From assembly GCA_903855945.1 (NCBI GenBank), contig CAIOAK010000204.1, forward strand, positions 1-64,000: a stretch of DNA of 64,000 bases, read 5' to 3'. The stretch comes from an uncultured Anaeromyxobacter sp. GTDB taxonomy: Bacteria > Myxococcota > Myxococcia > Myxococcales > Anaeromyxobacteraceae. This document shows, piece by piece, positions 1 through 64,000 of the stretch. Each line of letters begins with the position of its first letter. Positions within the stretch are counted from its first letter, which is position 1. The position numbers and the translations under genes were made by a program. The notes below the pieces were generated by a model. It saw only the letters and a list, made by a program, of their open reading frames with translations, ran no database searches and was not told the origin of the DNA.

Positions 1-250
1 ATCCCCCCTCGAAGCGTGCTCGTCCGAGTCGCCTTCGGCCCCGACGAGAGCCAGCCGGCGGGAGGCGCGACGCGACGAGCTGCCCGCAGGGGCGCCGGGA
101 CACGAGCCCACTCGGGTCCCGGTGTTCCCCGGCGCCGAACGGCCGCGCATACCCGAGCCCGAGGACGTGCTGCTCGGAGCGGCGCGACCTCCACGCCGGC
201 GGCACCTCGGCCGCGCTGCCGAAGGCGATCCTCCCCGACGCGCGCCTCAC
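1..250 (-). other. possible partial CDS downstream of pgm, unrecognised
   Basis: This is the only stretch near the left edge with no recognised gene. A GTG at 250 overlaps the pgm stop as GTGA, the same coupling seen at many junctions here. It opens a frame with no stop to the window edge, and its first 60 or so codons almost all end in G or C. The predicted residues are arginine-rich and resemble no family I know. It may be the 5' end of a fourth gene of the tal-pgi-pgm operon or just GC-rich spacer. Confidence 0.28.
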
Positions 251-1890
251 CCCGCGAGCGCCCGACCGACGATCGCCTTCGCCTCCTCGACGATCGCCGC
301 CAGGTGCGCCTCACCCCGGAAGCTCTCCGCGTAGATCTTGTAGATGTTCTCGGTGCCCGACGGACGGGCCGCGAACCAGCCGCTCGCCGCCACCACCTTC
401 AGCCCCCCGATGGGCGCGCCGTTTCCGGGGGCCCGGGTGAGCCGCGCCTGGATGGGCTCGCCGGCCAGGTTCGCGTCCTTCACCGCCTCGGGAGACAGGC
501 GGGAGAGTCGCGCCTTCTCCTCCGGCGTCGCCGGCGCGTCGATGCGGGTGTAGACCGGCGCCCCGAACTCCGCGGTGAGGTCCCGGTAGTGCTCCCCCGG
601 CTCGCGCCCCGTGACGGACGCGATCTCGGCCGCGAGCAGCGCGAGGAGGATGCCGTCCTTGTCGGTGGTCCAGACGGTCCCGTCCATCCGGAGGAAGCTC
701 GCCCCCGCGCTCTCCTCCCCGCCGAAGCAGGTCGAGCCGTCGAACAGGCCTGCCACGAACCACTTGAACCCGACCGGAACCTCGCAGAGGCGCCGACCCA
801 GCGCCGCCACCACCCGGTCGATCATCCCCGAGGAGACGAGCGTCTTCCCCACCGCGGCGTCGGTTCTCCAGCCCGGTCGGTGACCGAGCAGGTACCGGAT
901 GCTCACCGCCAGGAAGTGGTTCGGGTTCATGAGTCCGGCCGACGGCGTGACGATGCCGTGCCGGTCGGTGTCCGGGTCGTTGGCGAAGGCCACGCGGAAG
1001 CGGTCCTTCAGCCCCACCAGCCCCGCCATGGCCCACGGGCTCGAGCAGTCCATGCGGATCTTGCCGTCGTGGTCCATCGTCATGAAGGCGAAGCGCGGAT
1101 CGACGACGGGGTTCACCACCTTCACCTCGAGGCCGTGCACCGCGTTGATGTGCTCCCAGTAGTGGTGCCCGGCGCCGCCCAGCGGATCCACTCCAAGTGC
1201 GAGTCGGGCGGACCGGATGGCCGCCACGTCCACCACCGACGGCAGGTCGCGCACGTAGGGGAGGACGAGGTCCTCCACCCGCGTGGTGGGCGCGCGCAGG
1301 GCGCGCTCGTAGGGGATCCGCTTCACCCCGGCGTTGCCCCCGCGCAGGAGCTCGTTGGCCCGGTCCTGCACCCATCCGGTGACGTCGGCGTCGGCCGGAC
1401 CGCCGTTCGTCGGGTTGTACTTGAAGCCGCCGTCCTCGGGCGGGTTGTGGGACGGGGTGACCACGATCCCGTCGGCGAGCCGTCCGGTCCGGCCCCGGTT
1501 GTGGGTCAGGATGGCCCAGGACACGACCGGCGTCGGCGTGGGCAGGTCGTCGCCCTGGACGACCGTCTCCACCCCGTTCGCGGCCAGCACCTCGAGCGCG
1601 GTGCGCTGGGCTGGCCCGGAGAGGGCGTGGGTGTCCTTTCCCATGTAGAGCGGCCCGTCGGTGCCCGCCTTCCGGCGCCATTCGCAGATGGCCTGGGTGG
1701 TGGCCAGGATGTGGGGCTCGTTGAACGACCCGGAGAGGGAACTGCCCCGGTGGCCGCTCGTCCCGAAGGAGACGCGCTGCGACGCATCGGCCGGGTCGGG
1801 AGACCGGTCGAAGTAGGCTTTTTCCAGCCGCTCCAGGTCAACGAGCAGGTGGGCGGGGGCGGGCTTTCCGGCCAGCGGGGAGAGGGCCAT
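247..1890 (-). CDS. pgm: phosphoglucomutase, alpha-D-glucose-specific
   Basis: Cytosolic enzyme interconverting glucose-1-phosphate and glucose-6-phosphate, linking glycolysis with glycogen and sugar-nucleotide synthesis. The product is 547 residues, the usual length of the E. coli Pgm type (about 546). The catalytic phosphoserine loop reads [11 protein letters not shown] with Ser147. A metal-binding DPDTDRHG motif follows mid-protein, and the C-terminal phosphate-binding loop reads [10 protein letters not shown]. The ATG at 1890 lies two bases beyond the pgi stop, so it is the last recognised gene of a tal-pgi-pgm operon. The same reading frame stays open far upstream through pgi, but that part is antisense-style shadow, not a fusion. 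It carries a weak copy of the dispersed palindrome at 1187. Confidence 0.96.
1187..1201. repeat. dispersed palindrome TTCACT-N3-AGTGAA, weak copy (9/12)
   Basis: Sequence TCCACT-CCA-AGTGCG inside pgm. On the coding strand it falls in codons GCA CTT GGA GTG, of which GCA and CTT are unusual here. It matches 9 of 12 half-site positions. It is listed because its codon phase and rare codons match the strong copies. Confidence 0.45.
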
Positions 1891-1892
1891 CT

Positions 1893-3524
1893 CTAGCTCC
1901 TTCGCGCGGCGCGGCAGCGCCGCACCAGGGCCTGCGTGGACGAATCGTGCGACGGGGGCGGATCCCCCGGGCTCGTGAGCTCGACGAGGATCCGCTGCGC
2001 CAGCACCTTGCCCAGCTCGACGCCCCACTGGTCGAAGGAGTCGATCCCCCAGATCGCACCCGAAGTGAACGTCTCGTGCTCGTAGAGCGCGACGAGGCGC
2101 CCCAGGGCGGCCGGGGTGAGCCGGTCCAGGAGGAGGAAGCTCGTGGGACGGTTGCCCGGGAAGGTCCGGTGGGGGACGAGCCACTCCGGCGTGCCCTCGG
2201 CGCGGACCTCCGCCTCGGTCTTCCCGAAGGCGAGCGCCTCGGCCTGCGCCAGCGCGTTCGCGAGCAGCATCTCGTGGTGCTCCCCCAGCGGGTTGAGCGG
2301 CCGGACGAAGGCGATCAGGTCGGCCGGGACGATGTGGGTCCCCTGGTGGAGCAGCTGGTAGAACGAGTGCTGTCCGTTGGTCCCCGGCTCCCCCCAGACG
2401 ATCGGGCTCGTGTCCACCGGGACCGGCGCACCGTCGCGCGTGACCCGCTTGCCGTTCGACTCCATGACGAGCTGCTGCAGGTAGGCGGGGAAGCGGGCCA
2501 GGTACTGCTCGTAGGGGAGCACGGCCTGCGTCGGCATCCCCAGGAAATCGACGTTCCAGAGGGAGAGGAGCGCCTTCACCACCGGCAGGTTCCGCGCGAA
2601 GGGGGCGGTGCGGAAGTGCTCGTCCATCTCGTGGAAGCCCCCCAGCATCGCCCGGAACGCGTCGGGCCCGATGGCGAGCATCGTGGAGAGCCCGATGGCC
2701 GAGTCCATGGAGTATCGGCCGCCCACCCAGTCCCAGAAGCCGAACATGCTGGCGGTGTCGATGCCGAACTCCGCGACCCGGGCGGCGTTCGTGGAGACCG
2801 CCACGAAGTGGCGCGCCACCGCCCGCCCGTCCCCGCCCAGCCCGGCGAGCGACCAGTCGCGGGCGGCGCGGGCGTTCGCCATGGTCTCCTGGGTCGTGAA
2901 GGTCTTGGAGCCGATCACGAAGAGGGTCTCGGCGGGGTCGAGATCGGACACCGCCTCGACGATGTCGGTCCCGTCCACGTTGGACACGAACCGGAAGACG
3001 AGGTTGCGGTCGGCGTGGTGGCGGAGCGCCAGGTACGCCATGGCCGGCCCCAGGTCGGAGCCGCCGATCCCCACGTTCACCACGTTCCGGATGCGCTTCC
3101 CGCCGTGGCCGAGCCAGGCGCCGCTCCGGACCCGGTCGCAGAAGACCGCCATGCGGTCGAGCACCTCGTGCACGTCGGGCACGACGTTGCGACCGTCGAC
3201 CCGGATGTCGGCGCCCCGGGGCGCCCGCAGCGCCACGTGGAGGACCGGCCGGTCCTCGGTCACGTTGATCCGGTCGCCGCGGAACATCGCGTCGATCTTC
3301 TCGCGCAGCCCGGAGGCCTCGGCCAGCTGCACGAGCAGGCGCATCGTCTCGTCGGTGACCCGCTGCTTGGAGTGGTCGAGGAAGATGCCGGCGGCCTCGA
3401 GGGTGAGCCGGCTGCCGCGACCCGGGTCCTCGGCGAAGAGCTCCCGCAGGTGGCGCCCGGCCATCCCGTCCCGGTGGGCGGCGAGCGCCCGCCACTCCGG
3501 CAGCTCCCAGGATGGGGCGCTCAC
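1893..3524 (-). CDS. pgi: glucose-6-phosphate isomerase
   Basis: Converts glucose-6-phosphate to fructose-6-phosphate in glycolysis and gluconeogenesis. The 543-residue product matches the long bacterial/eukaryotic Pgi class (E. coli about 549). Visible signatures are the sugar-phosphate loops [12 protein letters not shown] and SKTFTTQET, the catalytic segment [15 protein letters not shown], and the C-terminal QWGVELGK with the conserved lysine. The start is GTG at 3524, overlapping the tal stop as GTGA, so translation is probably coupled to tal. The pgm start follows two bases after the stop. It contains one weak dispersed palindrome at 2055. Confidence 0.96.
2055..2069. repeat. dispersed palindrome, weak copy (9/12)
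   Basis: Plus-strand sequence CGCACC-CGA-AGTGAA. On the pgi coding strand it reads TTCACT-TCG-GGTGCG, with the unusual codons ACT and GGT. One half-site is perfect and the other matches 3 of 6 positions. Confidence 0.4.
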
Positions 3525-4606
3525 GGCGCCGCCCCTGCCGCTCCGGCCTTCCGGCCGATCCCCTCGAGCAGCTCGTTCCAGGACTTCACGAAGGCCTTCG
3601 CCCCGTCCTCCTGGAGCCGGCGGGCCAGCGCGTCCACGTCCACCCCGGCGCGGACGTGCCGGGCGATGACCTCGTCGGCGTCGCCTCCGTCCGCGGCCAT
3701 CGGCGCACCCACGTCACCGTGGTCGGCGAAGGCGAGCAGCGTCCCCTCCGGCATCGTGTTCACCGTGTAGGGGGCGGCGAGCGGCGTGACGTAGAGCGTG
3801 TCCGGAGCGGACGGGTCCTTGGTCCCCGTGCTGGCCCAGAGCAGCCGCTGCGGACGGGCACCGGCGTTCTGCGCACGGAGCCATCGCTGCGATCCCTGCA
3901 GCGCCCGGGAGGCCGCGTAGGTGCGGCCCGCGATGGCGTTGCCGAGCTGGTTCTTGAGATCGCCCGGGACCTGCGCGGCCACCGCGACGTCCCACCGGCT
4001 GATGAAGACCGACGCCACCGACCGCACGTCGGGGTCGAGCCCGGCGGCGATGCGCCGCTCCACCCCGCGCAGCCAGGCCTCGGCGGCGGCGACGTACTGC
4101 TCCGGCGAGAAGAGCAGCGTCACGTTCACCGGAACGCCCGCGAAGGTGGCCTCCTCGATGGCCGGCAGCCCCTCCTTCGTCCCGGGGATCTTGATGTGGA
4201 GGTTGGGACGGGCCGCGCGGGCGTGGAGCTCCCGGGCCACCCGCAGCGTGGAGGCGGTGTCGTAGGCGAGCAGCGGCGAGACCTCCAGCGACACGAAGCC
4301 ATCGACCCCGCCGCTCCGCTCGTACGCGGGCCGGAAGAGGTCGGCGGCCCGGCCGAGGTCATCGAGGGCGAGGTCGAAGAAGAGGTCCTCTCCGGTGCGT
4401 CCGGCCCTCACGCCCGCCCGGATGGCGTCGTCGTAGGCGGCGCTCTTCTTGAGCGCCTGGTCGAAGATGGTGGGGTTCGAGGTGAGGCCGGTGACAGACA
4501 GCTGCTCGATGTAGCGCTGCAGGGTCCCCGAGTTCAGGAGGTCGCGCGTGATGTTGTCGAGCCAGATGCTCTGCCCCAGCTCGTGAAGTCGCTTCGTGGC
4601 GCTCAT
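3521..4606 (-). CDS. tal: transaldolase
   Basis: Transfers a dihydroxyacetone unit between sugar phosphates in the non-oxidative pentose phosphate pathway. The product is 361 residues, the size of the actinobacterial/deltaproteobacterial Tal type rather than E. coli TalB (317). The Schiff-base lysine is Lys139 in [12 protein letters not shown]. The N-terminal [14 protein letters not shown] block and a C-terminal KSWNELL helix are also typical. ATG 4606 is chosen over longer in-frame starts because the conserved N-terminus begins here and a purine-rich AAAGGGGA lies just upstream. First gene of tal-pgi-pgm. The ribosome-binding site lies in the arm of a perfect 20-bp palindrome, suggesting control at this point. 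Confidence 0.95.
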
Positions 4607-4610
4607 CGGT

Positions 4611-4630
4611 CCCCTTTCCCGGGAAAGGGG
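4611..4630. promoter_or_regulatory. perfect 20-bp palindrome over the tal ribosome-binding site
   Basis: Two uninterrupted 10-base arms, CCCCTTTCCC and GGGAAAGGGG, sit 4 bases upstream of the tal ATG. On the tal strand the second arm is the Shine-Dalgarno region, so the site could be an operator or an RNA hairpin hiding the ribosome-binding site. A -10-like TAGACT lies directly upstream (4632-4637). The central TTTCCCGGGAAA matches the core of the Bacillus Noc-binding sequence as I recall it, which may be coincidence. Confidence 0.6.
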
Positions 4631-4739
4631 GCAGTCTACCAAAAGGGCGGGTACCCCGACGGGGCGCGGCGTGTACTCCGGTGGGGGCGTGACCCGTGAG
4701 GGCGCTTCCCCTGCGCCCGGAGGGGCGTACCCTGTACAC

Positions 4740-5558
4740 ATGCCCAACGCGGTCGTCACCGGCTCCCAGTCCGGACTGGGGCTCGCCATCCGGCGCGAGC
4801 TCGAGTCGAAGGGCTGGCGCGTCCTGGGGGTGGACCTGCCGGGCAAGGGCGCGGAGATCTCGGCCGACCTCTCGAACGACGGCGGCCGCGAGGCAGCCGT
4901 CAGGGCCATCCTGGAGCTGTCGGATGGCCGGATCGAGGGGGTCGCGGCCAACGCCGGCATCGACATCCCCAAGCCGGAGGTGGTCTTCGGCCTGAACTAC
5001 CACGGCGTGGTCGATCTGCTGAACCGGCTGCGGCCAACCCTCGCCGCCGCCGGGGGAGCTCGGGTGGCGGTGACCGCCTCCAACTCGATCCTGGTCACCC
5101 CCGGCATCCCGGCCGCCTCGGTCCAGTCGCTGCTCGACGGGAACCCCATCCGGGCCGCGCGGCTCCTCGAGGCCCAGCCCGCGCTCGCCTACCAGGTGAG
5201 CAAGATGGCGGTGGCCCGCTGGATCCGGGAATCGGCGCCCGGGCCGAACTGGGCCGGGGCCGGGATCTCGATGAACGGGGTCTGCCCGGGACCGGTGATG
5301 ACGGCGCTGCTCGAGCGCGACCTCGCCGACCCTCGCAAGGGGCCCGCGATCCGGAAGCTGCCCCGGCCGCTCGGCGAGTTCACCACCCCGGAGGCCGTGG
5401 CCGGGCTCTTCGAGTTCCTGCTCTCGCCCCGGGCCCGCTTCGTCGTGGGGCAGCTCATCTGCATCGACGGGGGAATCGAGGCGGGCTGGCGGGCCAACGA
5501 CTGGCCGCGCGTCTGGGACATCGACCTGCCCGCCTTCCGCAGGCTCCTCGGGTCCTGA
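4740..5558 (+). CDS. short-chain dehydrogenase/reductase
   Basis: A 272-residue NAD(P)-dependent SDR of unknown substrate. The N-terminal cofactor loop VTGSQSGLGLAI fits TGxxxGxG. The NAG-type strand appears as ANAGID, the catalytic serine in TASNS, and the Tyr/Lys pair in AYQVSKMA. A C-terminal segment with CIDGGIEAGW is as in 3-alpha-hydroxysteroid or coniferyl-alcohol dehydrogenase-like SDRs. The start ATG at 4740 follows TACCCTGTACAC; an SD-like GGAGGGG is about 14 bases upstream, a rather long spacing. It is divergent from tal with 133 bases between and convergent with the yebC-like gene, only 9 bases apart. Substrate cannot be assigned. Confidence 0.88.
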   Translation: MPNAVVTGSQSGLGLAIRRELESKGWRVLGVDLPGKGAEISADLSNDGGREAAVRAILELSDGRIEGVAANAGIDIPKPEVVFGLNYHGVVDLLNRLRPTLAAAGGARVAVTASNSILVTPGIPAASVQSLLDGNPIRAARLLEAQPALAYQVSKMAVARWIRESAPGPNWAGAGISMNGVCPGPVMTALLERDLADPRKGPAIRKLPRPLGEFTTPEAVAGLFEFLLSPRARFVVGQLICIDGGIEAGWRANDWPRVWDIDLPAFRRLLGS

Positions 5559-5567
5559 AGGGCGCCG

Positions 5568-6290
5568 TCAAGCCAGGTTGTGGAACACCCGCTGGACGTC
5601 CTCGTCCTGCTCGAGCGCATCGACCATCTCGAGGACCTCCTTGGCCTTCTCCTCGGAAAGCTCGACGGGCGTCTGGGCCACGTATTCCAGCTCGGCGGAG
5701 AGCACCGGCAGCTTCCGTTCCTCGAGCGCGGCGCCCATCTGGCCGAAGTGGGCGAATGCGCAGCGGACCACGAGCTGCTTCTCCCCCTTCTCGCCCACCG
5801 ACTCCCCCATCTCCTCGAGACCGTGGTCGATGAGCTCGAGCTCCAGCGTCTCCTGGTCGATCCCCTCGGGGGAGAGCCGGAAGACCCCCATCTTCTGGAA
5901 CTGGAAGGCGACGCTGCCGGTGGTGCCCAGGTTGCCGCCGTGGTTCTTGAAGCCCACCCGCACGTTGGCGACGGTGCGGACCACGTTGTCGGTGGCGGTC
6001 TCGACCACCACCGCGATCCCGTGCGGGCCGTACCCCTCGTAGAGGACCACCTCGTAGACCTGCTGGTCCTGGCCGCTCGCCCGCTTGATGGCCGCCTCGA
6101 CCTTGTCCTTCGGCATGTTGGCGCCGCGGGCGTTCTGGATGGCGCGGCGCAGCGTGGGATTGGTGTCGGGGCTCGGCCCGCCCGCCTTCACCGCGATGGC
6201 GATGTCCTTGCTGATCCGGGTGAAGACCTTCGCCATCTTGTTCCACCGGGCGAACATGGTGGCCTTGCGGGTCTCGAAGATGCGTCCCAT
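5568..6290 (-). CDS. YebC/PmpR (TACO1) family regulator
   Basis: A 240-residue member of the YebC family, variously described as DNA-binding regulators and as translation factors relieving ribosome stalling. The N-terminus is of the YeeN-like variant ([16 protein letters not shown]) instead of the classic MAGHSKW start. It is followed by the conserved blocks [42 protein letters not shown] and VQRVFHNLA at the C-terminus. ATG 6290 gives the family's usual length. It is transcribed away from the outer-membrane protein gene across a 139-base region with a 9-bp inverted repeat. The precise role (transcription or translation) cannot be told from sequence. Confidence 0.9.
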
Positions 6291-6310
6291 GCCTGGGGCG
6301 GATACCCCAC

Positions 6311-6342
6311 GTCCACCCTCCGGCGCAAGCTCCAGGGTGGAC
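6311..6342. promoter_or_regulatory. inverted repeat in yebC/outer-membrane protein divergent promoter region
   Basis: Arms GTCCACCCT (6311-6319) and AGGGTGGAC (6334-6342) are perfect over 9 bp and separated by 14 bases. They lie in the 139-base divergent intergenic region. An AT-rich GGGAATATTGC follows at 6361-6371 and could hold a -10 element. An operator or hairpin is plausible; no regulator is known. Confidence 0.4.
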
Positions 6343-6429
6343 TCGGCACCCCTCCGGGACGGGAATATTGCTTCGGGTGACGGCCAGGATGGGGGATGCT
6401 TCGAGGTCCTTTCAGGAGGGAGCACCCAC

Positions 6430-7110
6430 ATGCGAAACATTTCCAAGGCACTCGTTGCCTCTCTGGCCCTGGCCGCCGCGGCGCCCGCGGCCGCCCAGTA
6501 CACCTTCACCGAGCCCGGCCAGGCGCCGCAGCCGATGCTCCAGATGTCGTCGGGATGGAACAACGTCGCCCGCGTCAACGTCGGCGTCGGCTTCTACAAC
6601 TCCGGGTGGGCCACCTGCTACTACGGCTGGTACTACGGCACCTGCACCGCCGGTTCGTACACCGGCTACATCCCCTTCCTCGTCGGTCCGCAGGTCGACC
6701 TGAACCTGGGCGGGATGAACAACATCAGCGTCGGCTTCACGGTGGGGCTCGGGTCGGTCACGCAGACCTGGACCTCCGGATCCGGTCAGATCTGCCCGGG
6801 CGGGACGGTGCCCGGCGGCGGGGTCTGCTCCGCCAGCGCGAACGTCACGCTCTGGGAGCCCACGCTCGACTACGTCGCCAAGTTCGGACCCCCGTCGCAG
6901 GACACGGTGGGTCGGTTCCGCATCGGCGGCGGGATGTACATCGGGCCCAACTCGACCCTCGGCGGCGCGTTCCGCATCGGCGGCGGTGCGTCCTTCCTGA
7001 GCGCGAGCCGGCTCGGCGTCGGCCTCGACCTCGTGCTCGAGGGCGGCGGCTACAACGGGCAGTGGGTGGGCGGCCTCCAGCTCATCGCCTCGCCCGAATT
7101 CAAGTTCTAG
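6430..7110 (+). CDS. small secreted/outer-membrane beta-barrel-like protein, unknown function
   Basis: A 226-residue protein with a clear type I signal peptide (basic MRNISK, hydrophobic alanine-rich core, cleavage probably after AAAPAAA). The mature part is rich in Gly, Tyr, Trp and alternating hydrophobics, with an aromatic stretch around YYGWYYGTC. It ends in EFKF, a terminal phenylalanine typical of outer-membrane beta-barrels. Four cysteines could form disulfides. The start is supported by CAGGAGGGAG directly upstream. I do not recognise the family. It stands alone, divergent from the yebC-like gene. An outer-membrane location is inference from the signal peptide and C-terminal residue. 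Confidence 0.82.
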
Positions 7111-7125
7111 TAGGCGGCCGGCGCC

Positions 7126-7683
7126 TCAGCTCTCGAGCCGGATCTCGCCGGCGAGCTCGGGGCGCCGCCCCACCATTCCCTCGTACGCGGCCCGGATGCG
7201 CTCCATGTCGGCCGCCGCGTCGCCGGTCATGCGAACGTACTCGCGGACCCCCACCGAGTGCGTCCGGTAGTCGATGAAGGCGAGCCCCACCGGGACGTCG
7301 GCCTCCATCGCCAGCCGGTAGAAGCCCGACTTCCAGTGGGTGACGTGGCTGCGCGTCCCCTCCGGGGCCAGCGCGAGCCACATCCAGTCGCGCCGCCGGA
7401 ACTCCGCCGCGAGCTGCCCGATGAGCCCCGTGGAGGCGCGCCGGTTCGCCGGGATGCCCCCGAGCCAGCGGAAGACCGCGCCGAACGGCCAGCGGAAGAG
7501 CTCGTCCTTCCCCACGAAGGAGACGGGGAGCGCCATCGCCAGGCGGGTCAGGTAGCCGACGGGGAAGTCCCAGTTGGAGGTGTGCGGATAGACCACGAGG
7601 ATCCCCTTCGGCTCGGGCGGGGGGACGATGTCCACCCGCCATCCGAAGAGGGCCAGGATCCAGGTGGCCAGCTTGGCGATCAC
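7126..7683 (-). CDS. PlsC-like 1-acyl-glycerol-3-phosphate acyltransferase
   Basis: A 185-residue acyltransferase of the PlsC/LPLAT superfamily, transferring acyl groups to a (lyso)phospholipid or related acceptor at the membrane. The catalytic H-x4-D box is HTSNWD around residue 34, and the substrate-binding APEGTRS motif comes mid-protein. The product is shorter than E. coli PlsC (245) and starts almost immediately with a hydrophobic segment, like small glycerol-acyltransferase proteins of unassigned acceptor. The start is GTG at 7683, because the nearest upstream ATG is out of frame. It is convergent with the outer-membrane protein gene and divergent from the flavin oxidoreductase, leaving 18 bases between starts. 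Confidence 0.85.
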   Translation of the reverse strand: MIAKLATWILALFGWRVDIVPPPEPKGILVVYPHTSNWDFPVGYLTRLAMALPVSFVGKDELFRWPFGAVFRWLGGIPANRRASTGLIGQLAAEFRRRDWMWLALAPEGTRSHVTHWKSGFYRLAMEADVPVGLAFIDYRTHSVGVREYVRMTGDAAADMERIRAAYEGMVGRRPELAGEIRLES

Positions 7684-7701
7684 CGTGCCATCCTACTCCT
7701 C

Positions 7702-8868
7702 GTGAGCTCGACATTCACACCCTTCACCGTGGGCGGACTGCGCCTCCGCAACCGGATCGTCAAGCCCGCCACCTTCGAGGGCATGTGCCCCGGGGGCATG
7801 GTCTCCGACGCGCTCGTGGAGCACCACCGACGCGTGGCCGCCGGGGGCGCGGCGCTCACCACCGTGGCCTACGCCTCCATCTCCCCCGACGGGCGCAGCT
7901 ACCCCACCCAGATCCTGATGCGCCCCGAGGTGGTGCCGGGGCTCGCCCGCCTGGCGGACGCCGTCCACCGGGAGGGGGCGGCGGCGGCCCTTCAGATCGG
8001 CCACTGCGGGTACTTCGCCAACCCCAGGGTCATCGGCGGCCGGCCGCTCGGCGCCTCGCGCCTCTTCAACACCTACGGCCTCACCTTCGCCCGGCCGGCC
8101 ACCGAGGGGGACCTGGCCCGGGTGGTGTCCGACTTCGCGACCTCGACCTGGCTCGCCCGGGAGGCCGGGATGGACGCCGTGGAGCTCCACTTCGGCCACG
8201 GCTACCTCGTCTCCCAGTTCCTCTCCCCCTTCACGAACCGGAGACGCGACCGCTGGGGAGGGAGCCTCGCGAACCGGGCGCGCCTGGCGGTGGAGGTGCT
8301 CCGGGCGGCGCGCCGCGCGGCCGGGCCGGACTTCCCGATTTTACTGAAAGTGAATATCCGGGACGGGTTCCCCGGCGGGCTGGAGCTCGACGAGTCGATC
8401 GCGGCGGCGCGCATGCTCGAGGGCGAGGGAGCCACGGCGCTCGTCCTCTCCTGCGGCTTCGTCTCCCGCACGCCGCTCTACATGCTCCGCGGCGACGTGC
8501 CCGTCCGGCAGATGGCCGCCGTGCAGGAGGCGTGGCACGCCCGTCTCGGGCTCACGCTGTTCGGGAAGCTGCTCGTGCAGCGCTATCCCTACGAGGAGGG
8601 GTTCCTGCTCGAGGAGGCGCGCCGCATGCGCGCGGCGGTGCGGCTCCCGCTCGTGCTCCTCGGCGGCATCAAGTCGCTCGCCACCATCGAGCGGGCGCTC
8701 GGGGCCGGCTTCGAGCTCGTGGGGATGGGGCGTGCGCTGCTCCACGATCCCGACCTGCCGATGCGAATGGAGCGGGGCGAGGCGGCTGGATCGGGGTGCG
8801 TCCCCTGCAACGAGTGCATCGCCGAGATGGACCGGGGCGGGGTCCGCTGCACACGCCCATCGACCTGA
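7702..8868 (+). CDS. NADH:flavin oxidoreductase, Old Yellow Enzyme family
   Basis: A 388-residue FMN-dependent ene-reductase-type TIM barrel. Landmarks are the N-terminal LRNRIVKPATFEGM, LQIGHCGYF, the substrate-binding HFGHGYLVSQFLSP, NRRRDRWGGSLANRARL and the phosphate-binding LGGIKS and VGMGRALLHDP loops. The C-terminus has CVPCNECIAEMDRGGVRC, a Cys cluster resembling the start of the Fe-S region of longer 2,4-dienoyl-CoA reductase-type members. The protein stops there, so it lacks their FAD/NAD half. GTG 7702 is the first start consistent with the FTPFTVGGLRLRNR N-terminus. Substrate unknown. A strong copy of the dispersed palindrome lies at 8340, in unusual codons TTA, AAA and AAT. Confidence 0.9.
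   Translation: MSSTFTPFTVGGLRLRNRIVKPATFEGMCPGGMVSDALVEHHRRVAAGGAALTTVAYASISPDGRSYPTQILMRPEVVPGLARLADAVHREGAAAALQIGHCGYFANPRVIGGRPLGASRLFNTYGLTFARPATEGDLARVVSDFATSTWLAREAGMDAVELHFGHGYLVSQFLSPFTNRRRDRWGGSLANRARLAVEVLRAARRAAGPDFPILLKVNIRDGFPGGLELDESIAAARMLEGEGATALVLSCGFVSRTPLYMLRGDVPVRQMAAVQEAWHARLGLTLFGKLLVQRYPYEEGFLLEEARRMRAAVRLPLVLLGGIKSLATIERALGAGFELVGMGRALLHDPDLPMRMERGEAAGSGCVPCNECIAEMDRGGVRCTRPST
8340..8354. repeat. dispersed palindrome, strong copy (11/12)
   Basis: TTTACT-GAA-AGTGAA, embedded in an AT-rich island of the flavin oxidoreductase gene (codons TTA CTG AAA GTG AAT) in otherwise G/C-ending codons. Confidence 0.8.
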
Positions 8869-8992
8869 TCCCGGAGCGCGAAAGAGGGAATCTACGCCTC
8901 CCCGGGATTTTCGGGTGGTCCCTCGTGGGACGCCTCCCGCCGTACCCTTTTGACCCTTCCCCGAGGCCCGCTCCCGTGCCTTTCATTCGGCC

Positions 8993-10645
8993 ATGACCAC
9001 CACGACATCGAAAGCGACCGCCGCCCTTCCCCGCGGGGAAGAGCTCCTCCACGACCCGCTGCTCAACAAGGGGACCGCCTTCACGCCGGCCGAGCGGCGC
9101 GCCCTCGGACTGTCCGGGCTCCTGCCGCCCCATGTCCACCGGCTCGACGAGCAGGTGGCGCGGGTGATGGACAACTACCGGAACAAGCAGACCGACCTGG
9201 AGCGCTACATCCATCTCGTCAGCCTGCAGGACCGCAACGAGACCCTGTTCTACCGGGTGGTGGTGGACCACATCGAGGAGATGATGCCCATCATCTACAC
9301 GCCCACGGTGGGGCAGGCCTGCCAGCAGTGGGGCCACCTCTTCCGGCGGCCGCGCGGGCTCTACGTCTCCTGGGAGGACCGCGGAAACGTCGAGTCGCTG
9401 CTGCGCAACTGGCCGCACGCGGACGTGCGGGTGATCGTGGTGACCGATGGCGAGCGGATCCTGGGACTCGGCGACCAGGGCGTGGGCGGCATGGGCATCC
9501 CGGTCGGGAAGCTCTCCCTCTACACCGCCTGCGCCGGCATCGACCCGGCCCACACCCTGCCCGTCATGCTCGACGTGGGGACCGAGAACGAGGGGTACCT
9601 CCGCGATCCGCTCTACATGGGGCTGCGCCAGAAGCGCATCCGCGGCGCTCCGTACGACGCCTTCGTGGCCGAGTTCATCGAGGCGGCCGCCAGGATCTTC
9701 CCCGAGGCGATCATCCAGTTCGAGGACTTCGGCAACCAGAACGCCTTCCGGCTGCTGGAGCAGTGGCGGGAACGGGTCTGCACCTTCAACGACGACATCC
9801 AGGGCACCGCCGCCGTGGCGCTCGCGGGGATCTACTCGGCGCTGCGCCTCACCGGGAAGAAGCTGCGGGAGCAGCGGATCCTCTTCCTGGGCGCCGGCGA
9901 GGCCGGGATCGGCATCGGCGACCTGATCGTCTCGGCGATGATGGACGAGGGCGCCACCTGCGAGGAGGCGCGGCAGCAGTGCTTCTTCGTGGACAGCCAC
10001 GGCCTCGTCTCGAAGAGCCGGACCGGGCTCGCCGAGCACAAGCTGCGCTTCGCCCACGACGTTCCCCCGGCCACCGACTTCCACGCTGCGCTGGAGGCGA
10101 TCCGCCCCACCGCCATCGTGGGCGTCTCCACGGTGCCCCGCTCCTTCGACCAGCGGGTCATCGAGGCCATGAGCCGCTGGAACGAGCGCCCCATCGTCTT
10201 CGCGCTCTCCAACCCGACCTCCAAGTCGGAGTGCACCGCCGAGGATGCCTACCGATGGTCGGAGGGACGGGCCATCTACGCGAGCGGGAGCCCCTTCCCG
10301 CCCTGCCAGCTGAACGGAAAGACCTTCGTCCCGGGCCAGGGGAACAACTCCTACATCTTCCCGGGCGTGGGGCTGGGCGTGGTGGCGTGCCGGGCGCGGC
10401 TCGTGACCGACCGGATGTTCGCGGCGGCCGCACGGACGCTCGCGTCGCTGGTCCTCCCCTCCGACCTGGAGATGGGGCGCATCTACCCGTCGCTCACCCG
10501 GATCCGGGAGGTCTCCGCCCACATCGGCACGGCGGTGGCCGAGGTGGCCTACAAGGACGGGCTGGCCCGCGCGCCCCGCCCCGCCGACCTGGCCGCGGCC
10601 GTGCGGAACACCATGTGGGATCCGGTCTACCGGACCTACGCCTAG
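8993..10645 (+). CDS. maeA: NAD-dependent malic enzyme
   Basis: Oxidatively decarboxylates malate to pyruvate, CO2 and NAD(P)H. The 550-residue product has the length and motifs of the large (SfcA/MaeA) malic enzymes. These are YTPTVGQACQQWG near residue 100, the catalytic-loop VTDGERILGLGDQGVGGM, metal-binding FEDFGNQNAF, FNDDIQGTAAVALAG, the dinucleotide fold FLGAGEAGIGIGD and ALSNPTSKSECT. ATG 8993 is the first start compatible with the family N-terminus; no clear SD precedes it. The 124 bases upstream contain no gene. An acyl-CoA dehydrogenase begins 10 bases downstream on the same strand, so the two are probably cotranscribed. NAD rather than NADP preference is inferred from family. Confidence 0.94.
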   Translation: MTTTTSKATAALPRGEELLHDPLLNKGTAFTPAERRALGLSGLLPPHVHRLDEQVARVMDNYRNKQTDLERYIHLVSLQDRNETLFYRVVVDHIEEMMPIIYTPTVGQACQQWGHLFRRPRGLYVSWEDRGNVESLLRNWPHADVRVIVVTDGERILGLGDQGVGGMGIPVGKLSLYTACAGIDPAHTLPVMLDVGTENEGYLRDPLYMGLRQKRIRGAPYDAFVAEFIEAAARIFPEAIIQFEDFGNQNAFRLLEQWRERVCTFNDDIQGTAAVALAGIYSALRLTGKKLREQRILFLGAGEAGIGIGDLIVSAMMDEGATCEEARQQCFFVDSHGLVSKSRTGLAEHKLRFAHDVPPATDFHAALEAIRPTAIVGVSTVPRSFDQRVIEAMSRWNERPIVFALSNPTSKSECTAEDAYRWSEGRAIYASGSPFPPCQLNGKTFVPGQGNNSYIFPGVGLGVVACRARLVTDRMFAAAARTLASLVLPSDLEMGRIYPSLTRIREVSAHIGTAVAEVAYKDGLARAPRPADLAAAVRNTMWDPVYRTYA

Positions 10646-10655
10646 AAAGGACGGC

Positions 10656-12449
10656 GTGGCCAACCCGCTCGTCGACGACCGCGGACTCTCCTTCGTCCTC
10701 TACGACGTCCTCGGCGCGGCCGATCTGGCCCGCCTTCCCCACTTCGCCGACCACGGGCGCGAGACCTTCGACGCCTGGATCGACCTGTGCCGGCGCTTCT
10801 CCCGGGACGTGCTCTACCCGGCCTACCGTCCGCTCGACGAGGACCCACCGGTCCTCGTCGGGGGGGCGGTGAAGGTCCACCCGCTGCTGCGGGAGATCTG
10901 GCCGCGCATGTGCGAGCTCGGGGTGATCGCCGCCTCCCGGCCCTTCGAGGTGGGCGGGCAGCAGATCCCGGCCACCATCGCGCTGGCGGCGAACCTCTAC
11001 CTCATGGCCGGCAACTGCGCCGCCTACGGCTTCGCGGGGCTCACCAGCGGGGCCGCCCACCTGGTGGAGGCCTTCGGCTCGCCGGCGCTCCGGGAGCGCT
11101 GGCTCGCCCCCCTCCACGAGGGTCGCTTCGCCGGAACCATGGCGCTCACCGAGCCGCAGGCCGGCTCCAGCCTCTCCGACGTCCGCACCCGAGCCACGCC
11201 GTCCGACGACCACTTCCTCCTCTCCGGTTCCAAGATCTTCATCTCCGGCGGCGACCAGGACATCACGGAGAACGTGGTGCACATGGTGCTCGCCCGCATC
11301 GACGGCGCCCCTCCGGGCACCAAGGGCGTGAGCCTCTTCCTCGTGCCCAAGCTCCGCCTCGCGGAGGACGGAGGGTTCGAGGGGAACGACGTCAGCGTCC
11401 CCGGGCTCGTGCACAAGATCGGATGGAGGGGGCTCCCGAGCGTCATCCTGGCGCTCGGCGAGTCGGGCGACTGCCGCGGCTGGCTCGTGGGCGAGCCGGG
11501 GCGCGGCCTCGCCCACATGTTCCAGATGATGAACGAGGCCCGCATCATGGTGGGAGCGAACGGGGTGGCCACCGCTTCGGTGGCCTACCTGGAATCGATC
11601 GCCTACGCGAAGGATCGTCCGCAGGGGCGCTCCGTCACCGACCGCAACCCCCTGTCCCCCCAGGTTCCCATCGTCGAGCACGCCGACGTCCGGCGCATGC
11701 TGCTCCGACAGAAGGCCATCGTGGAGGGAGGGCTGGCGCTCGTGCTGCAGGCGGCCCTCCAGGCCGACCTGGCCGCCCACGCCCCGACGCCGGAGAAGCG
11801 GCGCCGGGCCCAGCTCCTCCTCGACCTGCTCACCCCGGTGGCGAAGAGCTTCCCGGCCGAGAAGGGCTTCGAGTCCAACGCCCTCGCGATCCAGATTCAC
11901 GGCGGGTATGGGTACTCGAGCGAGTACCTGCCCGAGACCTGGCTGCGGGACCAGAAGCTCAACTCCATCCACGAGGGGACCACCGGCATCCAGGGGATGG
12001 ACCTGCTCGGGCGCAAGGTGATGGCGGACGGCGGTGGGGCGCTCTCGATCCTGGGCGAGGAGGTGGCGTCGGCCTGCGCCCGGGCGGCGCGGGCCGGGGT
12101 AGATCCCCTGTGGATCGAGGCGCTCGGGCGGGCCACCGCCGACGTCGGCGCGCTGACGATGGAGCTGGCGGGGCGGGGCATGGGCGGCGACGTGGACGCG
12201 ATGCTCCTCCACTCCTCCGACTACCTGGAGCTCTTCTCCACGGTGGTGGTGGCCTGGCTCTGGCTCCTGCAGGCGGCCGCCGCGAAGGAGGCGCTCGCCG
12301 AGGCGCGGGGCCACCCCGACATGCTGCAGGGCAAGCTCGCCGCGGCCGCCTACTGGCTGCGTTTCGAGCTCCCCCGGATCGGCCCGCTCGTGGCCACCTG
12401 CCGGGAGGGCGAGGACAGCTACGCCCGAGTCCGACCGGAGTGGTTCTAG
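10656..12449 (+). CDS. long acyl-CoA dehydrogenase (DmdC/AcdA-like)
   Basis: A 597-residue flavoprotein of the long acyl-CoA dehydrogenase group with an extra C-terminal domain (compare DmdC, about 590-600 residues). It would oxidise an acyl-CoA at C2-C3 and pass electrons to ETF. Motifs are MALTEPQAGSSLSDVRT (FAD binding), YLPETWLRDQKLNSIHEGTTGIQ, whose Glu in HEGTTGIQ is the usual catalytic base region, and IQIHGGYGYSSEYL. The start is GTG at 10656 with AGAAAGGA upstream. It lies 10 bases after the malic enzyme. Its TAG stop shares the palindromic tetramer CTAG with the convergent membrane protein gene. The acyl substrate is not predictable. Confidence 0.9.
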   Translation: MANPLVDDRGLSFVLYDVLGAADLARLPHFADHGRETFDAWIDLCRRFSRDVLYPAYRPLDEDPPVLVGGAVKVHPLLREIWPRMCELGVIAASRPFEVGGQQIPATIALAANLYLMAGNCAAYGFAGLTSGAAHLVEAFGSPALRERWLAPLHEGRFAGTMALTEPQAGSSLSDVRTRATPSDDHFLLSGSKIFISGGDQDITENVVHMVLARIDGAPPGTKGVSLFLVPKLRLAEDGGFEGNDVSVPGLVHKIGWRGLPSVILALGESGDCRGWLVGEPGRGLAHMFQMMNEARIMVGANGVATASVAYLESIAYAKDRPQGRSVTDRNPLSPQVPIVEHADVRRMLLRQKAIVEGGLALVLQAALQADLAAHAPTPEKRRRAQLLLDLLTPVAKSFPAEKGFESNALAIQIHGGYGYSSEYLPETWLRDQKLNSIHEGTTGIQGMDLLGRKVMADGGGALSILGEEVASACARAARAGVDPLWIEALGRATADVGALTMELAGRGMGGDVDAMLLHSSDYLELFSTVVVAWLWLLQAAAAKEALAEARGHPDMLQGKLAAAAYWLRFELPRIGPLVATCREGEDSYARVRPEWF

Positions 12450-14161
12450 CGCCCCGCCTCGATCTCCCGCACCCGCGCCGCCGCCTCCACCGCCGTGATC
12501 GGGTCGCCCATGCGTTCGGCCATCCGGGCCATCTGGCGGTAGGCCTCGGCGTCGCCGGTGATGTCGAACAGCGCGATGGAGTTCCCCACCCAGGACCGCG
12601 GCTGCCGGGCGCGCAACCACGCGTGCAGGTCGGTCTCACGCACGTAGGCGTCCACGAGGCAGGTGGCGGAGACGGCGTAGAGCTCGCGGCCGCGAGGGTC
12701 TGGCCCGTCCCGGCGCGGCGCCGGGAGGGCGGCACCCGCGGTGAAGCGCCAGTCCTGGACCTTCCGGTACCGATCGAGCCCGTGGGCCGGTGGCCAGGCA
12801 GTCCCGAAGTAGTCGAACCAGAGACGCTGCACCGGAAGTCCGCGGACCTCCTGGGCGAGCTGGCCCACCGACTGCCCCCAGTCCACGTTGGAATCGGTGA
12901 GGAGGCGCCAGGTGCCCGAGGGTCCCCCGGCCACCTCGTTCGCGTAGGTGATGGCGTTCGGGTGGACGAGGAGCAGGGCGGCCGCAAGCACGACGAGGAT
13001 CGCTCCGGCGGCCAGCTTCCCCGGCCGGCTGCGCCCGAGCGCCGCGAGCGCGCCGCCTGCCGCCACCGCGAGGAACGGAGTGGCCGGGAGCAGCTGCCGC
13101 ACGCCGTTGCAGATGCCCGAGACCACCGAGACGGTGAGCAGGACGAGCGGCGCGGCGAGGAGCGCCACCCCCGTGGTCGGGTCGCGCCGCACCCGGAGCG
13201 CCACGAGCAGCGCGCCGGCGCCGGTCGCGGCGAGCAACGCGACCGGCGTCTTCACGAGCCACGCGAAGGGGAAGAACCAGGGCCAGCACTGCATCGTCTG
13301 CAGCCCCATCGCCCAGGTGGCGTGCCCGGCGATGGCGTGGCGCCGCTGCCAGTCGAGCGCGCGCCACCAGCCGGCCGGCCCCTCCGGAAGCGTGACCACG
13401 GCGAGCACGACCGCACCCCCCGCGAGGACGGCGAGCGCCCGCAGCGCCCTCCGGCGCAACTCTCCGGGAGCGGCCCCTCCGGAACGGATGGCGGGGGCCA
13501 CGGCGAGGAGCGCCAGCACCGGCAGGGTCACGATGCCGGTCCCCTTGGACCCCAGCGCGAGCCCGGTGGCCGGCGCCGCCAGGGCCAGGTGGAGCGCCTT
13601 TCCGGAGTCGAGCGCCACCCAGGAGAGGGTCACGGCCGCGAAGATGGCGGCGGCCGCACCCAGGTCGAGGGTGGCGAGCCCCGCGTTCGCCACCACCAGC
13701 GGGTCGAGGACGTAGAGCGCGAGGGCCAGCAGCGCCGCTCCCTCCCCGAAGGCGCGGCGAGCGGCCAGGAATACCCCCACGGCGAGGAGGACCGAGAGGA
13801 GCAGAACCGAGGCGCGGGCCCGGAGGAGCAGCGCCTGCGCCCGGGCCGGGTCCTGGTAGAGCGTGCGGGGGCCGAAGGTCCACTGGTCCCCCGTCCGGAA
13901 CCCCGGGATGTCTCGGGGCGGAGGCAGCCCGGCCCCCAGCCAGGAGGCCCCCAGCCACAGCTTCACCACGGGTGGATGCTCCGCGTTGAGGCGGGTGTCC
14001 CCCGCGACGAGGCGAGCCCATCCGGAGGAGGGGTAGTAGGGCTCGTCGTAGGTGGGGGTCTGGACCGAAGCCTGGTGGAGCACCAGCCCCGCGTGCACGG
14101 CGACGAGCGCGGCGGCGAGCGCGGTCACGACGCGGGGGCGCCCTCTTCCCTGGCCGGTCAT
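12446..14161 (-). CDS. GT-C family (GT39/ArnT-like) membrane glycosyltransferase
   Basis: A 571-residue integral membrane protein with about ten hydrophobic segments. The first, right after the basic MTGQGRGRPR, is followed by a periplasmic loop containing TYDEPYYPSSG and NAEHPPVVKL. The acidic residue after the first helix and the EHPP motif are hallmarks of GT-C enzymes that use polyprenyl-phosphate sugars (PMT/ArnT family). The C-terminal about 150 residues form a soluble domain ending in a helical, TPR-like segment (AYRQMARMAERMGDPITAVEAAARV). ATG 14161 is preferred; an in-frame GTG at 14179 is the alternative. The stop overlaps the acyl-CoA dehydrogenase stop in CTAG. Acceptor unknown. 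Confidence 0.82.
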   Translation of the reverse strand: MTGQGRGRPRVVTALAAALVAVHAGLVLHQASVQTPTYDEPYYPSSGWARLVAGDTRLNAEHPPVVKLWLGASWLGAGLPPPRDIPGFRTGDQWTFGPRTLYQDPARAQALLLRARASVLLLSVLLAVGVFLAARRAFGEGAALLALALYVLDPLVVANAGLATLDLGAAAAIFAAVTLSWVALDSGKALHLALAAPATGLALGSKGTGIVTLPVLALLAVAPAIRSGGAAPGELRRRALRALAVLAGGAVVLAVVTLPEGPAGWWRALDWQRRHAIAGHATWAMGLQTMQCWPWFFPFAWLVKTPVALLAATGAGALLVALRVRRDPTTGVALLAAPLVLLTVSVVSGICNGVRQLLPATPFLAVAAGGALAALGRSRPGKLAAGAILVVLAAALLLVHPNAITYANEVAGGPSGTWRLLTDSNVDWGQSVGQLAQEVRGLPVQRLWFDYFGTAWPPAHGLDRYRKVQDWRFTAGAALPAPRRDGPDPRGRELYAVSATCLVDAYVRETDLHAWLRARQPRSWVGNSIALFDITGDAEAYRQMARMAERMGDPITAVEAAARVREIEAGR

Positions 14162-14263
14162 GGACGTCGAGGCTGCCACCTCCCCGCCGGCCTGTCACGG
14201 GGAAGGCGACGGGCTCCGCGGCGGAGGTGGGCAGGCCGGCCCCGGCGTGATATCCCGGGCGAA

Positions 14264-15484
14264 GTGTTCCACCCCAGCTACCGGGCCATCGCACACGCGA
14301 TCCGCCGCCGCGGCCTCTGGTCCACCGGCGACCCGGTCCCGTTCCCCGACCTCGGTGCCGAGGTCCACTTCCTCCCGGCCCGGTCGCGTCACGCCCACCA
14401 CCTCCTCGGCCGTGGCTCCTACCGCTGCGAGGAGCACTCCCTCGACTTCCCGGCCGAGCCGGCCGCCGACGGCGCACCCGACTGCGAGGTCCGGGAGAAC
14501 CTGGACTTCCGCTATCCCCTGCTCCGCGCCCCCGGCCCGGAGCGCAGCCGCCACCTCGTGGTGCTGCTCCACGGCCTGAACGAGCGCAGCTTCACGAAGT
14601 ACGTCCCCTGGGCCTTCCATCTCTGGCGCAACACGGGGGCCAGCCTGGCCCTGCTCCCCCTCTCCTTCCACGTGAACCGTGTGGACCCGCGCTGGGGACG
14701 CGAGGTGGAGGCCCACCTGGCGGCGCGCCGGACCGTGCCCCGCAACGAGGACTCCCACCCCTTCAACTGCGTCATCAGCGGCCGCCTCGACGCCCACCCG
14801 GAGCGCTTCTTCTGGAACGGACTCCAGTCCTACGGCGACGTGAGGGACCTCGTGGGCGAGGTGCGCGCGGGGCGCCACCCGCACGTCCACCCGGACGCAC
14901 GGGTGGACCTGGTGGGGTACTCGATCGGCGGCTACCTCGCGCTGGGGCTCCTGCTCGACGACGAGGACGGGCTCTTCCGGGAGAGCCGGGCGGTGCTCTT
15001 CGAGAGCGGCGCGGCGCTCCGGGCCACCAACATGTCCTCGCGGCTCATCGTCGACCACGGGTGCGAGGTCGCGCTCATGAAGCTCTACGTGCGCTTCACC
15101 GGACGGCTCGCCAATCCGCGCCTCTCCCACTGGCTGCGGGAACACGAGGTGGGGCGCTGGTTCCGCGCCATGGCCGGGGACGAATCGGAGCGGGTCTTCC
15201 TGGAGGCGCGCCTCCGGGAGATCGCGCCGCGGCTGCTCGCGATCACGAACCGCGCCGACGCGGTCATCCCCGGCCCGGCCGTGCTGAACACGCTGCAGGG
15301 GCTGCACCGGGACACCGGCGTCCGCGTCGAGGATCTCGACCTCGGGGTGCACGAGCACCCGTTCCTCTGCGGCGACTACGGAGAGCGCGACCGGCGCTTC
15401 GTCACCGAGTTCATCGACCTGGAGCGCTTCGGACCCGGGTTCGAACGGTTCGTCGAGACCACCGCCGGATTTCTCCGGACGTGA
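14264..15484 (+). CDS. alpha/beta-hydrolase fold protein, function unknown
   Basis: A 406-residue cytosolic protein. An oxyanion-type segment HLVVLLHGLNERSFTKY lies near residue 100. The nucleophile elbow VDLVGYSIGGYLAL (Gly-Tyr-Ser-Ile-Gly-Gly) and a late acid/histidine region (TNRADAVIPG, then DLGVHEHPFLCGDYG) fit a complete Ser-Asp-His triad in an alpha/beta hydrolase. An unusually long N-terminal region (about 100 residues) precedes the fold. GTG 14264 is the first start in frame after the divergent membrane protein gene; its ribosome site is weak. It could be an esterase, thioesterase or peptidase; no substrate can be named. It is convergent with gpt, 13 bases apart. Confidence 0.78.
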   Translation: MFHPSYRAIAHAIRRRGLWSTGDPVPFPDLGAEVHFLPARSRHAHHLLGRGSYRCEEHSLDFPAEPAADGAPDCEVRENLDFRYPLLRAPGPERSRHLVVLLHGLNERSFTKYVPWAFHLWRNTGASLALLPLSFHVNRVDPRWGREVEAHLAARRTVPRNEDSHPFNCVISGRLDAHPERFFWNGLQSYGDVRDLVGEVRAGRHPHVHPDARVDLVGYSIGGYLALGLLLDDEDGLFRESRAVLFESGAALRATNMSSRLIVDHGCEVALMKLYVRFTGRLANPRLSHWLREHEVGRWFRAMAGDESERVFLEARLREIAPRLLAITNRADAVIPGPAVLNTLQGLHRDTGVRVEDLDLGVHEHPFLCGDYGERDRRFVTEFIDLERFGPGFERFVETTAGFLRT

Positions 15485-15497
15485 CGGCGGGGCGCTC

Positions 15498-16007
15498 CTA
15501 CGCGCCCTTCCCCTGGGTCTTGATGGGGGAGACGAACTGGTAGTCGATGTCCCAGGGGAAGTAGATCCACTTGTCCTGCTTGAACTCCTTCACGAAGGTG
15601 TCGACCACCGGCCGGCCGAGCGGCTTCGCGTAGAGGCAGGCGAAGTGGGCCTTGGGCAACCGCTCCCGCACCGCCCGGGCCGTTCCCCCCGTGTCCACGA
15701 GGTCGTCGACGAGCAGCCAGCCCGCGCCGTCCCCCTCGACCCCCTTCAGCCACTGGAGCTTCCCCTGGGTCTTCGCCTCCGCGGACGGATCGGCCGCCCC
15801 GTAGCTGACGACGCAGACCGTGTCGATGAGCCGGATGTCGAGCTCCCGCGCGATGAGCGCTGCCGGGACGAGCCCGCCCCGCGTGATGGCGATGATGCCC
15901 TTCCACTCGCCCATCTCGTGGAGCACCTTCGAGAGGTAGCGGGCGTCCCGGTGCAGTTCGACCCAGGAGATGATGATCTCGTCCTTGTACGGATTGGCGT
16001 CGGCCAT
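15498..16007 (-). CDS. gpt: xanthine (guanine) phosphoribosyltransferase
   Basis: Salvages xanthine, guanine or hypoxanthine with PRPP to the nucleotide. The 169-residue product is slightly longer than E. coli Gpt (152). It carries the PRPP-binding type motif LLVDDLVDTGGTARAVRERL, the early AITRGGLVPAALIARELDIR loop and the C-terminal base-recognition segment KWIYFPWDIDYQFVSP, typical of XGPRT. ATG 16007 follows an AAGAAGAA ribosome site. It is the left edge of the purine island, on the same strand as the two PLP enzymes and 35 bases from them. It gives the cell a salvage route competing with the catabolic genes next door. Confidence 0.93.
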   Translation of the reverse strand: MADANPYKDEIIISWVELHRDARYLSKVLHEMGEWKGIIAITRGGLVPAALIARELDIRLIDTVCVVSYGAADPSAEAKTQGKLQWLKGVEGDGAGWLLVDDLVDTGGTARAVRERLPKAHFACLYAKPLGRPVVDTFVKEFKQDKWIYFPWDIDYQFVSPIKTQGKGA

Positions 16008-16042
16008 TTCTTCTTCTAGATCGGAGGGCTGACGCCCGAACT

Positions 16043-17335
<1,293 letters not shown>

Positions 17336-17340
17336 GCCGG

Positions 17341-18837
<1,497 letters not shown>

Positions 18838-18860
18838 GTGAACGCCCCTTCCCGATGTCC

Positions 18861-20123
18861 CTACCGGATCGATTCCATTCGCTGCCAGAGCCGGACGGCC
18901 TCCCGCTGCGCCGTCCGTGTGATCTCGTCCGGATCGCCCGTGACGAGCCGCCCGTCCTCTACCACGACGCGCCCGTCCACGACGACGTGGCGAACGCCCC
19001 TTCCATCCCGTACCACGACGTCGGCGAGGGCCCCCTCCGCGAGAGGCGCCGGAGCCGCGCCGAAGGCCCCGGCGACGAGCGCATGCCCTGCCGCCAGCCG
19101 GCCCGCCGCCCTTTCATCCCCGGCGTCGCCGGCGAGCCGCAGGAGCGCCGCCTCCTCCACCGCCATGTCGGCGACCCAGCCGTCGGTGCCGAGCGCCACG
19201 CGCTCCCCGAAGCGGAGCGCCCGGGGGTAGCCGACCCGGTTCCCCTCGTTCGAGCGGGGGTTCTGGACGAGCCAGAGCCCCGCGCGGTTCACGAGCTCGA
19301 CCTCCTCCGGCGAGAGGTGGACGCCGTGCGCCAGGATCGAGCCGGGCGGGAGGGCGTCCTGCGCCAGCATCCGCTCGAGCGGCCCCGGCGCGCCGCGCCC
19401 CCGCGCGTCCAGTACGTCGGCCATGTCCTCGGCCACGTGGACGTGGACAACGGTGCCGAGTTCCCGGGCGAGCCGGCCGGCCTCGCGAAGCGTCCCGTCC
19501 GAGACGGTGAAGCTCGCGTGCAGGCCGACGAGGGGACGGCGGGTGGGCGAGGGGGCGATGCGGCGGCACTCCTCGAGACCGCGCCGGGCCTCGGCGGGGC
19601 CGCCATTCCGCTCGGTGGCGCCGTAGCAGAGGAGGGATCGGATGCCGAGCTCCTCGCAGGCCCGCGCCAGCACCTCGAGCGACCCCTCGATGAACTCCGG
19701 CGACTCATGGTGATCGACGACGGTGGTGGTGCCGGCGAGGAGAGCCCGGGCCACCGCGTCCCGGGCCGCGGCGCGCAGGCTCTCCGCGTCGAGGGCCCGG
19801 TCGAGGCGCCACCAGACCCGCTCGAGGATCTGGAGGAAGCTCCCCGGCGGGGGGGCGGGCGGAGGCATCCCGAAAGGGACGAGCCCGCTGTAGAGGTGCG
19901 TGTGGGCGCAGACCGCGCCCGGAACGACGTCGGCGCCGGTGCAGTCCAGGCGGCGCGCGCCGGGCTCCCCGGTCGTCACCACCCGCCCGCCAGCGACGGC
20001 CACCGTCGTGCCCGAACGGTCGGGGCCGATGAGGAGGGGCTCGCTCAGGCCGGGTCCCTCGGGAAGATGGATTGGACCCGGCGCACGGTCCCGCAGTATC
20101 AGGGGAAGGGCAGGCTCGTTCAA
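18861..20123 (-). CDS. ssnA: SsnA-type amidohydrolase/aminohydrolase
   Basis: Metal-dependent amidohydrolase of the chlorohydrolase/guanine-deaminase superfamily, closely resembling E. coli SsnA (442 residues). Shared blocks are [70 protein letters not shown] and the C-terminal LWQRMESI. In E. coli the gene sits with ygfK, xdhD and hyuA in the purine-degradation set, and here it does too. No ATG is available. I chose TTG 20123, which gives 420 residues; CTG 20102 or a later GTG (20003) is possible, so the N-terminus is uncertain. The divergent hydantoinase starts only 34 bases away. Confidence 0.88.
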
Positions 20124-20157
20124 GGGAGACCGGGCTCGTCGATCGGGGAGGATCGGG

Positions 20158-21561
20158 ATGGCGGCGACCTGGATAGCCGGGGGCACGGTGGTGACCGAGG
20201 AGGGGCGGCGGCGCGCCGACCTGCTCGTCCGGGACGGCGTCGTCGCAGCGGTCGGGCTGTCGCTCGACGTGCCCGCCGGGGCCGCGCGGATCGACGCGGG
20301 CGGCTGCCTCGTCATGCCGGGCGGCATCGACCCGCACACCCACATGCAGCTCCCCACCATGGGCACGGTGGTCGCGGACGATTTCGCGAGCGGCACCGCC
20401 GCGGCCGCCGCCGGCGGCACCACCACCATCCTCGACTTCGTCGGGCCGGAACGGGGCCAGTCCCCCGTGGAGGCGCTCGACACCTGGCGGGGCTGGGCCT
20501 CCCGCTCCACCATCGACTACGGCTTCCACATGACGGTGTCCTGGTGGGGGCCCGGCTTCTCCGCCGAGATGGCGCGCCTCGTCCAGGCCCACGGCGTCAC
20601 GAGCTTCAAGTTCTTCCTGGCCTACAAGGGCGGCCTCATGCTCTCCGACGAGGAGATCGTGAAGGGATTCCTGCGCTGCCGGGAGCTCGGCGCGCTCCCG
20701 CAGGTCCACGCCGAGAACGGCGAGCTCATCGCCCACCTGCAGGCGAAGCTGCTCGCCGAGGGCAGGACCGGCCCCGTGGCGCACGCGCTCTCGCGCCCCC
20801 CCGAGCTCGAGGGGGAGGCCACCCTGCGGGCCGTCACCATGGCCGAGACGGTGGGCGTGCCCCTCTACGTGGTCCACGTGTCGGCGGCCCAGGCGGCCCG
20901 GGCCATCGGCGAGGCTCGTTCACGCGGAGTGAAAATCGTCGGCGAGACCCTGCCCGGCTTCCTGGCCATCGACGATTCGGTCTACGCGTCCCCCGACTTC
21001 GACCAGGCGGCCGGCCACGTCATGAGCCCCCCCTACCGACCGAAGGGGCACCTGGAGGCGCTCTGGCGGGCGCTCGAGAGCGGGGCGCTCAGCACCACCG
21101 GCACCGACCACTGCTGCTTCACCCGCGAGCAGAAGCGGGCCGGGCTGGAGCGCTTCACGCTCATCCCCAACGGCTGCGGCGGGGTCGAGGACCGGCTTCA
21201 CGTCCTCTGGCAACTGGGCGTGAACGGCGGGCGGATCACGCCCGAGAAGTTCGTGTCGCTCACCTCCGGCAACGCGGCCCGCGCCTTCCACCTCTGGCCC
21301 AGGAAGGGGTCGCTGGCCGTCGGCTCCGACGCCGACGTGCTGGTGCTAGACCCCACGCGGGAGAAGACCCTCTCCGCGCGGACCCAGCATCAGCGGACCG
21401 ACTTCTCGGTCTGGGAGGGGCGCACCGTGAAGGGGGTGGTCGTCCACACCCTCTCCCGGGGACGGCACATCTGGGCCGACGGCGACCTGCGCGCCGAGCC
21501 CGGCTGGGGACGCTTCCTGCCGCGGCGCCCCTTCGGACCGGTGTACGAGCGGCTGGTCTGA
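20158..21561 (+). CDS. hyuA: D-hydantoinase/dihydropyrimidinase
   Basis: A 467-residue cyclic-amidohydrolase hydrolysing a hydantoin or dihydropyrimidine-like ring to an N-carbamoyl amino acid. The metal motif GGIDPHTHMQL (His60, His62), the carboxylated lysine position Lys151 in TSFKFFLAYKGG, VHAENGELI, VVHVSAAQAA and TGTDHCCFT are all intact. A good SD (GGGGAGGATCGGG) precedes ATG 20158. It is divergent from ssnA and convergent with the D-aminoacylase-like gene (stops 4 bases apart). Together with the M20 carbamoylase it forms a hydantoinase/carbamoylase pair, consistent with opening of an imidazolidinone or hydantoin intermediate of purine breakdown. A strong dispersed palindrome is at 20919. 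Confidence 0.93.
   Translation: MAATWIAGGTVVTEEGRRRADLLVRDGVVAAVGLSLDVPAGAARIDAGGCLVMPGGIDPHTHMQLPTMGTVVADDFASGTAAAAAGGTTTILDFVGPERGQSPVEALDTWRGWASRSTIDYGFHMTVSWWGPGFSAEMARLVQAHGVTSFKFFLAYKGGLMLSDEEIVKGFLRCRELGALPQVHAENGELIAHLQAKLLAEGRTGPVAHALSRPPELEGEATLRAVTMAETVGVPLYVVHVSAAQAARAIGEARSRGVKIVGETLPGFLAIDDSVYASPDFDQAAGHVMSPPYRPKGHLEALWRALESGALSTTGTDHCCFTREQKRAGLERFTLIPNGCGGVEDRLHVLWQLGVNGGRITPEKFVSLTSGNAARAFHLWPRKGSLAVGSDADVLVLDPTREKTLSARTQHQRTDFSVWEGRTVKGVVVHTLSRGRHIWADGDLRAEPGWGRFLPRRPFGPVYERLV
20919..20933. repeat. dispersed palindrome, strong copy (11/12)
   Basis: TTCACG-CGG-AGTGAA inside hyuA, in codons TCA CGC GGA GTG AAA. TCA and AAA are scarce elsewhere in this gene. Confidence 0.8.
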
Positions 21562-21565
21562 TCGA

Positions 21566-23212
21566 TCAGGCGCTGGGCGGGCTCGTGAGGGTCCGGCCCG
21601 GGAATCGGCGGGGGACGACGAGCCGTCCGTGGTCGAGCACCAGCTCGCCGTGGACCCAGACCATGTCGATCCCCTCGGGCGGCACGAGCGGCGACTCGTA
21701 GTCGTTCCGCTCCCGGACCCTCTCGGCGTCCAGGAGCACGAGCGAGGCATCGGCCCCGGGGCGGAGCGTCGGATCGGGCAGCCGGAGGAAGCGCATCGGG
21801 AGGGTGGCCATCCGGAAGACCATCTGCTCGACGGGGATGCCCATCTCCCGCGCCATGCGCAGCGCCTTCGGGAAGGCGCCCACGGCCCGGGGGTGCGGCT
21901 TCTGCCCCGGGCCGGGCATGAGGCCGTCGGTGCAGATGGCCATGGTCGGGCGCCGGAAGAACCGCTCCACCGTGGCCTCGTTCCCGTAGTGGGTGATGAT
22001 GGCCACCTCGCCCCGGTTCGCGAGGAAGAAGTCGAACACCGCCTCGTACGCAGCCACCGATTCGACGTCGGCGACCCCGGCTGCCCGCGCCACGTCGGCG
22101 AGCCGCTTGCCGAGCCAGGCGTCCCCGACCCCGGCCCTCACGCCCGCGATCTGGATGCCGCCGAGCCCGCCGCAGAAGTGGACGAAGTTGTCCCAGGTGG
22201 TGGTGTCGTGGCGCATCCGCTCGGCGATGCGGGCCCGGGCCAGCGGGTCGGCGAGCCGGGCCAGGAACTCGGCGCGGGAACCCGCCCGGACGTCGGGCGG
22301 GAAGATGGCGTCCCCGGTCGTCGAGCCGGCCGTGTACGGGTACATGTTCTCCATCGTGGGGATGGAGGCGGCCGCGTCGGCGAGCATCGACTCGAGCTCC
22401 CCGACCTTGCCGTAGTTCGAGACCCCCGCGATCTTCGAGTGCTCGTTGCAGTACGCGCCCCCGCCGTCGATGGCCGCCTCGACCACCTCCCGGAGGCTCC
22501 CCACGATGGCGTCGCTCTCGGAGCGCAGGTGCGGGAAGAGGGCGCCCGGCTTCACGTCGTTGAAGGCGCGGACGAGCGCCGTGATCTCGCGCTGGTCCGA
22601 GTAGACCGCGGGGTTGTAGACGAGCCCCGTGGAGAGACCCAGCGTGAGGGGGGCCTCGCGCCGGACCACCTCCGCCATGGCCGCCACCTCGGCGTCGGTG
22701 GCGACCCGGGCCAGGTTCTCCATCACCACCCGGCGAACGGCGGAGTGGCCGAGGTAGAGCCCCATGTCGGTCACCGAGCGACCCCGGTGCCAGTCGAGGA
22801 AGCCGGCCACCGACGACCAGGTCCACTCTCCGTCGATGGCACCGTCGAGCGGGCGCAGCTGGGCCGCGTACTGGGATCGCTGGGCCTCCGCCACCGGCGC
22901 GGGTGACAGGCCGTCCACGCCGCAGATCCGGCGCGTCACACCGCCGAGCACGGCGAGCTCGCAGGCGCGCGGCAGGCCGCTCTCGCCGGGGGCCGTTCCG
23001 CCGAGCGCCCCGTGGTTGTGGGTGTCCACGAAGCCGGGGGCGAGAACCCTCCCCCGCGCCTCCACGACACGATCGGCCGAGGCGGCGTCGGACGGGGGGA
23101 CCGAGCCCATGTGGACGATGACGTCGCCGTCCACGAGGACGTCGCCCGCCTGGGGCGGCGTGACGCCGTCGCCCGTGACGATGCGGGCATCCCGGATGAG
23201 GAGGCGGCTCAC
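21566..23212 (-). CDS. N-acyl-D-amino-acid deacylase-like amidohydrolase
   Basis: A 548-residue amidohydrolase-superfamily enzyme resembling D-aminoacylases, which cleave N-acyl-D-amino acids. The metal motif is GFVDTHNHGALGG. The conserved histidine/cysteine block is LGLSTGLVYNPAVYS. Later come GGAYCNEHSK, THYGNEATVERFF and AICTDGLMPGPGQKPHPRAVGAFPKAL. The C-terminal strand VWVHGELVLDHGRLV is typical. The start is GTG 23212, overlapping the carbamoylase stop as GTGA, so it is translationally coupled to it. Its place between hydantoinase and carbamoylase suggests it deacylates or deformylates an intermediate of the same pathway. The E. coli yge/xdh set, as I recall it, has no such gene. Substrate inferred only. 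Confidence 0.82.
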   Translation of the reverse strand: MSRLLIRDARIVTGDGVTPPQAGDVLVDGDVIVHMGSVPPSDAASADRVVEARGRVLAPGFVDTHNHGALGGTAPGESGLPRACELAVLGGVTRRICGVDGLSPAPVAEAQRSQYAAQLRPLDGAIDGEWTWSSVAGFLDWHRGRSVTDMGLYLGHSAVRRVVMENLARVATDAEVAAMAEVVRREAPLTLGLSTGLVYNPAVYSDQREITALVRAFNDVKPGALFPHLRSESDAIVGSLREVVEAAIDGGGAYCNEHSKIAGVSNYGKVGELESMLADAAASIPTMENMYPYTAGSTTGDAIFPPDVRAGSRAEFLARLADPLARARIAERMRHDTTTWDNFVHFCGGLGGIQIAGVRAGVGDAWLGKRLADVARAAGVADVESVAAYEAVFDFFLANRGEVAIITHYGNEATVERFFRRPTMAICTDGLMPGPGQKPHPRAVGAFPKALRMAREMGIPVEQMVFRMATLPMRFLRLPDPTLRPGADASLVLLDAERVRERNDYESPLVPPEGIDMVWVHGELVLDHGRLVVPRRFPGRTLTSPPSA

Positions 23213-24444
23213 CCGGCCAGCTCTCGCACCAGCCGGAGGAGGACGTCGCCGCCGGCCTGGATGTCGGAGGGCGAGGTGTACTCCTCGACGTTGTGGCTCA
23301 CCCCCTTCGCGCTGGGGACGAAGACCATGCAGGCGGGGCAGACCGACGCGAGGATCTGCGCGTCGTGGCCGGCGCCGGAGGGCAGCCGGCGGACCTCGTG
23401 CCCGAGCTCCCGGGCGATGGCCTCGACCCGGCCGACCAGCGCGGCGTCGAACGCGACCGGCTCGAAGCGGGCCAGCGTGCGCCGGGAGAGGCCGACCCCC
23501 TCCTCCTTCGCCGCCCCCTCCGCGAAGGCGAAGACGCGACGCTCCGCCTCCTTCAGGAGGGTCTCGTCGGTGTTCCGGAGGTCCACCGTCATGACCACCC
23601 GGTTCGCCACCACGTTGACGAGGTTCGGGAACTGGGTGAGCAGCCCCACCGTCGCGACTTGATGGCCGCCCATCTCCGTCGCCACCTGCCTCGCGAAGGT
23701 GGTGATCCGGGCCGCCACGAGCCCGGCGTCGTGGCGCAGGCGCATGGGGGTGGTCCCGGCGTGGTTCGACTGCCCGGTGAGGGTGAACTCGGACCAGGAG
23801 ATGCCCTGCACGCCCTCGACGGCCCCGATGGTGAAGCCCTCGGCTTCGAGCACCGGTCCCTGCTCGACGTGGAGCTCCACGTAGGCGTGGACCTTCCCCT
23901 TCTTCCCTCCCACGGGCGCCGGGCCGGCGTAGCCGATCCGGGCCAGCTCGGCGCCGACCGTCGCGCCGTCGATCCCGGCCGTGGCGAGCGCCTTCTCGAG
24001 CGGCAGCTCGCCGACGAAGGCCAGGCTCCCCATCATGTCGGGCTGGAAGCGGCTCCCCTCCTCGTTCGTGAAGAAGGCCACCGCCAGCGGGCGCCGGGTG
24101 ACGATCCCCGCGTCGTCCAGGGTGGCGAGAACCTCCAGGCCGCCCAGCACCCCCAGGTTGCCGTCGTAGCGCCCGCCGGTCCGGACGGTGTCGATGTGGC
24201 TGCCCATCATGACCGGCGCCAGATCCTCCCGGCCCCGCCGGACGCCGACCACGTTCCCGAGTGCGTCCACGGTGACCGCGAGCCCCATCTCCCGCATCCA
24301 GCCCACCACGAGGTCGCGCCCGGCCCGGTCCTCGTCGGTGAGCGCGAGGCGCGCCACGCCGCCGCCGGCGATCGCCCCCACCTGCCCGAGTTCGGCGATC
24401 CGGCGGCAGAGCCGCTCTCCGTCGATTCGAAGTCCGTCCTGCAT
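23209..24444 (-). CDS. hyuC: Zn-dependent M20 N-carbamoyl-amino-acid hydrolase (hydantoinase/carbamoylase family)
   Basis: A 411-residue amidase of the AllC/HyuC/beta-ureidopropionase group, releasing CO2 and NH3 from an N-carbamoyl (ureido) amino acid. Two metal ions are held by MMGSHIDTVRTGGRYDG, NEEGSRFQPDMMGS and a C-terminal SGAGHDAQ. ELHVEQGPVLEAEG and the dimer-loop FTLTGQSNHAGTTPM are the family signatures. ATG 24444 lies 20 bases after the xdhD stop. The order xdhD-hyuC-deacylase on the minus strand suggests one transcript. It acts downstream of the hydantoinase; the AllC-like sequence would also suit ureido acids made from allantoin-type intermediates. Confidence 0.92.
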   Translation of the reverse strand: MQDGLRIDGERLCRRIAELGQVGAIAGGGVARLALTDEDRAGRDLVVGWMREMGLAVTVDALGNVVGVRRGREDLAPVMMGSHIDTVRTGGRYDGNLGVLGGLEVLATLDDAGIVTRRPLAVAFFTNEEGSRFQPDMMGSLAFVGELPLEKALATAGIDGATVGAELARIGYAGPAPVGGKKGKVHAYVELHVEQGPVLEAEGFTIGAVEGVQGISWSEFTLTGQSNHAGTTPMRLRHDAGLVAARITTFARQVATEMGGHQVATVGLLTQFPNLVNVVANRVVMTVDLRNTDETLLKEAERRVFAFAEGAAKEEGVGLSRRTLARFEPVAFDAALVGRVEAIARELGHEVRRLPSGAGHDAQILASVCPACMVFVPSAKGVSHNVEEYTSPSDIQAGGDVLLRLVRELAG

Positions 24445-24464
24445 CCGGCGCTCCTCTCGCTCCG

Positions 24465-27098
24465 TCAGTGCCAGCTCGACCGGTCTGCGTCGGGGATGCG
24501 CCCCACGTTGATGGCCCGCGCCGCGGGCGAGTCCTTCATGGGCAGCCGCATGCGCCGGACGCCGTCGAAGGCCGCCAGCGCGCCCGCCACCGCGCCGGCG
24601 GTGGGCACGAGGCCGATCTCCCCGACCCCCTTCGCCCCGAAGGGACCCTCGGGCTCCGGGTCCTCGACCAGGATCACCTCGACCTCGGGCATGTGCTGGG
24701 CGCGCAGGACGCCGATGTCGCGGAGACGGAAGGTCACCGGCATGCCGTCCTTGCAGGGGAGCTCCTCGGTGAGCGCGTAGCCGAGCCCCATGTGCACCGA
24801 GCCCTGCACCTGGGCCTCGCACTGCTGGGGGTTGATGGCTCGCCCCACGTCGTGGGCCGCGATGACCCTTTCGAGCACCCCCTTCTCGTCGAGGACCACC
24901 ACCTGGGTGGCCCAGCCGAAGGCGGTGTGGGTCTTCACCTTGCCGTTCTTCGTCTGGCCCGGCGCGGTGGTGTCGTCGATGACGATCTCGCCCGCGTACT
25001 CGCGCCCCGCGAGCTCGTCGAGGGAGTGGCCCCGGTCGAGGTCGGCGCGGAGCTTCCGCGCGGCCTCCACGGCTCCCCGCCCGGCGAGCAGCGTGGCGCG
25101 CGAGCCGGTGGTCTGCCCGGCGCCCAGCTCGAAGCGGCTGTCGATGCGCGGGAGGAAGGTCCGGGCCGGAAGCCCCGTCACCTCCACGGCGCACTGGACG
25201 AGGATGGTGAGGAGTCCCTGCCCCATCTCGGTGAACCCGGCGTACAGCCCCACCGTGCCGTCGCGCTCCACCACGAGGCGGCACTTGCCGGACTCGATGG
25301 CGCCGTTCCCGATGCCGGAGTTCTTGACGCCGCAGGCGATCCCCACGGCGCGACCCCGGCCCCGGGCCTCGTAGTAGGCATCTTTCACTGCGAGTAACGT
25401 CTTCTCCAGGCCGACCGACTTCTCGAGGACCTGCCCGGTCGTGAAGGTGTCCCCCACGCGCAGCCCGTTCCGGAAGCGCATCTCCCAGCCGTCGAGACCC
25501 ACCTTGGCCGCCAGGAGGTCGATGCAGCCCTCCATCGCGAAGGCGGTCTGGTTCACGCCGAAGCCGCGCATGGCGCCGCAGGGCGGGTTGTTCGTGTAGG
25601 CGGCGACGGCGTCCACCCGCACCGCCGGCACGCGGTAGGGGCCGCAGGCGTGTCCGGCGGCCCGCTCGATCACCTTTCCGCCGACCGACGCGTAGGCGCC
25701 CGAGTCGCCGAGGAGGTCCACCTTCGCGCCGGTGAGGCGCCCCTCGGCGTCGCATCCGACCGTGTAGTTCATGGTGATGGGGTGGCGCTTCGGGTGCATC
25801 CGGATCGACTGCTCCCGGTCGAGGACCAGGCGAACCGGGCGCCCGGTCTTCCGCGCCAGGAGCGCGGCCTGGGCCTGGACGCTCATGTCCTCCTTGCCGC
25901 CGAAGGCGCCGCCGTTCGGGACGAGCTCGACGAACACCCGGTCCTCGGGCTCGCCGAGCACCGCCGCCACCTGGCGCCGGTCGTCGAAGATCCCCTGCCC
26001 CTGCGTGTAGAGGTGGAGCCGCCCGTCGGGGAGCGGCACCGCGATGGCGGCCTCCGGCTCGAGGAAGAGGTGCTCGATCCGCTGGGTGGCCCAGGTGCCG
26101 CTGACCACGTGGGCCGAGGCCTGGAGCGCCGCCTCCACGTCGCCGCGCTCGATCCGGGTGACGGAGAGCACGTTCGCATGCTTCGGATTCACCTGCGGCG
26201 CTCCCGGACGGATGGAGTCGGCCGGGTCGAGCACCGGCGGCAAGGGCTCGTACTCCACCTCCACGAGCGCGGCCGCCTGCCGCGCGACGTGCGCGCTCTC
26301 GGCAGCCACCGCGGCGACCACGTCGCCCACCGCGCGGACCTCCTCCCCCTCGGCCACGAGCACGGGCCAGTCCCTGTAGACGAGCCCCACCCAGCGGTCG
26401 CCCGGGACGTCACGGGCGGTGACGACCGCCACCACGCCGGGCAGGGCCCGCGCCCGCGCCGTGTCGATGCGCACCACCCGCGCGCGCGCGTGCGCGGAGA
26501 GCGTCACCGCCCCGTGCAGCATGCCGGCGAAGGAGAGGTCGGCGACGAACGGGCGATCCCCGAGCGCGAGCTCCCCGCCCTGGTAGCGCACGAGCCGCGA
26601 TCCCACGCCCCCGTCGGTCACGAGCGGCGGCATCGCGCCGCCGCGCTTCACCGACTGGATGAGCTCCACCGCGTCCACGATCTTCACGTAGCCGGTGCAG
26701 CGGCACAGGTGGCCGTCGAGCCCCTTCGCGATCTCGTCGCGCGTGAGCACGCGGTCCTGGTCGGTGAGCCACTTGATCCGCAGCGTCAGGCCCGGCGTGC
26801 AGAAGCCGCACTGGACCCCGGCCGCCACCTGGAAGGCCTCCGCGTAGAGCTTTCGCTCCGCGGCCGGGACCCCCTCCAGCGTCAGGACGGCCTTGCCGTC
26901 CACCTTGGCGGCCGGGACCGAGCAGGAGGTCTTGGGATTCCCGTCGACGAGCACGAGGCAGCAGCCGCACTGCCCCTGGGGCGAGCAGGCGTCCTTCGGG
27001 GAGGTGATCCGGAAGGTCTCGCGCAAGAGCTCGAGGAGGGACTCGCCCGGCCGTGGCTCGGCCTGCCTGGGTGCGCCGTTCAGGTGGAAGGTGATCAT
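24465..27098 (-). CDS. xdhD: fused Fe-S/molybdopterin hydroxylase, XdhD/Se-dependent xanthine dehydrogenase type
   Basis: An 877-residue fusion of a [2Fe-2S] module and a xanthine-dehydrogenase molybdopterin module, without FAD. The first cluster uses the Cys at 38, 44, 46 and 47 in DACSPQGQCGCC; the second uses QCGFCTPG and HLCRCTGY. The Mo part shows GGAFGGKEDMSVQ, CGAMRGFGVNQ and the active-site GPFGAKGVGEIGL. This architecture is that of E. coli XdhD and of proteins called selenium-dependent xanthine dehydrogenase. ATG 27098 has GGAGG upstream and a -10-like TAGAAT (27111-27116). It is divergent from ygfK by 68 bases. Electrons must leave via another protein, perhaps YgfK. Selenium dependence is family knowledge, not visible here. 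Confidence 0.9.
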   Translation of the reverse strand: MITFHLNGAPRQAEPRPGESLLELLRETFRITSPKDACSPQGQCGCCLVLVDGNPKTSCSVPAAKVDGKAVLTLEGVPAAERKLYAEAFQVAAGVQCGFCTPGLTLRIKWLTDQDRVLTRDEIAKGLDGHLCRCTGYVKIVDAVELIQSVKRGGAMPPLVTDGGVGSRLVRYQGGELALGDRPFVADLSFAGMLHGAVTLSAHARARVVRIDTARARALPGVVAVVTARDVPGDRWVGLVYRDWPVLVAEGEEVRAVGDVVAAVAAESAHVARQAAALVEVEYEPLPPVLDPADSIRPGAPQVNPKHANVLSVTRIERGDVEAALQASAHVVSGTWATQRIEHLFLEPEAAIAVPLPDGRLHLYTQGQGIFDDRRQVAAVLGEPEDRVFVELVPNGGAFGGKEDMSVQAQAALLARKTGRPVRLVLDREQSIRMHPKRHPITMNYTVGCDAEGRLTGAKVDLLGDSGAYASVGGKVIERAAGHACGPYRVPAVRVDAVAAYTNNPPCGAMRGFGVNQTAFAMEGCIDLLAAKVGLDGWEMRFRNGLRVGDTFTTGQVLEKSVGLEKTLLAVKDAYYEARGRGRAVGIACGVKNSGIGNGAIESGKCRLVVERDGTVGLYAGFTEMGQGLLTILVQCAVEVTGLPARTFLPRIDSRFELGAGQTTGSRATLLAGRGAVEAARKLRADLDRGHSLDELAGREYAGEIVIDDTTAPGQTKNGKVKTHTAFGWATQVVVLDEKGVLERVIAAHDVGRAINPQQCEAQVQGSVHMGLGYALTEELPCKDGMPVTFRLRDIGVLRAQHMPEVEVILVEDPEPEGPFGAKGVGEIGLVPTAGAVAGALAAFDGVRRMRLPMKDSPAARAINVGRIPDADRSSWH
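25384..25398. repeat. dispersed palindrome copy (10/12)
   Basis: TTCACT-GCG-AGTAAC within xdhD. On the coding strand the codons are TTA CTC GCA GTG AAA, all but GTG and CTC being unusual here. Confidence 0.7.
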
Positions 27099-27166
27099 CG
27101 CTGGCCCTCCATTCTATGCGAGCGTCGCCCTCGACGCCTGCGCCGAAATCGGGGAGAAGGAGGGCA

Positions 27167-29239
27167 ATGGAACTCGTCCCGGTCCCGTTCGGCGTCCTCG
27201 TGAACCGACTGTTCACGGAGATCACCCGGAAGAAGGCCGCCTTCGACCTGCCGGCCCGCCACTTCTCCCTCGGGGACCCGGCGCGGGACCTGTCGGTCTC
27301 GATCCACGGCCACCGGGCGTCCAGCCCGCTCGGCCCCGCCGCCGGGCCGCACACCCAGCTCGCCCAGAACATCGTCCTCTCCTGGCTCGCCGGCTGCCGG
27401 GTCATGGAGCTGAAGACCGTCCAGGTGAAGGACGATCTCGTCATCCCCCGCCCCTGCATCGACATGCAGACGGTGGGCTTCAACGTCGAGTGGTCGCAGG
27501 AGCTCACGCTCGAGCGGTCGCTGGAGGAGTACGTCAAGGCGTCGATGCTCATCGAGATGCTGAAGGGCTCGGGAGTCCTCCCGGGGCTCTCGCCGGGCTT
27601 CGGGGACACCGTCTTCGACATGAGCGTGGGTTACGACCTGGCCGGCATCCGATCGCCTCGCGTCCAGGCCTTCGTGGACGGACTCCTCGACGCCGGGAGG
27701 GTGATCGAGCGGCTCCGCGACCAGGTTCCCGCCGGGTGGCGCCACCTGCGCGACCTGCCCTTCCCGACCCGGATCTCCGACACCCTCACCCTCTCCACGT
27801 TCCACGGATGCCCCCCGGAGGAGATCGAGGGGATCGGCGAACATCTGCTGCGCGACCTGGGGCTGCACCTCGTGGTGAAGCTCAACCCCACGCTGCTCGG
27901 GCCGGACGAGCTCCGCGCCATCCTGCGCGACCGGCTGGGCTTCGCCGAACTCGCCGTCCCCGACTCCGCCTTCGAGAAGGACGCGCGGTGGAGCCAGGTG
28001 GTCGGATTCGTCGAGCGGCTGGGCGCGCTGGCCGAGGCGAGGGGGCGCGGCTTCGGAGTGAAGTTCACGAACACGCTGCTCGTCCGGAACCACAAGTCCT
28101 TCTTCCCGGCGACGGAGAAGGAGATGTACCTCTCGGGCGCCCCCCTCCACGTGCTCGCGATGGCGCTCGTGCAGCGCTTCCGCCGCCGGTTCGGGGATCG
28201 GTACCCGATCTCCTTCTCGGCGGGGATCGACGCGGCCAACTTCCCCGACGCGGTGGCGCTCGGGCTCAAGCCGGTGAGCGTCTGCACCGACCTCCTCCGG
28301 GCCGGCGGATACGGGCGCACCCGGAACTACCACGCCGAGCTCTTCCGTCGCATGGACGCGGCCGGGGCGACCGACCTCGACACCTTCGCCATCCGGGGTC
28401 TCGGCCAGGGCGAGGCCGCGCTCGCCTCGCTCGGCCTGCCGGAGGCTGCTGCCGCCGCGTGCCGCGCGGCGCTCCAGGGCAAGGGCGACCTGCGCGATGC
28501 CGCTGGACCGGCATTCGACGCCTGGGTCTCCGCCGCCCGGCTCCGGAACACCGACGTCCACCTCGAGCGGGCCCTCGAGGACCCGCGCTACGCGGCCGCG
28601 AAGAACTCCACGCCGCCGAAGAAGGTCGGTTCGTCGCTCACGCTCTTCGACTGCCTCACCTGCGACAAGTGCATCCCGGTCTGCCCGAACGACGCCAACT
28701 TCGCGCTCCCCATGCCGAAGGGGGCGGTGCGGCTCGAGCGGCTCGTCCCCGGCGCGGCGGGGTTCACGCTCGAGCTCGTGGGGGAGACGCCCGTCGAGGA
28801 GGCCCACCAGATCGCCAACTTCGCCGACGCCTGCAACGAGTGCGGCCACTGCGACGTGATGTGCCCGGAGGACGGCGGCCCCTACGTGGTGAAGCCCCGC
28901 TTCTTCGGCAGCGTGGAGGCCTGGACGCTGGCCCCCGCCCGCGACGGGTTCGCCCTCGAGCGAAGCGGGGACGCCATCCGCATGCACGGCCGGTTCGGGA
29001 CCCGCACCTTCGTCGTGGAGAGCGGCGCGGGCCCCGTGCGCTACCAGGGTGAGGGCTTCGACCTTCGGCTCGACCCGTCCGATCCGGCCCGGACCGCTCG
29101 AGGTGTGGCGAGCGGTCCCGTCGACCTCGGTTACCTCCGCATCATGGAGCGACTCCGCGAAGCGGTGACCGCTCCGGACGCGGTGAACTTCGTGAGCGCA
29201 GCACTCTCCGTCGTCGCGCCGGCGGCGCGGCAGGGTTAA
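27167..29239 (+). CDS. ygfK: YgfK-like iron-sulfur oxidoreductase subunit, short form
   Basis: A 690-residue protein matching the N- and C-terminal parts of YgfK, the flavin/Fe-S protein found with xdhD and ssnA. Residues 1-480 are a dihydroorotate-dehydrogenase-like barrel (LVPVPFGVLVNRLFTEI, GPHTQLAQNI, MELKTVQVKDDL, STFHGCPPEEIEGI, VKLNPTLLG). A [4Fe-4S] motif CLTCDKCIPVCPNDANF starts at residue 496 and a second, CNECGHCDVMCPEDGGPY, at 556. YgfK proteins I know are about 1,000 residues because a GltD-like FAD/NAD(P)H module precedes the ferredoxin part; that module is absent. SD GAGAAGGAGGGC precedes ATG 27167. It is cotranscribed with xdhA (10-base gap). Probably reduces a purine ring intermediate; inference. 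Confidence 0.85.
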   Translation: MELVPVPFGVLVNRLFTEITRKKAAFDLPARHFSLGDPARDLSVSIHGHRASSPLGPAAGPHTQLAQNIVLSWLAGCRVMELKTVQVKDDLVIPRPCIDMQTVGFNVEWSQELTLERSLEEYVKASMLIEMLKGSGVLPGLSPGFGDTVFDMSVGYDLAGIRSPRVQAFVDGLLDAGRVIERLRDQVPAGWRHLRDLPFPTRISDTLTLSTFHGCPPEEIEGIGEHLLRDLGLHLVVKLNPTLLGPDELRAILRDRLGFAELAVPDSAFEKDARWSQVVGFVERLGALAEARGRGFGVKFTNTLLVRNHKSFFPATEKEMYLSGAPLHVLAMALVQRFRRRFGDRYPISFSAGIDAANFPDAVALGLKPVSVCTDLLRAGGYGRTRNYHAELFRRMDAAGATDLDTFAIRGLGQGEAALASLGLPEAAAAACRAALQGKGDLRDAAGPAFDAWVSAARLRNTDVHLERALEDPRYAAAKNSTPPKKVGSSLTLFDCLTCDKCIPVCPNDANFALPMPKGAVRLERLVPGAAGFTLELVGETPVEEAHQIANFADACNECGHCDVMCPEDGGPYVVKPRFFGSVEAWTLAPARDGFALERSGDAIRMHGRFGTRTFVVESGAGPVRYQGEGFDLRLDPSDPARTARGVASGPVDLGYLRIMERLREAVTAPDAVNFVSAALSVVAPAARQG

Positions 29240-29249
29240 GGTTGGGCGC

Positions 29250-30665
29250 ATGCCCGCAGGCATCCGCTTCCTCCTCGACGGCAAGGTCCGGGAACTCGAC
29301 GGGATCGACCCGACGTGGACGGTCCTCGACTGGCTGCGGGGGGAGGAGCGCCGCTGCGGCTCGAAGGAGGGCTGTCGGGAGGGGGACTGCGGCGCCTGCA
29401 CCGTCGTGCTCGCGGAGCTCCACCGGGGAGAGCTGCGCTACCGGGCGGTGAACGCCTGCATCCTCTTCGTGCCCGCCCTCGACGGGAAGGCGCTCCTCAC
29501 CGTGGAGAGCCTCTCCTCGCCGGGAGAGGCGCTCCATCCGGTGCAGGCGGCCATGGTGGAGTGCCACGCCTCCCAGTGCGGGTTCTGCACGCCCGGATTC
29601 GTGATGTCGCTCCTCGCCCTCTACGAGAGCGAGCCCGCACCGTCCCGGGAGCGGGTGAACGAGGTGCTGGCGGGGAACCTGTGCCGCTGCACCGGCTACC
29701 GGCCCATCGTGGAGGCCGCCGGGCGCGCCTTCGAGCGGGGCGGCGGACCGCGCCTCGCCGCGCACCAGGCGGCGCTCGCGGCCCAGCTGTTCGCCATCGC
29801 CCGCACCGGTACCCTCGTGGTGGAGGGCGCCGGACGGCGCCTCTTCGCGCCCCGGACGGCCGACGCCCTCGCCGACCTCCTGCTCGAGCACCCCGAGGCG
29901 CACATCCTCGCCGGCGGAACCGACGTCGGCCTCCAGGTCACGAAGCAGCACCGGGAGCTCCACACCCTCGTCTCCCTGGGCGCCGTCGAGGAGCTCTCGG
30001 AGGCCGTCCGGACGCGGACCCACGTGGAGATCGGCGCGGCCGCCACCTACACCGACGCCCTCGCCGTCCTCTCCGGTCCCTTCCCGTCTCTCGCCGCGCT
30101 CGTGCGCCGCATCGGCTCCCAGCAGATCCGGAACACCGGGACCCTCGTCGGCAACGTGGCCAACGCCTCCCCCATCGGCGACACGATGCCCGCGCTCCTC
30201 GCCCTCGGCGCCTCCGCCGTGCTCCGGCGGGGAGCGGACCGCCGGGAGATCCCCCTCGACGACTTCTTCCTCGCCTACCGCAGCACGGCCCTGCAGCGCA
30301 GCGAGTTCATCGAGCGGATCCGCCTGCCGCTGCCCCGGCCCGGGCTTCGCTTCGCCACCTACAAGGTCTCGAAGCGGCGGGACCAGGACATCTCCGCGGT
30401 CTGCGGCGCCTTCGCGGTGACCCTCGAGCGCGGGCGCGTGCGCGAGGCGCGGCTCGCCTTCGGCGGGATGGCCGCGACGCCCAGGCGGGCGGTCGCCTGC
30501 GAGGCCGCGCTCCTGGGGAAGCCCTGGACGGAGGAGACCGTGGCGTCCGTGCTCCCGGTGCTCGACGGCGAGTTCCAGCCCCTCTCCGACATGCGGGCGA
30601 GCGCCGCCTACCGGACGCTCGTGGCCCGCAACCTGCTGCGGCGATTCCAGGCGGAGGCGACGTGA
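29250..30665 (+). CDS. xdhA: xanthine dehydrogenase small subunit, [2Fe-2S] + FAD
   Basis: A 471-residue small subunit carrying both iron-sulfur clusters and the FAD domain. The first cluster has Cys36, 42, 47 and 50 in CGSKEGCREGDCGAC; the second has QCGFCTPGF and NLCRCTGYRP. The FAD-binding domain begins near residue 200 with LAGGTDVGLQV and continues with GSQQIRNTGTLVGNVANASPIGD. It passes electrons from the molybdenum centre in XdhB to NAD+. It starts 10 bases after ygfK and overlaps xdhB (GTGA). The length is typical of the proteobacterial XdhA (about 480). Confidence 0.95.
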   Translation: MPAGIRFLLDGKVRELDGIDPTWTVLDWLRGEERRCGSKEGCREGDCGACTVVLAELHRGELRYRAVNACILFVPALDGKALLTVESLSSPGEALHPVQAAMVECHASQCGFCTPGFVMSLLALYESEPAPSRERVNEVLAGNLCRCTGYRPIVEAAGRAFERGGGPRLAAHQAALAAQLFAIARTGTLVVEGAGRRLFAPRTADALADLLLEHPEAHILAGGTDVGLQVTKQHRELHTLVSLGAVEELSEAVRTRTHVEIGAAATYTDALAVLSGPFPSLAALVRRIGSQQIRNTGTLVGNVANASPIGDTMPALLALGASAVLRRGADRREIPLDDFFLAYRSTALQRSEFIERIRLPLPRPGLRFATYKVSKRRDQDISAVCGAFAVTLERGRVREARLAFGGMAATPRRAVACEAALLGKPWTEETVASVLPVLDGEFQPLSDMRASAAYRTLVARNLLRRFQAEAT

Positions 30666-33001
30666 GCGCTCCCCGGAAGACCCGCCCGGCTGTCCACGCC
30701 CCTCTCCCCCACGACAGCTCCGAGCGGCACGTGCGCGGCGACGCCCTCTACGTGGACGACCTCCCGGAGCCCAGGGATCTCCTGCACGCCTTCGTCCGCC
30801 TGAGCGAGAGGGCGCACGCGCGCATCCTGCGTCTCGACGTGGGGCCGGTGCCCGGCTCGCCCGGCGTCGCGGCGGTGATGACCGCCTCCGACCTCCGGCA
30901 CGGGAATGCGATCGGCCCGGCCTTCCCCTGGGACCCCGTCTTCGCCGACGGGACGGTCGAGTACTTCGGCCAGTCGCTCTTCGCCGTCGCCGCCGACACG
31001 GTGGAGAACGCCCGGCGGGCCGCCCAGCGGGCGGTGGTGGAGTACGAGGATCTCCCCGCCATCCTCACCATCGAGGAGGCGCTCGCCCAGGGCTCGTTCG
31101 TCCTGCCCACCGAGGTGATGCGGCGCGGCGATCCACCGGCCGCGCTCGCCCGCTCCCCCCGCCGCCTCTCCGGGCGCCTCCACATGGGCGGCCAGGACCA
31201 CTTCTACCTCGAGGGGCAGGTCGCCATGGCCATCCCCCGCGAGGGCGGCGCGCTGCACGTCTTCAGCTCCACGCAGGCCCCCACCGAGGTCCAGCACCTC
31301 GTGGCCCGGACGCTCGGGAAGGCCTACGGCGAGGTGACCGTCGAGGTCCGGCGCCTCGGCGGCGGCTTCGGCGGAAAGGAGACGCAGGCCGCCCTCATCG
31401 CCGTGATCGCCGCGCAGCTCGCCGACCGCACCGGCCGCCCGGTCAAGCTGCGGCTCGACCGGGACGACGACATGCTGCTCACCGGGAAGCGGCACGACTT
31501 CCTCGTCGACTACGACGTGGGGTTCGACGGCGCCGGGCGCATCCTCGGCCTCGACCTCGTGCTCGCCTCCCGCTGCGGGATCTCCGCCGACCTCTCCGGC
31601 GCGGTGAACGACCGGGCCATGCTCTCCGCCGACAACTGCTACTGGCTCCCCCACCTCTCGGTCACGTCGCACCGCTGCCGGACGAACACGGTCTCCAACA
31701 CCGCATTCCGGGGATTCGGCGGGCCGCAGGGGGTGATGGCCATCGAGTGGGTGGTGGACGAGGTGGCCCGGGCGCTCGGCAAGGACCCCCTCCAGATCCG
31801 GCGGCGGAACCTCTACGGGACCCGGACCCGCAACACCACGCCCTACGGGATGAGGCTCGACGAGAACCCCATGCCGGCCATCCTCTCCGAGCTGGAGCGG
31901 AGCGCCTCCTACGCGGCGAGGCGGAAGCAGATCGCGGCCTTCAACGCGGCGAGCCGCTTCTCCCGGCGGGGGCTCGCGCTCACGCCCGTCAAGTTCGGGA
32001 TCTCCTTCACGGCCACCCACATGAACCAGGCCGGCGCGCTCGTCCACGTCTTCACCGACGGAAGCGTCCAGCTCTCCCACGGCGGGATCGAGATGGGGCA
32101 GGGACTGCACGTGAAGGTCGCGCAGGTGGTGGCCGACGAGCTCGGCGTCGGGATCGACCGGGTCCGGGTCATGGCCACCAGCACCGAGAAGGTGCCGAAC
32201 ACCTCGCCGACGGCCGCCTCCACCGGGAGCGATCTGAACGGCAAGGCGGCCGAGGCCGCGGCCCGGAACATCCGCCGGCGCATGGCCCGCCTGGCGGCCG
32301 GGCACCTGGGCGGCCGCCCCTCGGCCGCGGTCTTCGAGGGCGGGAGCGTGCGCATCGGGAGACGCGCCATGCCCTTCGCCGCGGTCGCGAAGCTCGCTCA
32401 CGTCGAGCGGGTCTCCCTCTCGTCCACCGGCTTCTACCGCACACCGCTCGTCCACTGGGACCGCGGGACGTTCCGGGGGCGCCCCTTCTACTACTTCGCC
32501 TGGGGCGCCGCGGTCTCCGAGGTGGAGATCGATCTCCTCACCGGGGAGTACCGGGTCGTGCGGGTGGACATCCTCCACGACTGTGGCGGCTCCCTCAACC
32601 CGGCCATCGACCGCGGACAGGTGGAGGGCGGCTTCGTCCAGGGCATGGGCTGGCTCACCACCGAGGAACTCTGGTGGGATCCGAAGGGGCGGCTCGCCAC
32701 CCACGCACCTTCCACCTACAAGATCCCGGCCTGCAGCGACGTGCCCGAGGACTTCCGCGTGACGCTCCGGCTCGACGAGGGGAACCGGTTGCCGACCGTG
32801 CGCCGGTCGAAGGCGGTGGGCGAGCCTCCGGTCATGCTGGCCATCTCCGTGTTCCACGCGCTGAAGGACGCGGTGGCCGCCTCCGCCGACCACCGGGCCA
32901 GCCCCCGGCTCGACGCGCCGGCCACGCCGGAGCGCGTCCTCCTCGCCGTCGAGGAGCTTCGCCAGCGCCTCGCCGCGCCCCCTCCGGAGACCTCCCGGTG
33001 A
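30662..33001 (+). CDS. xdhB: xanthine dehydrogenase molybdopterin-binding subunit
   Basis: A 779-residue large subunit hydroxylating hypoxanthine and xanthine to urate at the Mo centre. It has RRLGGGFGGKETQA, NTAFRGFGGPQGVMAIE (active-site Arg), SHGGIEMGQGLHVKVAQVVADEL and the catalytic-glutamate region SKAVGEPPVMLAI, all matching the XdhB family in length and order. Start GTG 30662 overlaps the xdhA stop and the gene's own stop overlaps xdhC, giving a tightly coupled xdhABC. It is clearly different in architecture from the XdhD-type enzyme encoded 3.5 kb upstream, so the window has two separate purine hydroxylases. Confidence 0.96.
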   Translation: MSAPRKTRPAVHAPLPHDSSERHVRGDALYVDDLPEPRDLLHAFVRLSERAHARILRLDVGPVPGSPGVAAVMTASDLRHGNAIGPAFPWDPVFADGTVEYFGQSLFAVAADTVENARRAAQRAVVEYEDLPAILTIEEALAQGSFVLPTEVMRRGDPPAALARSPRRLSGRLHMGGQDHFYLEGQVAMAIPREGGALHVFSSTQAPTEVQHLVARTLGKAYGEVTVEVRRLGGGFGGKETQAALIAVIAAQLADRTGRPVKLRLDRDDDMLLTGKRHDFLVDYDVGFDGAGRILGLDLVLASRCGISADLSGAVNDRAMLSADNCYWLPHLSVTSHRCRTNTVSNTAFRGFGGPQGVMAIEWVVDEVARALGKDPLQIRRRNLYGTRTRNTTPYGMRLDENPMPAILSELERSASYAARRKQIAAFNAASRFSRRGLALTPVKFGISFTATHMNQAGALVHVFTDGSVQLSHGGIEMGQGLHVKVAQVVADELGVGIDRVRVMATSTEKVPNTSPTAASTGSDLNGKAAEAAARNIRRRMARLAAGHLGGRPSAAVFEGGSVRIGRRAMPFAAVAKLAHVERVSLSSTGFYRTPLVHWDRGTFRGRPFYYFAWGAAVSEVEIDLLTGEYRVVRVDILHDCGGSLNPAIDRGQVEGGFVQGMGWLTTEELWWDPKGRLATHAPSTYKIPACSDVPEDFRVTLRLDEGNRLPTVRRSKAVGEPPVMLAISVFHALKDAVAASADHRASPRLDAPATPERVLLAVEELRQRLAAPPPETSR

Positions 33002-33774
33002 CGACCTGGATCGAGGCGCTCGCGGGCCTGTCGGCTCGCGGCGAGCCGGCCGTCCTCGTCACCGTCCTGCGCGCCGACGGGTCCACGCCCCGGGGGGCGG
33101 GCACGAAGATGGTGATCTCCGCCGCGGGGGCCCAGGGGACCATCGGCGGAGGGCACCTGGAGCTCGAGGCCACCCGCGCGGCCCGGGAGATGCTTGCCGC
33201 CTCGGCGGTCGGCGAGCCCCCGCCTCCGTTCTCGCGCGACTTCGGCCTCGGGCCCAGCCTGGGCCAGTGCTGCGGGGGCGCCGTCACCCTGCTCTTCGAG
33301 GCGATCCTCCCGCCCCGCTGGAACGTCGCGCTCTTCGGGGCCGGCCACGTCGGGCGGGCGCTCACGAGGCTGCTCGGCGACCTGCCCTGCCGGGTGGACT
33401 GGTTCGATTCCCGTCCGGGCGAGTTCCCCGGCGACCTGCCCGCGAACGTGCGCGCCGTGGTCACCGACGATCCCGAGGGGGAGGTCCGCGACCTGCCGCC
33501 CGGGTGCGACCTCGTCATATTCACTCACAGTCACGATCTCGACCAGGCCATCGTCGCCGCGGCGCTCCGGCGCCGGGATCTCGGCTACCTCGGGCTCATC
33601 GGATCGCGCACCAAGCGGGCCCGCTTCGAGGCCCGGCTCCGCGAGCGGGGGTTCTCCGACGCGGACCTCTCCCGGCTCGTCTGCCCCATCGGGCTGCCGG
33701 GGGTCGGAGGCAAGGAGCCGGCCGAGATCGCCATCTCGGTCGCGGCCCAGCTCCTGCAGCTGCGCCCGGGCTAG
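32998..33774 (+). CDS. xdhC: xanthine dehydrogenase accessory protein XdhC
   Basis: A 258-residue Moco-insertion/sulfuration chaperone for XdhAB. The N-terminal XdhC/CoxI domain has GSTPRGAGTKMVI, GTIGGGHLE and the Moco-binding LGQCCGGAVTLLFE. The C-terminal Rossmann domain has VALFGAGHVGRAL and the late block GSRTKRARFEARLRERG. GTG 32998 overlaps the xdhB stop. The stop is in a CTAG shared with the convergent guanine deaminase. A dispersed palindrome at 33520 falls in VIFTHSHD, using the rare codons ATA, ACT and AGT. Confidence 0.95.
   Translation: MTTWIEALAGLSARGEPAVLVTVLRADGSTPRGAGTKMVISAAGAQGTIGGGHLELEATRAAREMLAASAVGEPPPPFSRDFGLGPSLGQCCGGAVTLLFEAILPPRWNVALFGAGHVGRALTRLLGDLPCRVDWFDSRPGEFPGDLPANVRAVVTDDPEGEVRDLPPGCDLVIFTHSHDLDQAIVAAALRRRDLGYLGLIGSRTKRARFEARLRERGFSDADLSRLVCPIGLPGVGGKEPAEIAISVAAQLLQLRPG
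33520..33534. repeat. dispersed palindrome copy (10/12)
   Basis: TTCACT-CAC-AGTCAC in xdhC, in phase TTC ACT CAC AGT CAC, with ATA just before. Its codon phase differs from the majority class, so a shared amino-acid motif cannot explain it. Confidence 0.68.
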
Positions 33775-34241
33775 TAACGGACCCGGTCGGCCTTCCGCTC
33801 CCAGTCCTCGAAGGGGGTGCGCGCCTCGCCCGGCAGGAGCTGGACCATCGGGATGCTCCGCTCGGCGATGCCCTTCGCCACCTGCTCGTAGATGCTGGCG
33901 TCGTCGAAGCCGATGCGGGCCGCGTCGGCACGCCCGTTCCCGTAGCAGATGCGCCCGATGCGCGCCCAGTAGATGGCGGAGAGGCACATGGGGCAGGGCT
34001 CGCAGCTCGCGTAGATCTCGCAGCCCGAGAGGTCGAAGCGCCCGAGCGCCGCGCAGGCGGCGCGGATGGCCACCACCTCGGCGTGGGCGGTGGGATCGTT
34101 CGTCGAGGTGACCTGGTTGAACCCCTCGCCGACGATGCGTCCACCCTGGACCACCACCGCGCCGAAGGGGCCGCCTCGCCCCTCCTCGAGCCCCTGCCGG
34201 GAGAGCGCGATGGCCCGCCGCATGAAATCCTTCTCGTCCAT
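33771..34241 (-). CDS. guaD: guanine deaminase (CDA fold)
   Basis: Converts guanine to xanthine, feeding xanthine dehydrogenase. The 156-residue product equals the length of the Bacillus GuaD type. The zinc site is THAEVVAIRAA (His and catalytic Glu) plus CEPCPMCLSAIYWARI (two Cys). The C-terminal DDASIYEQVAKG ... PGEARTPFEDWERKADRVRY is the domain-swapped tail characteristic of this guanine deaminase, distinguishing it from TadA. ATG 34241 is chosen; longer in-frame starts add a non-conserved tail. It is convergent with xdhABC, its stop sharing CTAG with xdhC. Confidence 0.92.
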   Translation of the reverse strand: MDEKDFMRRAIALSRQGLEEGRGGPFGAVVVQGGRIVGEGFNQVTSTNDPTAHAEVVAIRAACAALGRFDLSGCEIYASCEPCPMCLSAIYWARIGRICYGNGRADAARIGFDDASIYEQVAKGIAERSIPMVQLLPGEARTPFEDWERKADRVRY

Positions 34242-34355
34242 CCCGGTCCCCTTCCCCGCTCCGATCCGCGCGAGGCGCCACGCCGTCACCGCGTGGAGGG
34301 ATGGTAGTACGGAAGGCGCCCCTTTTCTCGGTCCTCCTCCGGTGGCGAAATGCGA

Positions 34356-34377
34356 ACGGGGGCCGCGAGGCCCCCGT
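34356..34377 (-). terminator. hairpin, probable terminator of the BMP importer operon
   Basis: Perfect 9-bp stem ACGGGGGCC/GGCCCCCGT with a GCGA tetraloop, 25 bases beyond the BMP lipoprotein stop (34402). On the minus strand it is followed by TCGCATTTC, only a weak U-rich tail, so termination efficiency is uncertain. The 160 bases between the BMP gene and guaD hold nothing else visible. Confidence 0.55.
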
Positions 34378-34401
34378 CCAGGACTGCGGTTGCCGTGGAG
34401 G

Positions 34402-35535
34402 TTACTTCCCCGACGGAACCTTGCCCTCGACGCCCTTCACGTAGAAGTTCACCGCGCCGTTCCACTTGTCGTCACCGACCACGCCCTTCGCGAGGACCTC
34501 CTTGCCGGTGTTGTCCAGGAGCGGACCCTGGAATGCCGCCACCGTGCCGGCCTTCATGCCCGCCTTGGCGTCCTCGACCTTCTTCTTCGTCGAATCCGGG
34601 ATGAAGGTGGCGAGGGCCACGAACTCGGGCAGCCCTTCCTTCACGCCCCACTTCGTCGCCTCGGTCTTCCAGGTCTTGTTGAGGACGTCGCCGATGGCCT
34701 TGTCGTAGTAGAGGCCCCAGTTCAGCCGTGCCGAGCCCAGGTGGGCCTTGGGGGCGAACGCGCTCATGTCGCTGTCCCAGCCGAACGCGTACTTGCCGTT
34801 CTTCTCGGCCGTCTGCAGCACCGCCGTGGAGTCGGTGTTCTGGAGCAGCACGTCGGCCTTCTGGTTGATGAGCGACTGGGCCGCCTCGGCCTCCTTCGGG
34901 GGATCGAACCAGCTGCCCACCCAGACGACCTTGGTCTTCACCTTCGGGTTGACGCTCAGCGCACCCAGCGTGAAGGCGTTGATGTTGCGGAGCACCTCGG
35001 GGATGGGGAACGAGCCCACGAAGCCGATGACGTTGGTCTTGGTCATCTCGCCGGCCACGATGCCCGCGAGGTAGGCGTCCTCGTAGAAGCGCCCCTCGTA
35101 CACCCGGAGGTTCGGGGCCATCTTGTAGCCCGTGGCGTGCTCGAAGTAGACGTCCGGGAAGTCCTTGGCGACCTTCTCCATCGAGTCGCCGAAGCCGAAC
35201 GAGGTGGCGAAGATGACCTTGTTGCCCTGGGCGACCAGGTCGCGGATGACGCGCTCGGCGTCCGGACCCTCGGGCACCTTCTCGACGAAGGTGGTCTTGA
35301 TGCGGTCTCCGTACTTCGACTCCGCGTACTTGCGCCCCAGGTCATGGGCGAAGGTCCATCCGGCGTCTCCCACGGGACCGACGTAGACGAATGCGACCTT
35401 GAGCGGCTCGGGCTTCGCCGGAGCGGCGACGGGCGCCTCGGGCTTCTTCGGCTCCTCCTTGGCGCAGGCGAGCAGGGTGCCTGCGCCCAGCACCGCGATG
35501 AGGGCCAGGTTCTTCAACGACGAGCGACGGTTCAT
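34402..35535 (-). CDS. BMP/PnrA-family ABC transporter substrate-binding lipoprotein
   Basis: A 377-residue lipoprotein that captures substrate for an ABC importer; characterised BMP (PnrA-like) proteins bind purine nucleosides. A basic start and hydrophobic core lead to the lipobox TLLAC with Cys24, followed by a Pro/Lys/Glu-rich linker. The family blocks VAFVYVGPVGDAGWTFAHDLGR, FATSFGFGDSM, YEGRFYEDAYLAGIVAGEMTK and GWDSDMSAFAPKAHL follow. It is the last gene of cassette A (ATPase-permease-permease-BMP), 55 bases after the permease stop. Nucleoside or base specificity is supported by the surrounding purine genes but not proved. Confidence 0.92.
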   Translation of the reverse strand: MNRRSSLKNLALIAVLGAGTLLACAKEEPKKPEAPVAAPAKPEPLKVAFVYVGPVGDAGWTFAHDLGRKYAESKYGDRIKTTFVEKVPEGPDAERVIRDLVAQGNKVIFATSFGFGDSMEKVAKDFPDVYFEHATGYKMAPNLRVYEGRFYEDAYLAGIVAGEMTKTNVIGFVGSFPIPEVLRNINAFTLGALSVNPKVKTKVVWVGSWFDPPKEAEAAQSLINQKADVLLQNTDSTAVLQTAEKNGKYAFGWDSDMSAFAPKAHLGSARLNWGLYYDKAIGDVLNKTWKTEATKWGVKEGLPEFVALATFIPDSTKKKVEDAKAGMKAGTVAAFQGPLLDNTGKEVLAKGVVGDDKWNGAVNFYVKGVEGKVPSGK

Positions 35536-35590
35536 GGATTCGTTTCTCCTCTTCCGGGTACGGGTATCTACGGCGTGGGGTGCTGCTGCT

Positions 35591-36511
35591 TCAGGAGCCA
35601 GGGTAGAAGGGCTTTCCCAGGGATGCGGGCATGTTGAGGCGGATCCAGGCCGGATTCCGCGAGATGAGCACGAGGACCACTATTGTAGCGAGGTAGGGCA
35701 GCATGCTCATGAATTGCAGCGGGACTTGCACCCCCCGTGCCTGGAGGTGGAGCTGGAGCATCGTGACTCCGCCGAAGAGGTAGGCGCCGAGGAGCAACCG
35801 GACCGGGCGCCAGGTGGCGAAGACCGTGAGGGCGAGCGCGATCCACCCTCGCCCCGCCACCATCCCCTCCACCCACAGCGGGGCATACACGACCGAGAGG
35901 TACGCGCCGGCGATCCCGCAGAGGGCTCCTCCCACGACGACGGCCAGGAGCCGGATCCGCCGCACCGGATAGCCGAGCGCGTGGGCCGACTCGGGATTCT
36001 CCCCGACGGCGCGCAGGACGAGCCCGGCGCGCGTCCGCTGGAGCATCCAGGCCAGCGCCACCGTCCCGAGGATGGTGAGGTAGGCGAGCAGGTGCTGGTC
36101 GAACGCCGCGGGGCCGAGGAAGGGCACGTCGCGAAGCCCCGGGATGGAGAGGTCGGGGTGCTCCCCGAGCTTCTGCCCCACGTAGCCCGCCCCCAGGTAC
36201 GCGGAGAGGCCGCCCCCGAAGAGGCTGACGGCGAGCCCGGTCGCGTACTGGTTCGTGTGGAGCCAGATGACGAGCCATCCGAAGAAGGCCGCCAGGATGG
36301 CGCCCGCCCCCGCCCCGGCGGCGAACCCGATCCACTCGTTCCCGGTGTGGAACGTGACCGCGTAGCCGGCGAGCGCGCCGACGAGCATCATCCCCTCGGC
36401 CCCCAGGTTGAGGACGCCCGCCCGCTCGTTCACGAGGAGCCCCAGACCGGCGATGGCGAGCGGGGTCCCCGAGCTCAAGGTGGCCGCGACGAGGAGCGCG
36501 ATCTCGTTCAT
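35591..36511 (-). CDS. BMP-type ABC transporter permease (inner subunit 2)
   Basis: A 306-residue inner-membrane permease of the branched-chain/nucleoside permease family, with about eight to nine hydrophobic helices. Signatures are PLAIAGLGLLVNERAGVLNLGAEGMMLVGA near the N-terminus and RAVGENPESAHALGYPVRRIRL in the cytoplasmic coupling loop. ATG 36511 overlaps the stop of the upstream permease as ATGA. Partner of the 36508-37581 permease and the twin-domain ATPase. Paralogous to the permease at 43427. Confidence 0.92.
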   Translation of the reverse strand: MNEIALLVAATLSSGTPLAIAGLGLLVNERAGVLNLGAEGMMLVGALAGYAVTFHTGNEWIGFAAGAGAGAILAAFFGWLVIWLHTNQYATGLAVSLFGGGLSAYLGAGYVGQKLGEHPDLSIPGLRDVPFLGPAAFDQHLLAYLTILGTVALAWMLQRTRAGLVLRAVGENPESAHALGYPVRRIRLLAVVVGGALCGIAGAYLSVVYAPLWVEGMVAGRGWIALALTVFATWRPVRLLLGAYLFGGVTMLQLHLQARGVQVPLQFMSMLPYLATIVVLVLISRNPAWIRLNMPASLGKPFYPGS

Positions 36512-37581
36512 GCGGACCTCCTCCAGCGCACCCGGGACAGGATGAGCGTGTCACAGGCCAGCAGGGAGAAGAGCAGCACGCCCTGGAATACGCCGGACAG
36601 CGCCGAGGGCAGCCCGATGCGGGACTGGGCGAGCTCCCCCCCGATGAGGAACGAGGAGAGGACGAAGCTCCCGAGCACGCAGCCGATGGGGTGCAGCCGT
36701 CCGACGAAGGCCACGATGATGGCCGTGAACCCGTACCCGGACGCCACGTGCGGGGTGAGCTGCCCCATGGGGCCGGTCACCTCCAGGGCACCCGCGACGC
36801 CTGCGAGCGCGCCGGAGATGAGCAGCGTGGACCAGAGCGCGGAGCGCGCCGAGAAGCCGGCGTATCGCGACGCGGCGGGAGCCGGACCTCCGACCTGGAG
36901 CTTGTACCCCCCGAGCGTCCGGAACATGAAGAACCAGGCCACCACCGCGGTGACGAGCGAGAGGACGAATCCGGCGTTGAGCCGCATCCCCCGCAGCAGC
37001 CTCGGCACGTCGGTGTTCGCCGCGAAGTTCACCGTCTGGGGGAAGTTGAAGCCCTCCGGGTTCTTCCAGGGTCCGAAGACCAGGTAGCTGAGGAGCAGGT
37101 TCGCCACGTACACGAGCATGAGGCTCACGAGGATCTCGTTCGCGTGGAACCGGTCGCGCAGGAACGCGACGATGGACGCCCAGATCGCCCCGCCGATGGC
37201 GCCGGCCACGACGGCGAGGAAGAAGAAGGCCCACTGCGGGATGGCGATCTGCCCCTCCGTCACGGTGAGCGCGAGCCAGCCCGCAGCGATGCCGCCGACC
37301 AGGTACTGCCCCTCGGCGCCGATGTTCCAGACGTTGGAGCGGAAGCAGAGGGAGAGCCCGAGCGAGATGAGGATGAGCGGCGTGGCCTTGAGGCCGAGCT
37401 CCGTCAGCCCGCGCAGCCCGTGGAACGGCTCCACGAGGAAGATCCGGAGCCCCTCGACGGGGCTCTTCCCGAGGAAGGCGAAGAGGAGCGCCGCGACGGC
37501 GATGGTGATGGCGAGCGCGATGACGGGTGACAGGACGCTCATCCATCGCGAGGGGGCCGCCCGGGCCTCGAGCACGATCAC
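36508..37581 (-). CDS. BMP-type ABC transporter permease (inner subunit 1)
   Basis: A 357-residue membrane protein of the same importer. It has a long first periplasmic segment, then LILISLGLSLCFRSNVWNIGAEGQYLVGG, FHANEILVSLMLVYVANLLLSY and ASRYAGFSARSALWSTLLISGALAGVAGALEV, which match the YufP/NupB-like subunit. The start is GTG 37581, overlapping the ATPase stop as GTGA; a longer in-frame start would lie inside the ATPase gene. Its own stop overlaps the second permease. Paralogous to the permease at 42330. Confidence 0.9.
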   Translation of the reverse strand: MIVLEARAAPSRWMSVLSPVIALAITIAVAALLFAFLGKSPVEGLRIFLVEPFHGLRGLTELGLKATPLILISLGLSLCFRSNVWNIGAEGQYLVGGIAAGWLALTVTEGQIAIPQWAFFFLAVVAGAIGGAIWASIVAFLRDRFHANEILVSLMLVYVANLLLSYLVFGPWKNPEGFNFPQTVNFAANTDVPRLLRGMRLNAGFVLSLVTAVVAWFFMFRTLGGYKLQVGGPAPAASRYAGFSARSALWSTLLISGALAGVAGALEVTGPMGQLTPHVASGYGFTAIIVAFVGRLHPIGCVLGSFVLSSFLIGGELAQSRIGLPSALSGVFQGVLLFSLLACDTLILSRVRWRRSA

Positions 37582-39107
37582 GGCGCGCCTCCGCCGGACA
37601 CCGCTGCCTGGGTCGGCCAGAGGCCGCTCATCCACTCGCCGATCAGCTCCCGGGTGGCCTCGTAGGTCGTGAGGGACGGCGAGAGGCGCCCCTTCGCGAT
37701 GACGTGGAGACGGTCGGCGATCTCGAAGAGCTCCTCGAGCTCCTCGGAGACCACCAGGACGGCGCAGCCGGCGTCGCGCAGCGCGAGCAGCTCGCCCCGG
37801 ATCTGCGCGCTCGCCCCCACGTCCACGCCCCAGGTGGGCTGGGCGACGACGAGCACCCGGGGGACGGCGTCGATCTCCCGCCCCACGATGTACTTCTGGA
37901 GGTTGCCCCCCGACAGGCTCCGCGCCACGGCGGCCGGACCGGAGGCCTTCACGCCGAACCGGCCGAGGATGCCCTCCGTCTGCCTGCCCAGCGCCCTCCG
38001 GTCGATCCAGCCCAGTCGGTGCACCGACTCGCGGCGCGTGAGCAGCAGGTTGGAGGCGAGCGAGTGGGCGGGTACGGCCCCGCGGCCGAGCCGCTCCTCG
38101 GGGATGAAGTGGAGCCCCTTCCGCCGGCGCTCCCCGGCCCCCAGCCTCCCGATCTCCTCGCCGAGGAGCCGGATCGCGGCGCGGGGGGCGCGGGGGTCCT
38201 CGCCCGAGATGGCCGCCAGGAGCTCCTGCTGCCCGTTGCCGGAGACACCGGCGATCCCCACGATCTCCCCGGCACGGAGCTCGAGCGACACCCCCTCCAG
38301 CGTGACGCCGAAGCGGTCGATCCGCGGGAGGTCGAGGTCGCGGACCTCGAGCGCGACCGGACCGAGCCGGGGCTCGCGGTGGATGAGCCTCGGGGGATCC
38401 GACCCGATCATGAGCCGGGACAGGCTGGCGGTGGTCTCCACCGTGGGGTCGCAGGTGCCGGTGACCTTGCCGGCCCGCAGCGCCGTGCAGCGGTGGCAGA
38501 GGGAGCGGATCTCGTCGAGCTTGTGGCTGATGTAGAGGATCGAGCAGCCCGTGGACGCGAGCTTCCGGAGCGTCACGAAGAGCCGCTCCACCGCCTGGGG
38601 CGTGAGCACCGACGTGGGCTCGTCGAGGATGAGGAGCTTGGGTTCCGCGAGGAGCGCGCGGACGATCTCGACGCGCTGCCGCTCCCCGACCGAGAGCGTG
38701 TGCACGGGGCGCCGGGGATCGAGCTCCAGGCCGTACTCCTCGGCCTTCCGCTGCATCCCCGCCGTCACCTCCTGGAGGCTCAGGTCCGGGGAGAGGCCGA
38801 GCCAGACGTTCTCGGCCACCGTCAGCGTGTCGAAGAGCGAGAAGTGCTGGAACACCATGGCGATGCCGAGCGCCCGCGCCTCGTGCGGGGACCGGACGTG
38901 GACCTCCTCGCCGTTCCAGCGGATGACCCCGGCGTCCGGGCGCACCGCGCCGTAGACGACCTTCATCAGGGTGGACTTGCCCGCCCCGTTCTCCCCCAGC
39001 ACCGAGTGGATCTCGCCCGGCTCCACCGAGAGCGAGACGCCGTCGTTCGCCACGAGGGTCCCGTAGCGCTTCGTGATGTTTTCCAGCTGGAGCCTGGGTG
39101 GGATCAC
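37578..39107 (-). CDS. twin-domain ABC ATPase of BMP-type importer A
   Basis: A 509-residue protein with two fused nucleotide-binding domains, as in RbsA/NupA-type ATPases. Domain 1 has Walker A GENGAGKSTLMK, Q-loop region MVFQHFSLFDTLTV, signature LSVGERQRVEIVRAL and Walker B LLILDEPTSVL. Domain 2 has a degenerate P-loop (GVSGNGQQELLAA) and signature LSGGNLQKYIVGRE. GTG 39107 gives the conserved N-terminus (PPRLQLENITKRYG). ATG 39146 would add 13 residues and leave only 21 bases to the divergent deaminase. First gene of cassette A. Confidence 0.9.
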   Translation of the reverse strand: MIPPRLQLENITKRYGTLVANDGVSLSVEPGEIHSVLGENGAGKSTLMKVVYGAVRPDAGVIRWNGEEVHVRSPHEARALGIAMVFQHFSLFDTLTVAENVWLGLSPDLSLQEVTAGMQRKAEEYGLELDPRRPVHTLSVGERQRVEIVRALLAEPKLLILDEPTSVLTPQAVERLFVTLRKLASTGCSILYISHKLDEIRSLCHRCTALRAGKVTGTCDPTVETTASLSRLMIGSDPPRLIHREPRLGPVALEVRDLDLPRIDRFGVTLEGVSLELRAGEIVGIAGVSGNGQQELLAAISGEDPRAPRAAIRLLGEEIGRLGAGERRRKGLHFIPEERLGRGAVPAHSLASNLLLTRRESVHRLGWIDRRALGRQTEGILGRFGVKASGPAAVARSLSGGNLQKYIVGREIDAVPRVLVVAQPTWGVDVGASAQIRGELLALRDAGCAVLVVSEELEELFEIADRLHVIAKGRLSPSLTTYEATRELIGEWMSGLWPTQAAVSGGGAP

Positions 39108-39167
39108 GCTCGGGATGCCCTCGCCGCCGCCATCGAAGGGCGGCATACTACGATCCAGGAGGCGCGG

Positions 39168-39653
39168 ATGGGGTCCCCGATCGACGAAATGATGCTGCGA
39201 AGGTGCATGGACGTCGCGCGTCGAGCCATGGGGCACGGGAACCACCCGTTCGGCGCCATCCTCGTCGATGCGCGGGGAAATGTCCTCATGGAAGCGGAGA
39301 ACGGCTACCTGCCCTCGCGGGACATGACGGCCCACGCCGAGCGGCTGCTCGCCACGCGGGCCTCGGCGGCGTACCGCCCTGAATTCCTTGCCTCTTGCAC
39401 CCTTTACGCCTCCGCCGAGCCTTGCGCGATGTGTGCCGGGGCCGCCTACTGGGCCGGCTTCGGGCGGGTGGTCTACGCCCTGGGGGAGAAGCGGCTCAAG
39501 GAGATCACAGGAAACCACCCCGAGAACCCGACGCTCGACGTGCCCTGCCGGGTCGTGCTGGGGGGTGGCCAGCGCCGGGTGGAGGTCGTGGGACCGCTCC
39601 TCGAGGAGGAGGCCGCCGAGCTCCACCTGATGGCATGGCGAAGCAGCGGGTAA
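39168..39653 (+). CDS. nucleoside/base deaminase, CDA fold
   Basis: A 161-residue zinc deaminase. HAERLLATRA supplies the His ligand and catalytic Glu, and AEPCAMCAGAAYWAGFGRVVYAL supplies the two Cys. The N-terminus (LRRCMDVARRAMGHGNHPFGAILVD) and the tail with ITGNHPENPTLDVPC resemble small guanine/cytosine-type deaminases rather than tRNA TadA, since the tail lacks TadA's usual C-terminal helix. A strong SD (CCAGGAGGCGCGG) precedes ATG 39168. It starts the plus-strand unit that continues with importer B. Exact base unknown; it is a second deaminase besides guaD. Confidence 0.85.
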   Translation: MGSPIDEMMLRRCMDVARRAMGHGNHPFGAILVDARGNVLMEAENGYLPSRDMTAHAERLLATRASAAYRPEFLASCTLYASAEPCAMCAGAAYWAGFGRVVYALGEKRLKEITGNHPENPTLDVPCRVVLGGGQRRVEVVGPLLEEEAAELHLMAWRSSG

Positions 39654-39678
39654 CCCGGCCGCCCGATCTTCGCGCATC

Positions 39679-39699
39679 TGCCTGCTCCCTCCGCAGGCA
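39679..39699 (+). promoter_or_regulatory. hairpin in deaminase-BMP intergenic region
   Basis: Arms TGCCTGC (39679-39685) and GCAGGCA (39693-39699), perfect 7 bp with a 7-base loop, lie 26 bases after the deaminase stop. There is no T-tract, so it may be an attenuator, an RNA-stability element or a weak terminator. A -10-like TAGATT at 39768-39773 could start a separate BMP transcript. Confidence 0.35.
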
Positions 39700-39799
39700 T
39701 CGGACGTTGCGTGAAGGTCGACGAAGGAAGGGCCGGACGAGCTGTGGTCCGCCCGACGGAATTCCGCTAGATTCTCCCGCCCCGACGAGGAGGAGCATC

Positions 39800-40795
39800 A
39801 TGCGCAAGCTGCTGTTCGCCGTCCCCGCCCTTTTCCTGGCCTTCCACGCCGGTGCCGCGGCGCCGAAGTCGAAGGTGCGCATCGCGCTCATCGTCGAATC
39901 CACCGTCGACGACAAGGGCTGGTGCCAGGCGATGCACGACGCCATCACGTCGGTGCAGAAGAAGTACGGCCCGGCCCTCGTCGAGTACGGGTACAGCGAG
40001 AAGATGAAGCCGGTGGACGCCGGCTCGGCCGCCCGCCAGTACGCCTCCAGGGGCTTCGACGTCATCATCGCCCACGGCGCCCAGTACAAGAACCTGATCC
40101 TGGAGATGGCCGAGGAGTTCCCGAAGACCACCTTCGTCTTCGGGACCAGCGCCGAGGTCGGCCCGAAGAACGTCTTCACCTACATGCCGCAGAGCGAGGA
40201 GACCGGGTACCTGAACGGCCTCATCGCCGGCGCGCTCACGCGGTCGGGCGTGGTCGGGCTCGTGGGGCCGGTGGACGGCGGCGACGCGGCCCGCTACGAC
40301 CGCGGATTCGTACTCGGAGTGAAGTCGGCGAACCCCAAGGCCGACGTGAAGGTGGCCCACACCGGGAGCTTCGGCGACTTCGTGAAGGCCGGCGAGCTGG
40401 CGCAGACCCAGATCAAGGCCGGCGCGGACGTTCTCACCGGATCGTCCCAGCAGGCCCTCGGGGCGCTCCGGGCGGTGGCCGCCTTCAAGGAGAAGAAGAT
40501 CTGGTGGGTCGGCCAGGACGTGGCCCAGCTCAAGATGCCCGAGGCGGCCTGGGTCGTTGCCGCCGCGAGCTACAACTACGCCCCGGTCATCGAGACCATC
40601 ATCGACAAGCGGTCGGCCGGCGTCCTCGGCGGCGAGAACATCCCGCTCCACTTCGCGAACGGGGGCTTCGTCTTCGAGTTCAACGGGGCGGTGGGTCCGG
40701 TCCTGACGAAGGAGCTCCGCGCCCGGGTGGACGCGGCCAAGGCCGGCCTCGTCTCCGGCAAGCTCCCGCTCGACTGGAAGAGCGTCAAGTTCTGA
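39800..40795 (+). CDS. BMP-family ABC transporter substrate-binding protein
   Basis: A 331-residue periplasmic binding protein with a classic signal peptide (MRKLLFAVPALFLAFHAGA) and no lipobox cysteine, unlike its paralogue at 34402. Family blocks are RIALIVESTVDDKGWCQAMHDAI, GFDVIIAHGAQYKNLILEMA, GYLNGLIAGALTRSGVVG, YDRGFVLGVK and GSSQQALGALRAV. SD GAGGAGGAGCATC precedes ATG 39800. It opens importer cassette B (BMP-ATPase-permease-permease). A weak dispersed palindrome at 40309 falls in FVLGVK. Confidence 0.92.
   Translation: MRKLLFAVPALFLAFHAGAAAPKSKVRIALIVESTVDDKGWCQAMHDAITSVQKKYGPALVEYGYSEKMKPVDAGSAARQYASRGFDVIIAHGAQYKNLILEMAEEFPKTTFVFGTSAEVGPKNVFTYMPQSEETGYLNGLIAGALTRSGVVGLVGPVDGGDAARYDRGFVLGVKSANPKADVKVAHTGSFGDFVKAGELAQTQIKAGADVLTGSSQQALGALRAVAAFKEKKIWWVGQDVAQLKMPEAAWVVAAASYNYAPVIETIIDKRSAGVLGGENIPLHFANGGFVFEFNGAVGPVLTKELRARVDAAKAGLVSGKLPLDWKSVKF
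40309..40323. repeat. dispersed palindrome, weak copy (9/12)
   Basis: CGTACT-CGG-AGTGAA in the BMP gene, in codons GTA CTC GGA GTG AAG. The right half-site is perfect; the left matches only in ACT. Confidence 0.5.
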
Positions 40796-40816
40796 CGGGT
40801 CGCCCCTGGGCCCCGC

Positions 40817-42337
40817 ATGAACGAGCCGATCCGCGAGCTGGCGCTCGAGGGGATCACCAAGCGCTTCCCGGGGATCCTGGCCTGCAACCGGGTCTCCCTC
40901 GAGGTGCGCCGCGGGGAGGCGCTCGCGCTCGTGGGCGAGAACGGCGCCGGCAAGTCGACGCTCATGAACATCCTGGCCGGGCTCTACCAGCCCGACGAGG
41001 GCTCCATCCGGGTGAACGGCGAGGTGGTCCGCTTCGCCTCCCCCGCCGACGCCTTCGACCGCGGGATCGGCATGGTCCACCAGAACTTCATGCTGGTCCC
41101 CAGCATGACGGTCACCGAGAACGTGGCCCTGGGGATGAAGGCCCTCCACCGGCGCATCCGGCTCGACCTGAAGGAGGCGCGGCGGCGCGTCCTCGAGGTC
41201 TCGGCCCACCACGAGCTCCCGGTGAACCCGGACGCCCCGGTGTGGCAGCTCTCGGTGGGAGAGCAGCAGCGGGTCGAGCTCGTGAAGACCCTCTGCCTGG
41301 GCGCACGCCTGCTCATCCTGGACGAGCCCACCTCCGCCCTCACCCCGCAGGAGACCGACGACCTGCTCGACCGTCTCCGGCGGATGATGGCGGAGCTCTC
41401 CATCATCTTCATCAGCCACAAGCTGAACGAGGTGAAGGCCCTCTCCGACCGGGTCACGATCCTCCGGCACGGCGAGGTGGTCTTCCACGGGAGCACGGCC
41501 GACCACTCCACCGCCGAGCTGGCGGCCCTGATGACGGGACGCGACGTGGTCCAGCCCCGCAACGAGCAGTCCGGCGCGCCGGGCCGGGAGGTCCTCACGG
41601 TTCGCGCGCTCCGGGTCCGCGGCGATCGCGGGAACCTGGCGCTCGACGGCCTCGACCTCGACGTGCGGGCCGGCGAGATCCTCGGCCTGGCCGGGGTCTC
41701 CGGCAACGGGCAGCGGGAGCTCGCCGACGCGCTCGCCGGGCTGCGACCCGTCGAGTCCGGCTCGATCCGGCTCGACGGCGCGGAGATCGCCCACGCCTCC
41801 CCGCGGCGGATCATCGACGGCGGCATGGGCTACGTCCCCGAGGACCGGCACCACGAGGGGATCGTCGGTCCGTTCTCGGTGGAGGAGAACCTGGTGCTGA
41901 AGGACGTCGGCAAGGCGGGGTTCAGCCGGCACGGCTTTCTCCGGCCCGGGGAGATCCACCGGAACGCGGAGGAGCTCCGGGAGCGCTTCGACATCCGCTG
42001 CTCGTCCACGGCGGCGGCGGCCGGGACCCTTTCCGGAGGCAACATCCAGAAGGTCATCCTGGCGCGGGAGCTGGCCCGGGGGCCGAAGGCGCTCGTGGCG
42101 GTCTACCCGACGCGCGGCGTGGACATGGGAGCGGCGGAGTTCATCCACGGGCAGCTCCTCGCCCTGCGCCGGAGCTCGGCCGGCATCCTCCTCGTCTCGG
42201 AGGAGCTCGAGGAGGTCATGGCCCTGTCCGACCGGATCGCCGTCATCTACAAGGGGCGCATCCTCGAGGTGCTCGCCTCCCGGGACGCCACCCGGAGGAC
42301 GCTCGGGCTCCTCATGGCGGGGGTGCCCCTTGGGTAG
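40817..42337 (+). CDS. twin-domain ABC ATPase of BMP-type importer B
   Basis: A 506-residue double ATPase homologous to the one at 37578. Domain 1 has GENGAGKSTLMN, MVHQNFMLVPSMTVTENVALG, LSVGEQQRVELVKTL and LLILDEPTSALTP. Domain 2 has GVSGNGQRELADA and LSGGNIQKVILARE, plus YVPEDRHHEGIVGPFSVEENL. ATG 40817 lies 21 bases after the BMP gene. Its stop overlaps the following permease by 8 bases. It energises import through the two downstream permeases. Confidence 0.94.
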   Translation: MNEPIRELALEGITKRFPGILACNRVSLEVRRGEALALVGENGAGKSTLMNILAGLYQPDEGSIRVNGEVVRFASPADAFDRGIGMVHQNFMLVPSMTVTENVALGMKALHRRIRLDLKEARRRVLEVSAHHELPVNPDAPVWQLSVGEQQRVELVKTLCLGARLLILDEPTSALTPQETDDLLDRLRRMMAELSIIFISHKLNEVKALSDRVTILRHGEVVFHGSTADHSTAELAALMTGRDVVQPRNEQSGAPGREVLTVRALRVRGDRGNLALDGLDLDVRAGEILGLAGVSGNGQRELADALAGLRPVESGSIRLDGAEIAHASPRRIIDGGMGYVPEDRHHEGIVGPFSVEENLVLKDVGKAGFSRHGFLRPGEIHRNAEELRERFDIRCSSTAAAAGTLSGGNIQKVILARELARGPKALVAVYPTRGVDMGAAEFIHGQLLALRRSSAGILLVSEELEEVMALSDRIAVIYKGRILEVLASRDATRRTLGLLMAGVPLG

Positions 42338-43430
42338 ACGCTTCCGCGCGTTCTACGCCGCCGCGGTGATCGCGGTGGCCGCGCTGGCGGCCGCCACGGT
42401 GGTCGCGCTCGTGCTCGAGGCCATCGGCGCGAGCCCCTGGGCCACCTTCCGCGTCATCCTCACCGGCCCGCTCCAGGACCGCTTCGGGATCACCGAGATC
42501 CTGGTCCGGTCGGTGCCGCTCATCCTCGTGGCCCTCGGGGTCGCCATCTCGTTCCGGAGCGGCATCCTCAACATCGGCGCCGAGGGGCAGATCCTGATCG
42601 GGATCCTGTGCGCGACCGGTGTGGCGCTCGCGGTCCCGGAATGGCCGCGCCCGGTGCTCCTCCCGCTGTGCCTCGTCGCCGGCGCGCTGGGAGGGGCCCT
42701 GTGGGGTGGGATCGCCGGCGTCCTGCGGGCGAAGCTCGACGTGAACGAGATCCTGAGCACGGTGATGCTCAACTACATCGCCGCGCAGCTCTACACCTTC
42801 ATGCTCCGGGGACCGCTCATCGACCCGGCCGAGCTCATGACCGGATCGGGAACGCCGCAGTCGATGCGCCTCCCCCGCTCGGCCTGGCTCGAGCGGCTCG
42901 TCCCGGGAACGCGGCTCCACTCGGGCCTGCTCCTCGCGCTCGTCCTGGCGGGGCTCGTCTGGGTGCTCCTCTGGCGGACCACGCTGGGATTCCGCATGCG
43001 TGCCTCGGGGGCCGGGAGCAAGGCCGCCCGCTACGCCGGCATCCGCGTGGAGCGTTCGCTCGTCGTGGCCATGCTCCTCGCCGGCGGCTTCGCGGGGCTG
43101 GCGGGGGCGGTCGAGGTCCTGGGCGTGCACCACCGGGCCATCGAGAACATCTCGTCGGGGTATGGCTTCGCGGCCATCGTGGTGGCGCTCTTCGGCGGCC
43201 TCCATCCGGCGGGCATCGTTCCCGCGGCCATCTTCTTCGGGCTCCTCCTCGTGGGCGCCGACATGACGCAGCGCTCGGCCGGCATCCCCGCCAACATGGT
43301 GCTCGTCCTCCAGGGCGCGATCATCCTCGCCATCGTGTCGGCCCGGATGTACGTGGACGACCCGTACGCGCGGCAGCGGGCCGCCCGTCTTCTCGGACGT
43401 TTCCTGCCGGGCGGAAAGGCGGGCGCATGA
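42330..43430 (+). CDS. BMP-type ABC transporter permease (subunit 1, importer B)
   Basis: A 366-residue membrane protein with LILVALGVAISFRSGILNIGAEGQILIG, KLDVNEILSTVMLNYIAAQLY and SKAARYAGIRVERSLVVAMLLAGGFAGLAGAVEV. These are the same landmarks as the permease at 36508. The start is TTG 42330, overlapping the ATPase stop; no ATG or GTG fits without losing the first basic/hydrophobic segment. The C-terminus ends in a basic tail (RQRAARLLGRFLPGGKAGA). Its stop overlaps the next permease (ATGA). Confidence 0.91.
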   Translation: MGRRFRAFYAAAVIAVAALAAATVVALVLEAIGASPWATFRVILTGPLQDRFGITEILVRSVPLILVALGVAISFRSGILNIGAEGQILIGILCATGVALAVPEWPRPVLLPLCLVAGALGGALWGGIAGVLRAKLDVNEILSTVMLNYIAAQLYTFMLRGPLIDPAELMTGSGTPQSMRLPRSAWLERLVPGTRLHSGLLLALVLAGLVWVLLWRTTLGFRMRASGAGSKAARYAGIRVERSLVVAMLLAGGFAGLAGAVEVLGVHHRAIENISSGYGFAAIVVALFGGLHPAGIVPAAIFFGLLLVGADMTQRSAGIPANMVLVLQGAIILAIVSARMYVDDPYARQRAARLLGRFLPGGKAGA

Positions 43431-44374
43431 CGCTCGGTCAGATGGCCTACGACATCCTGTCGCTGGGCGTCCCCTTCTCGGTCGCCCTCCTCCTCGCGGC
43501 GCTCGGGGAGATGTTCAACCAGCGGGCCGGGGTCTTCAACCTCGGCTGCGAGGGCATCATGAGCCTGGGGGCCTTCGTGGGCTTCCTCCCGGCCTACCTG
43601 GCCCGCTCCGGTTCGCTCGGCCCCTGGGCGGACCTCCTGGGCTTCGCGCTCGCGGCGGTCGTGGGCATGCTCCTCGGGCTCCTCTTCGGCCTCGTGACGG
43701 TCACCTTCCGCGCCCCGCAGGGCATCGCCGGGATCGGCCTCGCCATGCTCGGAACCGGGGTGGCCGGCACCCTCTTCCGGCACGAGATCGGCGGGGTCAC
43801 GGGGGTGGAGGGGGTCGCGAACCTTCCCATCCCGGGCCTCTCCCGCATCCCGTTCCTGGGCGGCGTGCTCTTCAACCACAACCCGGTGGTCTACGTCGCC
43901 TTCCTGCTCGTCCCGGCGAGCGGGTACTTGCTCCACCGGACGTCGTGGGGCCTCCGCGTCCGGGCCGTGGGCACCCACCCGCGCGCCGCGGACACCCTGG
44001 GGATCGACGTGAACCGCGTGCGCTACCAGGCGCTCATGCTGGGCGGCGCACTGGGGGGCATGGGCGGCGCCTACCTGTCGCTCTGCCAGGCCAAGATGTT
44101 CGCCGACGACCTGGTGGCGGGGCGCGGCTTCATCGCCGTGGCCCTCGTCTACTTCGGGCGCTGGAGTCCCTGGGGCGTCGCCGCCGGCGCGCTGCTCTTC
44201 AGCCTCGCCCAGTCCCTGCAGCTCTCGCTTCAGGTCTGGGGCATCCGGTTCCCGTACGAGTTCGCAGTCATGCTTCCCTACGTGCTCGTCATCGTGGTGC
44301 TGGCGCTCTCCCGTTCGCGGACGATCGGCCCGACGGCCCTCGGAAGGGCCTTCAACCGGGAGATGCGCGTGTAG
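43427..44374 (+). CDS. BMP-type ABC transporter permease (subunit 2, importer B)
   Basis: A 315-residue inner-membrane permease: PFSVALLLAALGEMFNQRAGVFNLGCEGIMSLGAF, FRAPQGIAGIGLAMLG, RAVGTHPRAADTLGIDVNRVRYQALMLGGALGGMGGAYLSL and FADDLVAGRGFIAVALVYFGRWSPWG. Paralogous to the permease at 35591. Last gene of importer B; its stop is 16 bases from the stop of the convergent carboxylase gene, leaving no room for an obvious separate terminator. Confidence 0.93.
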   Translation: MTLGQMAYDILSLGVPFSVALLLAALGEMFNQRAGVFNLGCEGIMSLGAFVGFLPAYLARSGSLGPWADLLGFALAAVVGMLLGLLFGLVTVTFRAPQGIAGIGLAMLGTGVAGTLFRHEIGGVTGVEGVANLPIPGLSRIPFLGGVLFNHNPVVYVAFLLVPASGYLLHRTSWGLRVRAVGTHPRAADTLGIDVNRVRYQALMLGGALGGMGGAYLSLCQAKMFADDLVAGRGFIAVALVYFGRWSPWGVAAGALLFSLAQSLQLSLQVWGIRFPYEFAVMLPYVLVIVVLALSRSRTIGPTALGRAFNREMRV

Positions 44375-44390
44375 CGACTGCCCGGGCCGG

Positions 44391-47282
44391 CTACGCCAGG
44401 ATGGCCTTCAGGTACTCGGCGGTGCGGCTCCGCCGCTCCCGCTCGACCGCCTTCGGATCGACGGCGACGAACTTCTCGTCGGGCGTCACCTTGAAGAGCG
44501 GCTGTCCCTTCTGGACGATGGTGCCGTCGGGGCCGGTCTGGATGATCTTGTCGACCGTGCCCGAGAACGCCGCACGGACGGTGTTGAACATCTTCATCAC
44601 CTCGATGATGTAGAGCGGCTGCCCCTTCTCGAAGTGCATGCCCTCGTGGACGAAGGCCGGCTTGCCGGGGGCCTCCTGGGCGTAGAACATGCCGCCGCAC
44701 ATCGACACGATCTCGTCGGCCTTGGTGGACGGCGGAGGCACCAGCACCTTCTTCATGCGGGCCTGCAGGTCGGGGTCGGAGAGATAGGCCGGGATGGTGA
44801 CGTCCAGGTCCTCCTCCACCCGGAAGTCGAAGAACTTCACCTGCTCGGCGAGCATGAAGAGGAGCCCGAGGAGCTCGTTACCCGCCTCGTAGCCCTCGTG
44901 CGCCGCGCGGATCCGGCCCCAGGCCTCGGCGTCGTAGCCGCCCTGCGGAGCCTCGTTCCCCAGGATCTCGTTCAGCTTCCAGAACTCCTGCTTGTCGAGC
45001 GCGAAGGTCTTCCGGAGCTCCTGGTAGAAGCGGATCGACTTCTGCAGCAGCTCATGGTCGTGCAGCCAGATCACCTCGGCCGCCGGCGCCTTCGGGTCGA
45101 AGCCCATGTTCAGGTAGTCGTAGGTGTCGTGGAGGACGCCGAGCGGGTTGCGGATCCAGACCATCTTGCCGTTCCGGATCTCGTAGTTCTGCCGGTTGAG
45201 GGAGAGCCACCCGGAGAAGAGGTGCGGGTCCTCGAGGAGCCGCTCCATGGGGCGGGTGAGCAGCGTGCCCTTGCGGTCGAGCACCTCGTTCACGGCCTTG
45301 ATCGCGGAAGGGTCGTCGGGGAAGTCGGCGGCCGCCTTCTTCGCGTAGTGCTTCTTCATCTCCCCGAAGGCGAAGACGAGGTCGAGCTTGTTCGCCTCGT
45401 CCTTCAGCTGCCCGACGAGCGTCAGGTAGGGCACCACGAAGCGCGTGGTGGGCTTGGCCATCACGTTGTGACCGATGAACCAGTTCACGAGTCCGTAGTG
45501 GAACTCGAGGTTCGTGGCGAGCTGCACGCCGCGCAGGCTGGTGCGGGAGATCACCTCGGAGAGCCGCTGGTAGCTCTCCAGCCGGTCGGTGCCCCGGGTG
45601 AGGAGCAGCGCGATGTTGGAGTCGTAGGCGCCCGCCACCCGGTAGCGCATGAACATCCCGGTGTCGGGGTTCACCAGGCTGATGCCCTGGTCGTCCCGGA
45701 TCTCCCCGTCGATGGGCTTCGACCAGAAGCGGATCACGCCGCCGGCGTGGGGCGACAGCGAGGCGTCGGTGGCGTTGAGCCGGGCCTCGGCCGAGGCGCC
45801 GAAGCGGGGCACCCGGGTGGGCTTGGGCAGCCGCTTCTTGTGGTGGGCGAGCAGCGCCATGGCCTCCACGAGCGACTCGACGACGAAGGAATCCTTCGGG
45901 TCTTCGGGGTTGGTGAACTTCATGCTGTAGCAGAGCTCGGTGACCCGGTGCTCCACCTGGATGCGGGTGTTCACCTCCATGAAGTAGTAGCGATCCCGAT
46001 CGACGATGCACTCGAAGGTGGACGCCGAGTCGAGCCCCACCGCCGCGCCGAAGCGGGCCGCGTCGTCCTCCATGCGCCGGAGGATCTCGAGGTCGGTGAC
46101 GAGCGACTTCGCCTCCGCCGTCCGGCCGGCCGCCTTGGCGGCGGCGATGGCGGCCGCCAGCCCCTCCTGGGTCACCGAGATCTCGAGCAGCTTCTGCTCG
46201 TGCATCTGCAGCGAGCAGTCGCGGCCGCCCAGGGAGATGCACCAGGACCCGTTGCCGAGCAGCTGGATCTCGTTGTGGCGGGTCTGCTCGATGTTGAGCT
46301 CGACGAGGACGTTCTTGTTGTCGCCGACGCCGTTCGCCTTCACCTCGTTCAGGACCTCGCGAACGAGCGTCGGGGCCTCGGCGGCCGCCTCGGCGATGGC
46401 CCGCGCGTCGGGGTCCTTCATGGTGAGCAGCATCCCGCCCAGGATGCGCTGCCCCTTCCCGCCGCCACCGCCGATGGCCTTGATGCGCACGCGGCTGGCC
46501 GGGTACTTCGTGAACATGTCCTCCACCTCGCGCCGGACCTGCTCGCCCAGCTCGTCGATGGTGTAGAGGTCGATGCCCTTGGCGTAGGAGGCCATGAGCA
46601 CCACGTCGGCCACCTCCACGAGTGGCCGCTTCTCGTCGGAGAGCACCTTCGGGTCCACGGCCAGCTGCTTCGACTCGGCCAGGGCGCGGAGCTGCTTCAG
46701 CGTGGGGTAGCGGGAGAGCAGCGTGCGCGCGGTGACGTCGTTGATGCCGGGGGTGACCGAGACTTTCACCTCGAGTGCAGTGCGCTTCGCCTCGTCCTTC
46801 TTGCCGGCGCGGGCCTGGGTCCTCGAGTTGGGGCCGATGAACTTGAGGCCGGCCTTCTCGATGGTGGCCACGAACTCCTCGTCCTCGGCCATGAACCCGT
46901 ACCCGGCGAAGACCGAGTCGTAGCCGTTGTCGTGCGCGATCTGGACGATCTGCTGCATGCGCTCGACGCGCTCCTCCTTGCTGGCGCCCGAGTAGTCGGG
47001 AACCCGGTGGACCCGCCGGTTGTCGGCGAGCTGGCGCAGCTCGGGGGCGAGGGCGTTGGGATAGACGATGGAGTCCTTCTCGGAGAGGAGGATCCCGAAG
47101 TGGGTGATCCCCATCTCCTCGAACACGTCCATGGCCTCCTTGCGGATGGGGCCTCGACAGACGATGAGGGGCTTCAGGTCCTGGCAGGCGAAGCTGCGGA
47201 CCCAGGGGGAGGGGGACTTGCCCAGCCGCCGGTCGCGGTGGATGAGCGGGTTGTTCCGGTAGAGGTCTTGGGTGGCGGCCAT
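44391..47282 (-). CDS. biotin carboxylase/biotin carrier subunit of acyl-CoA carboxylase, long form
   Basis: A 963-residue protein combining biotin carboxylase and biotin carrier. An N-terminal domain (KPLIVCRGPIRKEAMDVFEEMGI ... FAGYGFMAEDEEFV ... FIGPNS) leads to an ATP-grasp region with IKAIGGGGGKGQRI and the signature YYFMEVNTRIQVEHRVTEL. About 250 residues of a middle domain follow. The C-terminal carrier domain has EVMKMFNTV, with Lys897 the biotin site. Ordinary acyl-CoA carboxylase alpha subunits are about 650 residues, so the middle region is extra. It is cotranscribed with the carboxyltransferase upstream (39-base gap). Substrate (acetyl-, propionyl- or other acyl-CoA) cannot be set from sequence. 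It contains a dispersed palindrome at 46765. Confidence 0.9.
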   Translation of the reverse strand: MAATQDLYRNNPLIHRDRRLGKSPSPWVRSFACQDLKPLIVCRGPIRKEAMDVFEEMGITHFGILLSEKDSIVYPNALAPELRQLADNRRVHRVPDYSGASKEERVERMQQIVQIAHDNGYDSVFAGYGFMAEDEEFVATIEKAGLKFIGPNSRTQARAGKKDEAKRTALEVKVSVTPGINDVTARTLLSRYPTLKQLRALAESKQLAVDPKVLSDEKRPLVEVADVVLMASYAKGIDLYTIDELGEQVRREVEDMFTKYPASRVRIKAIGGGGGKGQRILGGMLLTMKDPDARAIAEAAAEAPTLVREVLNEVKANGVGDNKNVLVELNIEQTRHNEIQLLGNGSWCISLGGRDCSLQMHEQKLLEISVTQEGLAAAIAAAKAAGRTAEAKSLVTDLEILRRMEDDAARFGAAVGLDSASTFECIVDRDRYYFMEVNTRIQVEHRVTELCYSMKFTNPEDPKDSFVVESLVEAMALLAHHKKRLPKPTRVPRFGASAEARLNATDASLSPHAGGVIRFWSKPIDGEIRDDQGISLVNPDTGMFMRYRVAGAYDSNIALLLTRGTDRLESYQRLSEVISRTSLRGVQLATNLEFHYGLVNWFIGHNVMAKPTTRFVVPYLTLVGQLKDEANKLDLVFAFGEMKKHYAKKAAADFPDDPSAIKAVNEVLDRKGTLLTRPMERLLEDPHLFSGWLSLNRQNYEIRNGKMVWIRNPLGVLHDTYDYLNMGFDPKAPAAEVIWLHDHELLQKSIRFYQELRKTFALDKQEFWKLNEILGNEAPQGGYDAEAWGRIRAAHEGYEAGNELLGLLFMLAEQVKFFDFRVEEDLDVTIPAYLSDPDLQARMKKVLVPPPSTKADEIVSMCGGMFYAQEAPGKPAFVHEGMHFEKGQPLYIIEVMKMFNTVRAAFSGTVDKIIQTGPDGTIVQKGQPLFKVTPDEKFVAVDPKAVERERRSRTAEYLKAILA
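46765..46779. repeat. dispersed palindrome copy (10/12)
   Basis: TTCACC-TCG-AGTGCA inside the carboxylase gene. The coding strand reads ACT GCA CTC GAG GTG AAA, with ACT, GCA and AAA rare here. Confidence 0.68.
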
Positions 47283-47321
47283 CGTGGAATCTCCGGTGTC
47301 GGGCGGTCGGTGGGTGGCTGC

Positions 47322-49046
47322 CTAGTGGAACTCGCGCTGCGGGCCGGTCATCGGCGACGGCTTGTAGTGCCGGAGCATGAAGTGGAGGTTCTTGCCCAGC
47401 ACCTCGCGCAGGTCCGTCGGCATGACGAGCGAGGAGATGGAGCCGAGCGCCAGGCCCTCCTTCGGGTTCATGAGCTCCTTCTCGTAGCGCTTGTTGAGCG
47501 CGGCCTCCTGCTGCTTCAGCCAGTCCACGGCCTCCTTCTCCGCATCCTTCTTGGCCTGCGGGCCCTCCATGCCGGCGGCGGTTCGGGCGGCCACGCCCTT
47601 CTTCACCAGGTCGGCTGCGCCGGCGCGGATCTTGCGGAGCTCGTCCTTGTAGACGAACTCCTTGCCGGCCGGCCCCATCACGGCGAGGCGCGTGGTGGGG
47701 AGCGCGAGCACGAGGTCCGCGCCGGTGGGGTAGTTGTTGTAGGAGGCGTAGGCGCCGCCGAAGGCGTTGCGCAGGATGAGGAGGATGCGGGGCGTGCGCA
47801 CGTCCACGATGGAGTCGAGCATGGAGCGGCCGGCCTGCACGATGCCGCGGGCCTCCTGCTCGCGACCGGGCAGGAAGCCGGTGGTGTCCTCCATGAAGAT
47901 GATGGGGATGTTGTAGATGTTGCAGAAGCGCACGAACCTGGCGATCTTCACGGCCGAGTCGCAGTCGATCTGGCCCGAGCCCACGGCGCTGTTGTTGGCC
48001 ACGAAGCCCACCACGTGCCCGCCCAGCCGGCCGAAGGCGGTGACCGCCTCCTTGGCGCGCTCGGGCTGCAGCTCGAAGTAGTCCCCGTAGTCGCAGATCT
48101 GCTGGATGATGATCGACACGTCGAACGGGGTGTTGAACCCGGTCGAGGAGTTGAAGGCCTTCTTGAGCAGCGTGTTGATCTCCCAGGTCTTCCGGTCGAG
48201 CGGGTCGGTCGTCTCCTGGTAGGGGGCCATCACCGAGTTGTTGTCGGGGATGTAGGCGAGCAGACGGACCGCCTGGCGCAGCGCCGCCAGCTCGTCACCC
48301 ACGGTGAGGTCGGCCACGCCCGAGTTGCCGTGGACCTTGGGACCGCCCAGCTCCTCGGGGGTGATGTCCTCGCCCAGCACCGACTTCACCACGCCCGGCC
48401 CGGTGAGGCCGAAGAAGGTGTCGGCCGGCTGGATGACGAAGCTGCCCTGGCGCGGCAGGTAGGAGCCCCCGCCGGCGTTGAAGCCGAACATGCACATGAT
48501 GGAGGGGACCACGCCGCTGATCTTGCGCAGCGCCGTGAAGGCCTCGGCGTACCCGTCCAGACCGCCCACGCCGGCGGGCACGAAGGCGCCGGCCGAGTCG
48601 TTCATGCCGAGGAGGGGAATGCCCCGCTCCCCGGCGAGCCGGAAGAGCTTGGCGAGCTTGGTGCCGTTGGTGGCGTCCATGGACCCGGCACGCACCGTGA
48701 AATCGTGGCCGTAGACCGCCACGTCGCGCCCGCCGATGTTCATCACCACGGTCACGAGCGAGGCGCCGTCGAGGTTCTTGCCCCAGTTCTGGAAGAGGAC
48801 GATGGGGTCCTTGTCGGAGAGCACCCGGAGCCGTTCCCAGACCGTCATGCGCTTCTTGAAGTGCTGCTTCTCGATCTGGTCGATGGCGACCGAGCGGATG
48901 GGGCGCTGGATCAGGTCCCATCCCTCCTTCATCGCCTCCTCGTAGGCGCCCGTGGCACGTACGATCTCGCCGGGGATGTTGAACTCCACCTTCTCGACGG
49001 GATCGAGCGGGTTGACGAGCGTCGGCTTCACGGGGCGCTTGGACAT
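47322..49046 (-). CDS. acyl-CoA carboxylase carboxyltransferase subunit
   Basis: A 574-residue carboxyltransferase of the AccD/PccB/MmdA family, moving CO2 from carboxybiotin to an acyl-CoA. The N-terminal half has [29 protein letters not shown] and the oxyanion-hole region [20 protein letters not shown]. The C-terminal half has [20 protein letters not shown] and [29 protein letters not shown] 49046 begins the gene, the first of the carboxylase pair, preceded by a plausible promoter with an inverted repeat. It is divergent from the liv operon. With the 963-residue partner it makes a complete biotin-dependent carboxylase; pairing with liv genes hints at branched-chain or propionyl-CoA metabolism (inference). 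Confidence 0.94.
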
Positions 49047-49103
49047 GGGGCTCGGGACCTCCGGAACGCGGGGGGATCTCGGGGAACGGAAAAAGGGATG
49101 CGG

Positions 49104-49132
49104 ATTGTGACTTGCCGCGCGAATGGCGGCAA
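49104..49132 (-). promoter_or_regulatory. candidate promoter with embedded inverted repeat, carboxylase operon
   Basis: On the minus strand a -35-like TTGCCG (49127-49132) and a -10-like CACAAT (49104-49109) are separated by exactly 17 bases, each matching 4 of 6 consensus bases. Perfect arms CTTGCCGC/GCGGCAAG (49111-49118 and 49126-49133, 7-base loop) overlap the spacer and the -35, an arrangement expected of a repressor operator. Confidence 0.5.
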
Positions 49133-49170
49133 GGACTTCGCGCCGGATTTTACAGGCTCGCATGACGCGT

Positions 49171-49188
49171 CGCGCCGTGATCGGCGCG
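49171..49188. promoter_or_regulatory. second inverted repeat in carboxylase/liv divergent region
   Basis: Arms CGCGCCG and CGGCGCG with a 4-base centre (TGAT), about 50 bases before the livG start and 60 bases from the first repeat. It could be an operator for the liv side or a leader hairpin. The 192-base region holds no gene. Confidence 0.35.
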
Positions 49189-49238
49189 AGATCCATCACT
49201 AGGATTCCCCCGCCGCACCGATTCCAGGGAAGGAGCGC

Positions 49239-50042
49239 ATGGCGGAGATACCGGTCGCGACGACCGAGGACCGGGACATCCTGTGCGTCGAGGGGCTCTC
49301 GCTCTCCTTCGGAGGCCTGGCCGCGCTCACGGCGGTCGATCTCTCGGTGCGGGCGGGCTCCATCACCGGGATCATCGGCCCGAACGGCGCGGGGAAGACG
49401 AGCCTCTTGAACTGCATCTCCGGCTTCTACAAGCCGCAGAGCGGGCGGGTCTCCTTCGACGGGAGGGACGTGAGCCGCGTGGCGCCCGACCGGCGCGCCG
49501 CCCTGGGCATCGGCCGGACCTTCCAGAACGTGGCCCTCTTCGAGGGCATGAGCGTGCTCGACAACGTGAAGCTGGGCGCCCACGCGCGGCTGCGCTCCGG
49601 GATCCTCGCCACGATGGCGATGACGCCGGGGGCACGCCGCGAGGAGATGCGGCTGCGCGAGGAGGTCGAGAACGAGGTGCTCGACTTCCTGGAGATGGAG
49701 CACCTGCGCCACCGCACCGTGGGCAGCCTCGCCTACGGCCTCCAGAAGCGGGTCGACCTGGCCCGCGCGCTCGCCATGCGTCCGCGCGTGCTGCTCCTCG
49801 ACGAGCCGGTGGCGGGCATGAACGAGGAGGAGACCGAGGACATGGCCCGATTCATCCTGGACGTGCAGGAGGAGCGGGGCGTCACGGTGGTCCTCATCGA
49901 GCACGACATGGGGGTGGTCATGGACCTCTGCGACCGCATCGCCGTGCTCTCCTTCGGGGAGCGCATCGCGCTGGGCACGCCCGCCGAGATCGCCTGCCAC
50001 CCCGAGGTGATCCGGGCCTACCTCGGCGAGGAGGCGGCGTGA
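49239..50042 (+). CDS. livG: branched-chain amino acid/amide ABC transporter ATPase LivG
   Basis: A 267-residue ATPase of a HAAT-type importer. Walker A is [16 protein letters not shown], the family-specific [19 protein letters not shown] follows, and [31 protein letters not shown] covers signature and Walker B. The C-terminal [19 protein letters not shown] is typical of LivG. SD AGGGAAGGAGC precedes ATG 49239. First of six coupled genes livG-H-M-K-F-acs. Its stop overlaps livH (GTGA). Substrate might be branched-chain amino acids, amides or other short carboxylates. Confidence 0.94.
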
Positions 50043-50938
50043 GCGAGGGGCTCGTCCACCTCCTGCAGCTGCTCGTCTCCGGTGTGGTCACCGGTGGCAT
50101 CTACGCGCTCGTCGCCATGGGATTCGTGGTGGTCTACAAGGCCACCCACGTCATCAACTTCGCCACCGGCGAGTTCATGATGCTCGGGGCCTTCTTCGCC
50201 TGGACCGCCATGAGCGCGCTGTCGGCCCCCTTCGCGGTGGCGCTCGTGGCGGCGCTGCTCGCCTCCGCCCTGCTCGGCATGGCCACCGAGCGGCTCGTGC
50301 TCCGACCGCTCCTCGGGCAGCGCACCATCTCGGTGATCATGGTCACCATCGGGCTGGCCGCCATCTTCAAGGGCCTGGCCCAGATCGTCTGGTCGGGGGA
50401 CTACCGCTCCTATCCCGCCATCTTCCCGCGGGCGCCGATCGCGCTCGGTCCGCTGCTCCTCCCCTCCCGGCAGTTCTATCCGTTCCTCATCGCGCTGGCC
50501 GCCATCGCGCTGGTGGGGCTCGGCTTCCGCTTCACCCGCACCGGCACCGCCATGCGGGCCACCGCCGACGACCAGATGGCGGCCTTCGGGATGGGCATCG
50601 ACATCCGGCGCGTCTTCTCCCTCTCCTGGAGCCTGGCGGCGATGACCGCCGCCGTGGCCGGCGTGGTGGTGGGGATCATCGGCGGCATCAGCCCGCAGCT
50701 CGGCGCCATCGGGCTGCGCACCTTCCCGGTGGTGATCCTGGGCGGGCTCGACAGCATCGGGGGCGCGCTCCTCGGGGGGGTGGTCATCGGCGTCCTCGAG
50801 AACCTGGCCGGCGGCTACGTCGACCCGCTGCTCGACGGCGCCTCGCTGAAGGAGGTCGTCCCCTTCGTGGTGCTGGTGCTCACCCTCATGGTCCGCCCCT
50901 ACGGCCTCTTCGGCACGCGGGAGGTGGAGCGGCTCTGA
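50039..50938 (+). CDS. livH: branched-chain amino acid ABC transporter permease LivH
   Basis: A 299-residue inner-membrane permease with about eight helices. The N-terminal [37 protein letters not shown] is diagnostic of LivH, and the coupling loop reads [23 protein letters not shown] re-entrant [17 protein letters not shown] follows. Start GTG 50039 overlaps livG. It works as a heterodimer with LivM. Confidence 0.94.
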
Positions 50939-50953
50939 CCGCCCCGGAACCAC

Positions 50954-51997
50954 GTGCTCATCGGGAACTACAAGGAGACCTACGCCGCGGACGAGGCCAT
51001 CCTCCGCACGCCCGCCACCCGGGTCTGGACGGTGGTGGCGCTGGGGGCGGCGCTCGCCTTCCCGTTCCTGGCCGGCGACTACCTGCTCTACCTCGTCAAC
51101 CTCATGGGCGTCCTCGCCATCGGCGCGCTGGGCCTGAACATCCTCATCGGGTTCACCGGGCAGATCTCGCTGGGGCACGCCGCCTTCATGGGCATCGGCG
51201 CCTACGGCACCGCCATCCTGGCCTCCCGCTTCGGCCTGCCCTTCTGGATCACCATCCCGGCCGGGGGCGCGCTGGCCTGCGCGGGCGGGATGGTCGTGGG
51301 CGTTCCTTCACTGAGAGTGAAAGGCCTCTACCTGGCCATCGCCACGCTGGCGGCCCAGGTCATCCTGGAATGGGTCTTCACGAACTGGACGTCGGTGACC
51401 GGCGGCATCCGGGGCATCAACGTGGCGCCCGCCTCGATCCTGGGCTTCCCGCTCGACACCGACACCCGCATCTACTTCCTCATCCTGGGGGTGGCGGTCC
51501 TCCACTTCGTGCTCGCCACCAACCTGCGCCGCTCCCGATGGGGGCGGGCCTTCGTGGCCGTGCGCGACCGGGACGTGGCCGCCGAGATCGTGGGCGTGAA
51601 CCTCTTCCGGACCAAGATCCTCTCCTTCATGGTCTCGTCCTACTACGCGGGGATCGCCGGCGGCCTGTGGGTCTACTTCACCAAGGTGCTCACCCCGGAG
51701 AACTTCCCGCTCTCCCTCTCCATCCAGTTCCTGGCCATCGTCATCGTGGGCGGCCTGGGCTCCATCCCGGGAACGGTCTACGGCACGGTCTTCATGACGC
51801 TGGTGCCGGAGATGCTCAAGGCGGGGACGGGGCTGGTGCGCGGCGTCTGGCCGGACGCCCAGTCCTACCTGTTCCCGCTCCGGGACGTGGTCTTCGGCCT
51901 GCTCATCGTCGTCTTCCTGATCTTCGAGCCCCACGGGCTCGCCGAGGTGTGGAACCGCGTGAAGCGGTTCTTCTCGCTGTGGCCGTTCGCGAAGTGA
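50954..51997 (+). CDS. livM: branched-chain amino acid ABC transporter permease LivM
   Basis: A 347-residue inner-membrane permease. Key blocks are LAIGALGLNILIGFTGQISLGHAAFMGIGAYG, SLRVKGLYLAIATLAAQVI, the coupling loop VAVRDRDVAAEIVGVNLFRTKILSF and VGGLGSIPGTVYG. A soluble N-terminal segment of about 25 residues precedes the first helix. The start is GTG 50954, 15 bases after livH. The only perfect copy of the dispersed palindrome (51307) lies in SLRVK, where TCA, AGA and AAA codons appear in a gene that otherwise avoids them. Confidence 0.94.
   Translation: MLIGNYKETYAADEAILRTPATRVWTVVALGAALAFPFLAGDYLLYLVNLMGVLAIGALGLNILIGFTGQISLGHAAFMGIGAYGTAILASRFGLPFWITIPAGGALACAGGMVVGVPSLRVKGLYLAIATLAAQVILEWVFTNWTSVTGGIRGINVAPASILGFPLDTDTRIYFLILGVAVLHFVLATNLRRSRWGRAFVAVRDRDVAAEIVGVNLFRTKILSFMVSSYYAGIAGGLWVYFTKVLTPENFPLSLSIQFLAIVIVGGLGSIPGTVYGTVFMTLVPEMLKAGTGLVRGVWPDAQSYLFPLRDVVFGLLIVVFLIFEPHGLAEVWNRVKRFFSLWPFAK
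51307..51321. repeat. dispersed palindrome, perfect copy (12/12)
   Basis: TTCACT-GAG-AGTGAA in livM, codons TCA CTG AGA GTG AAA. The palindrome extends one more base each way if the spacer is ignored (CTTCACT/AGTGAAA is not perfect), so the core is taken as 6+3+6. Confidence 0.85.
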
Positions 51998-52016
51998 CAC
52001 GAAGGAGGAACCCCGC

Positions 52017-53195
52017 ATGAAGCACACGATCCGATTCTCCGTTCTGCTCCTCGCCGCCCTGGTCGGCCTCGCACCGGCCGCCCGGGCCGCCGACGACGTG
52101 GTCACCGTCGGCGCCTGCCAGCCCATCACCGGCCGGTTCGCCTTCGCCGGGGTGGCCATCAACGCCGGGCTCCAGGACTACCTGAACCTGGCCAACGACA
52201 AGAAGCTCGTCCCGGGCAAGCGCTTCAACTACGTGTACGAGGACTCCGGGTACGACACCGACCGCGCCGTGGCCTGCTTCAAGAAGATGATGGCCCAGCA
52301 CAGCCCGGTCATCATGTACGGCGAGTCCACCGGGCTCGGGAAGGCCATCGCCCCCGAGCTGAACGCCCGCTACAAGGTCCTCTACGCCTCGGCCTCCTTC
52401 TCCAGCGAGCTCGCCGATCCGAAGACCCATCCCTACTCGTTCATCTCCGGGCCGACCTACTCGGACATGTTCGGGATCCTCCTCGAGTACATCGCCCGCA
52501 ACAAGGGCGCGGCGCGCCCCAAGGTCACCTTCTTCTACAGCGACACCGAGTTCGGAAAGGACCCCATCGCCTCGGCGAAGAAGCGGGCCGCCGACCTGGG
52601 CATCGACGTGGTGGGCGAGATCGTCACCAAGGCCGGCGCGGTGGACGTGACGAGCGAGGTGCTCCAGCTCAAGAAGACCAACCCCGACTACGTCATCTTC
52701 CAGGGCTTCGTGCTGGCCCCCATCCCCGAGGTGATCCGCGCCACCAAGGACTTCGGCCTGAAGACCAAGTTCATGGGCACCTTCTGGTCGATGGACAAGA
52801 CCATCATCGACAAGCTCGGCCAGGACGCCGAGGGCTACATGGGCGTGAATCCCTTCGCCTACTACTACGAGGACACGGCCCCGGGCATCGCGGCGATGCG
52901 GGCCTGGAACCAGAAGGCCCACCCGGACGTGAAGTACCAGCCCAACTCCTACATCCAGGGCTGGTTCACCGGGATGGTCTACGTGGAGGCGGTCCGCCGC
53001 GTGGTGGCCTCGGGCAAGCCGGTCACGGGCGAGAACCTGGCCAAGGTCCTCGACACCATCAAGGACTGGGACACCGGCGGGGTCACCGGGAAGGTGACCT
53101 TCACCGAGCACAAGGCCGGCGTGGGGCGCGTCTACCGGGCCAACGCGCAGAAGGGCATCTTCGAACCCGCCTCCGACTGGATCTACGTGAAGTGA
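52017..53195 (+). CDS. livK: branched-chain amino acid ABC transporter substrate-binding protein
   Basis: A 392-residue periplasmic protein with a type I signal peptide (MKHTIRFSVLLLAALVGLAPAARA, then ADDVVTVG). The mature chain has the LivK/AmiC fold blocks VGACQPITGRFAFAGVAINAGLQDYLN, YEDSGYDTDRAVACFKKMM and FFYSDTEFGKDPIASAKKRAADLGIDVV. An SD (GAAGGAGGAACCCC) precedes ATG 52017. Its stop overlaps livF as GTGA. The divergent binding-site residues mean the ligand may be an amide, urea-like compound or carboxylate, not necessarily Leu/Ile/Val. Confidence 0.92.
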   Translation: MKHTIRFSVLLLAALVGLAPAARAADDVVTVGACQPITGRFAFAGVAINAGLQDYLNLANDKKLVPGKRFNYVYEDSGYDTDRAVACFKKMMAQHSPVIMYGESTGLGKAIAPELNARYKVLYASASFSSELADPKTHPYSFISGPTYSDMFGILLEYIARNKGAARPKVTFFYSDTEFGKDPIASAKKRAADLGIDVVGEIVTKAGAVDVTSEVLQLKKTNPDYVIFQGFVLAPIPEVIRATKDFGLKTKFMGTFWSMDKTIIDKLGQDAEGYMGVNPFAYYYEDTAPGIAAMRAWNQKAHPDVKYQPNSYIQGWFTGMVYVEAVRRVVASGKPVTGENLAKVLDTIKDWDTGGVTGKVTFTEHKAGVGRVYRANAQKGIFEPASDWIYVK

Positions 53196-53995
53196 GCCCG
53201 CCTCTCCTCCGCGTGAACAACCTGGAGGTGGTCTACCACCACACCGTCCAGGTGCTGAAGGGACTCTCCCTCTCCGTGCCCGAGGGCGCCATCGTGGCGC
53301 TCCTCGGGTCCAACGGGGCCGGGAAGACCACCACCCTGAAGGCCATCTCCGGTCTCCTGCCGCTCGAGGACGGGGAGATCGTCGACGGGGACGTCGAGTT
53401 CCGCGGAGCCTCCATCGCCGGGAAGCTGCCCCACCGCATCGCCCGGGACGGGCTCTTCCAGGTGATGGAGGGGCGGCGCATCTTCGAGCACCTCACCGTC
53501 GAGGAGAACCTGGAGGTCGCCTCCTACGCGCGCACCGACGGGTCCGACCTCGGCGATTCGCTGCGCAAGGTGTTCCACTACTTCCCGCGCCTGCGGGAGC
53601 GGCGCCGGCAGCTCGGCGGCTACCTCTCCGGCGGCGAGCAGCAGATGCTCGCCATCGGCCGCGCGCTGGTGGCCGGGCCGTCGCTCCTGCTCCTCGACGA
53701 GCCCTCCCTCGGGCTCTCCCCTCTCCTCTGCCAGGAGATCTTCCGCATCATCGAGGCCATCAACAAGGACGAGAAGGTCTCCATCCTGCTCGTGGAGCAG
53801 AACGCCCGCATGGCGCTCGCCATCTCCCGGCACGCCTACATCCTGGAGAACGGCAAGGTGGTCCTGGACGGCCCCTCGGAGCGGCTGCGCGAGGACCGGG
53901 ACGTGCAGGAGTTCTACCTGGGCAGCCGGGCCGGGGGCCGGGGCAGCTACCGGGACGTGAAGCACTACAAGCGGAGGAAGCGTTGGCTCAGCTGA
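53192..53995 (+). CDS. livF: branched-chain amino acid ABC transporter ATPase LivF
   Basis: A 267-residue ATPase: LLGSNGAGKTTTLKAISGLL (Walker A), VMEGRRIFEHLTVEENLEV, YLSGGEQQMLAIGRALVAGPSLLLLDEPSLGLSP (signature and Walker B) and VEQNARMALAISRHAYILENG. A C-terminal extension of about 25 residues rich in Arg/Gly/Lys goes beyond the usual LivF end. The GTG 53192 start overlaps livK. The 3' end overlaps the acyl-CoA synthetase by 13 bases. Confidence 0.94.
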   Translation: MSPPLLRVNNLEVVYHHTVQVLKGLSLSVPEGAIVALLGSNGAGKTTTLKAISGLLPLEDGEIVDGDVEFRGASIAGKLPHRIARDGLFQVMEGRRIFEHLTVEENLEVASYARTDGSDLGDSLRKVFHYFPRLRERRRQLGGYLSGGEQQMLAIGRALVAGPSLLLLDEPSLGLSPLLCQEIFRIIEAINKDEKVSILLVEQNARMALAISRHAYILENGKVVLDGPSERLREDRDVQEFYLGSRAGGRGSYRDVKHYKRRKRWLS

Positions 53996-55791
53996 CCGCC
54001 GACACGCTGCCGAAGCTCCTCGCCGAGCGCGCCGCCCTCCACCCGGACGCGGTGGCGCTGCGCGAGAAGGAGTACGGCATCTGGCAGCGCGTCACCTGGC
54101 GCGACTACCTGGCCCACGTGCGCCGGGCCTGCATGGGCCTCACCGCGCTCGGGCTGCGGGCCGGCGACAAGGTGGCCATCCTCTCGGAGAACCGGCGGGA
54201 GTGGCTCTACGCGGAGCTGGCTTCCATGGCGGCCGGCGGGGTGGGCGTGGGGGTCTACCCCACCAGCCCCTCGAACGAGGTGCAGTACGTGCTCGCCCAC
54301 TCCGGCGCCACCATCGTGGTGGCCGAGGACCAGGAGCAGGTGGACAAGATCCTGGAGGTGGGCGACCGGCTCCCGGACGTCCGCCACGTGGTGGTCCCGG
54401 AGACGAAGGGGCTGCGCCGGTACCGCGACCCGCGGCTCCTCTCCTGGGAGGAGCTGGAGTCTCGGGGGGCGAAGCTCGACGCCGAGCACCCGGGGCGCTT
54501 CGAGGAGATGGTGGCCGCCACGCGCCCCGACGACGTGGCCTTCTTCATCTACACCTCGGGTACCACCGGCTTCCCCAAGGGAGCCATGATCTCCCACCGC
54601 AACGTGCTCGGGCAGGCCCGCGCGGCCGCCGAGGCCACCGGGATCACCGGCGCCGACTCGGTGGTCTCCTACCTGCCGCTCTGCCACGTGGCCGAGCAGA
54701 TCTTCTCGGTGCACCTGCCGCTCCACCTGGGGATGACGGTGAACTTCGCCGAGGGCATCCGCACCATCCAGGAGGACCTGCGGGAGATCGCGCCCACGGT
54801 CTTCCTGGGGGTGCCGCGCATCTGGGAGAAGATGCAGGCCGGGATCCAGGTGAAGATCCAGGAGACCGGCCCGCTGCGCCGGCGCATCTTCACCTCGGCG
54901 CTGGCGCGGGGACGGCGCCTCACCGCGACCCGCCTCTCGGGGAAGCGCCCCGGGCTCCTCGACCGGGCGCTCTCCGGCCTCGATCACCTGCTCGTCCGGC
55001 GCGCGCTGCAGAACTTCGTGGGGCTCCGCCGGACCCGGGCCACCTTCTCGGCGGCCGCCGCCATCTCCCCGGAGGTGCTGCTCTTCTTCCACGCGCTCGG
55101 CATCCCGGTCCGGGAGGGCTACGGCATGACCGAGTGCACCGGCTTCTCCTTCGTCCAGCGGGACGGCGACGTCCGGCTGGGCACGGTGGGGCGCCCCATC
55201 CCGGGGCTCGAGTTCCGGCTGGCCGAGGACGGCGAGCTGCTGAAGCGAGGCGAGACCGTCTTCCTCGGCTACTACCGGGACGAGAAGGCCACCGCCGAGG
55301 TGCTGGAGGGCGGCTGGCTCCACACCGGCGACGTGGCCGAGCTCGACCCCGACGGCCACCTGCGCATCGTGGACCGCAAGAAGGCGATCTTCGTCACCTC
55401 GGGCGGCAAGAACGTCTCGCCGTCGCTGGTGGAGAACGCCCTCAAGGTCTCGCCCTACGTCAAGGAGGCGGTGGTCCTCGGCGAGGGGGAGAAGTTCGTG
55501 GCGGCGCTCCTGCAGATCGACTTCGAGAACGTGGGGCAGTGGGCCACGGAGCGGAAGCTCGCCTACACGAACTTCCGGAGCCTGACCGCGCTGCCGGAGG
55601 TGATCGAGCTCGTCACCGCCGAGGTGGACCGTGCCAACCAGGGGCTCGCCCCGGTGGAGCAGGTCCGCAAGTTCCGGCTGCTGGAGAAGGAGCTGGACCA
55701 CGACGACAACGAGGTCACCGCCACCATGAAGGTCCGGCGCAAGACCATCTACGAGAAGTTCGCACCGCTCATCCGGGAGATCTATCAGTGA
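53983..55791 (+). CDS. AMP-forming long-chain-type acyl-CoA synthetase
   Basis: A 602-residue adenylate-forming ligase, activating a carboxylic acid to its CoA thioester. The ATP/AMP motif is FFIYTSGTTGFPKGAMISHRN. The middle YLPLCHVAEQIF, the A5 motif EGYGMTECTGF, the A7 hinge WLHTGDVAELDPDGHLRIVDRKK and FVTSGGKNVSPS follow. The length and the VxRIWEKM-type insert (FLGVPRIWEKMQAGIQ) point to the long-chain FadD15/ACSL class. The start is TTG 53983 with a strong GGAGGAAG SD, inside the end of livF. Linked to the liv genes in many deltaproteobacteria, implying the transporter delivers an acid that is then activated (inference). Confidence 0.93.
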   Translation: MAQLTADTLPKLLAERAALHPDAVALREKEYGIWQRVTWRDYLAHVRRACMGLTALGLRAGDKVAILSENRREWLYAELASMAAGGVGVGVYPTSPSNEVQYVLAHSGATIVVAEDQEQVDKILEVGDRLPDVRHVVVPETKGLRRYRDPRLLSWEELESRGAKLDAEHPGRFEEMVAATRPDDVAFFIYTSGTTGFPKGAMISHRNVLGQARAAAEATGITGADSVVSYLPLCHVAEQIFSVHLPLHLGMTVNFAEGIRTIQEDLREIAPTVFLGVPRIWEKMQAGIQVKIQETGPLRRRIFTSALARGRRLTATRLSGKRPGLLDRALSGLDHLLVRRALQNFVGLRRTRATFSAAAAISPEVLLFFHALGIPVREGYGMTECTGFSFVQRDGDVRLGTVGRPIPGLEFRLAEDGELLKRGETVFLGYYRDEKATAEVLEGGWLHTGDVAELDPDGHLRIVDRKKAIFVTSGGKNVSPSLVENALKVSPYVKEAVVLGEGEKFVAALLQIDFENVGQWATERKLAYTNFRSLTALPEVIELVTAEVDRANQGLAPVEQVRKFRLLEKELDHDDNEVTATMKVRRKTIYEKFAPLIREIYQ

Positions 55792-55802
55792 CTCACAGTG
55801 AA
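55788..55802. repeat. dispersed palindrome copy (10/12) at a start codon
   Basis: GTGACT-CAC-AGTGAA covers the first five codons of the KAS III-like gene. The right half-site is perfect and the left matches 4 of 6. The codon phase is that of the xdhC copy. Confidence 0.6.
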
Positions 55803-56945
55803 GCACCCGCGGCCATCCACGCCGCCATCATCGGCTGGGGGAAGTGCCTCCCGCCCGCCGTGATCACGAACGGCGACCTGGCCACCTTCCTCGAGACCGA
55901 CGACGCCTGGATCGTCTCGCGCACCGGGATGCAGGAGCGGCGCATCTCCCACGTCCCGCTCGGCGACCTGATCCACGTGGCCGCGGCCCGGGCGCTGGCC
56001 TGCGCGGGCGTCGAGGCCGCCGCGCTCGACCTCATCGTGGTGGGAAGCACGCTGGGGGACGAGATCTGCCCCAACGTCTCCTCCGGCACCCAGAAGCGTC
56101 TCGGGGCCACGAAGGCGGCGGTGATGGACGTGAACACCGCCTGCACGAGCTTCCTCTACGGCCTCTCCACGGCCACCGCGCTCATCCGCACCGGCGTGGT
56201 GCGCACCGCGCTGGTGGTGGGGGCCGAGGCCCCCTCCCCCTACATGGACTGGGACAACCGCAACGTGGCGGTGCTCTTCGGCGACGGGTGCGGCGCGGTG
56301 GTGCTGCAGGCCAGCCCGCGCGAGGAGGGACTGCTCGCCGAGCGGCTCGGCTGCTACGGCGACGCCCGCTCCATCCTGGACATCCGCGGGGTGGGCGCCC
56401 GCTACGCGAACCAGGGCATCCCCGGGGGTTACACCTCCTGGAACTTCGACGGACAGGAGATCTTCCGGAAGGCCGTCGTCGGGATGGCCCAGGCCAGCCA
56501 GGAGGCGCTCGCGAAGCGGGGGCTCACCATCGGCGACGTGGACCTCGTGGTCCCCCACCAGGCGAACCGGCGGATCATCGACGCGGTGGGCAAGCGCGTG
56601 GGCGTGGACCCGTCCCGGGTCTTCGTGAACGTGCACCGCTACGGCAACATGTCGGCGGCCACCGTCCCGGTGGCGCTCGTGGAGGCGCTCGAGGAGGGGC
56701 GCGTGAAGCCCGGGGCCACGCTGCTGTTGCCGGCGTTCGGGGGCGGCCTCACCTGGTGCGCCCACGTGGTGCGCTGGGGGCGGCGGGTCACCCCGCTCGG
56801 GACGAGCGACGTGGAGCTCGCCCCTTGCGACCGAACCGGCCTCGAGATCGTGAACGATCTCCGGGCTCGCCGCTCCATCTACCACCGGGCGGCGGCCCCC
56901 TTCATCGAGGCGGCCCACCAGCTTCTCGGCGAGCCGGCGTCGTAG
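55788..56945 (+). CDS. 3-oxoacyl-ACP synthase III-like (KAS III) condensing enzyme
   Basis: A 385-residue thiolase-fold enzyme with the complete FabH triad: Cys119 in DVNTACTSFLYGL, His257 in VVPHQANRRI and Asn287 in VNVHRYGNMSAATVP. FabH is about 317 residues; here roughly 55 extra residues follow the usual end. The starter acid may be supplied by the acyl-CoA synthetase, whose stop it overlaps (GTGA). It could prime fatty-acid synthesis with branched or unusual acyl-CoA or make another ketoacyl product. The first codons, GTG ACT CAC AGT GAA, coincide with a dispersed palindrome. Confidence 0.9.
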   Translation: MTHSEAPAAIHAAIIGWGKCLPPAVITNGDLATFLETDDAWIVSRTGMQERRISHVPLGDLIHVAAARALACAGVEAAALDLIVVGSTLGDEICPNVSSGTQKRLGATKAAVMDVNTACTSFLYGLSTATALIRTGVVRTALVVGAEAPSPYMDWDNRNVAVLFGDGCGAVVLQASPREEGLLAERLGCYGDARSILDIRGVGARYANQGIPGGYTSWNFDGQEIFRKAVVGMAQASQEALAKRGLTIGDVDLVVPHQANRRIIDAVGKRVGVDPSRVFVNVHRYGNMSAATVPVALVEALEEGRVKPGATLLLPAFGGGLTWCAHVVRWGRRVTPLGTSDVELAPCDRTGLEIVNDLRARRSIYHRAAAPFIEAAHQLLGEPAS

Positions 56946-57003
56946 GGCCAGACCCCACCGGGCTCCTCGCATCCCGCCTCCGGGAACGCTATCATCCCGG
57001 GCC

Positions 57004-58197
57004 ATGTCCATCCCCGCCCCCGTCGTCGGTGAACTCGTCCCCTCGGTCCGCCTGCTGCTCGGCCCCGGCCCGAGCCCCGTCCACCCGCGCGTCTACCGCG
57101 CGCTCGGCACGCCGCAGCTCGGCCACCTCGATCCCCAGTTCCTCGTGATCATGAACGAGGTCCAGGCCCAGCTCCGCTACGTCTTCCAGACCCAGAACCC
57201 CTTCACCATCGCCGTCTCCGGCACCGGCTCGGCCGGCATGGAGGCGGCGCTCGTCAACGTGATCGAGCCCGGCGACACGGTGATCGTCTGCGCCGGCGGC
57301 GTGTTCGGGAACCGCATGGCCGACATCGTCGGCCGCTGCGGCGGCAAGCTGGTGAAGCTCGAGGTTCCCTGGGGCCAGGTCTTCTCGCCGTCCACGATCG
57401 AGGAGGCCCTGAAGAAGCACGCCCCCGTGAAGGCGGTGGCCATCGTCCACGCCGAGACCTCCACCGGCGCGCAGCAGCCCATGGACGGGCTCGGCAAGCT
57501 CTGCCACGCCCACGGCGCGCTGCTCGTGGTCGATACCGTGACCTCGCTGGGCGGCATCCCGGTGACGGTGGACGACTGGGAGGCCGACGCGGTCTACTCC
57601 GGCACCCAGAAGTGCCTCTCCTGCCCGCCTGGGCTCGCACCCTTCACGCTCTCCCCCCGCGCGCTGGACGTCGTGCGCGCCCGGAAGACCAAGGTGCAGT
57701 CCTGGTACCTCGACGCCGGGATGGTGGCCGACTACTGGGCGGAGGGGAAGCGGGTCTACCACCACACCGCCCCCATCAGCATGGTCTACGCGCTGCGCGA
57801 GGCGCTGCGGCTCGTCACCGAGGAAGGGCTCGAGCCCCGCTTCGCCCGCCACCGCAGGAACAGCGCGGCGCTGGTGGCCGGCTTCGCCGCCCTGGGTGCG
57901 AAGCCGCTCTCGAAGGACGGCGAGCGGCTGCCCTCGCTCAACGCCTTCACCCCGCCGGAGGGGGTGGACGAGGCGGCGGTGCGCAAGTACCTGCTCGCCG
58001 AGCACGACATCGAGGTGGGCGGCGGCCTCGGACCGCTGGCCGGAAAGCTCTGGCGCATCGGCCTCATGGGCTACGGCTCCTCCCCCTCCAACGTGGTGGC
58101 CGTCCTCTCGGCCGTCGAGCAGGGGATGCGGAAGCAGGGGCGGCCCGTCGCACCGGGCACCGCCGCCGCGGCCGCACTGCGCGTGTACGACACCTGA
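57004..58197 (+). CDS. class V aminotransferase, alanine/serine-glyoxylate type
   Basis: A 397-residue PLP enzyme of the AGXT/serine-glyoxylate aminotransferase family, converting glyoxylate to glycine at the expense of alanine or serine. Motifs are LLLGPGPSPVHPRVYRAL at the start, VSGTGSAGMEAAL, VHAETSTGAQQPM, VVDTVTSLGG and the Schiff-base Lys203 in YSGTQKCLSCPPG. It sits 9 bases upstream of glcD, making a glyoxylate/glycolate unit. ATG 57004 has no strong SD. The 58-base gap after the KAS III gene suggests a separate transcription unit. Phosphoserine or aspartate as donor is not excluded but less likely. Confidence 0.91.
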   Translation: MSIPAPVVGELVPSVRLLLGPGPSPVHPRVYRALGTPQLGHLDPQFLVIMNEVQAQLRYVFQTQNPFTIAVSGTGSAGMEAALVNVIEPGDTVIVCAGGVFGNRMADIVGRCGGKLVKLEVPWGQVFSPSTIEEALKKHAPVKAVAIVHAETSTGAQQPMDGLGKLCHAHGALLVVDTVTSLGGIPVTVDDWEADAVYSGTQKCLSCPPGLAPFTLSPRALDVVRARKTKVQSWYLDAGMVADYWAEGKRVYHHTAPISMVYALREALRLVTEEGLEPRFARHRRNSAALVAGFAALGAKPLSKDGERLPSLNAFTPPEGVDEAAVRKYLLAEHDIEVGGGLGPLAGKLWRIGLMGYGSSPSNVVAVLSAVEQGMRKQGRPVAPGTAAAAALRVYDT

Positions 58198-58206
58198 GGC
58201 GAGGAC

Positions 58207-59673
58207 ATGAGCGGGCGAGCCTCCGTCACGGAGCTGGCAGGCCGCCTCTCGGCGGTGGTCGGGGCTCGCAACTGCTACACCTCCGCCTCCGAGCTCCTCA
58301 CCTACGAGTGCGACGGGCTCACCCACGGTCGCACCCGCCCCGACGTGGTGGTCCTGCCCGGCTCCACCGAGGAGGTGGCCGAGGTGGTCCGCCTCGCCCG
58401 CGCGGCGGGGCGCCCCATCGTCCCCCGCGGCTCGGGGACCGGCCTCTCCGGTGGAGCCCGTCCGGTGCCCGGCTCGGTGGTGGTCGCGCTCTCCCGCATG
58501 CGCCGCATCCTCGAGGTGAACCTGGAGGACGGCTGGATCCGGGTGGAGCCGGGGGTCATCAACCTCGACGTCACTCGCCACGTCTCCGCCGCCGGCTACT
58601 ACTACGCCCCCGACCCCTCCTCGCAGAGCATCTGCTCCATCGGCGGGAACGTGGCCTTCAACTCGGGCGGGGCCCACTGCCTGAAGTACGGCTTCACCGT
58701 GAACCACGTGCTCGGCGCCCGGGTGGTCCTGCACGACGGGCGGGTGGTGGACATCGGGGGGCCGGCCCTCGACACCCCCGGCCACGACCTGCTCGCGGCG
58801 CTCGTCGGCAGCGAGGGGATGGTCGGCATCGTCACCGAGGTGACGCTGCGGCTGCTCCGCAAGCCCGAGGCCACCCGCACCTTCTTCGCCACCTTCCCGT
58901 CCACCGACGAGGGGGGCGAGGCGGTGTCGCGCATCATCGCCGCCGGGATCCTCCCCGCCGCCATCGAGATGATGGACCGGCTCGCCATCGTGGCCGCCAA
59001 GGCCGCCACCGGCCTCGACTGGCCGGACGTGGGCGCGGCGCTCCTCATGGACGCCGACGGCCCCACCGCCGAGGTGGAGGACCTCTCCGCCCGGGCGGTC
59101 CAGATCGCCCGGGACGCCGGCGCCCTCGAGCTGCGCCTCCCGCGCAACGAGGCCGAGCGGCAGCTCATGTGGAAGGGGCGCAAGAGCGCCTTCGCCGCGG
59201 TGGGGCGCATCTCCCCCAACTACATGGTGGAGGACGGGGTCATCCCGCGCTCCGAGATCGCGCCGGTGCTGCGCGAGATCGAGTCGATGGCGAAGGAGCA
59301 AGGGCTGCGGGTGGCCAACGTCTTCCACGCCGGCGACGGCAACCTCCACCCGCTCGTGCTCTACGATGCCCGGGAGCAGGGTCAGGAGGAGCGGGCCGAG
59401 CAGCTGGGCGGCGACATCCTCCGGATGTGCGTGCGGCGCGGCGGCTCCATCACCGGCGAGCACGGCGTGGGGTCCGAGAAGGCCGCCTACATGGCCGACA
59501 TGTTCGGCCCGGACGACCTCGAGACCATGAAGTGGGTGCGGGCCGCCTTCGATCCCGACGGCTGCTTCAACCCCGGCAAGGTCTTCCCCTCCTCGCGCCT
59601 CTGCGGCGAGAAGCCCGGCCCGGGCGGGGTCGAGCACCCGGCCGTCCGTTCGGGCGAGGTGCAGCGATGGTGA
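58207..59673 (+). CDS. glcD: glycolate oxidase FAD subunit GlcD
   Basis: A 488-residue FAD-linked (VAO/PCMH-type) dehydrogenase oxidising glycolate or D-lactate. The FAD-binding loop PRGSGTGLSGGARPVPGSVV, SSQSICSIGGNVAFNSGGAHCLKYG and the C-terminal NVFHAGDGNLHPLVLYD and GGSITGEHGVGSEKAAYM blocks are those of GlcD. ATG 58207 starts 9 bases after the aminotransferase. It overlaps glcE. With GlcE and GlcF it forms a membrane-associated complex feeding electrons to quinone. D-lactate dehydrogenase activity is the main alternative. Confidence 0.94.
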   Translation: MSGRASVTELAGRLSAVVGARNCYTSASELLTYECDGLTHGRTRPDVVVLPGSTEEVAEVVRLARAAGRPIVPRGSGTGLSGGARPVPGSVVVALSRMRRILEVNLEDGWIRVEPGVINLDVTRHVSAAGYYYAPDPSSQSICSIGGNVAFNSGGAHCLKYGFTVNHVLGARVVLHDGRVVDIGGPALDTPGHDLLAALVGSEGMVGIVTEVTLRLLRKPEATRTFFATFPSTDEGGEAVSRIIAAGILPAAIEMMDRLAIVAAKAATGLDWPDVGAALLMDADGPTAEVEDLSARAVQIARDAGALELRLPRNEAERQLMWKGRKSAFAAVGRISPNYMVEDGVIPRSEIAPVLREIESMAKEQGLRVANVFHAGDGNLHPLVLYDAREQGQEERAEQLGGDILRMCVRRGGSITGEHGVGSEKAAYMADMFGPDDLETMKWVRAAFDPDGCFNPGKVFPSSRLCGEKPGPGGVEHPAVRSGEVQRW

Positions 59674-60899
59674 TCCGCGATCGCACCGCCACCGCCGACG
59701 ACGGGATCCAGGGCGCCGTCCCCCGGCTGGTCCTCGAGCCCGGCACCGTCGAGGAGGCGGTGGGCGCGATGGCCCGCTGCGCCGCCGACCGGCTCGCCGT
59801 CGCCTTCGTGGGGGGGGGCACGATGCTCGGGCTGGGGGCCCGGCCGGCCCGGCTCGACGCGGTGATCCGCACCGGGGCCCTCTCCCGGCTCGTCGACCAC
59901 GCCCCCGCCGACCAGGTGGTGACCGCCGAGGCCGGCATGACCCTCGCGGCGCTGAACGAGGCGCTCGCCCTCCACCGGCAGCGGCTCCCCCTCGACGTCC
60001 CCTTCTCCTCCCGCGCCACCGTGGGCGGGGTGGTGGCCGCCAACACCTTCGGGCCCCGACGCACCCGCTTCGGCGGCGCGCGCGACCTCGTGCTCGGCGT
60101 CTCGCTCGTCCGTGCCGACGGCACGCCCGCGCGGGGCGGCGGCAAGGTGGTGAAGAACGTCGCCGGCTTCGACCTCCCCCGCCTCCTGGTGGGCTCGCTC
60201 GGCACGCTCGCGCTCCTCACCACGGTCACCTTCCGCGTCCACCCGCTCCCGGAGACCGAGGTCACCCTCCTCTTCCCCGGACTGACCCCGGAGCAGGTCC
60301 GCGCGCTCGCCTCGGCCTGGCGCGCGGCGCAGCTCGAGCCCAGCTCCGCGGTGGCGGTGTTCGCCTCCGACCGGCTCGACCTGGGCGTCCGATTCGAGGG
60401 GTTCGCAACCGGCGTGGCCGACCAGTCGGCGCGCCTGCTCGAGCTGGCCCGGAAGTCGGGGCGCGCCGGCGAGCAGCTCGACGCCGATGGTGCGGCCGCC
60501 TTCTGGCGGAGGCACGACGCGGTCCGGGAGCGTGGTTCACTGCGCGTGAAGATCGCCTCCACCCCCTCCCACCTCGGCGACCTGGCCCGCTCCTGGCTCC
60601 CGTCGCTGCTCGGCGAGCTCTCCCCCTCCGGCGCGGTGATCTACCCCACCCTGGGGATCGCCTTCGCCTCGGGGGAGCCGGCCTCGCCGGCCGGGCTCGC
60701 CGCCGGGCTCCGGGACGCGCGGCAGGCCGTCGGCGCCGCGGGCGGATCCCTCGTCCTGGAGGGGGCCCCCGCCGTCATCCGGCCGGTCCTCGACCCCTGG
60801 GGCCCGCCGCCCCCGTCCATCGACCTGATGCGCGCGCTGAAGCAGCGCTTCGATCCCGACCGGCGGCTCGCCCCCGGCCGCTTCGTGGGGGGCATCTGA
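59667..60899 (+). CDS. glcE: glycolate oxidase FAD-binding subunit GlcE
   Basis: A 410-residue PCMH-type flavoprotein related to GlcD. FVGGGTMLGLGARP is the N-terminal FAD loop, ATVGGVVAANTFGPRRTRFGG the second, and GGKVVKNVAGFDLPRLLVGSLGTL the third. It overlaps glcD by 7 bases and glcF by one base. A run of nine G residues at 59810-59818 lies in the glycine codons of the FAD loop. A strong dispersed palindrome is at 60536 in GSLRVK. Confidence 0.93.
   Translation: MVIRDRTATADDGIQGAVPRLVLEPGTVEEAVGAMARCAADRLAVAFVGGGTMLGLGARPARLDAVIRTGALSRLVDHAPADQVVTAEAGMTLAALNEALALHRQRLPLDVPFSSRATVGGVVAANTFGPRRTRFGGARDLVLGVSLVRADGTPARGGGKVVKNVAGFDLPRLLVGSLGTLALLTTVTFRVHPLPETEVTLLFPGLTPEQVRALASAWRAAQLEPSSAVAVFASDRLDLGVRFEGFATGVADQSARLLELARKSGRAGEQLDADGAAAFWRRHDAVRERGSLRVKIASTPSHLGDLARSWLPSLLGELSPSGAVIYPTLGIAFASGEPASPAGLAAGLRDARQAVGAAGGSLVLEGAPAVIRPVLDPWGPPPPSIDLMRALKQRFDPDRRLAPGRFVGGI
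60536..60550. repeat. dispersed palindrome, strong copy (11/12)
   Basis: TTCACT-GCG-CGTGAA in glcE, codons GGT TCA CTG CGC GTG AAG. Only one half-site base departs from the consensus. Confidence 0.8.
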
Positions 60900-62182
60900 T
60901 GTCCGGCTCCGGTCGCCACCCCGCGCTCGACTGCGTCCACTGCGGCTTCTGCCTGCCGGTCTGCCCCACCTGGTTGTCCTGGGGGCGCGAGCCCGACTCG
61001 CCGCGCGGACGGATCGAGATCGCGCGCGCCATGCTGGACGGCGCCGCCCCCTCGCCGGAGATGGTGGGCCACCTCGACTCCTGCCTGGGCTGCATGGCCT
61101 GCATCGCCGCCTGCCCGTCGGGCGTGCGCTACGACGTGGTCATCGAGGAGGCCCGCGCCCGGGTCGAGGCCTCCGGCACCCGCACCCCCGCCGACGCCGG
61201 GCGCCGCTCGGCCATCTTCTCCCTCTTCCCCCACCCCGGCCGGTTGCGGGTGGCGGCCTTCTTCCTCTGGCTCTGGCGCGCCTCCGGGCTGCGCTGGCTG
61301 ACCCGGGCGAGCGGCCTGGTTCGCCTCTTCCCCTTCCTGGGAAGGCTCGACGCGCTGGCGCCCGACCTGGGGCTCGCCGAGGTCACCGCGAGCCTGCCGG
61401 CCCACACGCCGGCCACCGGGGCGAGCCGCGGCCGCGTGGCCCTCGTGGGGGGCTGCGTGCAGCGGGTCTTCTTCCCCGGCGTGAACGCGGCCACCCTCCG
61501 CGTGCTCTCGGCCGAGGGGTACGAGGTGGTGGTGCCCGAGGGGCAGGGCTGCTGCGGCGCCCTCTCGGTCCACGCCGGACGCGACGAGGAGGCCCGGGGC
61601 ATGACCCGGGCGCTCGTGGAACGGCTGGAGGCCTCGGGGGCCGACACCTTCCTCGTGAACGCCGCCGGCTGCGGCTCCCACCTGAAGGACCTGGGCCACC
61701 TCTTCGCGGCCGACCCGGCCTGGCACGACCGCGCCGTGGCATTTTCACGGAAAGTGAAAGACGTCACCGAGTTCCTGGCCGCGGTACCGGCCCGGGCGCC
61801 CCGCCACCCGCTCCCAGGCAAGCTGGCCTACCACTCCCCCTGCCACCTGGGGCACGCCCAGGGGGTCCAGGAGCCGCCCCGGGCGCTCCTGCGCGCCATC
61901 CCGGGCGTGGAGCTCGTCGAGGTCCCGGAGGGGGACCAGTGCTGCGGCAGCGCCGGCATCTACAACCTCGTGCAGGTGGAGGCCTCCGACGAGCTGGGGG
62001 CCCGAAAGGCCCGGAACGTCCTCGCCACCGGGGCGCCCTTCCTGGCCAGCGCCAACCCCGGATGCACGCTTCAAGTGTTGCGCGTGCTCCGGGAGCAGGG
62101 GGCGTCGGTCCAGGCCGCCCACCCCATCGAGATCCTCGACGCGTCGATCCAGGGACGCCCGTTCCCGGGCAGGCGCGGGTAG
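60899..62182 (+). CDS. glcF: glycolate oxidase iron-sulfur subunit GlcF
   Basis: A 427-residue protein with two [4Fe-4S] motifs, CVHCGFCLPVCPTW near residue 15 and CLGCMACIAACPSGVRYD near 63. Two CCG (heterodisulfide-reductase-type) domains follow, with QGCCGALSVHAG and DQCCGSAGIYN. A moderately hydrophobic stretch around residues 115-145 may associate with the membrane. It transfers electrons from GlcDE to the quinone pool. ATG 60899 uses the last base of the glcE stop. A strong dispersed palindrome lies at 61744 (FSRKVKD). Confidence 0.94.
   Translation: MSGSGRHPALDCVHCGFCLPVCPTWLSWGREPDSPRGRIEIARAMLDGAAPSPEMVGHLDSCLGCMACIAACPSGVRYDVVIEEARARVEASGTRTPADAGRRSAIFSLFPHPGRLRVAAFFLWLWRASGLRWLTRASGLVRLFPFLGRLDALAPDLGLAEVTASLPAHTPATGASRGRVALVGGCVQRVFFPGVNAATLRVLSAEGYEVVVPEGQGCCGALSVHAGRDEEARGMTRALVERLEASGADTFLVNAAGCGSHLKDLGHLFAADPAWHDRAVAFSRKVKDVTEFLAAVPARAPRHPLPGKLAYHSPCHLGHAQGVQEPPRALLRAIPGVELVEVPEGDQCCGSAGIYNLVQVEASDELGARKARNVLATGAPFLASANPGCTLQVLRVLREQGASVQAAHPIEILDASIQGRPFPGRRG
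61744..61758. repeat. dispersed palindrome, strong copy (11/12)
   Basis: TTCACG-GAA-AGTGAA in glcF, inside the AT-rich string of codons TTT TCA CGG AAA GTG AAA. Flanking bases extend the symmetry to TTTCAC/GTGAAA. Confidence 0.8.
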
Positions 62183-62238
62183 CGAATTCCGAATCCTTCG
62201 GCGGGGCCCTGGCTCTCATGGCCATGGCACTCCGGGAC

Positions 62239-62631
62239 ATGAAGACTCTCGTTCTCGCTTCGCTGATCTTCCTCGCCGCCCCCGGCCTGGCGCTGGGCGC
62301 TCCTTCCGTCGATGCGGCGACCGCAGGGGTGAGTCCCGGCAGGATCGACGGCGCCACCGCCCAGGCGCTCGTCGCCTCGGGCGTGCGGGTCGTGGACGTC
62401 CGGACCGCAGCCGAGTTCAGCTCGGGCCACGTCCCGGGCGCCATCAACATCCCGTTCGACGAGCTGCCCCGGCGGGCCGGGGAGATCGGGCCACCCACGA
62501 CTCCGATGGTGCTCTACTGCCGCTCGGGCAATCGCAGCGGCCAGGCCGTCGACGCCCTCCGGAGGGCCGGCTACACGAAGCTGTACGACATGCAGCGGGT
62601 CACCGCCTGGCCAGGGGCTCTAGCGAGGTGA
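62239..62631 (+). CDS. secreted rhodanese-like sulfurtransferase domain protein
   Basis: A 130-residue exported single-domain rhodanese. The signal peptide MKTLVLASLIFLAAPGLALGA precedes a short linker and the rhodanese fold: GVRVVDVRTAAEFSSGHVPGAINIP and the active-site loop VLYCRSGNRSGQAVDAL (catalytic Cys). It ends with the typical AGYTKLYDMQRVTAW strand. ATG 62239 is preferred because it begins the signal peptide; in-frame ATGs at 62218 and 62224 would add a few residues. It overlaps the convergent P-type ATPase by 12 bases. A role in periplasmic sulfur or redox chemistry is inferred; a link to selenium transfer is only speculative. Confidence 0.85.
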   Translation: MKTLVLASLIFLAAPGLALGAPSVDAATAGVSPGRIDGATAQALVASGVRVVDVRTAAEFSSGHVPGAINIPFDELPRRAGEIGPPTTPMVLYCRSGNRSGQAVDALRRAGYTKLYDMQRVTAWPGALAR

Positions 62632-64000
62632 TGGCCGCAGCACCTTCCAGACCTCGAACCAGGACACGCTGAGGAGGCCGGCGGCGGCGGAGACCGCCAG
62701 GTCGTGCGCGCCGGGATTCGCGAATCGGAAGAGGTCCCGGAGGAGCGGGATCTGGAGCACCGCCGCCAGCATGGCGACGGCCCCCGCCACGAGAACCCAG
62801 GCGGTCCGGTTCCGGGTGGCGAAGGTCGCGAACGCACTGCGCTCCCAGGAGCGGTTGACCAGGATGAGCGCCACGTTTCCGCCGATGAGCGTGGTGAAGG
62901 CCATCGCCCGGGCCGTGGCGGCGACCCCGGTGTGGAGCATCCCGAGCCGGAAGCAGAGCAGGCTCGCGGCCAGGACGCTCGCGCCCTGGAGGATCGAGAC
63001 GACGAGCAGCCTCCGATCGAAGAGGCGCGTGCCCGGGGACCGGGGCGGGCGGCGCATGAGATCGTGGGCCTCGGGCTCGGCCTCGAAGGCGGTCGACGAG
63101 GCGGGGTCGATGATGAGCTGCAGGAACGCGATGTGGACCGGGAAGAGCACCATCGGCCACCCCAGGAAGAGCGGGAGCAGCGAGAGCCCGGCGATGGGGA
63201 CGTGGACCGCGAGCACGTATCCCATCGCGCGGCGCAGGTTGTCGTAGATCCGGCGCCCCATCCGCACCGCATCGACGATCGAGGAGAAGTCGTCGTCGGT
63301 CACCACCAGCGCCGCCGCCTCCCGGGCCACATCGGTGCCCCGACCCCCCATGGCGATCCCGATGTGGGCGGCCTTGAGCGCCGGTGCGTCGTTCACCCCG
63401 TCGCCGGTCATCGCCACCACGTCCCCGTTGGCGCGGAAGGCCTGGACCAGCTTCAGCTTCTGCTCCGGGAGCACGCGGGCGAATACGTCGACGTCCCGGA
63501 TCCTGCGGGCCAGCGTCGCGGGATCGGCGTCCTCGAGCTCCGCGCCGGTGACGACGTCCCCCGCCTTCAGCCCCACCTGAGCGGCGATCGCGCGCGCGGT
63601 ACCGGGCGAGTCGCCGGTCATCATGACGACGCGGACCCCGGCCGTGGCACACTCTGCCACCGCCGCGGGAACGCCCGGGCGAACCGGGTCCGCGAGCCCC
63701 ACCAGCCCCACCAGGCGGAACTCGAAGGCGTGCCGGTTCGTCGGAAGGTCGGCTCCGTCGAAGTCGGCGCGGGCGACGGCGAGGACGCGCAGTCCGTCCG
63801 ATCCCATCTCGGCAGCGGAATCCCGGACCGCGAGGGCCGCGGCCTCGTCGAGGTGGCACAGGTCGGCGATGGCCTCCACGGCCCCCTTCGCCGCCACCAC
63901 GCGTCCCTCTCCCTCGGAGGCCTGCCAGACGTGGGCCACTGCGAGGAGCGCCGGGGAGAGCGGGTACTCGCGCAGCATCCTCCAGCGCTCGTGCACGTGG
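62620..64000 (-). CDS. P-type cation-transporting ATPase, C-terminal part (5' end outside window)
   Basis: About 460 residues of a P2-type (Ca2+/Mg2+-like) ATPase. Present are the end of the nucleotide-binding domain (REYPLSPALLAVAHVW, AAKGAVEAI), VMMTGDSPGTARAIA, the hinge TGDGVNDAPALKAAHIGIAMG, and six C-terminal transmembrane helices with PVHIAFLQLIIDPASS and an LLSVSWFEVWK-type end. The phosphorylation motif DKTGT and the first four helices must lie beyond 64000. Ion specificity is uncertain; the pattern N-xx-D in helix 6 (IIDPASS region) is closest to bacterial cation ATPases of the PMR1/MgtA group. It is convergent and overlapping with the rhodanese gene. Confidence 0.93.
   Translation of the reverse strand, partial: HVHERWRMLREYPLSPALLAVAHVWQASEGEGRVVAAKGAVEAIADLCHLDEAAALAVRDSAAEMGSDGLRVLAVARADFDGADLPTNRHAFEFRLVGLVGLADPVRPGVPAAVAECATAGVRVVMMTGDSPGTARAIAAQVGLKAGDVVTGAELEDADPATLARRIRDVDVFARVLPEQKLKLVQAFRANGDVVAMTGDGVNDAPALKAAHIGIAMGGRGTDVAREAAALVVTDDDFSSIVDAVRMGRRIYDNLRRAMGYVLAVHVPIAGLSLLPLFLGWPMVLFPVHIAFLQLIIDPASSTAFEAEPEAHDLMRRPPRSPGTRLFDRRLLVVSILQGASVLAASLLCFRLGMLHTGVAATARAMAFTTLIGGNVALILVNRSWERSAFATFATRNRTAWVLVAGAVAMLAAVLQIPLLRDLFRFANPGAHDLAVSAAAGLLSVSWFEVWKVLRPSPR

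Follow-up and report, generated by a model that had tools for sequence, protein, structure and literature searches.

How do electrons reach a YgfK-type reductase that lacks the module for NAD(P)H and FAD? The question is raised by the window, the whole 64,000-nucleotide stretch of DNA from an uncultured Anaeromyxobacter sp. that was analysed here, which encodes a short relative of YgfK. The reductive urate pathway to which YgfK belongs became known in 2025 through work on gut bacteria (Li et al. 2025, PMC12507026). The E. coli enzyme XdhD-YgfM makes yanthine (2,8-dioxopurine) by reducing urate, and YgfK, with NAD(P)H and SsnA, the opener of reduced yanthine, carries yanthine to ureidomethyl-hydantoin (UMH); HyuA, YgeW or UacY, YgeY and YgeX act downstream (PMC12507026). 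C. difficile UacX, which has an FMN site and no FAD domain, substitutes for YgfK, with an XdhD partner without YgfM, and ferredoxin has been proposed as its donor (PMC12507026). C. sporogenes XdhAC reduces urate with an artificial donor, and a commentary of 2025 counts the natural electron donor of FAD-less XdhAC among the things still to be discovered (PMC12990295). Among related enzymes, FAD-less PydAc, a dihydropyrimidine dehydrogenase, reduces uracil with reduced ferredoxin, and PreT-PreA is a known split form in which PreT serves PreA (PMC7332683). The reaction, the pathway and the principle of FAD-less variants are already known; a YgfK subfamily without the GltD-like module appears to be new, none being described in the papers searched for YgfK, UacX and yanthine.

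Architecture of the short YgfK

The short ygfK is a single open frame of 690 codons with no internal stops (Table 1). Its start at 27167 matches the MAELxP opening of homologues; an alternative in-frame ATG lies at 27116. The sole NCBIfam match was TIGR03315 (Se_ygfK) at 386.8 bits (best stretch, residues 4–398 on model positions 5–398), under half the curated cut-off of 835.3 bits and so outside the range of an equivalog. BLASTP aligned residues 5–414 to the 1032-aa E. coli YgfK at 39% identity and, in a second, weaker match, residues 396–609 to E. coli 809–990, the C-terminal Fe-S domain. E. coli residues ~430–870, the GltD-like FAD/NAD(P)H module, found no counterpart; a GxGPAG motif was absent from the window protein, and a Pfam scan returned ferredoxin-like domains only, with no Rossmann or Pyr_redox domain. 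An earlier sequence-only reading had described a YgfK-like barrel with both Cys clusters, a first ferredoxin motif at residue 496 and no NAD(P)H/FAD module, and each of these points stands: cluster 1 opens at C496 and cluster 2 at C556. Since these motifs equal those that come after the GltD-like module in long YgfK, the difference from the long form is an internal absence of about 400–450 residues, not a C-terminal truncation.

Chance, a frameshift artefact or truncation are excluded by some 88 non-redundant short homologues, by 74 columns invariant across 70 of the homologues (all eight Fe-S cysteines included) and by a confident AlphaFold2 model built from the 70-homologue input (pLDDT 94.6, pTM 0.94). 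A Foldseek search of the PDB with this model ranked dihydropyrimidine dehydrogenase and dihydroorotate dehydrogenase at the top, and because the predicted fold is of this type the barrel would be expected to bind FMN. Searched by sequence, the PDB gave no match to the window protein, and only ferredoxin-domain matches to the homologue profile. In the barrel, 56 residues do not vary among the short forms; 50 of these are retained by E. coli YgfK and 51–55 by other long forms, despite an overall identity of just 39–47% between short and long forms; for this reason the two forms probably share the same active site. The invariant Cys215 was considered as the equivalent of the catalytic Cys671 of dihydropyrimidine dehydrogenase (DPD), but the PreA profile alignment places the two close and out of register, and the mapping is not claimed.

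Spread and origin of the short form

Searching the genomes of 84,980 species with the window protein yielded 80 loci, a set biased towards query-like sequences, and the GltD module was absent in 79 of them. The sequence-only reading had allowed that the family might normally lack the module, which is true of the short subfamily and untrue of YgfK overall. Named carriers of the short form span at least 11 phyla and are mostly environmental bacteria. In a tree of 101 barrels, 88 short forms split from 12 long ones with support of 99 (SH-aLRT, quick search); one long YgfK on a long branch, L119, alone was placed among the short forms when the tree was free. A tree in which all short forms were held together had the better likelihood, and a single clade was not rejected (AU p 0.77). 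Motif 1 also separates the forms: it reads C-x2-C-x3-C-x2-C-x3-CP in 13/13 long forms, E. coli YgfK showing this five-cysteine spacing, versus C-x2-C-x2-C-x3-CP in nearly all short forms, the window protein's C-x2-C-x2-C-x3-C included. The tree separation, the spread over many phyla and the distinct motif spacing together indicate that the split is old, and the GltD-less form is a distinct YgfK subfamily rather than a damaged YgfK. No family model among those searched covers the short forms.

The exceptional L119 protein (L119:67-3264), a Planctomycetota YgfK of 1135 aa, carries a GltD module, yet its barrel groups with those of short forms in the free tree; a recombinant or a long-branch artefact are possible explanations.

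The window copy sits in a clade of 23 made up mainly of Alpha- and Betaproteobacteria, and three congeners of the source genome lack a short YgfK. For these two reasons it was probably acquired horizontally.

A candidate urate gene cluster around the short ygfK

The stretch 17341–29239 links genes for XdhD, short YgfK and SsnA-like, HyuA-like, UacY-type, YgeY-like and YgeX-like proteins in one cluster (Table 1). With a candidate for each step, the window may encode a nearly complete reductive urate pathway. The same kind of neighbourhood recurs: across many phyla, short ygfK lies repeatedly near SsnA, XdhD, HyuA, UacY/YgeW, M20/YgeY and PLP lyases.

Table 1. Coordinates of the short ygfK, its domains and the neighbouring purine genes in the window.
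Feature	Position	Strand	Support
PLP-dependent lyase	17341-18837	-	PF00291; kept beside short ygfK in ~32 loci
SsnA-like aminohydrolase	18864-20105	-	PRK07203 275 bits, TIGR03314 259 bits, both below cut-offs; PF01979
HyuA-like D-hydantoinase/dihydropyrimidinase	20158-21561	+	TIGR02033 558.7 bits, above cut-off
UacY-type amidohydrolase (D-aminoacylase-like)	21566-23212	-	PF07969
Hydantoinase/carbamoylase (M20-like) amidohydrolase	23209-24447	-	TIGR01879 404.9 bits, above cut-off
XdhD/XdhAC-type fused [2Fe-2S]-molybdopterin hydroxylase without FAD domain	24465-27098	-	TIGR03311 896.2 bits, cut-off 830.45
Short YgfK	27167-29239	+	Single open frame, 690 aa
Short YgfK, DHODH/DPD-like FMN barrel (predicted)	residues ~1-410		
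Short YgfK, helical linker	residues ~415-490		
Short YgfK, [4Fe-4S] motif 1	C496-x2-C-x2-C-x3-C506		
Short YgfK, [4Fe-4S] motif 2	C556-x2-C-x2-C-x3-C566		
Short YgfK, C-terminal domain			Beta-rich
Xanthine dehydrogenase small subunit ([2Fe-2S] + FAD), xanthine to urate	29250-30665	+	TIGR02963 631.8 bits, above cut-off
Xanthine dehydrogenase molybdopterin subunit	30662-33001	+	TIGR02965 1191 bits, above cut-off
XdhC, xanthine dehydrogenase maturation factor	32998-33774	+	TIGR02964 283.5 bits, above cut-off
dCMP/cytidine deaminase-family protein	33771-34289	-	PF00383
Nucleoside/B6-type ABC transporter: BMP-like binding protein and two permeases	34402-37635	-	

The FAD-less XdhD, divergent from short ygfK with 68 bases between them as the earlier reading had noted, is a candidate urate-to-yanthine reductase. 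It shares 25.6% identity with E. coli XdhD, whose Glu606, suggested as important, aligns with a gap and is therefore uninformative about substrate specificity. Although it passes TIGR03311, a model for selenium-dependent XDH, a search of the 99% complete source genome with TIGR03309 (YqeB) gave no match at E≤0.001, so that its selenium dependence is doubtful, or is served by other accessories. The UacY-type enzyme belongs to the same family, PF07969, as C. difficile UacY (PMC12507026). The M20-like amidohydrolase is a candidate for cleavage of the ureido group, the role of YgeY, and the PLP lyase for the final lyase step, the role of YgeX. The deaminase-family protein is a candidate guanine deaminase.

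Two families of PLP-dependent lyase occur at short-ygfK loci, one CysK-like (32 loci) and one threonine-synthase-like (26 loci); examples are 17341-18837 in the window, L047:4242-5759 and L042:7998-9293. These recurrent lyases may replace YgeX, a diaminopropionate ammonia-lyase. Beside the purine cluster, a xanthine phosphoribosyltransferase gene lies at about 15500–15990, within a minus-strand frame of 15501–17300 the remainder of which is probably non-coding. With its ATPase included, the BMP-type ABC transporter extends over 34402–42334; models for putative B6 transporters matched it below cut-off, and import of a purine or nucleoside is plausible.

Partners of the short YgfK

Among 195 Myxococcota genomes surveyed with the barrel alone as query, the short form was found in 17 (frames of 632–781 aa, of which one is incomplete at the edge of its contig) and the long form in 12 (the contig ending within one of the frames), with both forms in a single genome. 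The partner XdhD switched with the form of YgfK: FAD-less XdhD was present in 15/16 short-only versus 1/11 long-only genomes (p=1e-5), and E. coli-type XdhD in 11/11 long-only versus 0/16 short-only genomes (p=8e-8), with a gene for the FAD subunit adjoining it in all eleven. Counted by genus, the switch stood at 12/12 and 9/9. A fixed pairing of short YgfK with FAD-less XdhD holds in Myxococcota and is broken both ways elsewhere: short YgfK occurs with FAD-linked XdhD in L092, L094, L096, L103 and L115, and in Enterococcus faecalis and Collinsella a long YgfK (~1000 aa) has a FAD-less ‘selenium-dependent’ XDH as its partner. The pair of short YgfK and FAD-less XdhD is consequently not obligatory, and exceptions in both directions imply that the two reductive steps can be wired independently.

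In two Alphaproteobacterial loci, short ygfK is followed on its own strand by a gene for a YfhL-type 2[4Fe-4S] ferredoxin, after 24 bp in L046 and after 5 bp in L118. Such a gene also occurs downstream of the hyuA that adjoins short ygfK in L057, and beside ssnA in L082, making about four of some 80 short loci with one nearby; none was found near the short ygfK of the window. No electron-carrier gene was universal beside short ygfK across the loci, the recognisable neighbours being pathway enzymes. The source genome encodes pyruvate:ferredoxin oxidoreductase (PFOR) and a YfhL ferredoxin. PFOR was present in 14/17 genomes with short YgfK versus 49/178 others in the Myxococcota survey; since the difference between short-only (13/16) and long-only genomes (6/11) was not significant (p=0.21), PFOR may instead mark anaerobic life.

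Some loci have further features. In Collinsella, a gene for a 4Fe-4S binding protein lies between long ygfK and the FAD-less xdh (L201:16994-17473), and its product is a candidate carrier for XdhAC. At L057 (14033-21861), from Propionivibrio dicarboxylicus, a divergent gene for a fused GltD and PyrK-like oxidoreductase (PRK12779) is found near short ygfK, hyuA and the ferredoxin gene, and a 1662-aa PFOR-like protein is also encoded beside the short-ygfK genes. Two short-ygfK loci (L092:9995-18268 and L103:9995-18395) have an E. coli-type XdhB/C/D set and, directly downstream of ygfK, a conserved membrane-transporter-like protein.

Source of electrons

From the partner switching, the adjacent ferredoxin genes and the distribution of PFOR, with PydAc as precedent, we infer a ferredoxin-type carrier. 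Short YgfK is, more likely than not, the yanthine-dearomatising reductase of the reductive urate pathway, served by such a donor instead of NAD(P)H. The donor would be a low-potential carrier of single electrons in its reduced state, with a 2[4Fe-4S] ferredoxin charged by PFOR as the likeliest candidate; its electrons would travel over the two [4Fe-4S] clusters of short YgfK to the barrel FMN and there reduce the purine ring, and SsnA would open the product, pulling the reaction forward. The neighbouring FAD-less XdhD probably uses the same type of carrier for the conversion of urate to yanthine. Points that weigh against this reading are the scarcity of ferredoxin genes at short loci, the failure of PFOR to separate short from long genomes, the broken pairings outside Myxococcota, the SsnA-like score under its family cut-off and the missing Glu606 in the XdhD of the window. 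The sequence-only reading had held that the short form would need another electron partner, naming XdhD and a ferredoxin: the need is upheld, and ferredoxin fits better than XdhD, which is not supported as a feeder.

A separate NAD(P)H:FAD protein resembling GltD or PreT might instead serve short YgfK, leaving NAD(P)H as the donor. PreT-PreA is a precedent for a split enzyme of this kind, and GltD-like proteins are encoded at several places in the source genome, C91, C148 and C96 among them. Against this, the L057 gene is the sole GltD module found nearby among the ~80 short loci, motif 1 of short YgfK has neither the fifth Cys nor the spacing found in all 13 long forms, and the GltD-like proteins of the source genome have similar-length counterparts in congeners without short YgfK. 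Such counterparts argue against a dedicated partner in trans, not against a shared one. The earlier suggestion to look for the missing module elsewhere in the genome therefore turned up no dedicated GltD partner, either near the gene or in the rest of the source genome, and a split enzyme seems rather unlikely.

The sequence-only reading had suggested a reductase fed directly by purine hydroxylation, which would mean electrons passing from molybdenum to the YgfK clusters in a complex of XdhD with short YgfK. The two genes are divergent neighbours in the window and often adjacent elsewhere, abutting for instance in L106, and their products co-occur strongly in Myxococcota. Yet the characterised XdhD-type enzymes act as urate reductases (PMC12507026, PMC12990295), a separate and complete xanthine dehydrogenase for oxidation is encoded next door, and the exceptional pairings occur in both directions. 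Direct feeding is not supported because XdhD would have to run oxidatively, when it probably consumes electrons, and this arrangement is improbable. There is an equally slim chance that FAD-less XdhD and short YgfK are physically joined in a unit that shares electrons; both reductive steps from urate to dihydroyanthine would then draw on a single carrier-docking site, or electrons would move between molybdenum and FMN, and this reductive stretch of the pathway would bypass NAD(P)H.

The same class of chemistry on another substrate, such as a different oxopurine or a pyrimidine, or a role in selenate reduction as the family name says, could be argued from a score far below the YgfK cut-off, from a likeness confined to the barrel and Fe-S domain and from a fold general to pyrimidine and orotate enzymes, but is improbable given the conservation of nearly all YgfK-invariant barrel residues, the recurrent linkage to SsnA and downstream urate enzymes and the absence of the TIGR03309 Se-maturation protein from the source genome.

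Comparison with related enzymes

E. coli YgfK (TIGR03315) and the short form have in common a homologous barrel with its core residues, the C-terminal [4Fe-4S] pair and a gene context of SsnA, HyuA and XdhD; they differ in motif 1 and in the module that is present in the 1032 aa of the one and missing from the 690 aa of the other. C. difficile UacX resembles short YgfK in its FMN-type barrel (FMN being assigned to the latter from the fold), the absent FAD domain and a FAD-less XdhD partner. UacX is a PF01180 (DHO_dh) protein, whereas the window protein gave no match to PF01180 at E<1, so the two are set apart by family assignment, not by direct sequence comparison. Matches to PF01180 at E≤0.01 were found in 4/70 short forms and were weak; for want of this match in the window protein, its membership of UacX was rejected.

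Clostridial PydAc is an analogue, having an FMN barrel with Fe-S domains and no FAD or NADPH domain. It acts in a pyrimidine pathway, has two ferredoxin domains (four clusters) versus two clusters in short YgfK, and is only remotely homologous. E. coli PreA and mammalian DPD share the fold and the order of FMN barrel followed by a [4Fe-4S] pair, with a weak profile match for PreA (hhalign E 1.7e-4) and ~15% identity in structural alignment for DPD. PreA, however, is served by PreT, the FAD/NADPH module of DPD is fused to it, and their substrate is uracil, unlike that proposed for short YgfK.

Implications

Surveys based on the YgfK model would overlook organisms with the short form, for which ‘selenate reductase subunit’ is a misleading label. 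The pairs of adjacent ygfK and ferredoxin genes provide concrete proteins with which the donor can be tested. Besides the NAD(P)H-driven YgfK and the FAD-less UacX, the short subfamily seems to provide one more solution, as yet without annotation: a widespread compact version of the enzyme, through which one pathway has apparently been wired to different cellular power supplies.
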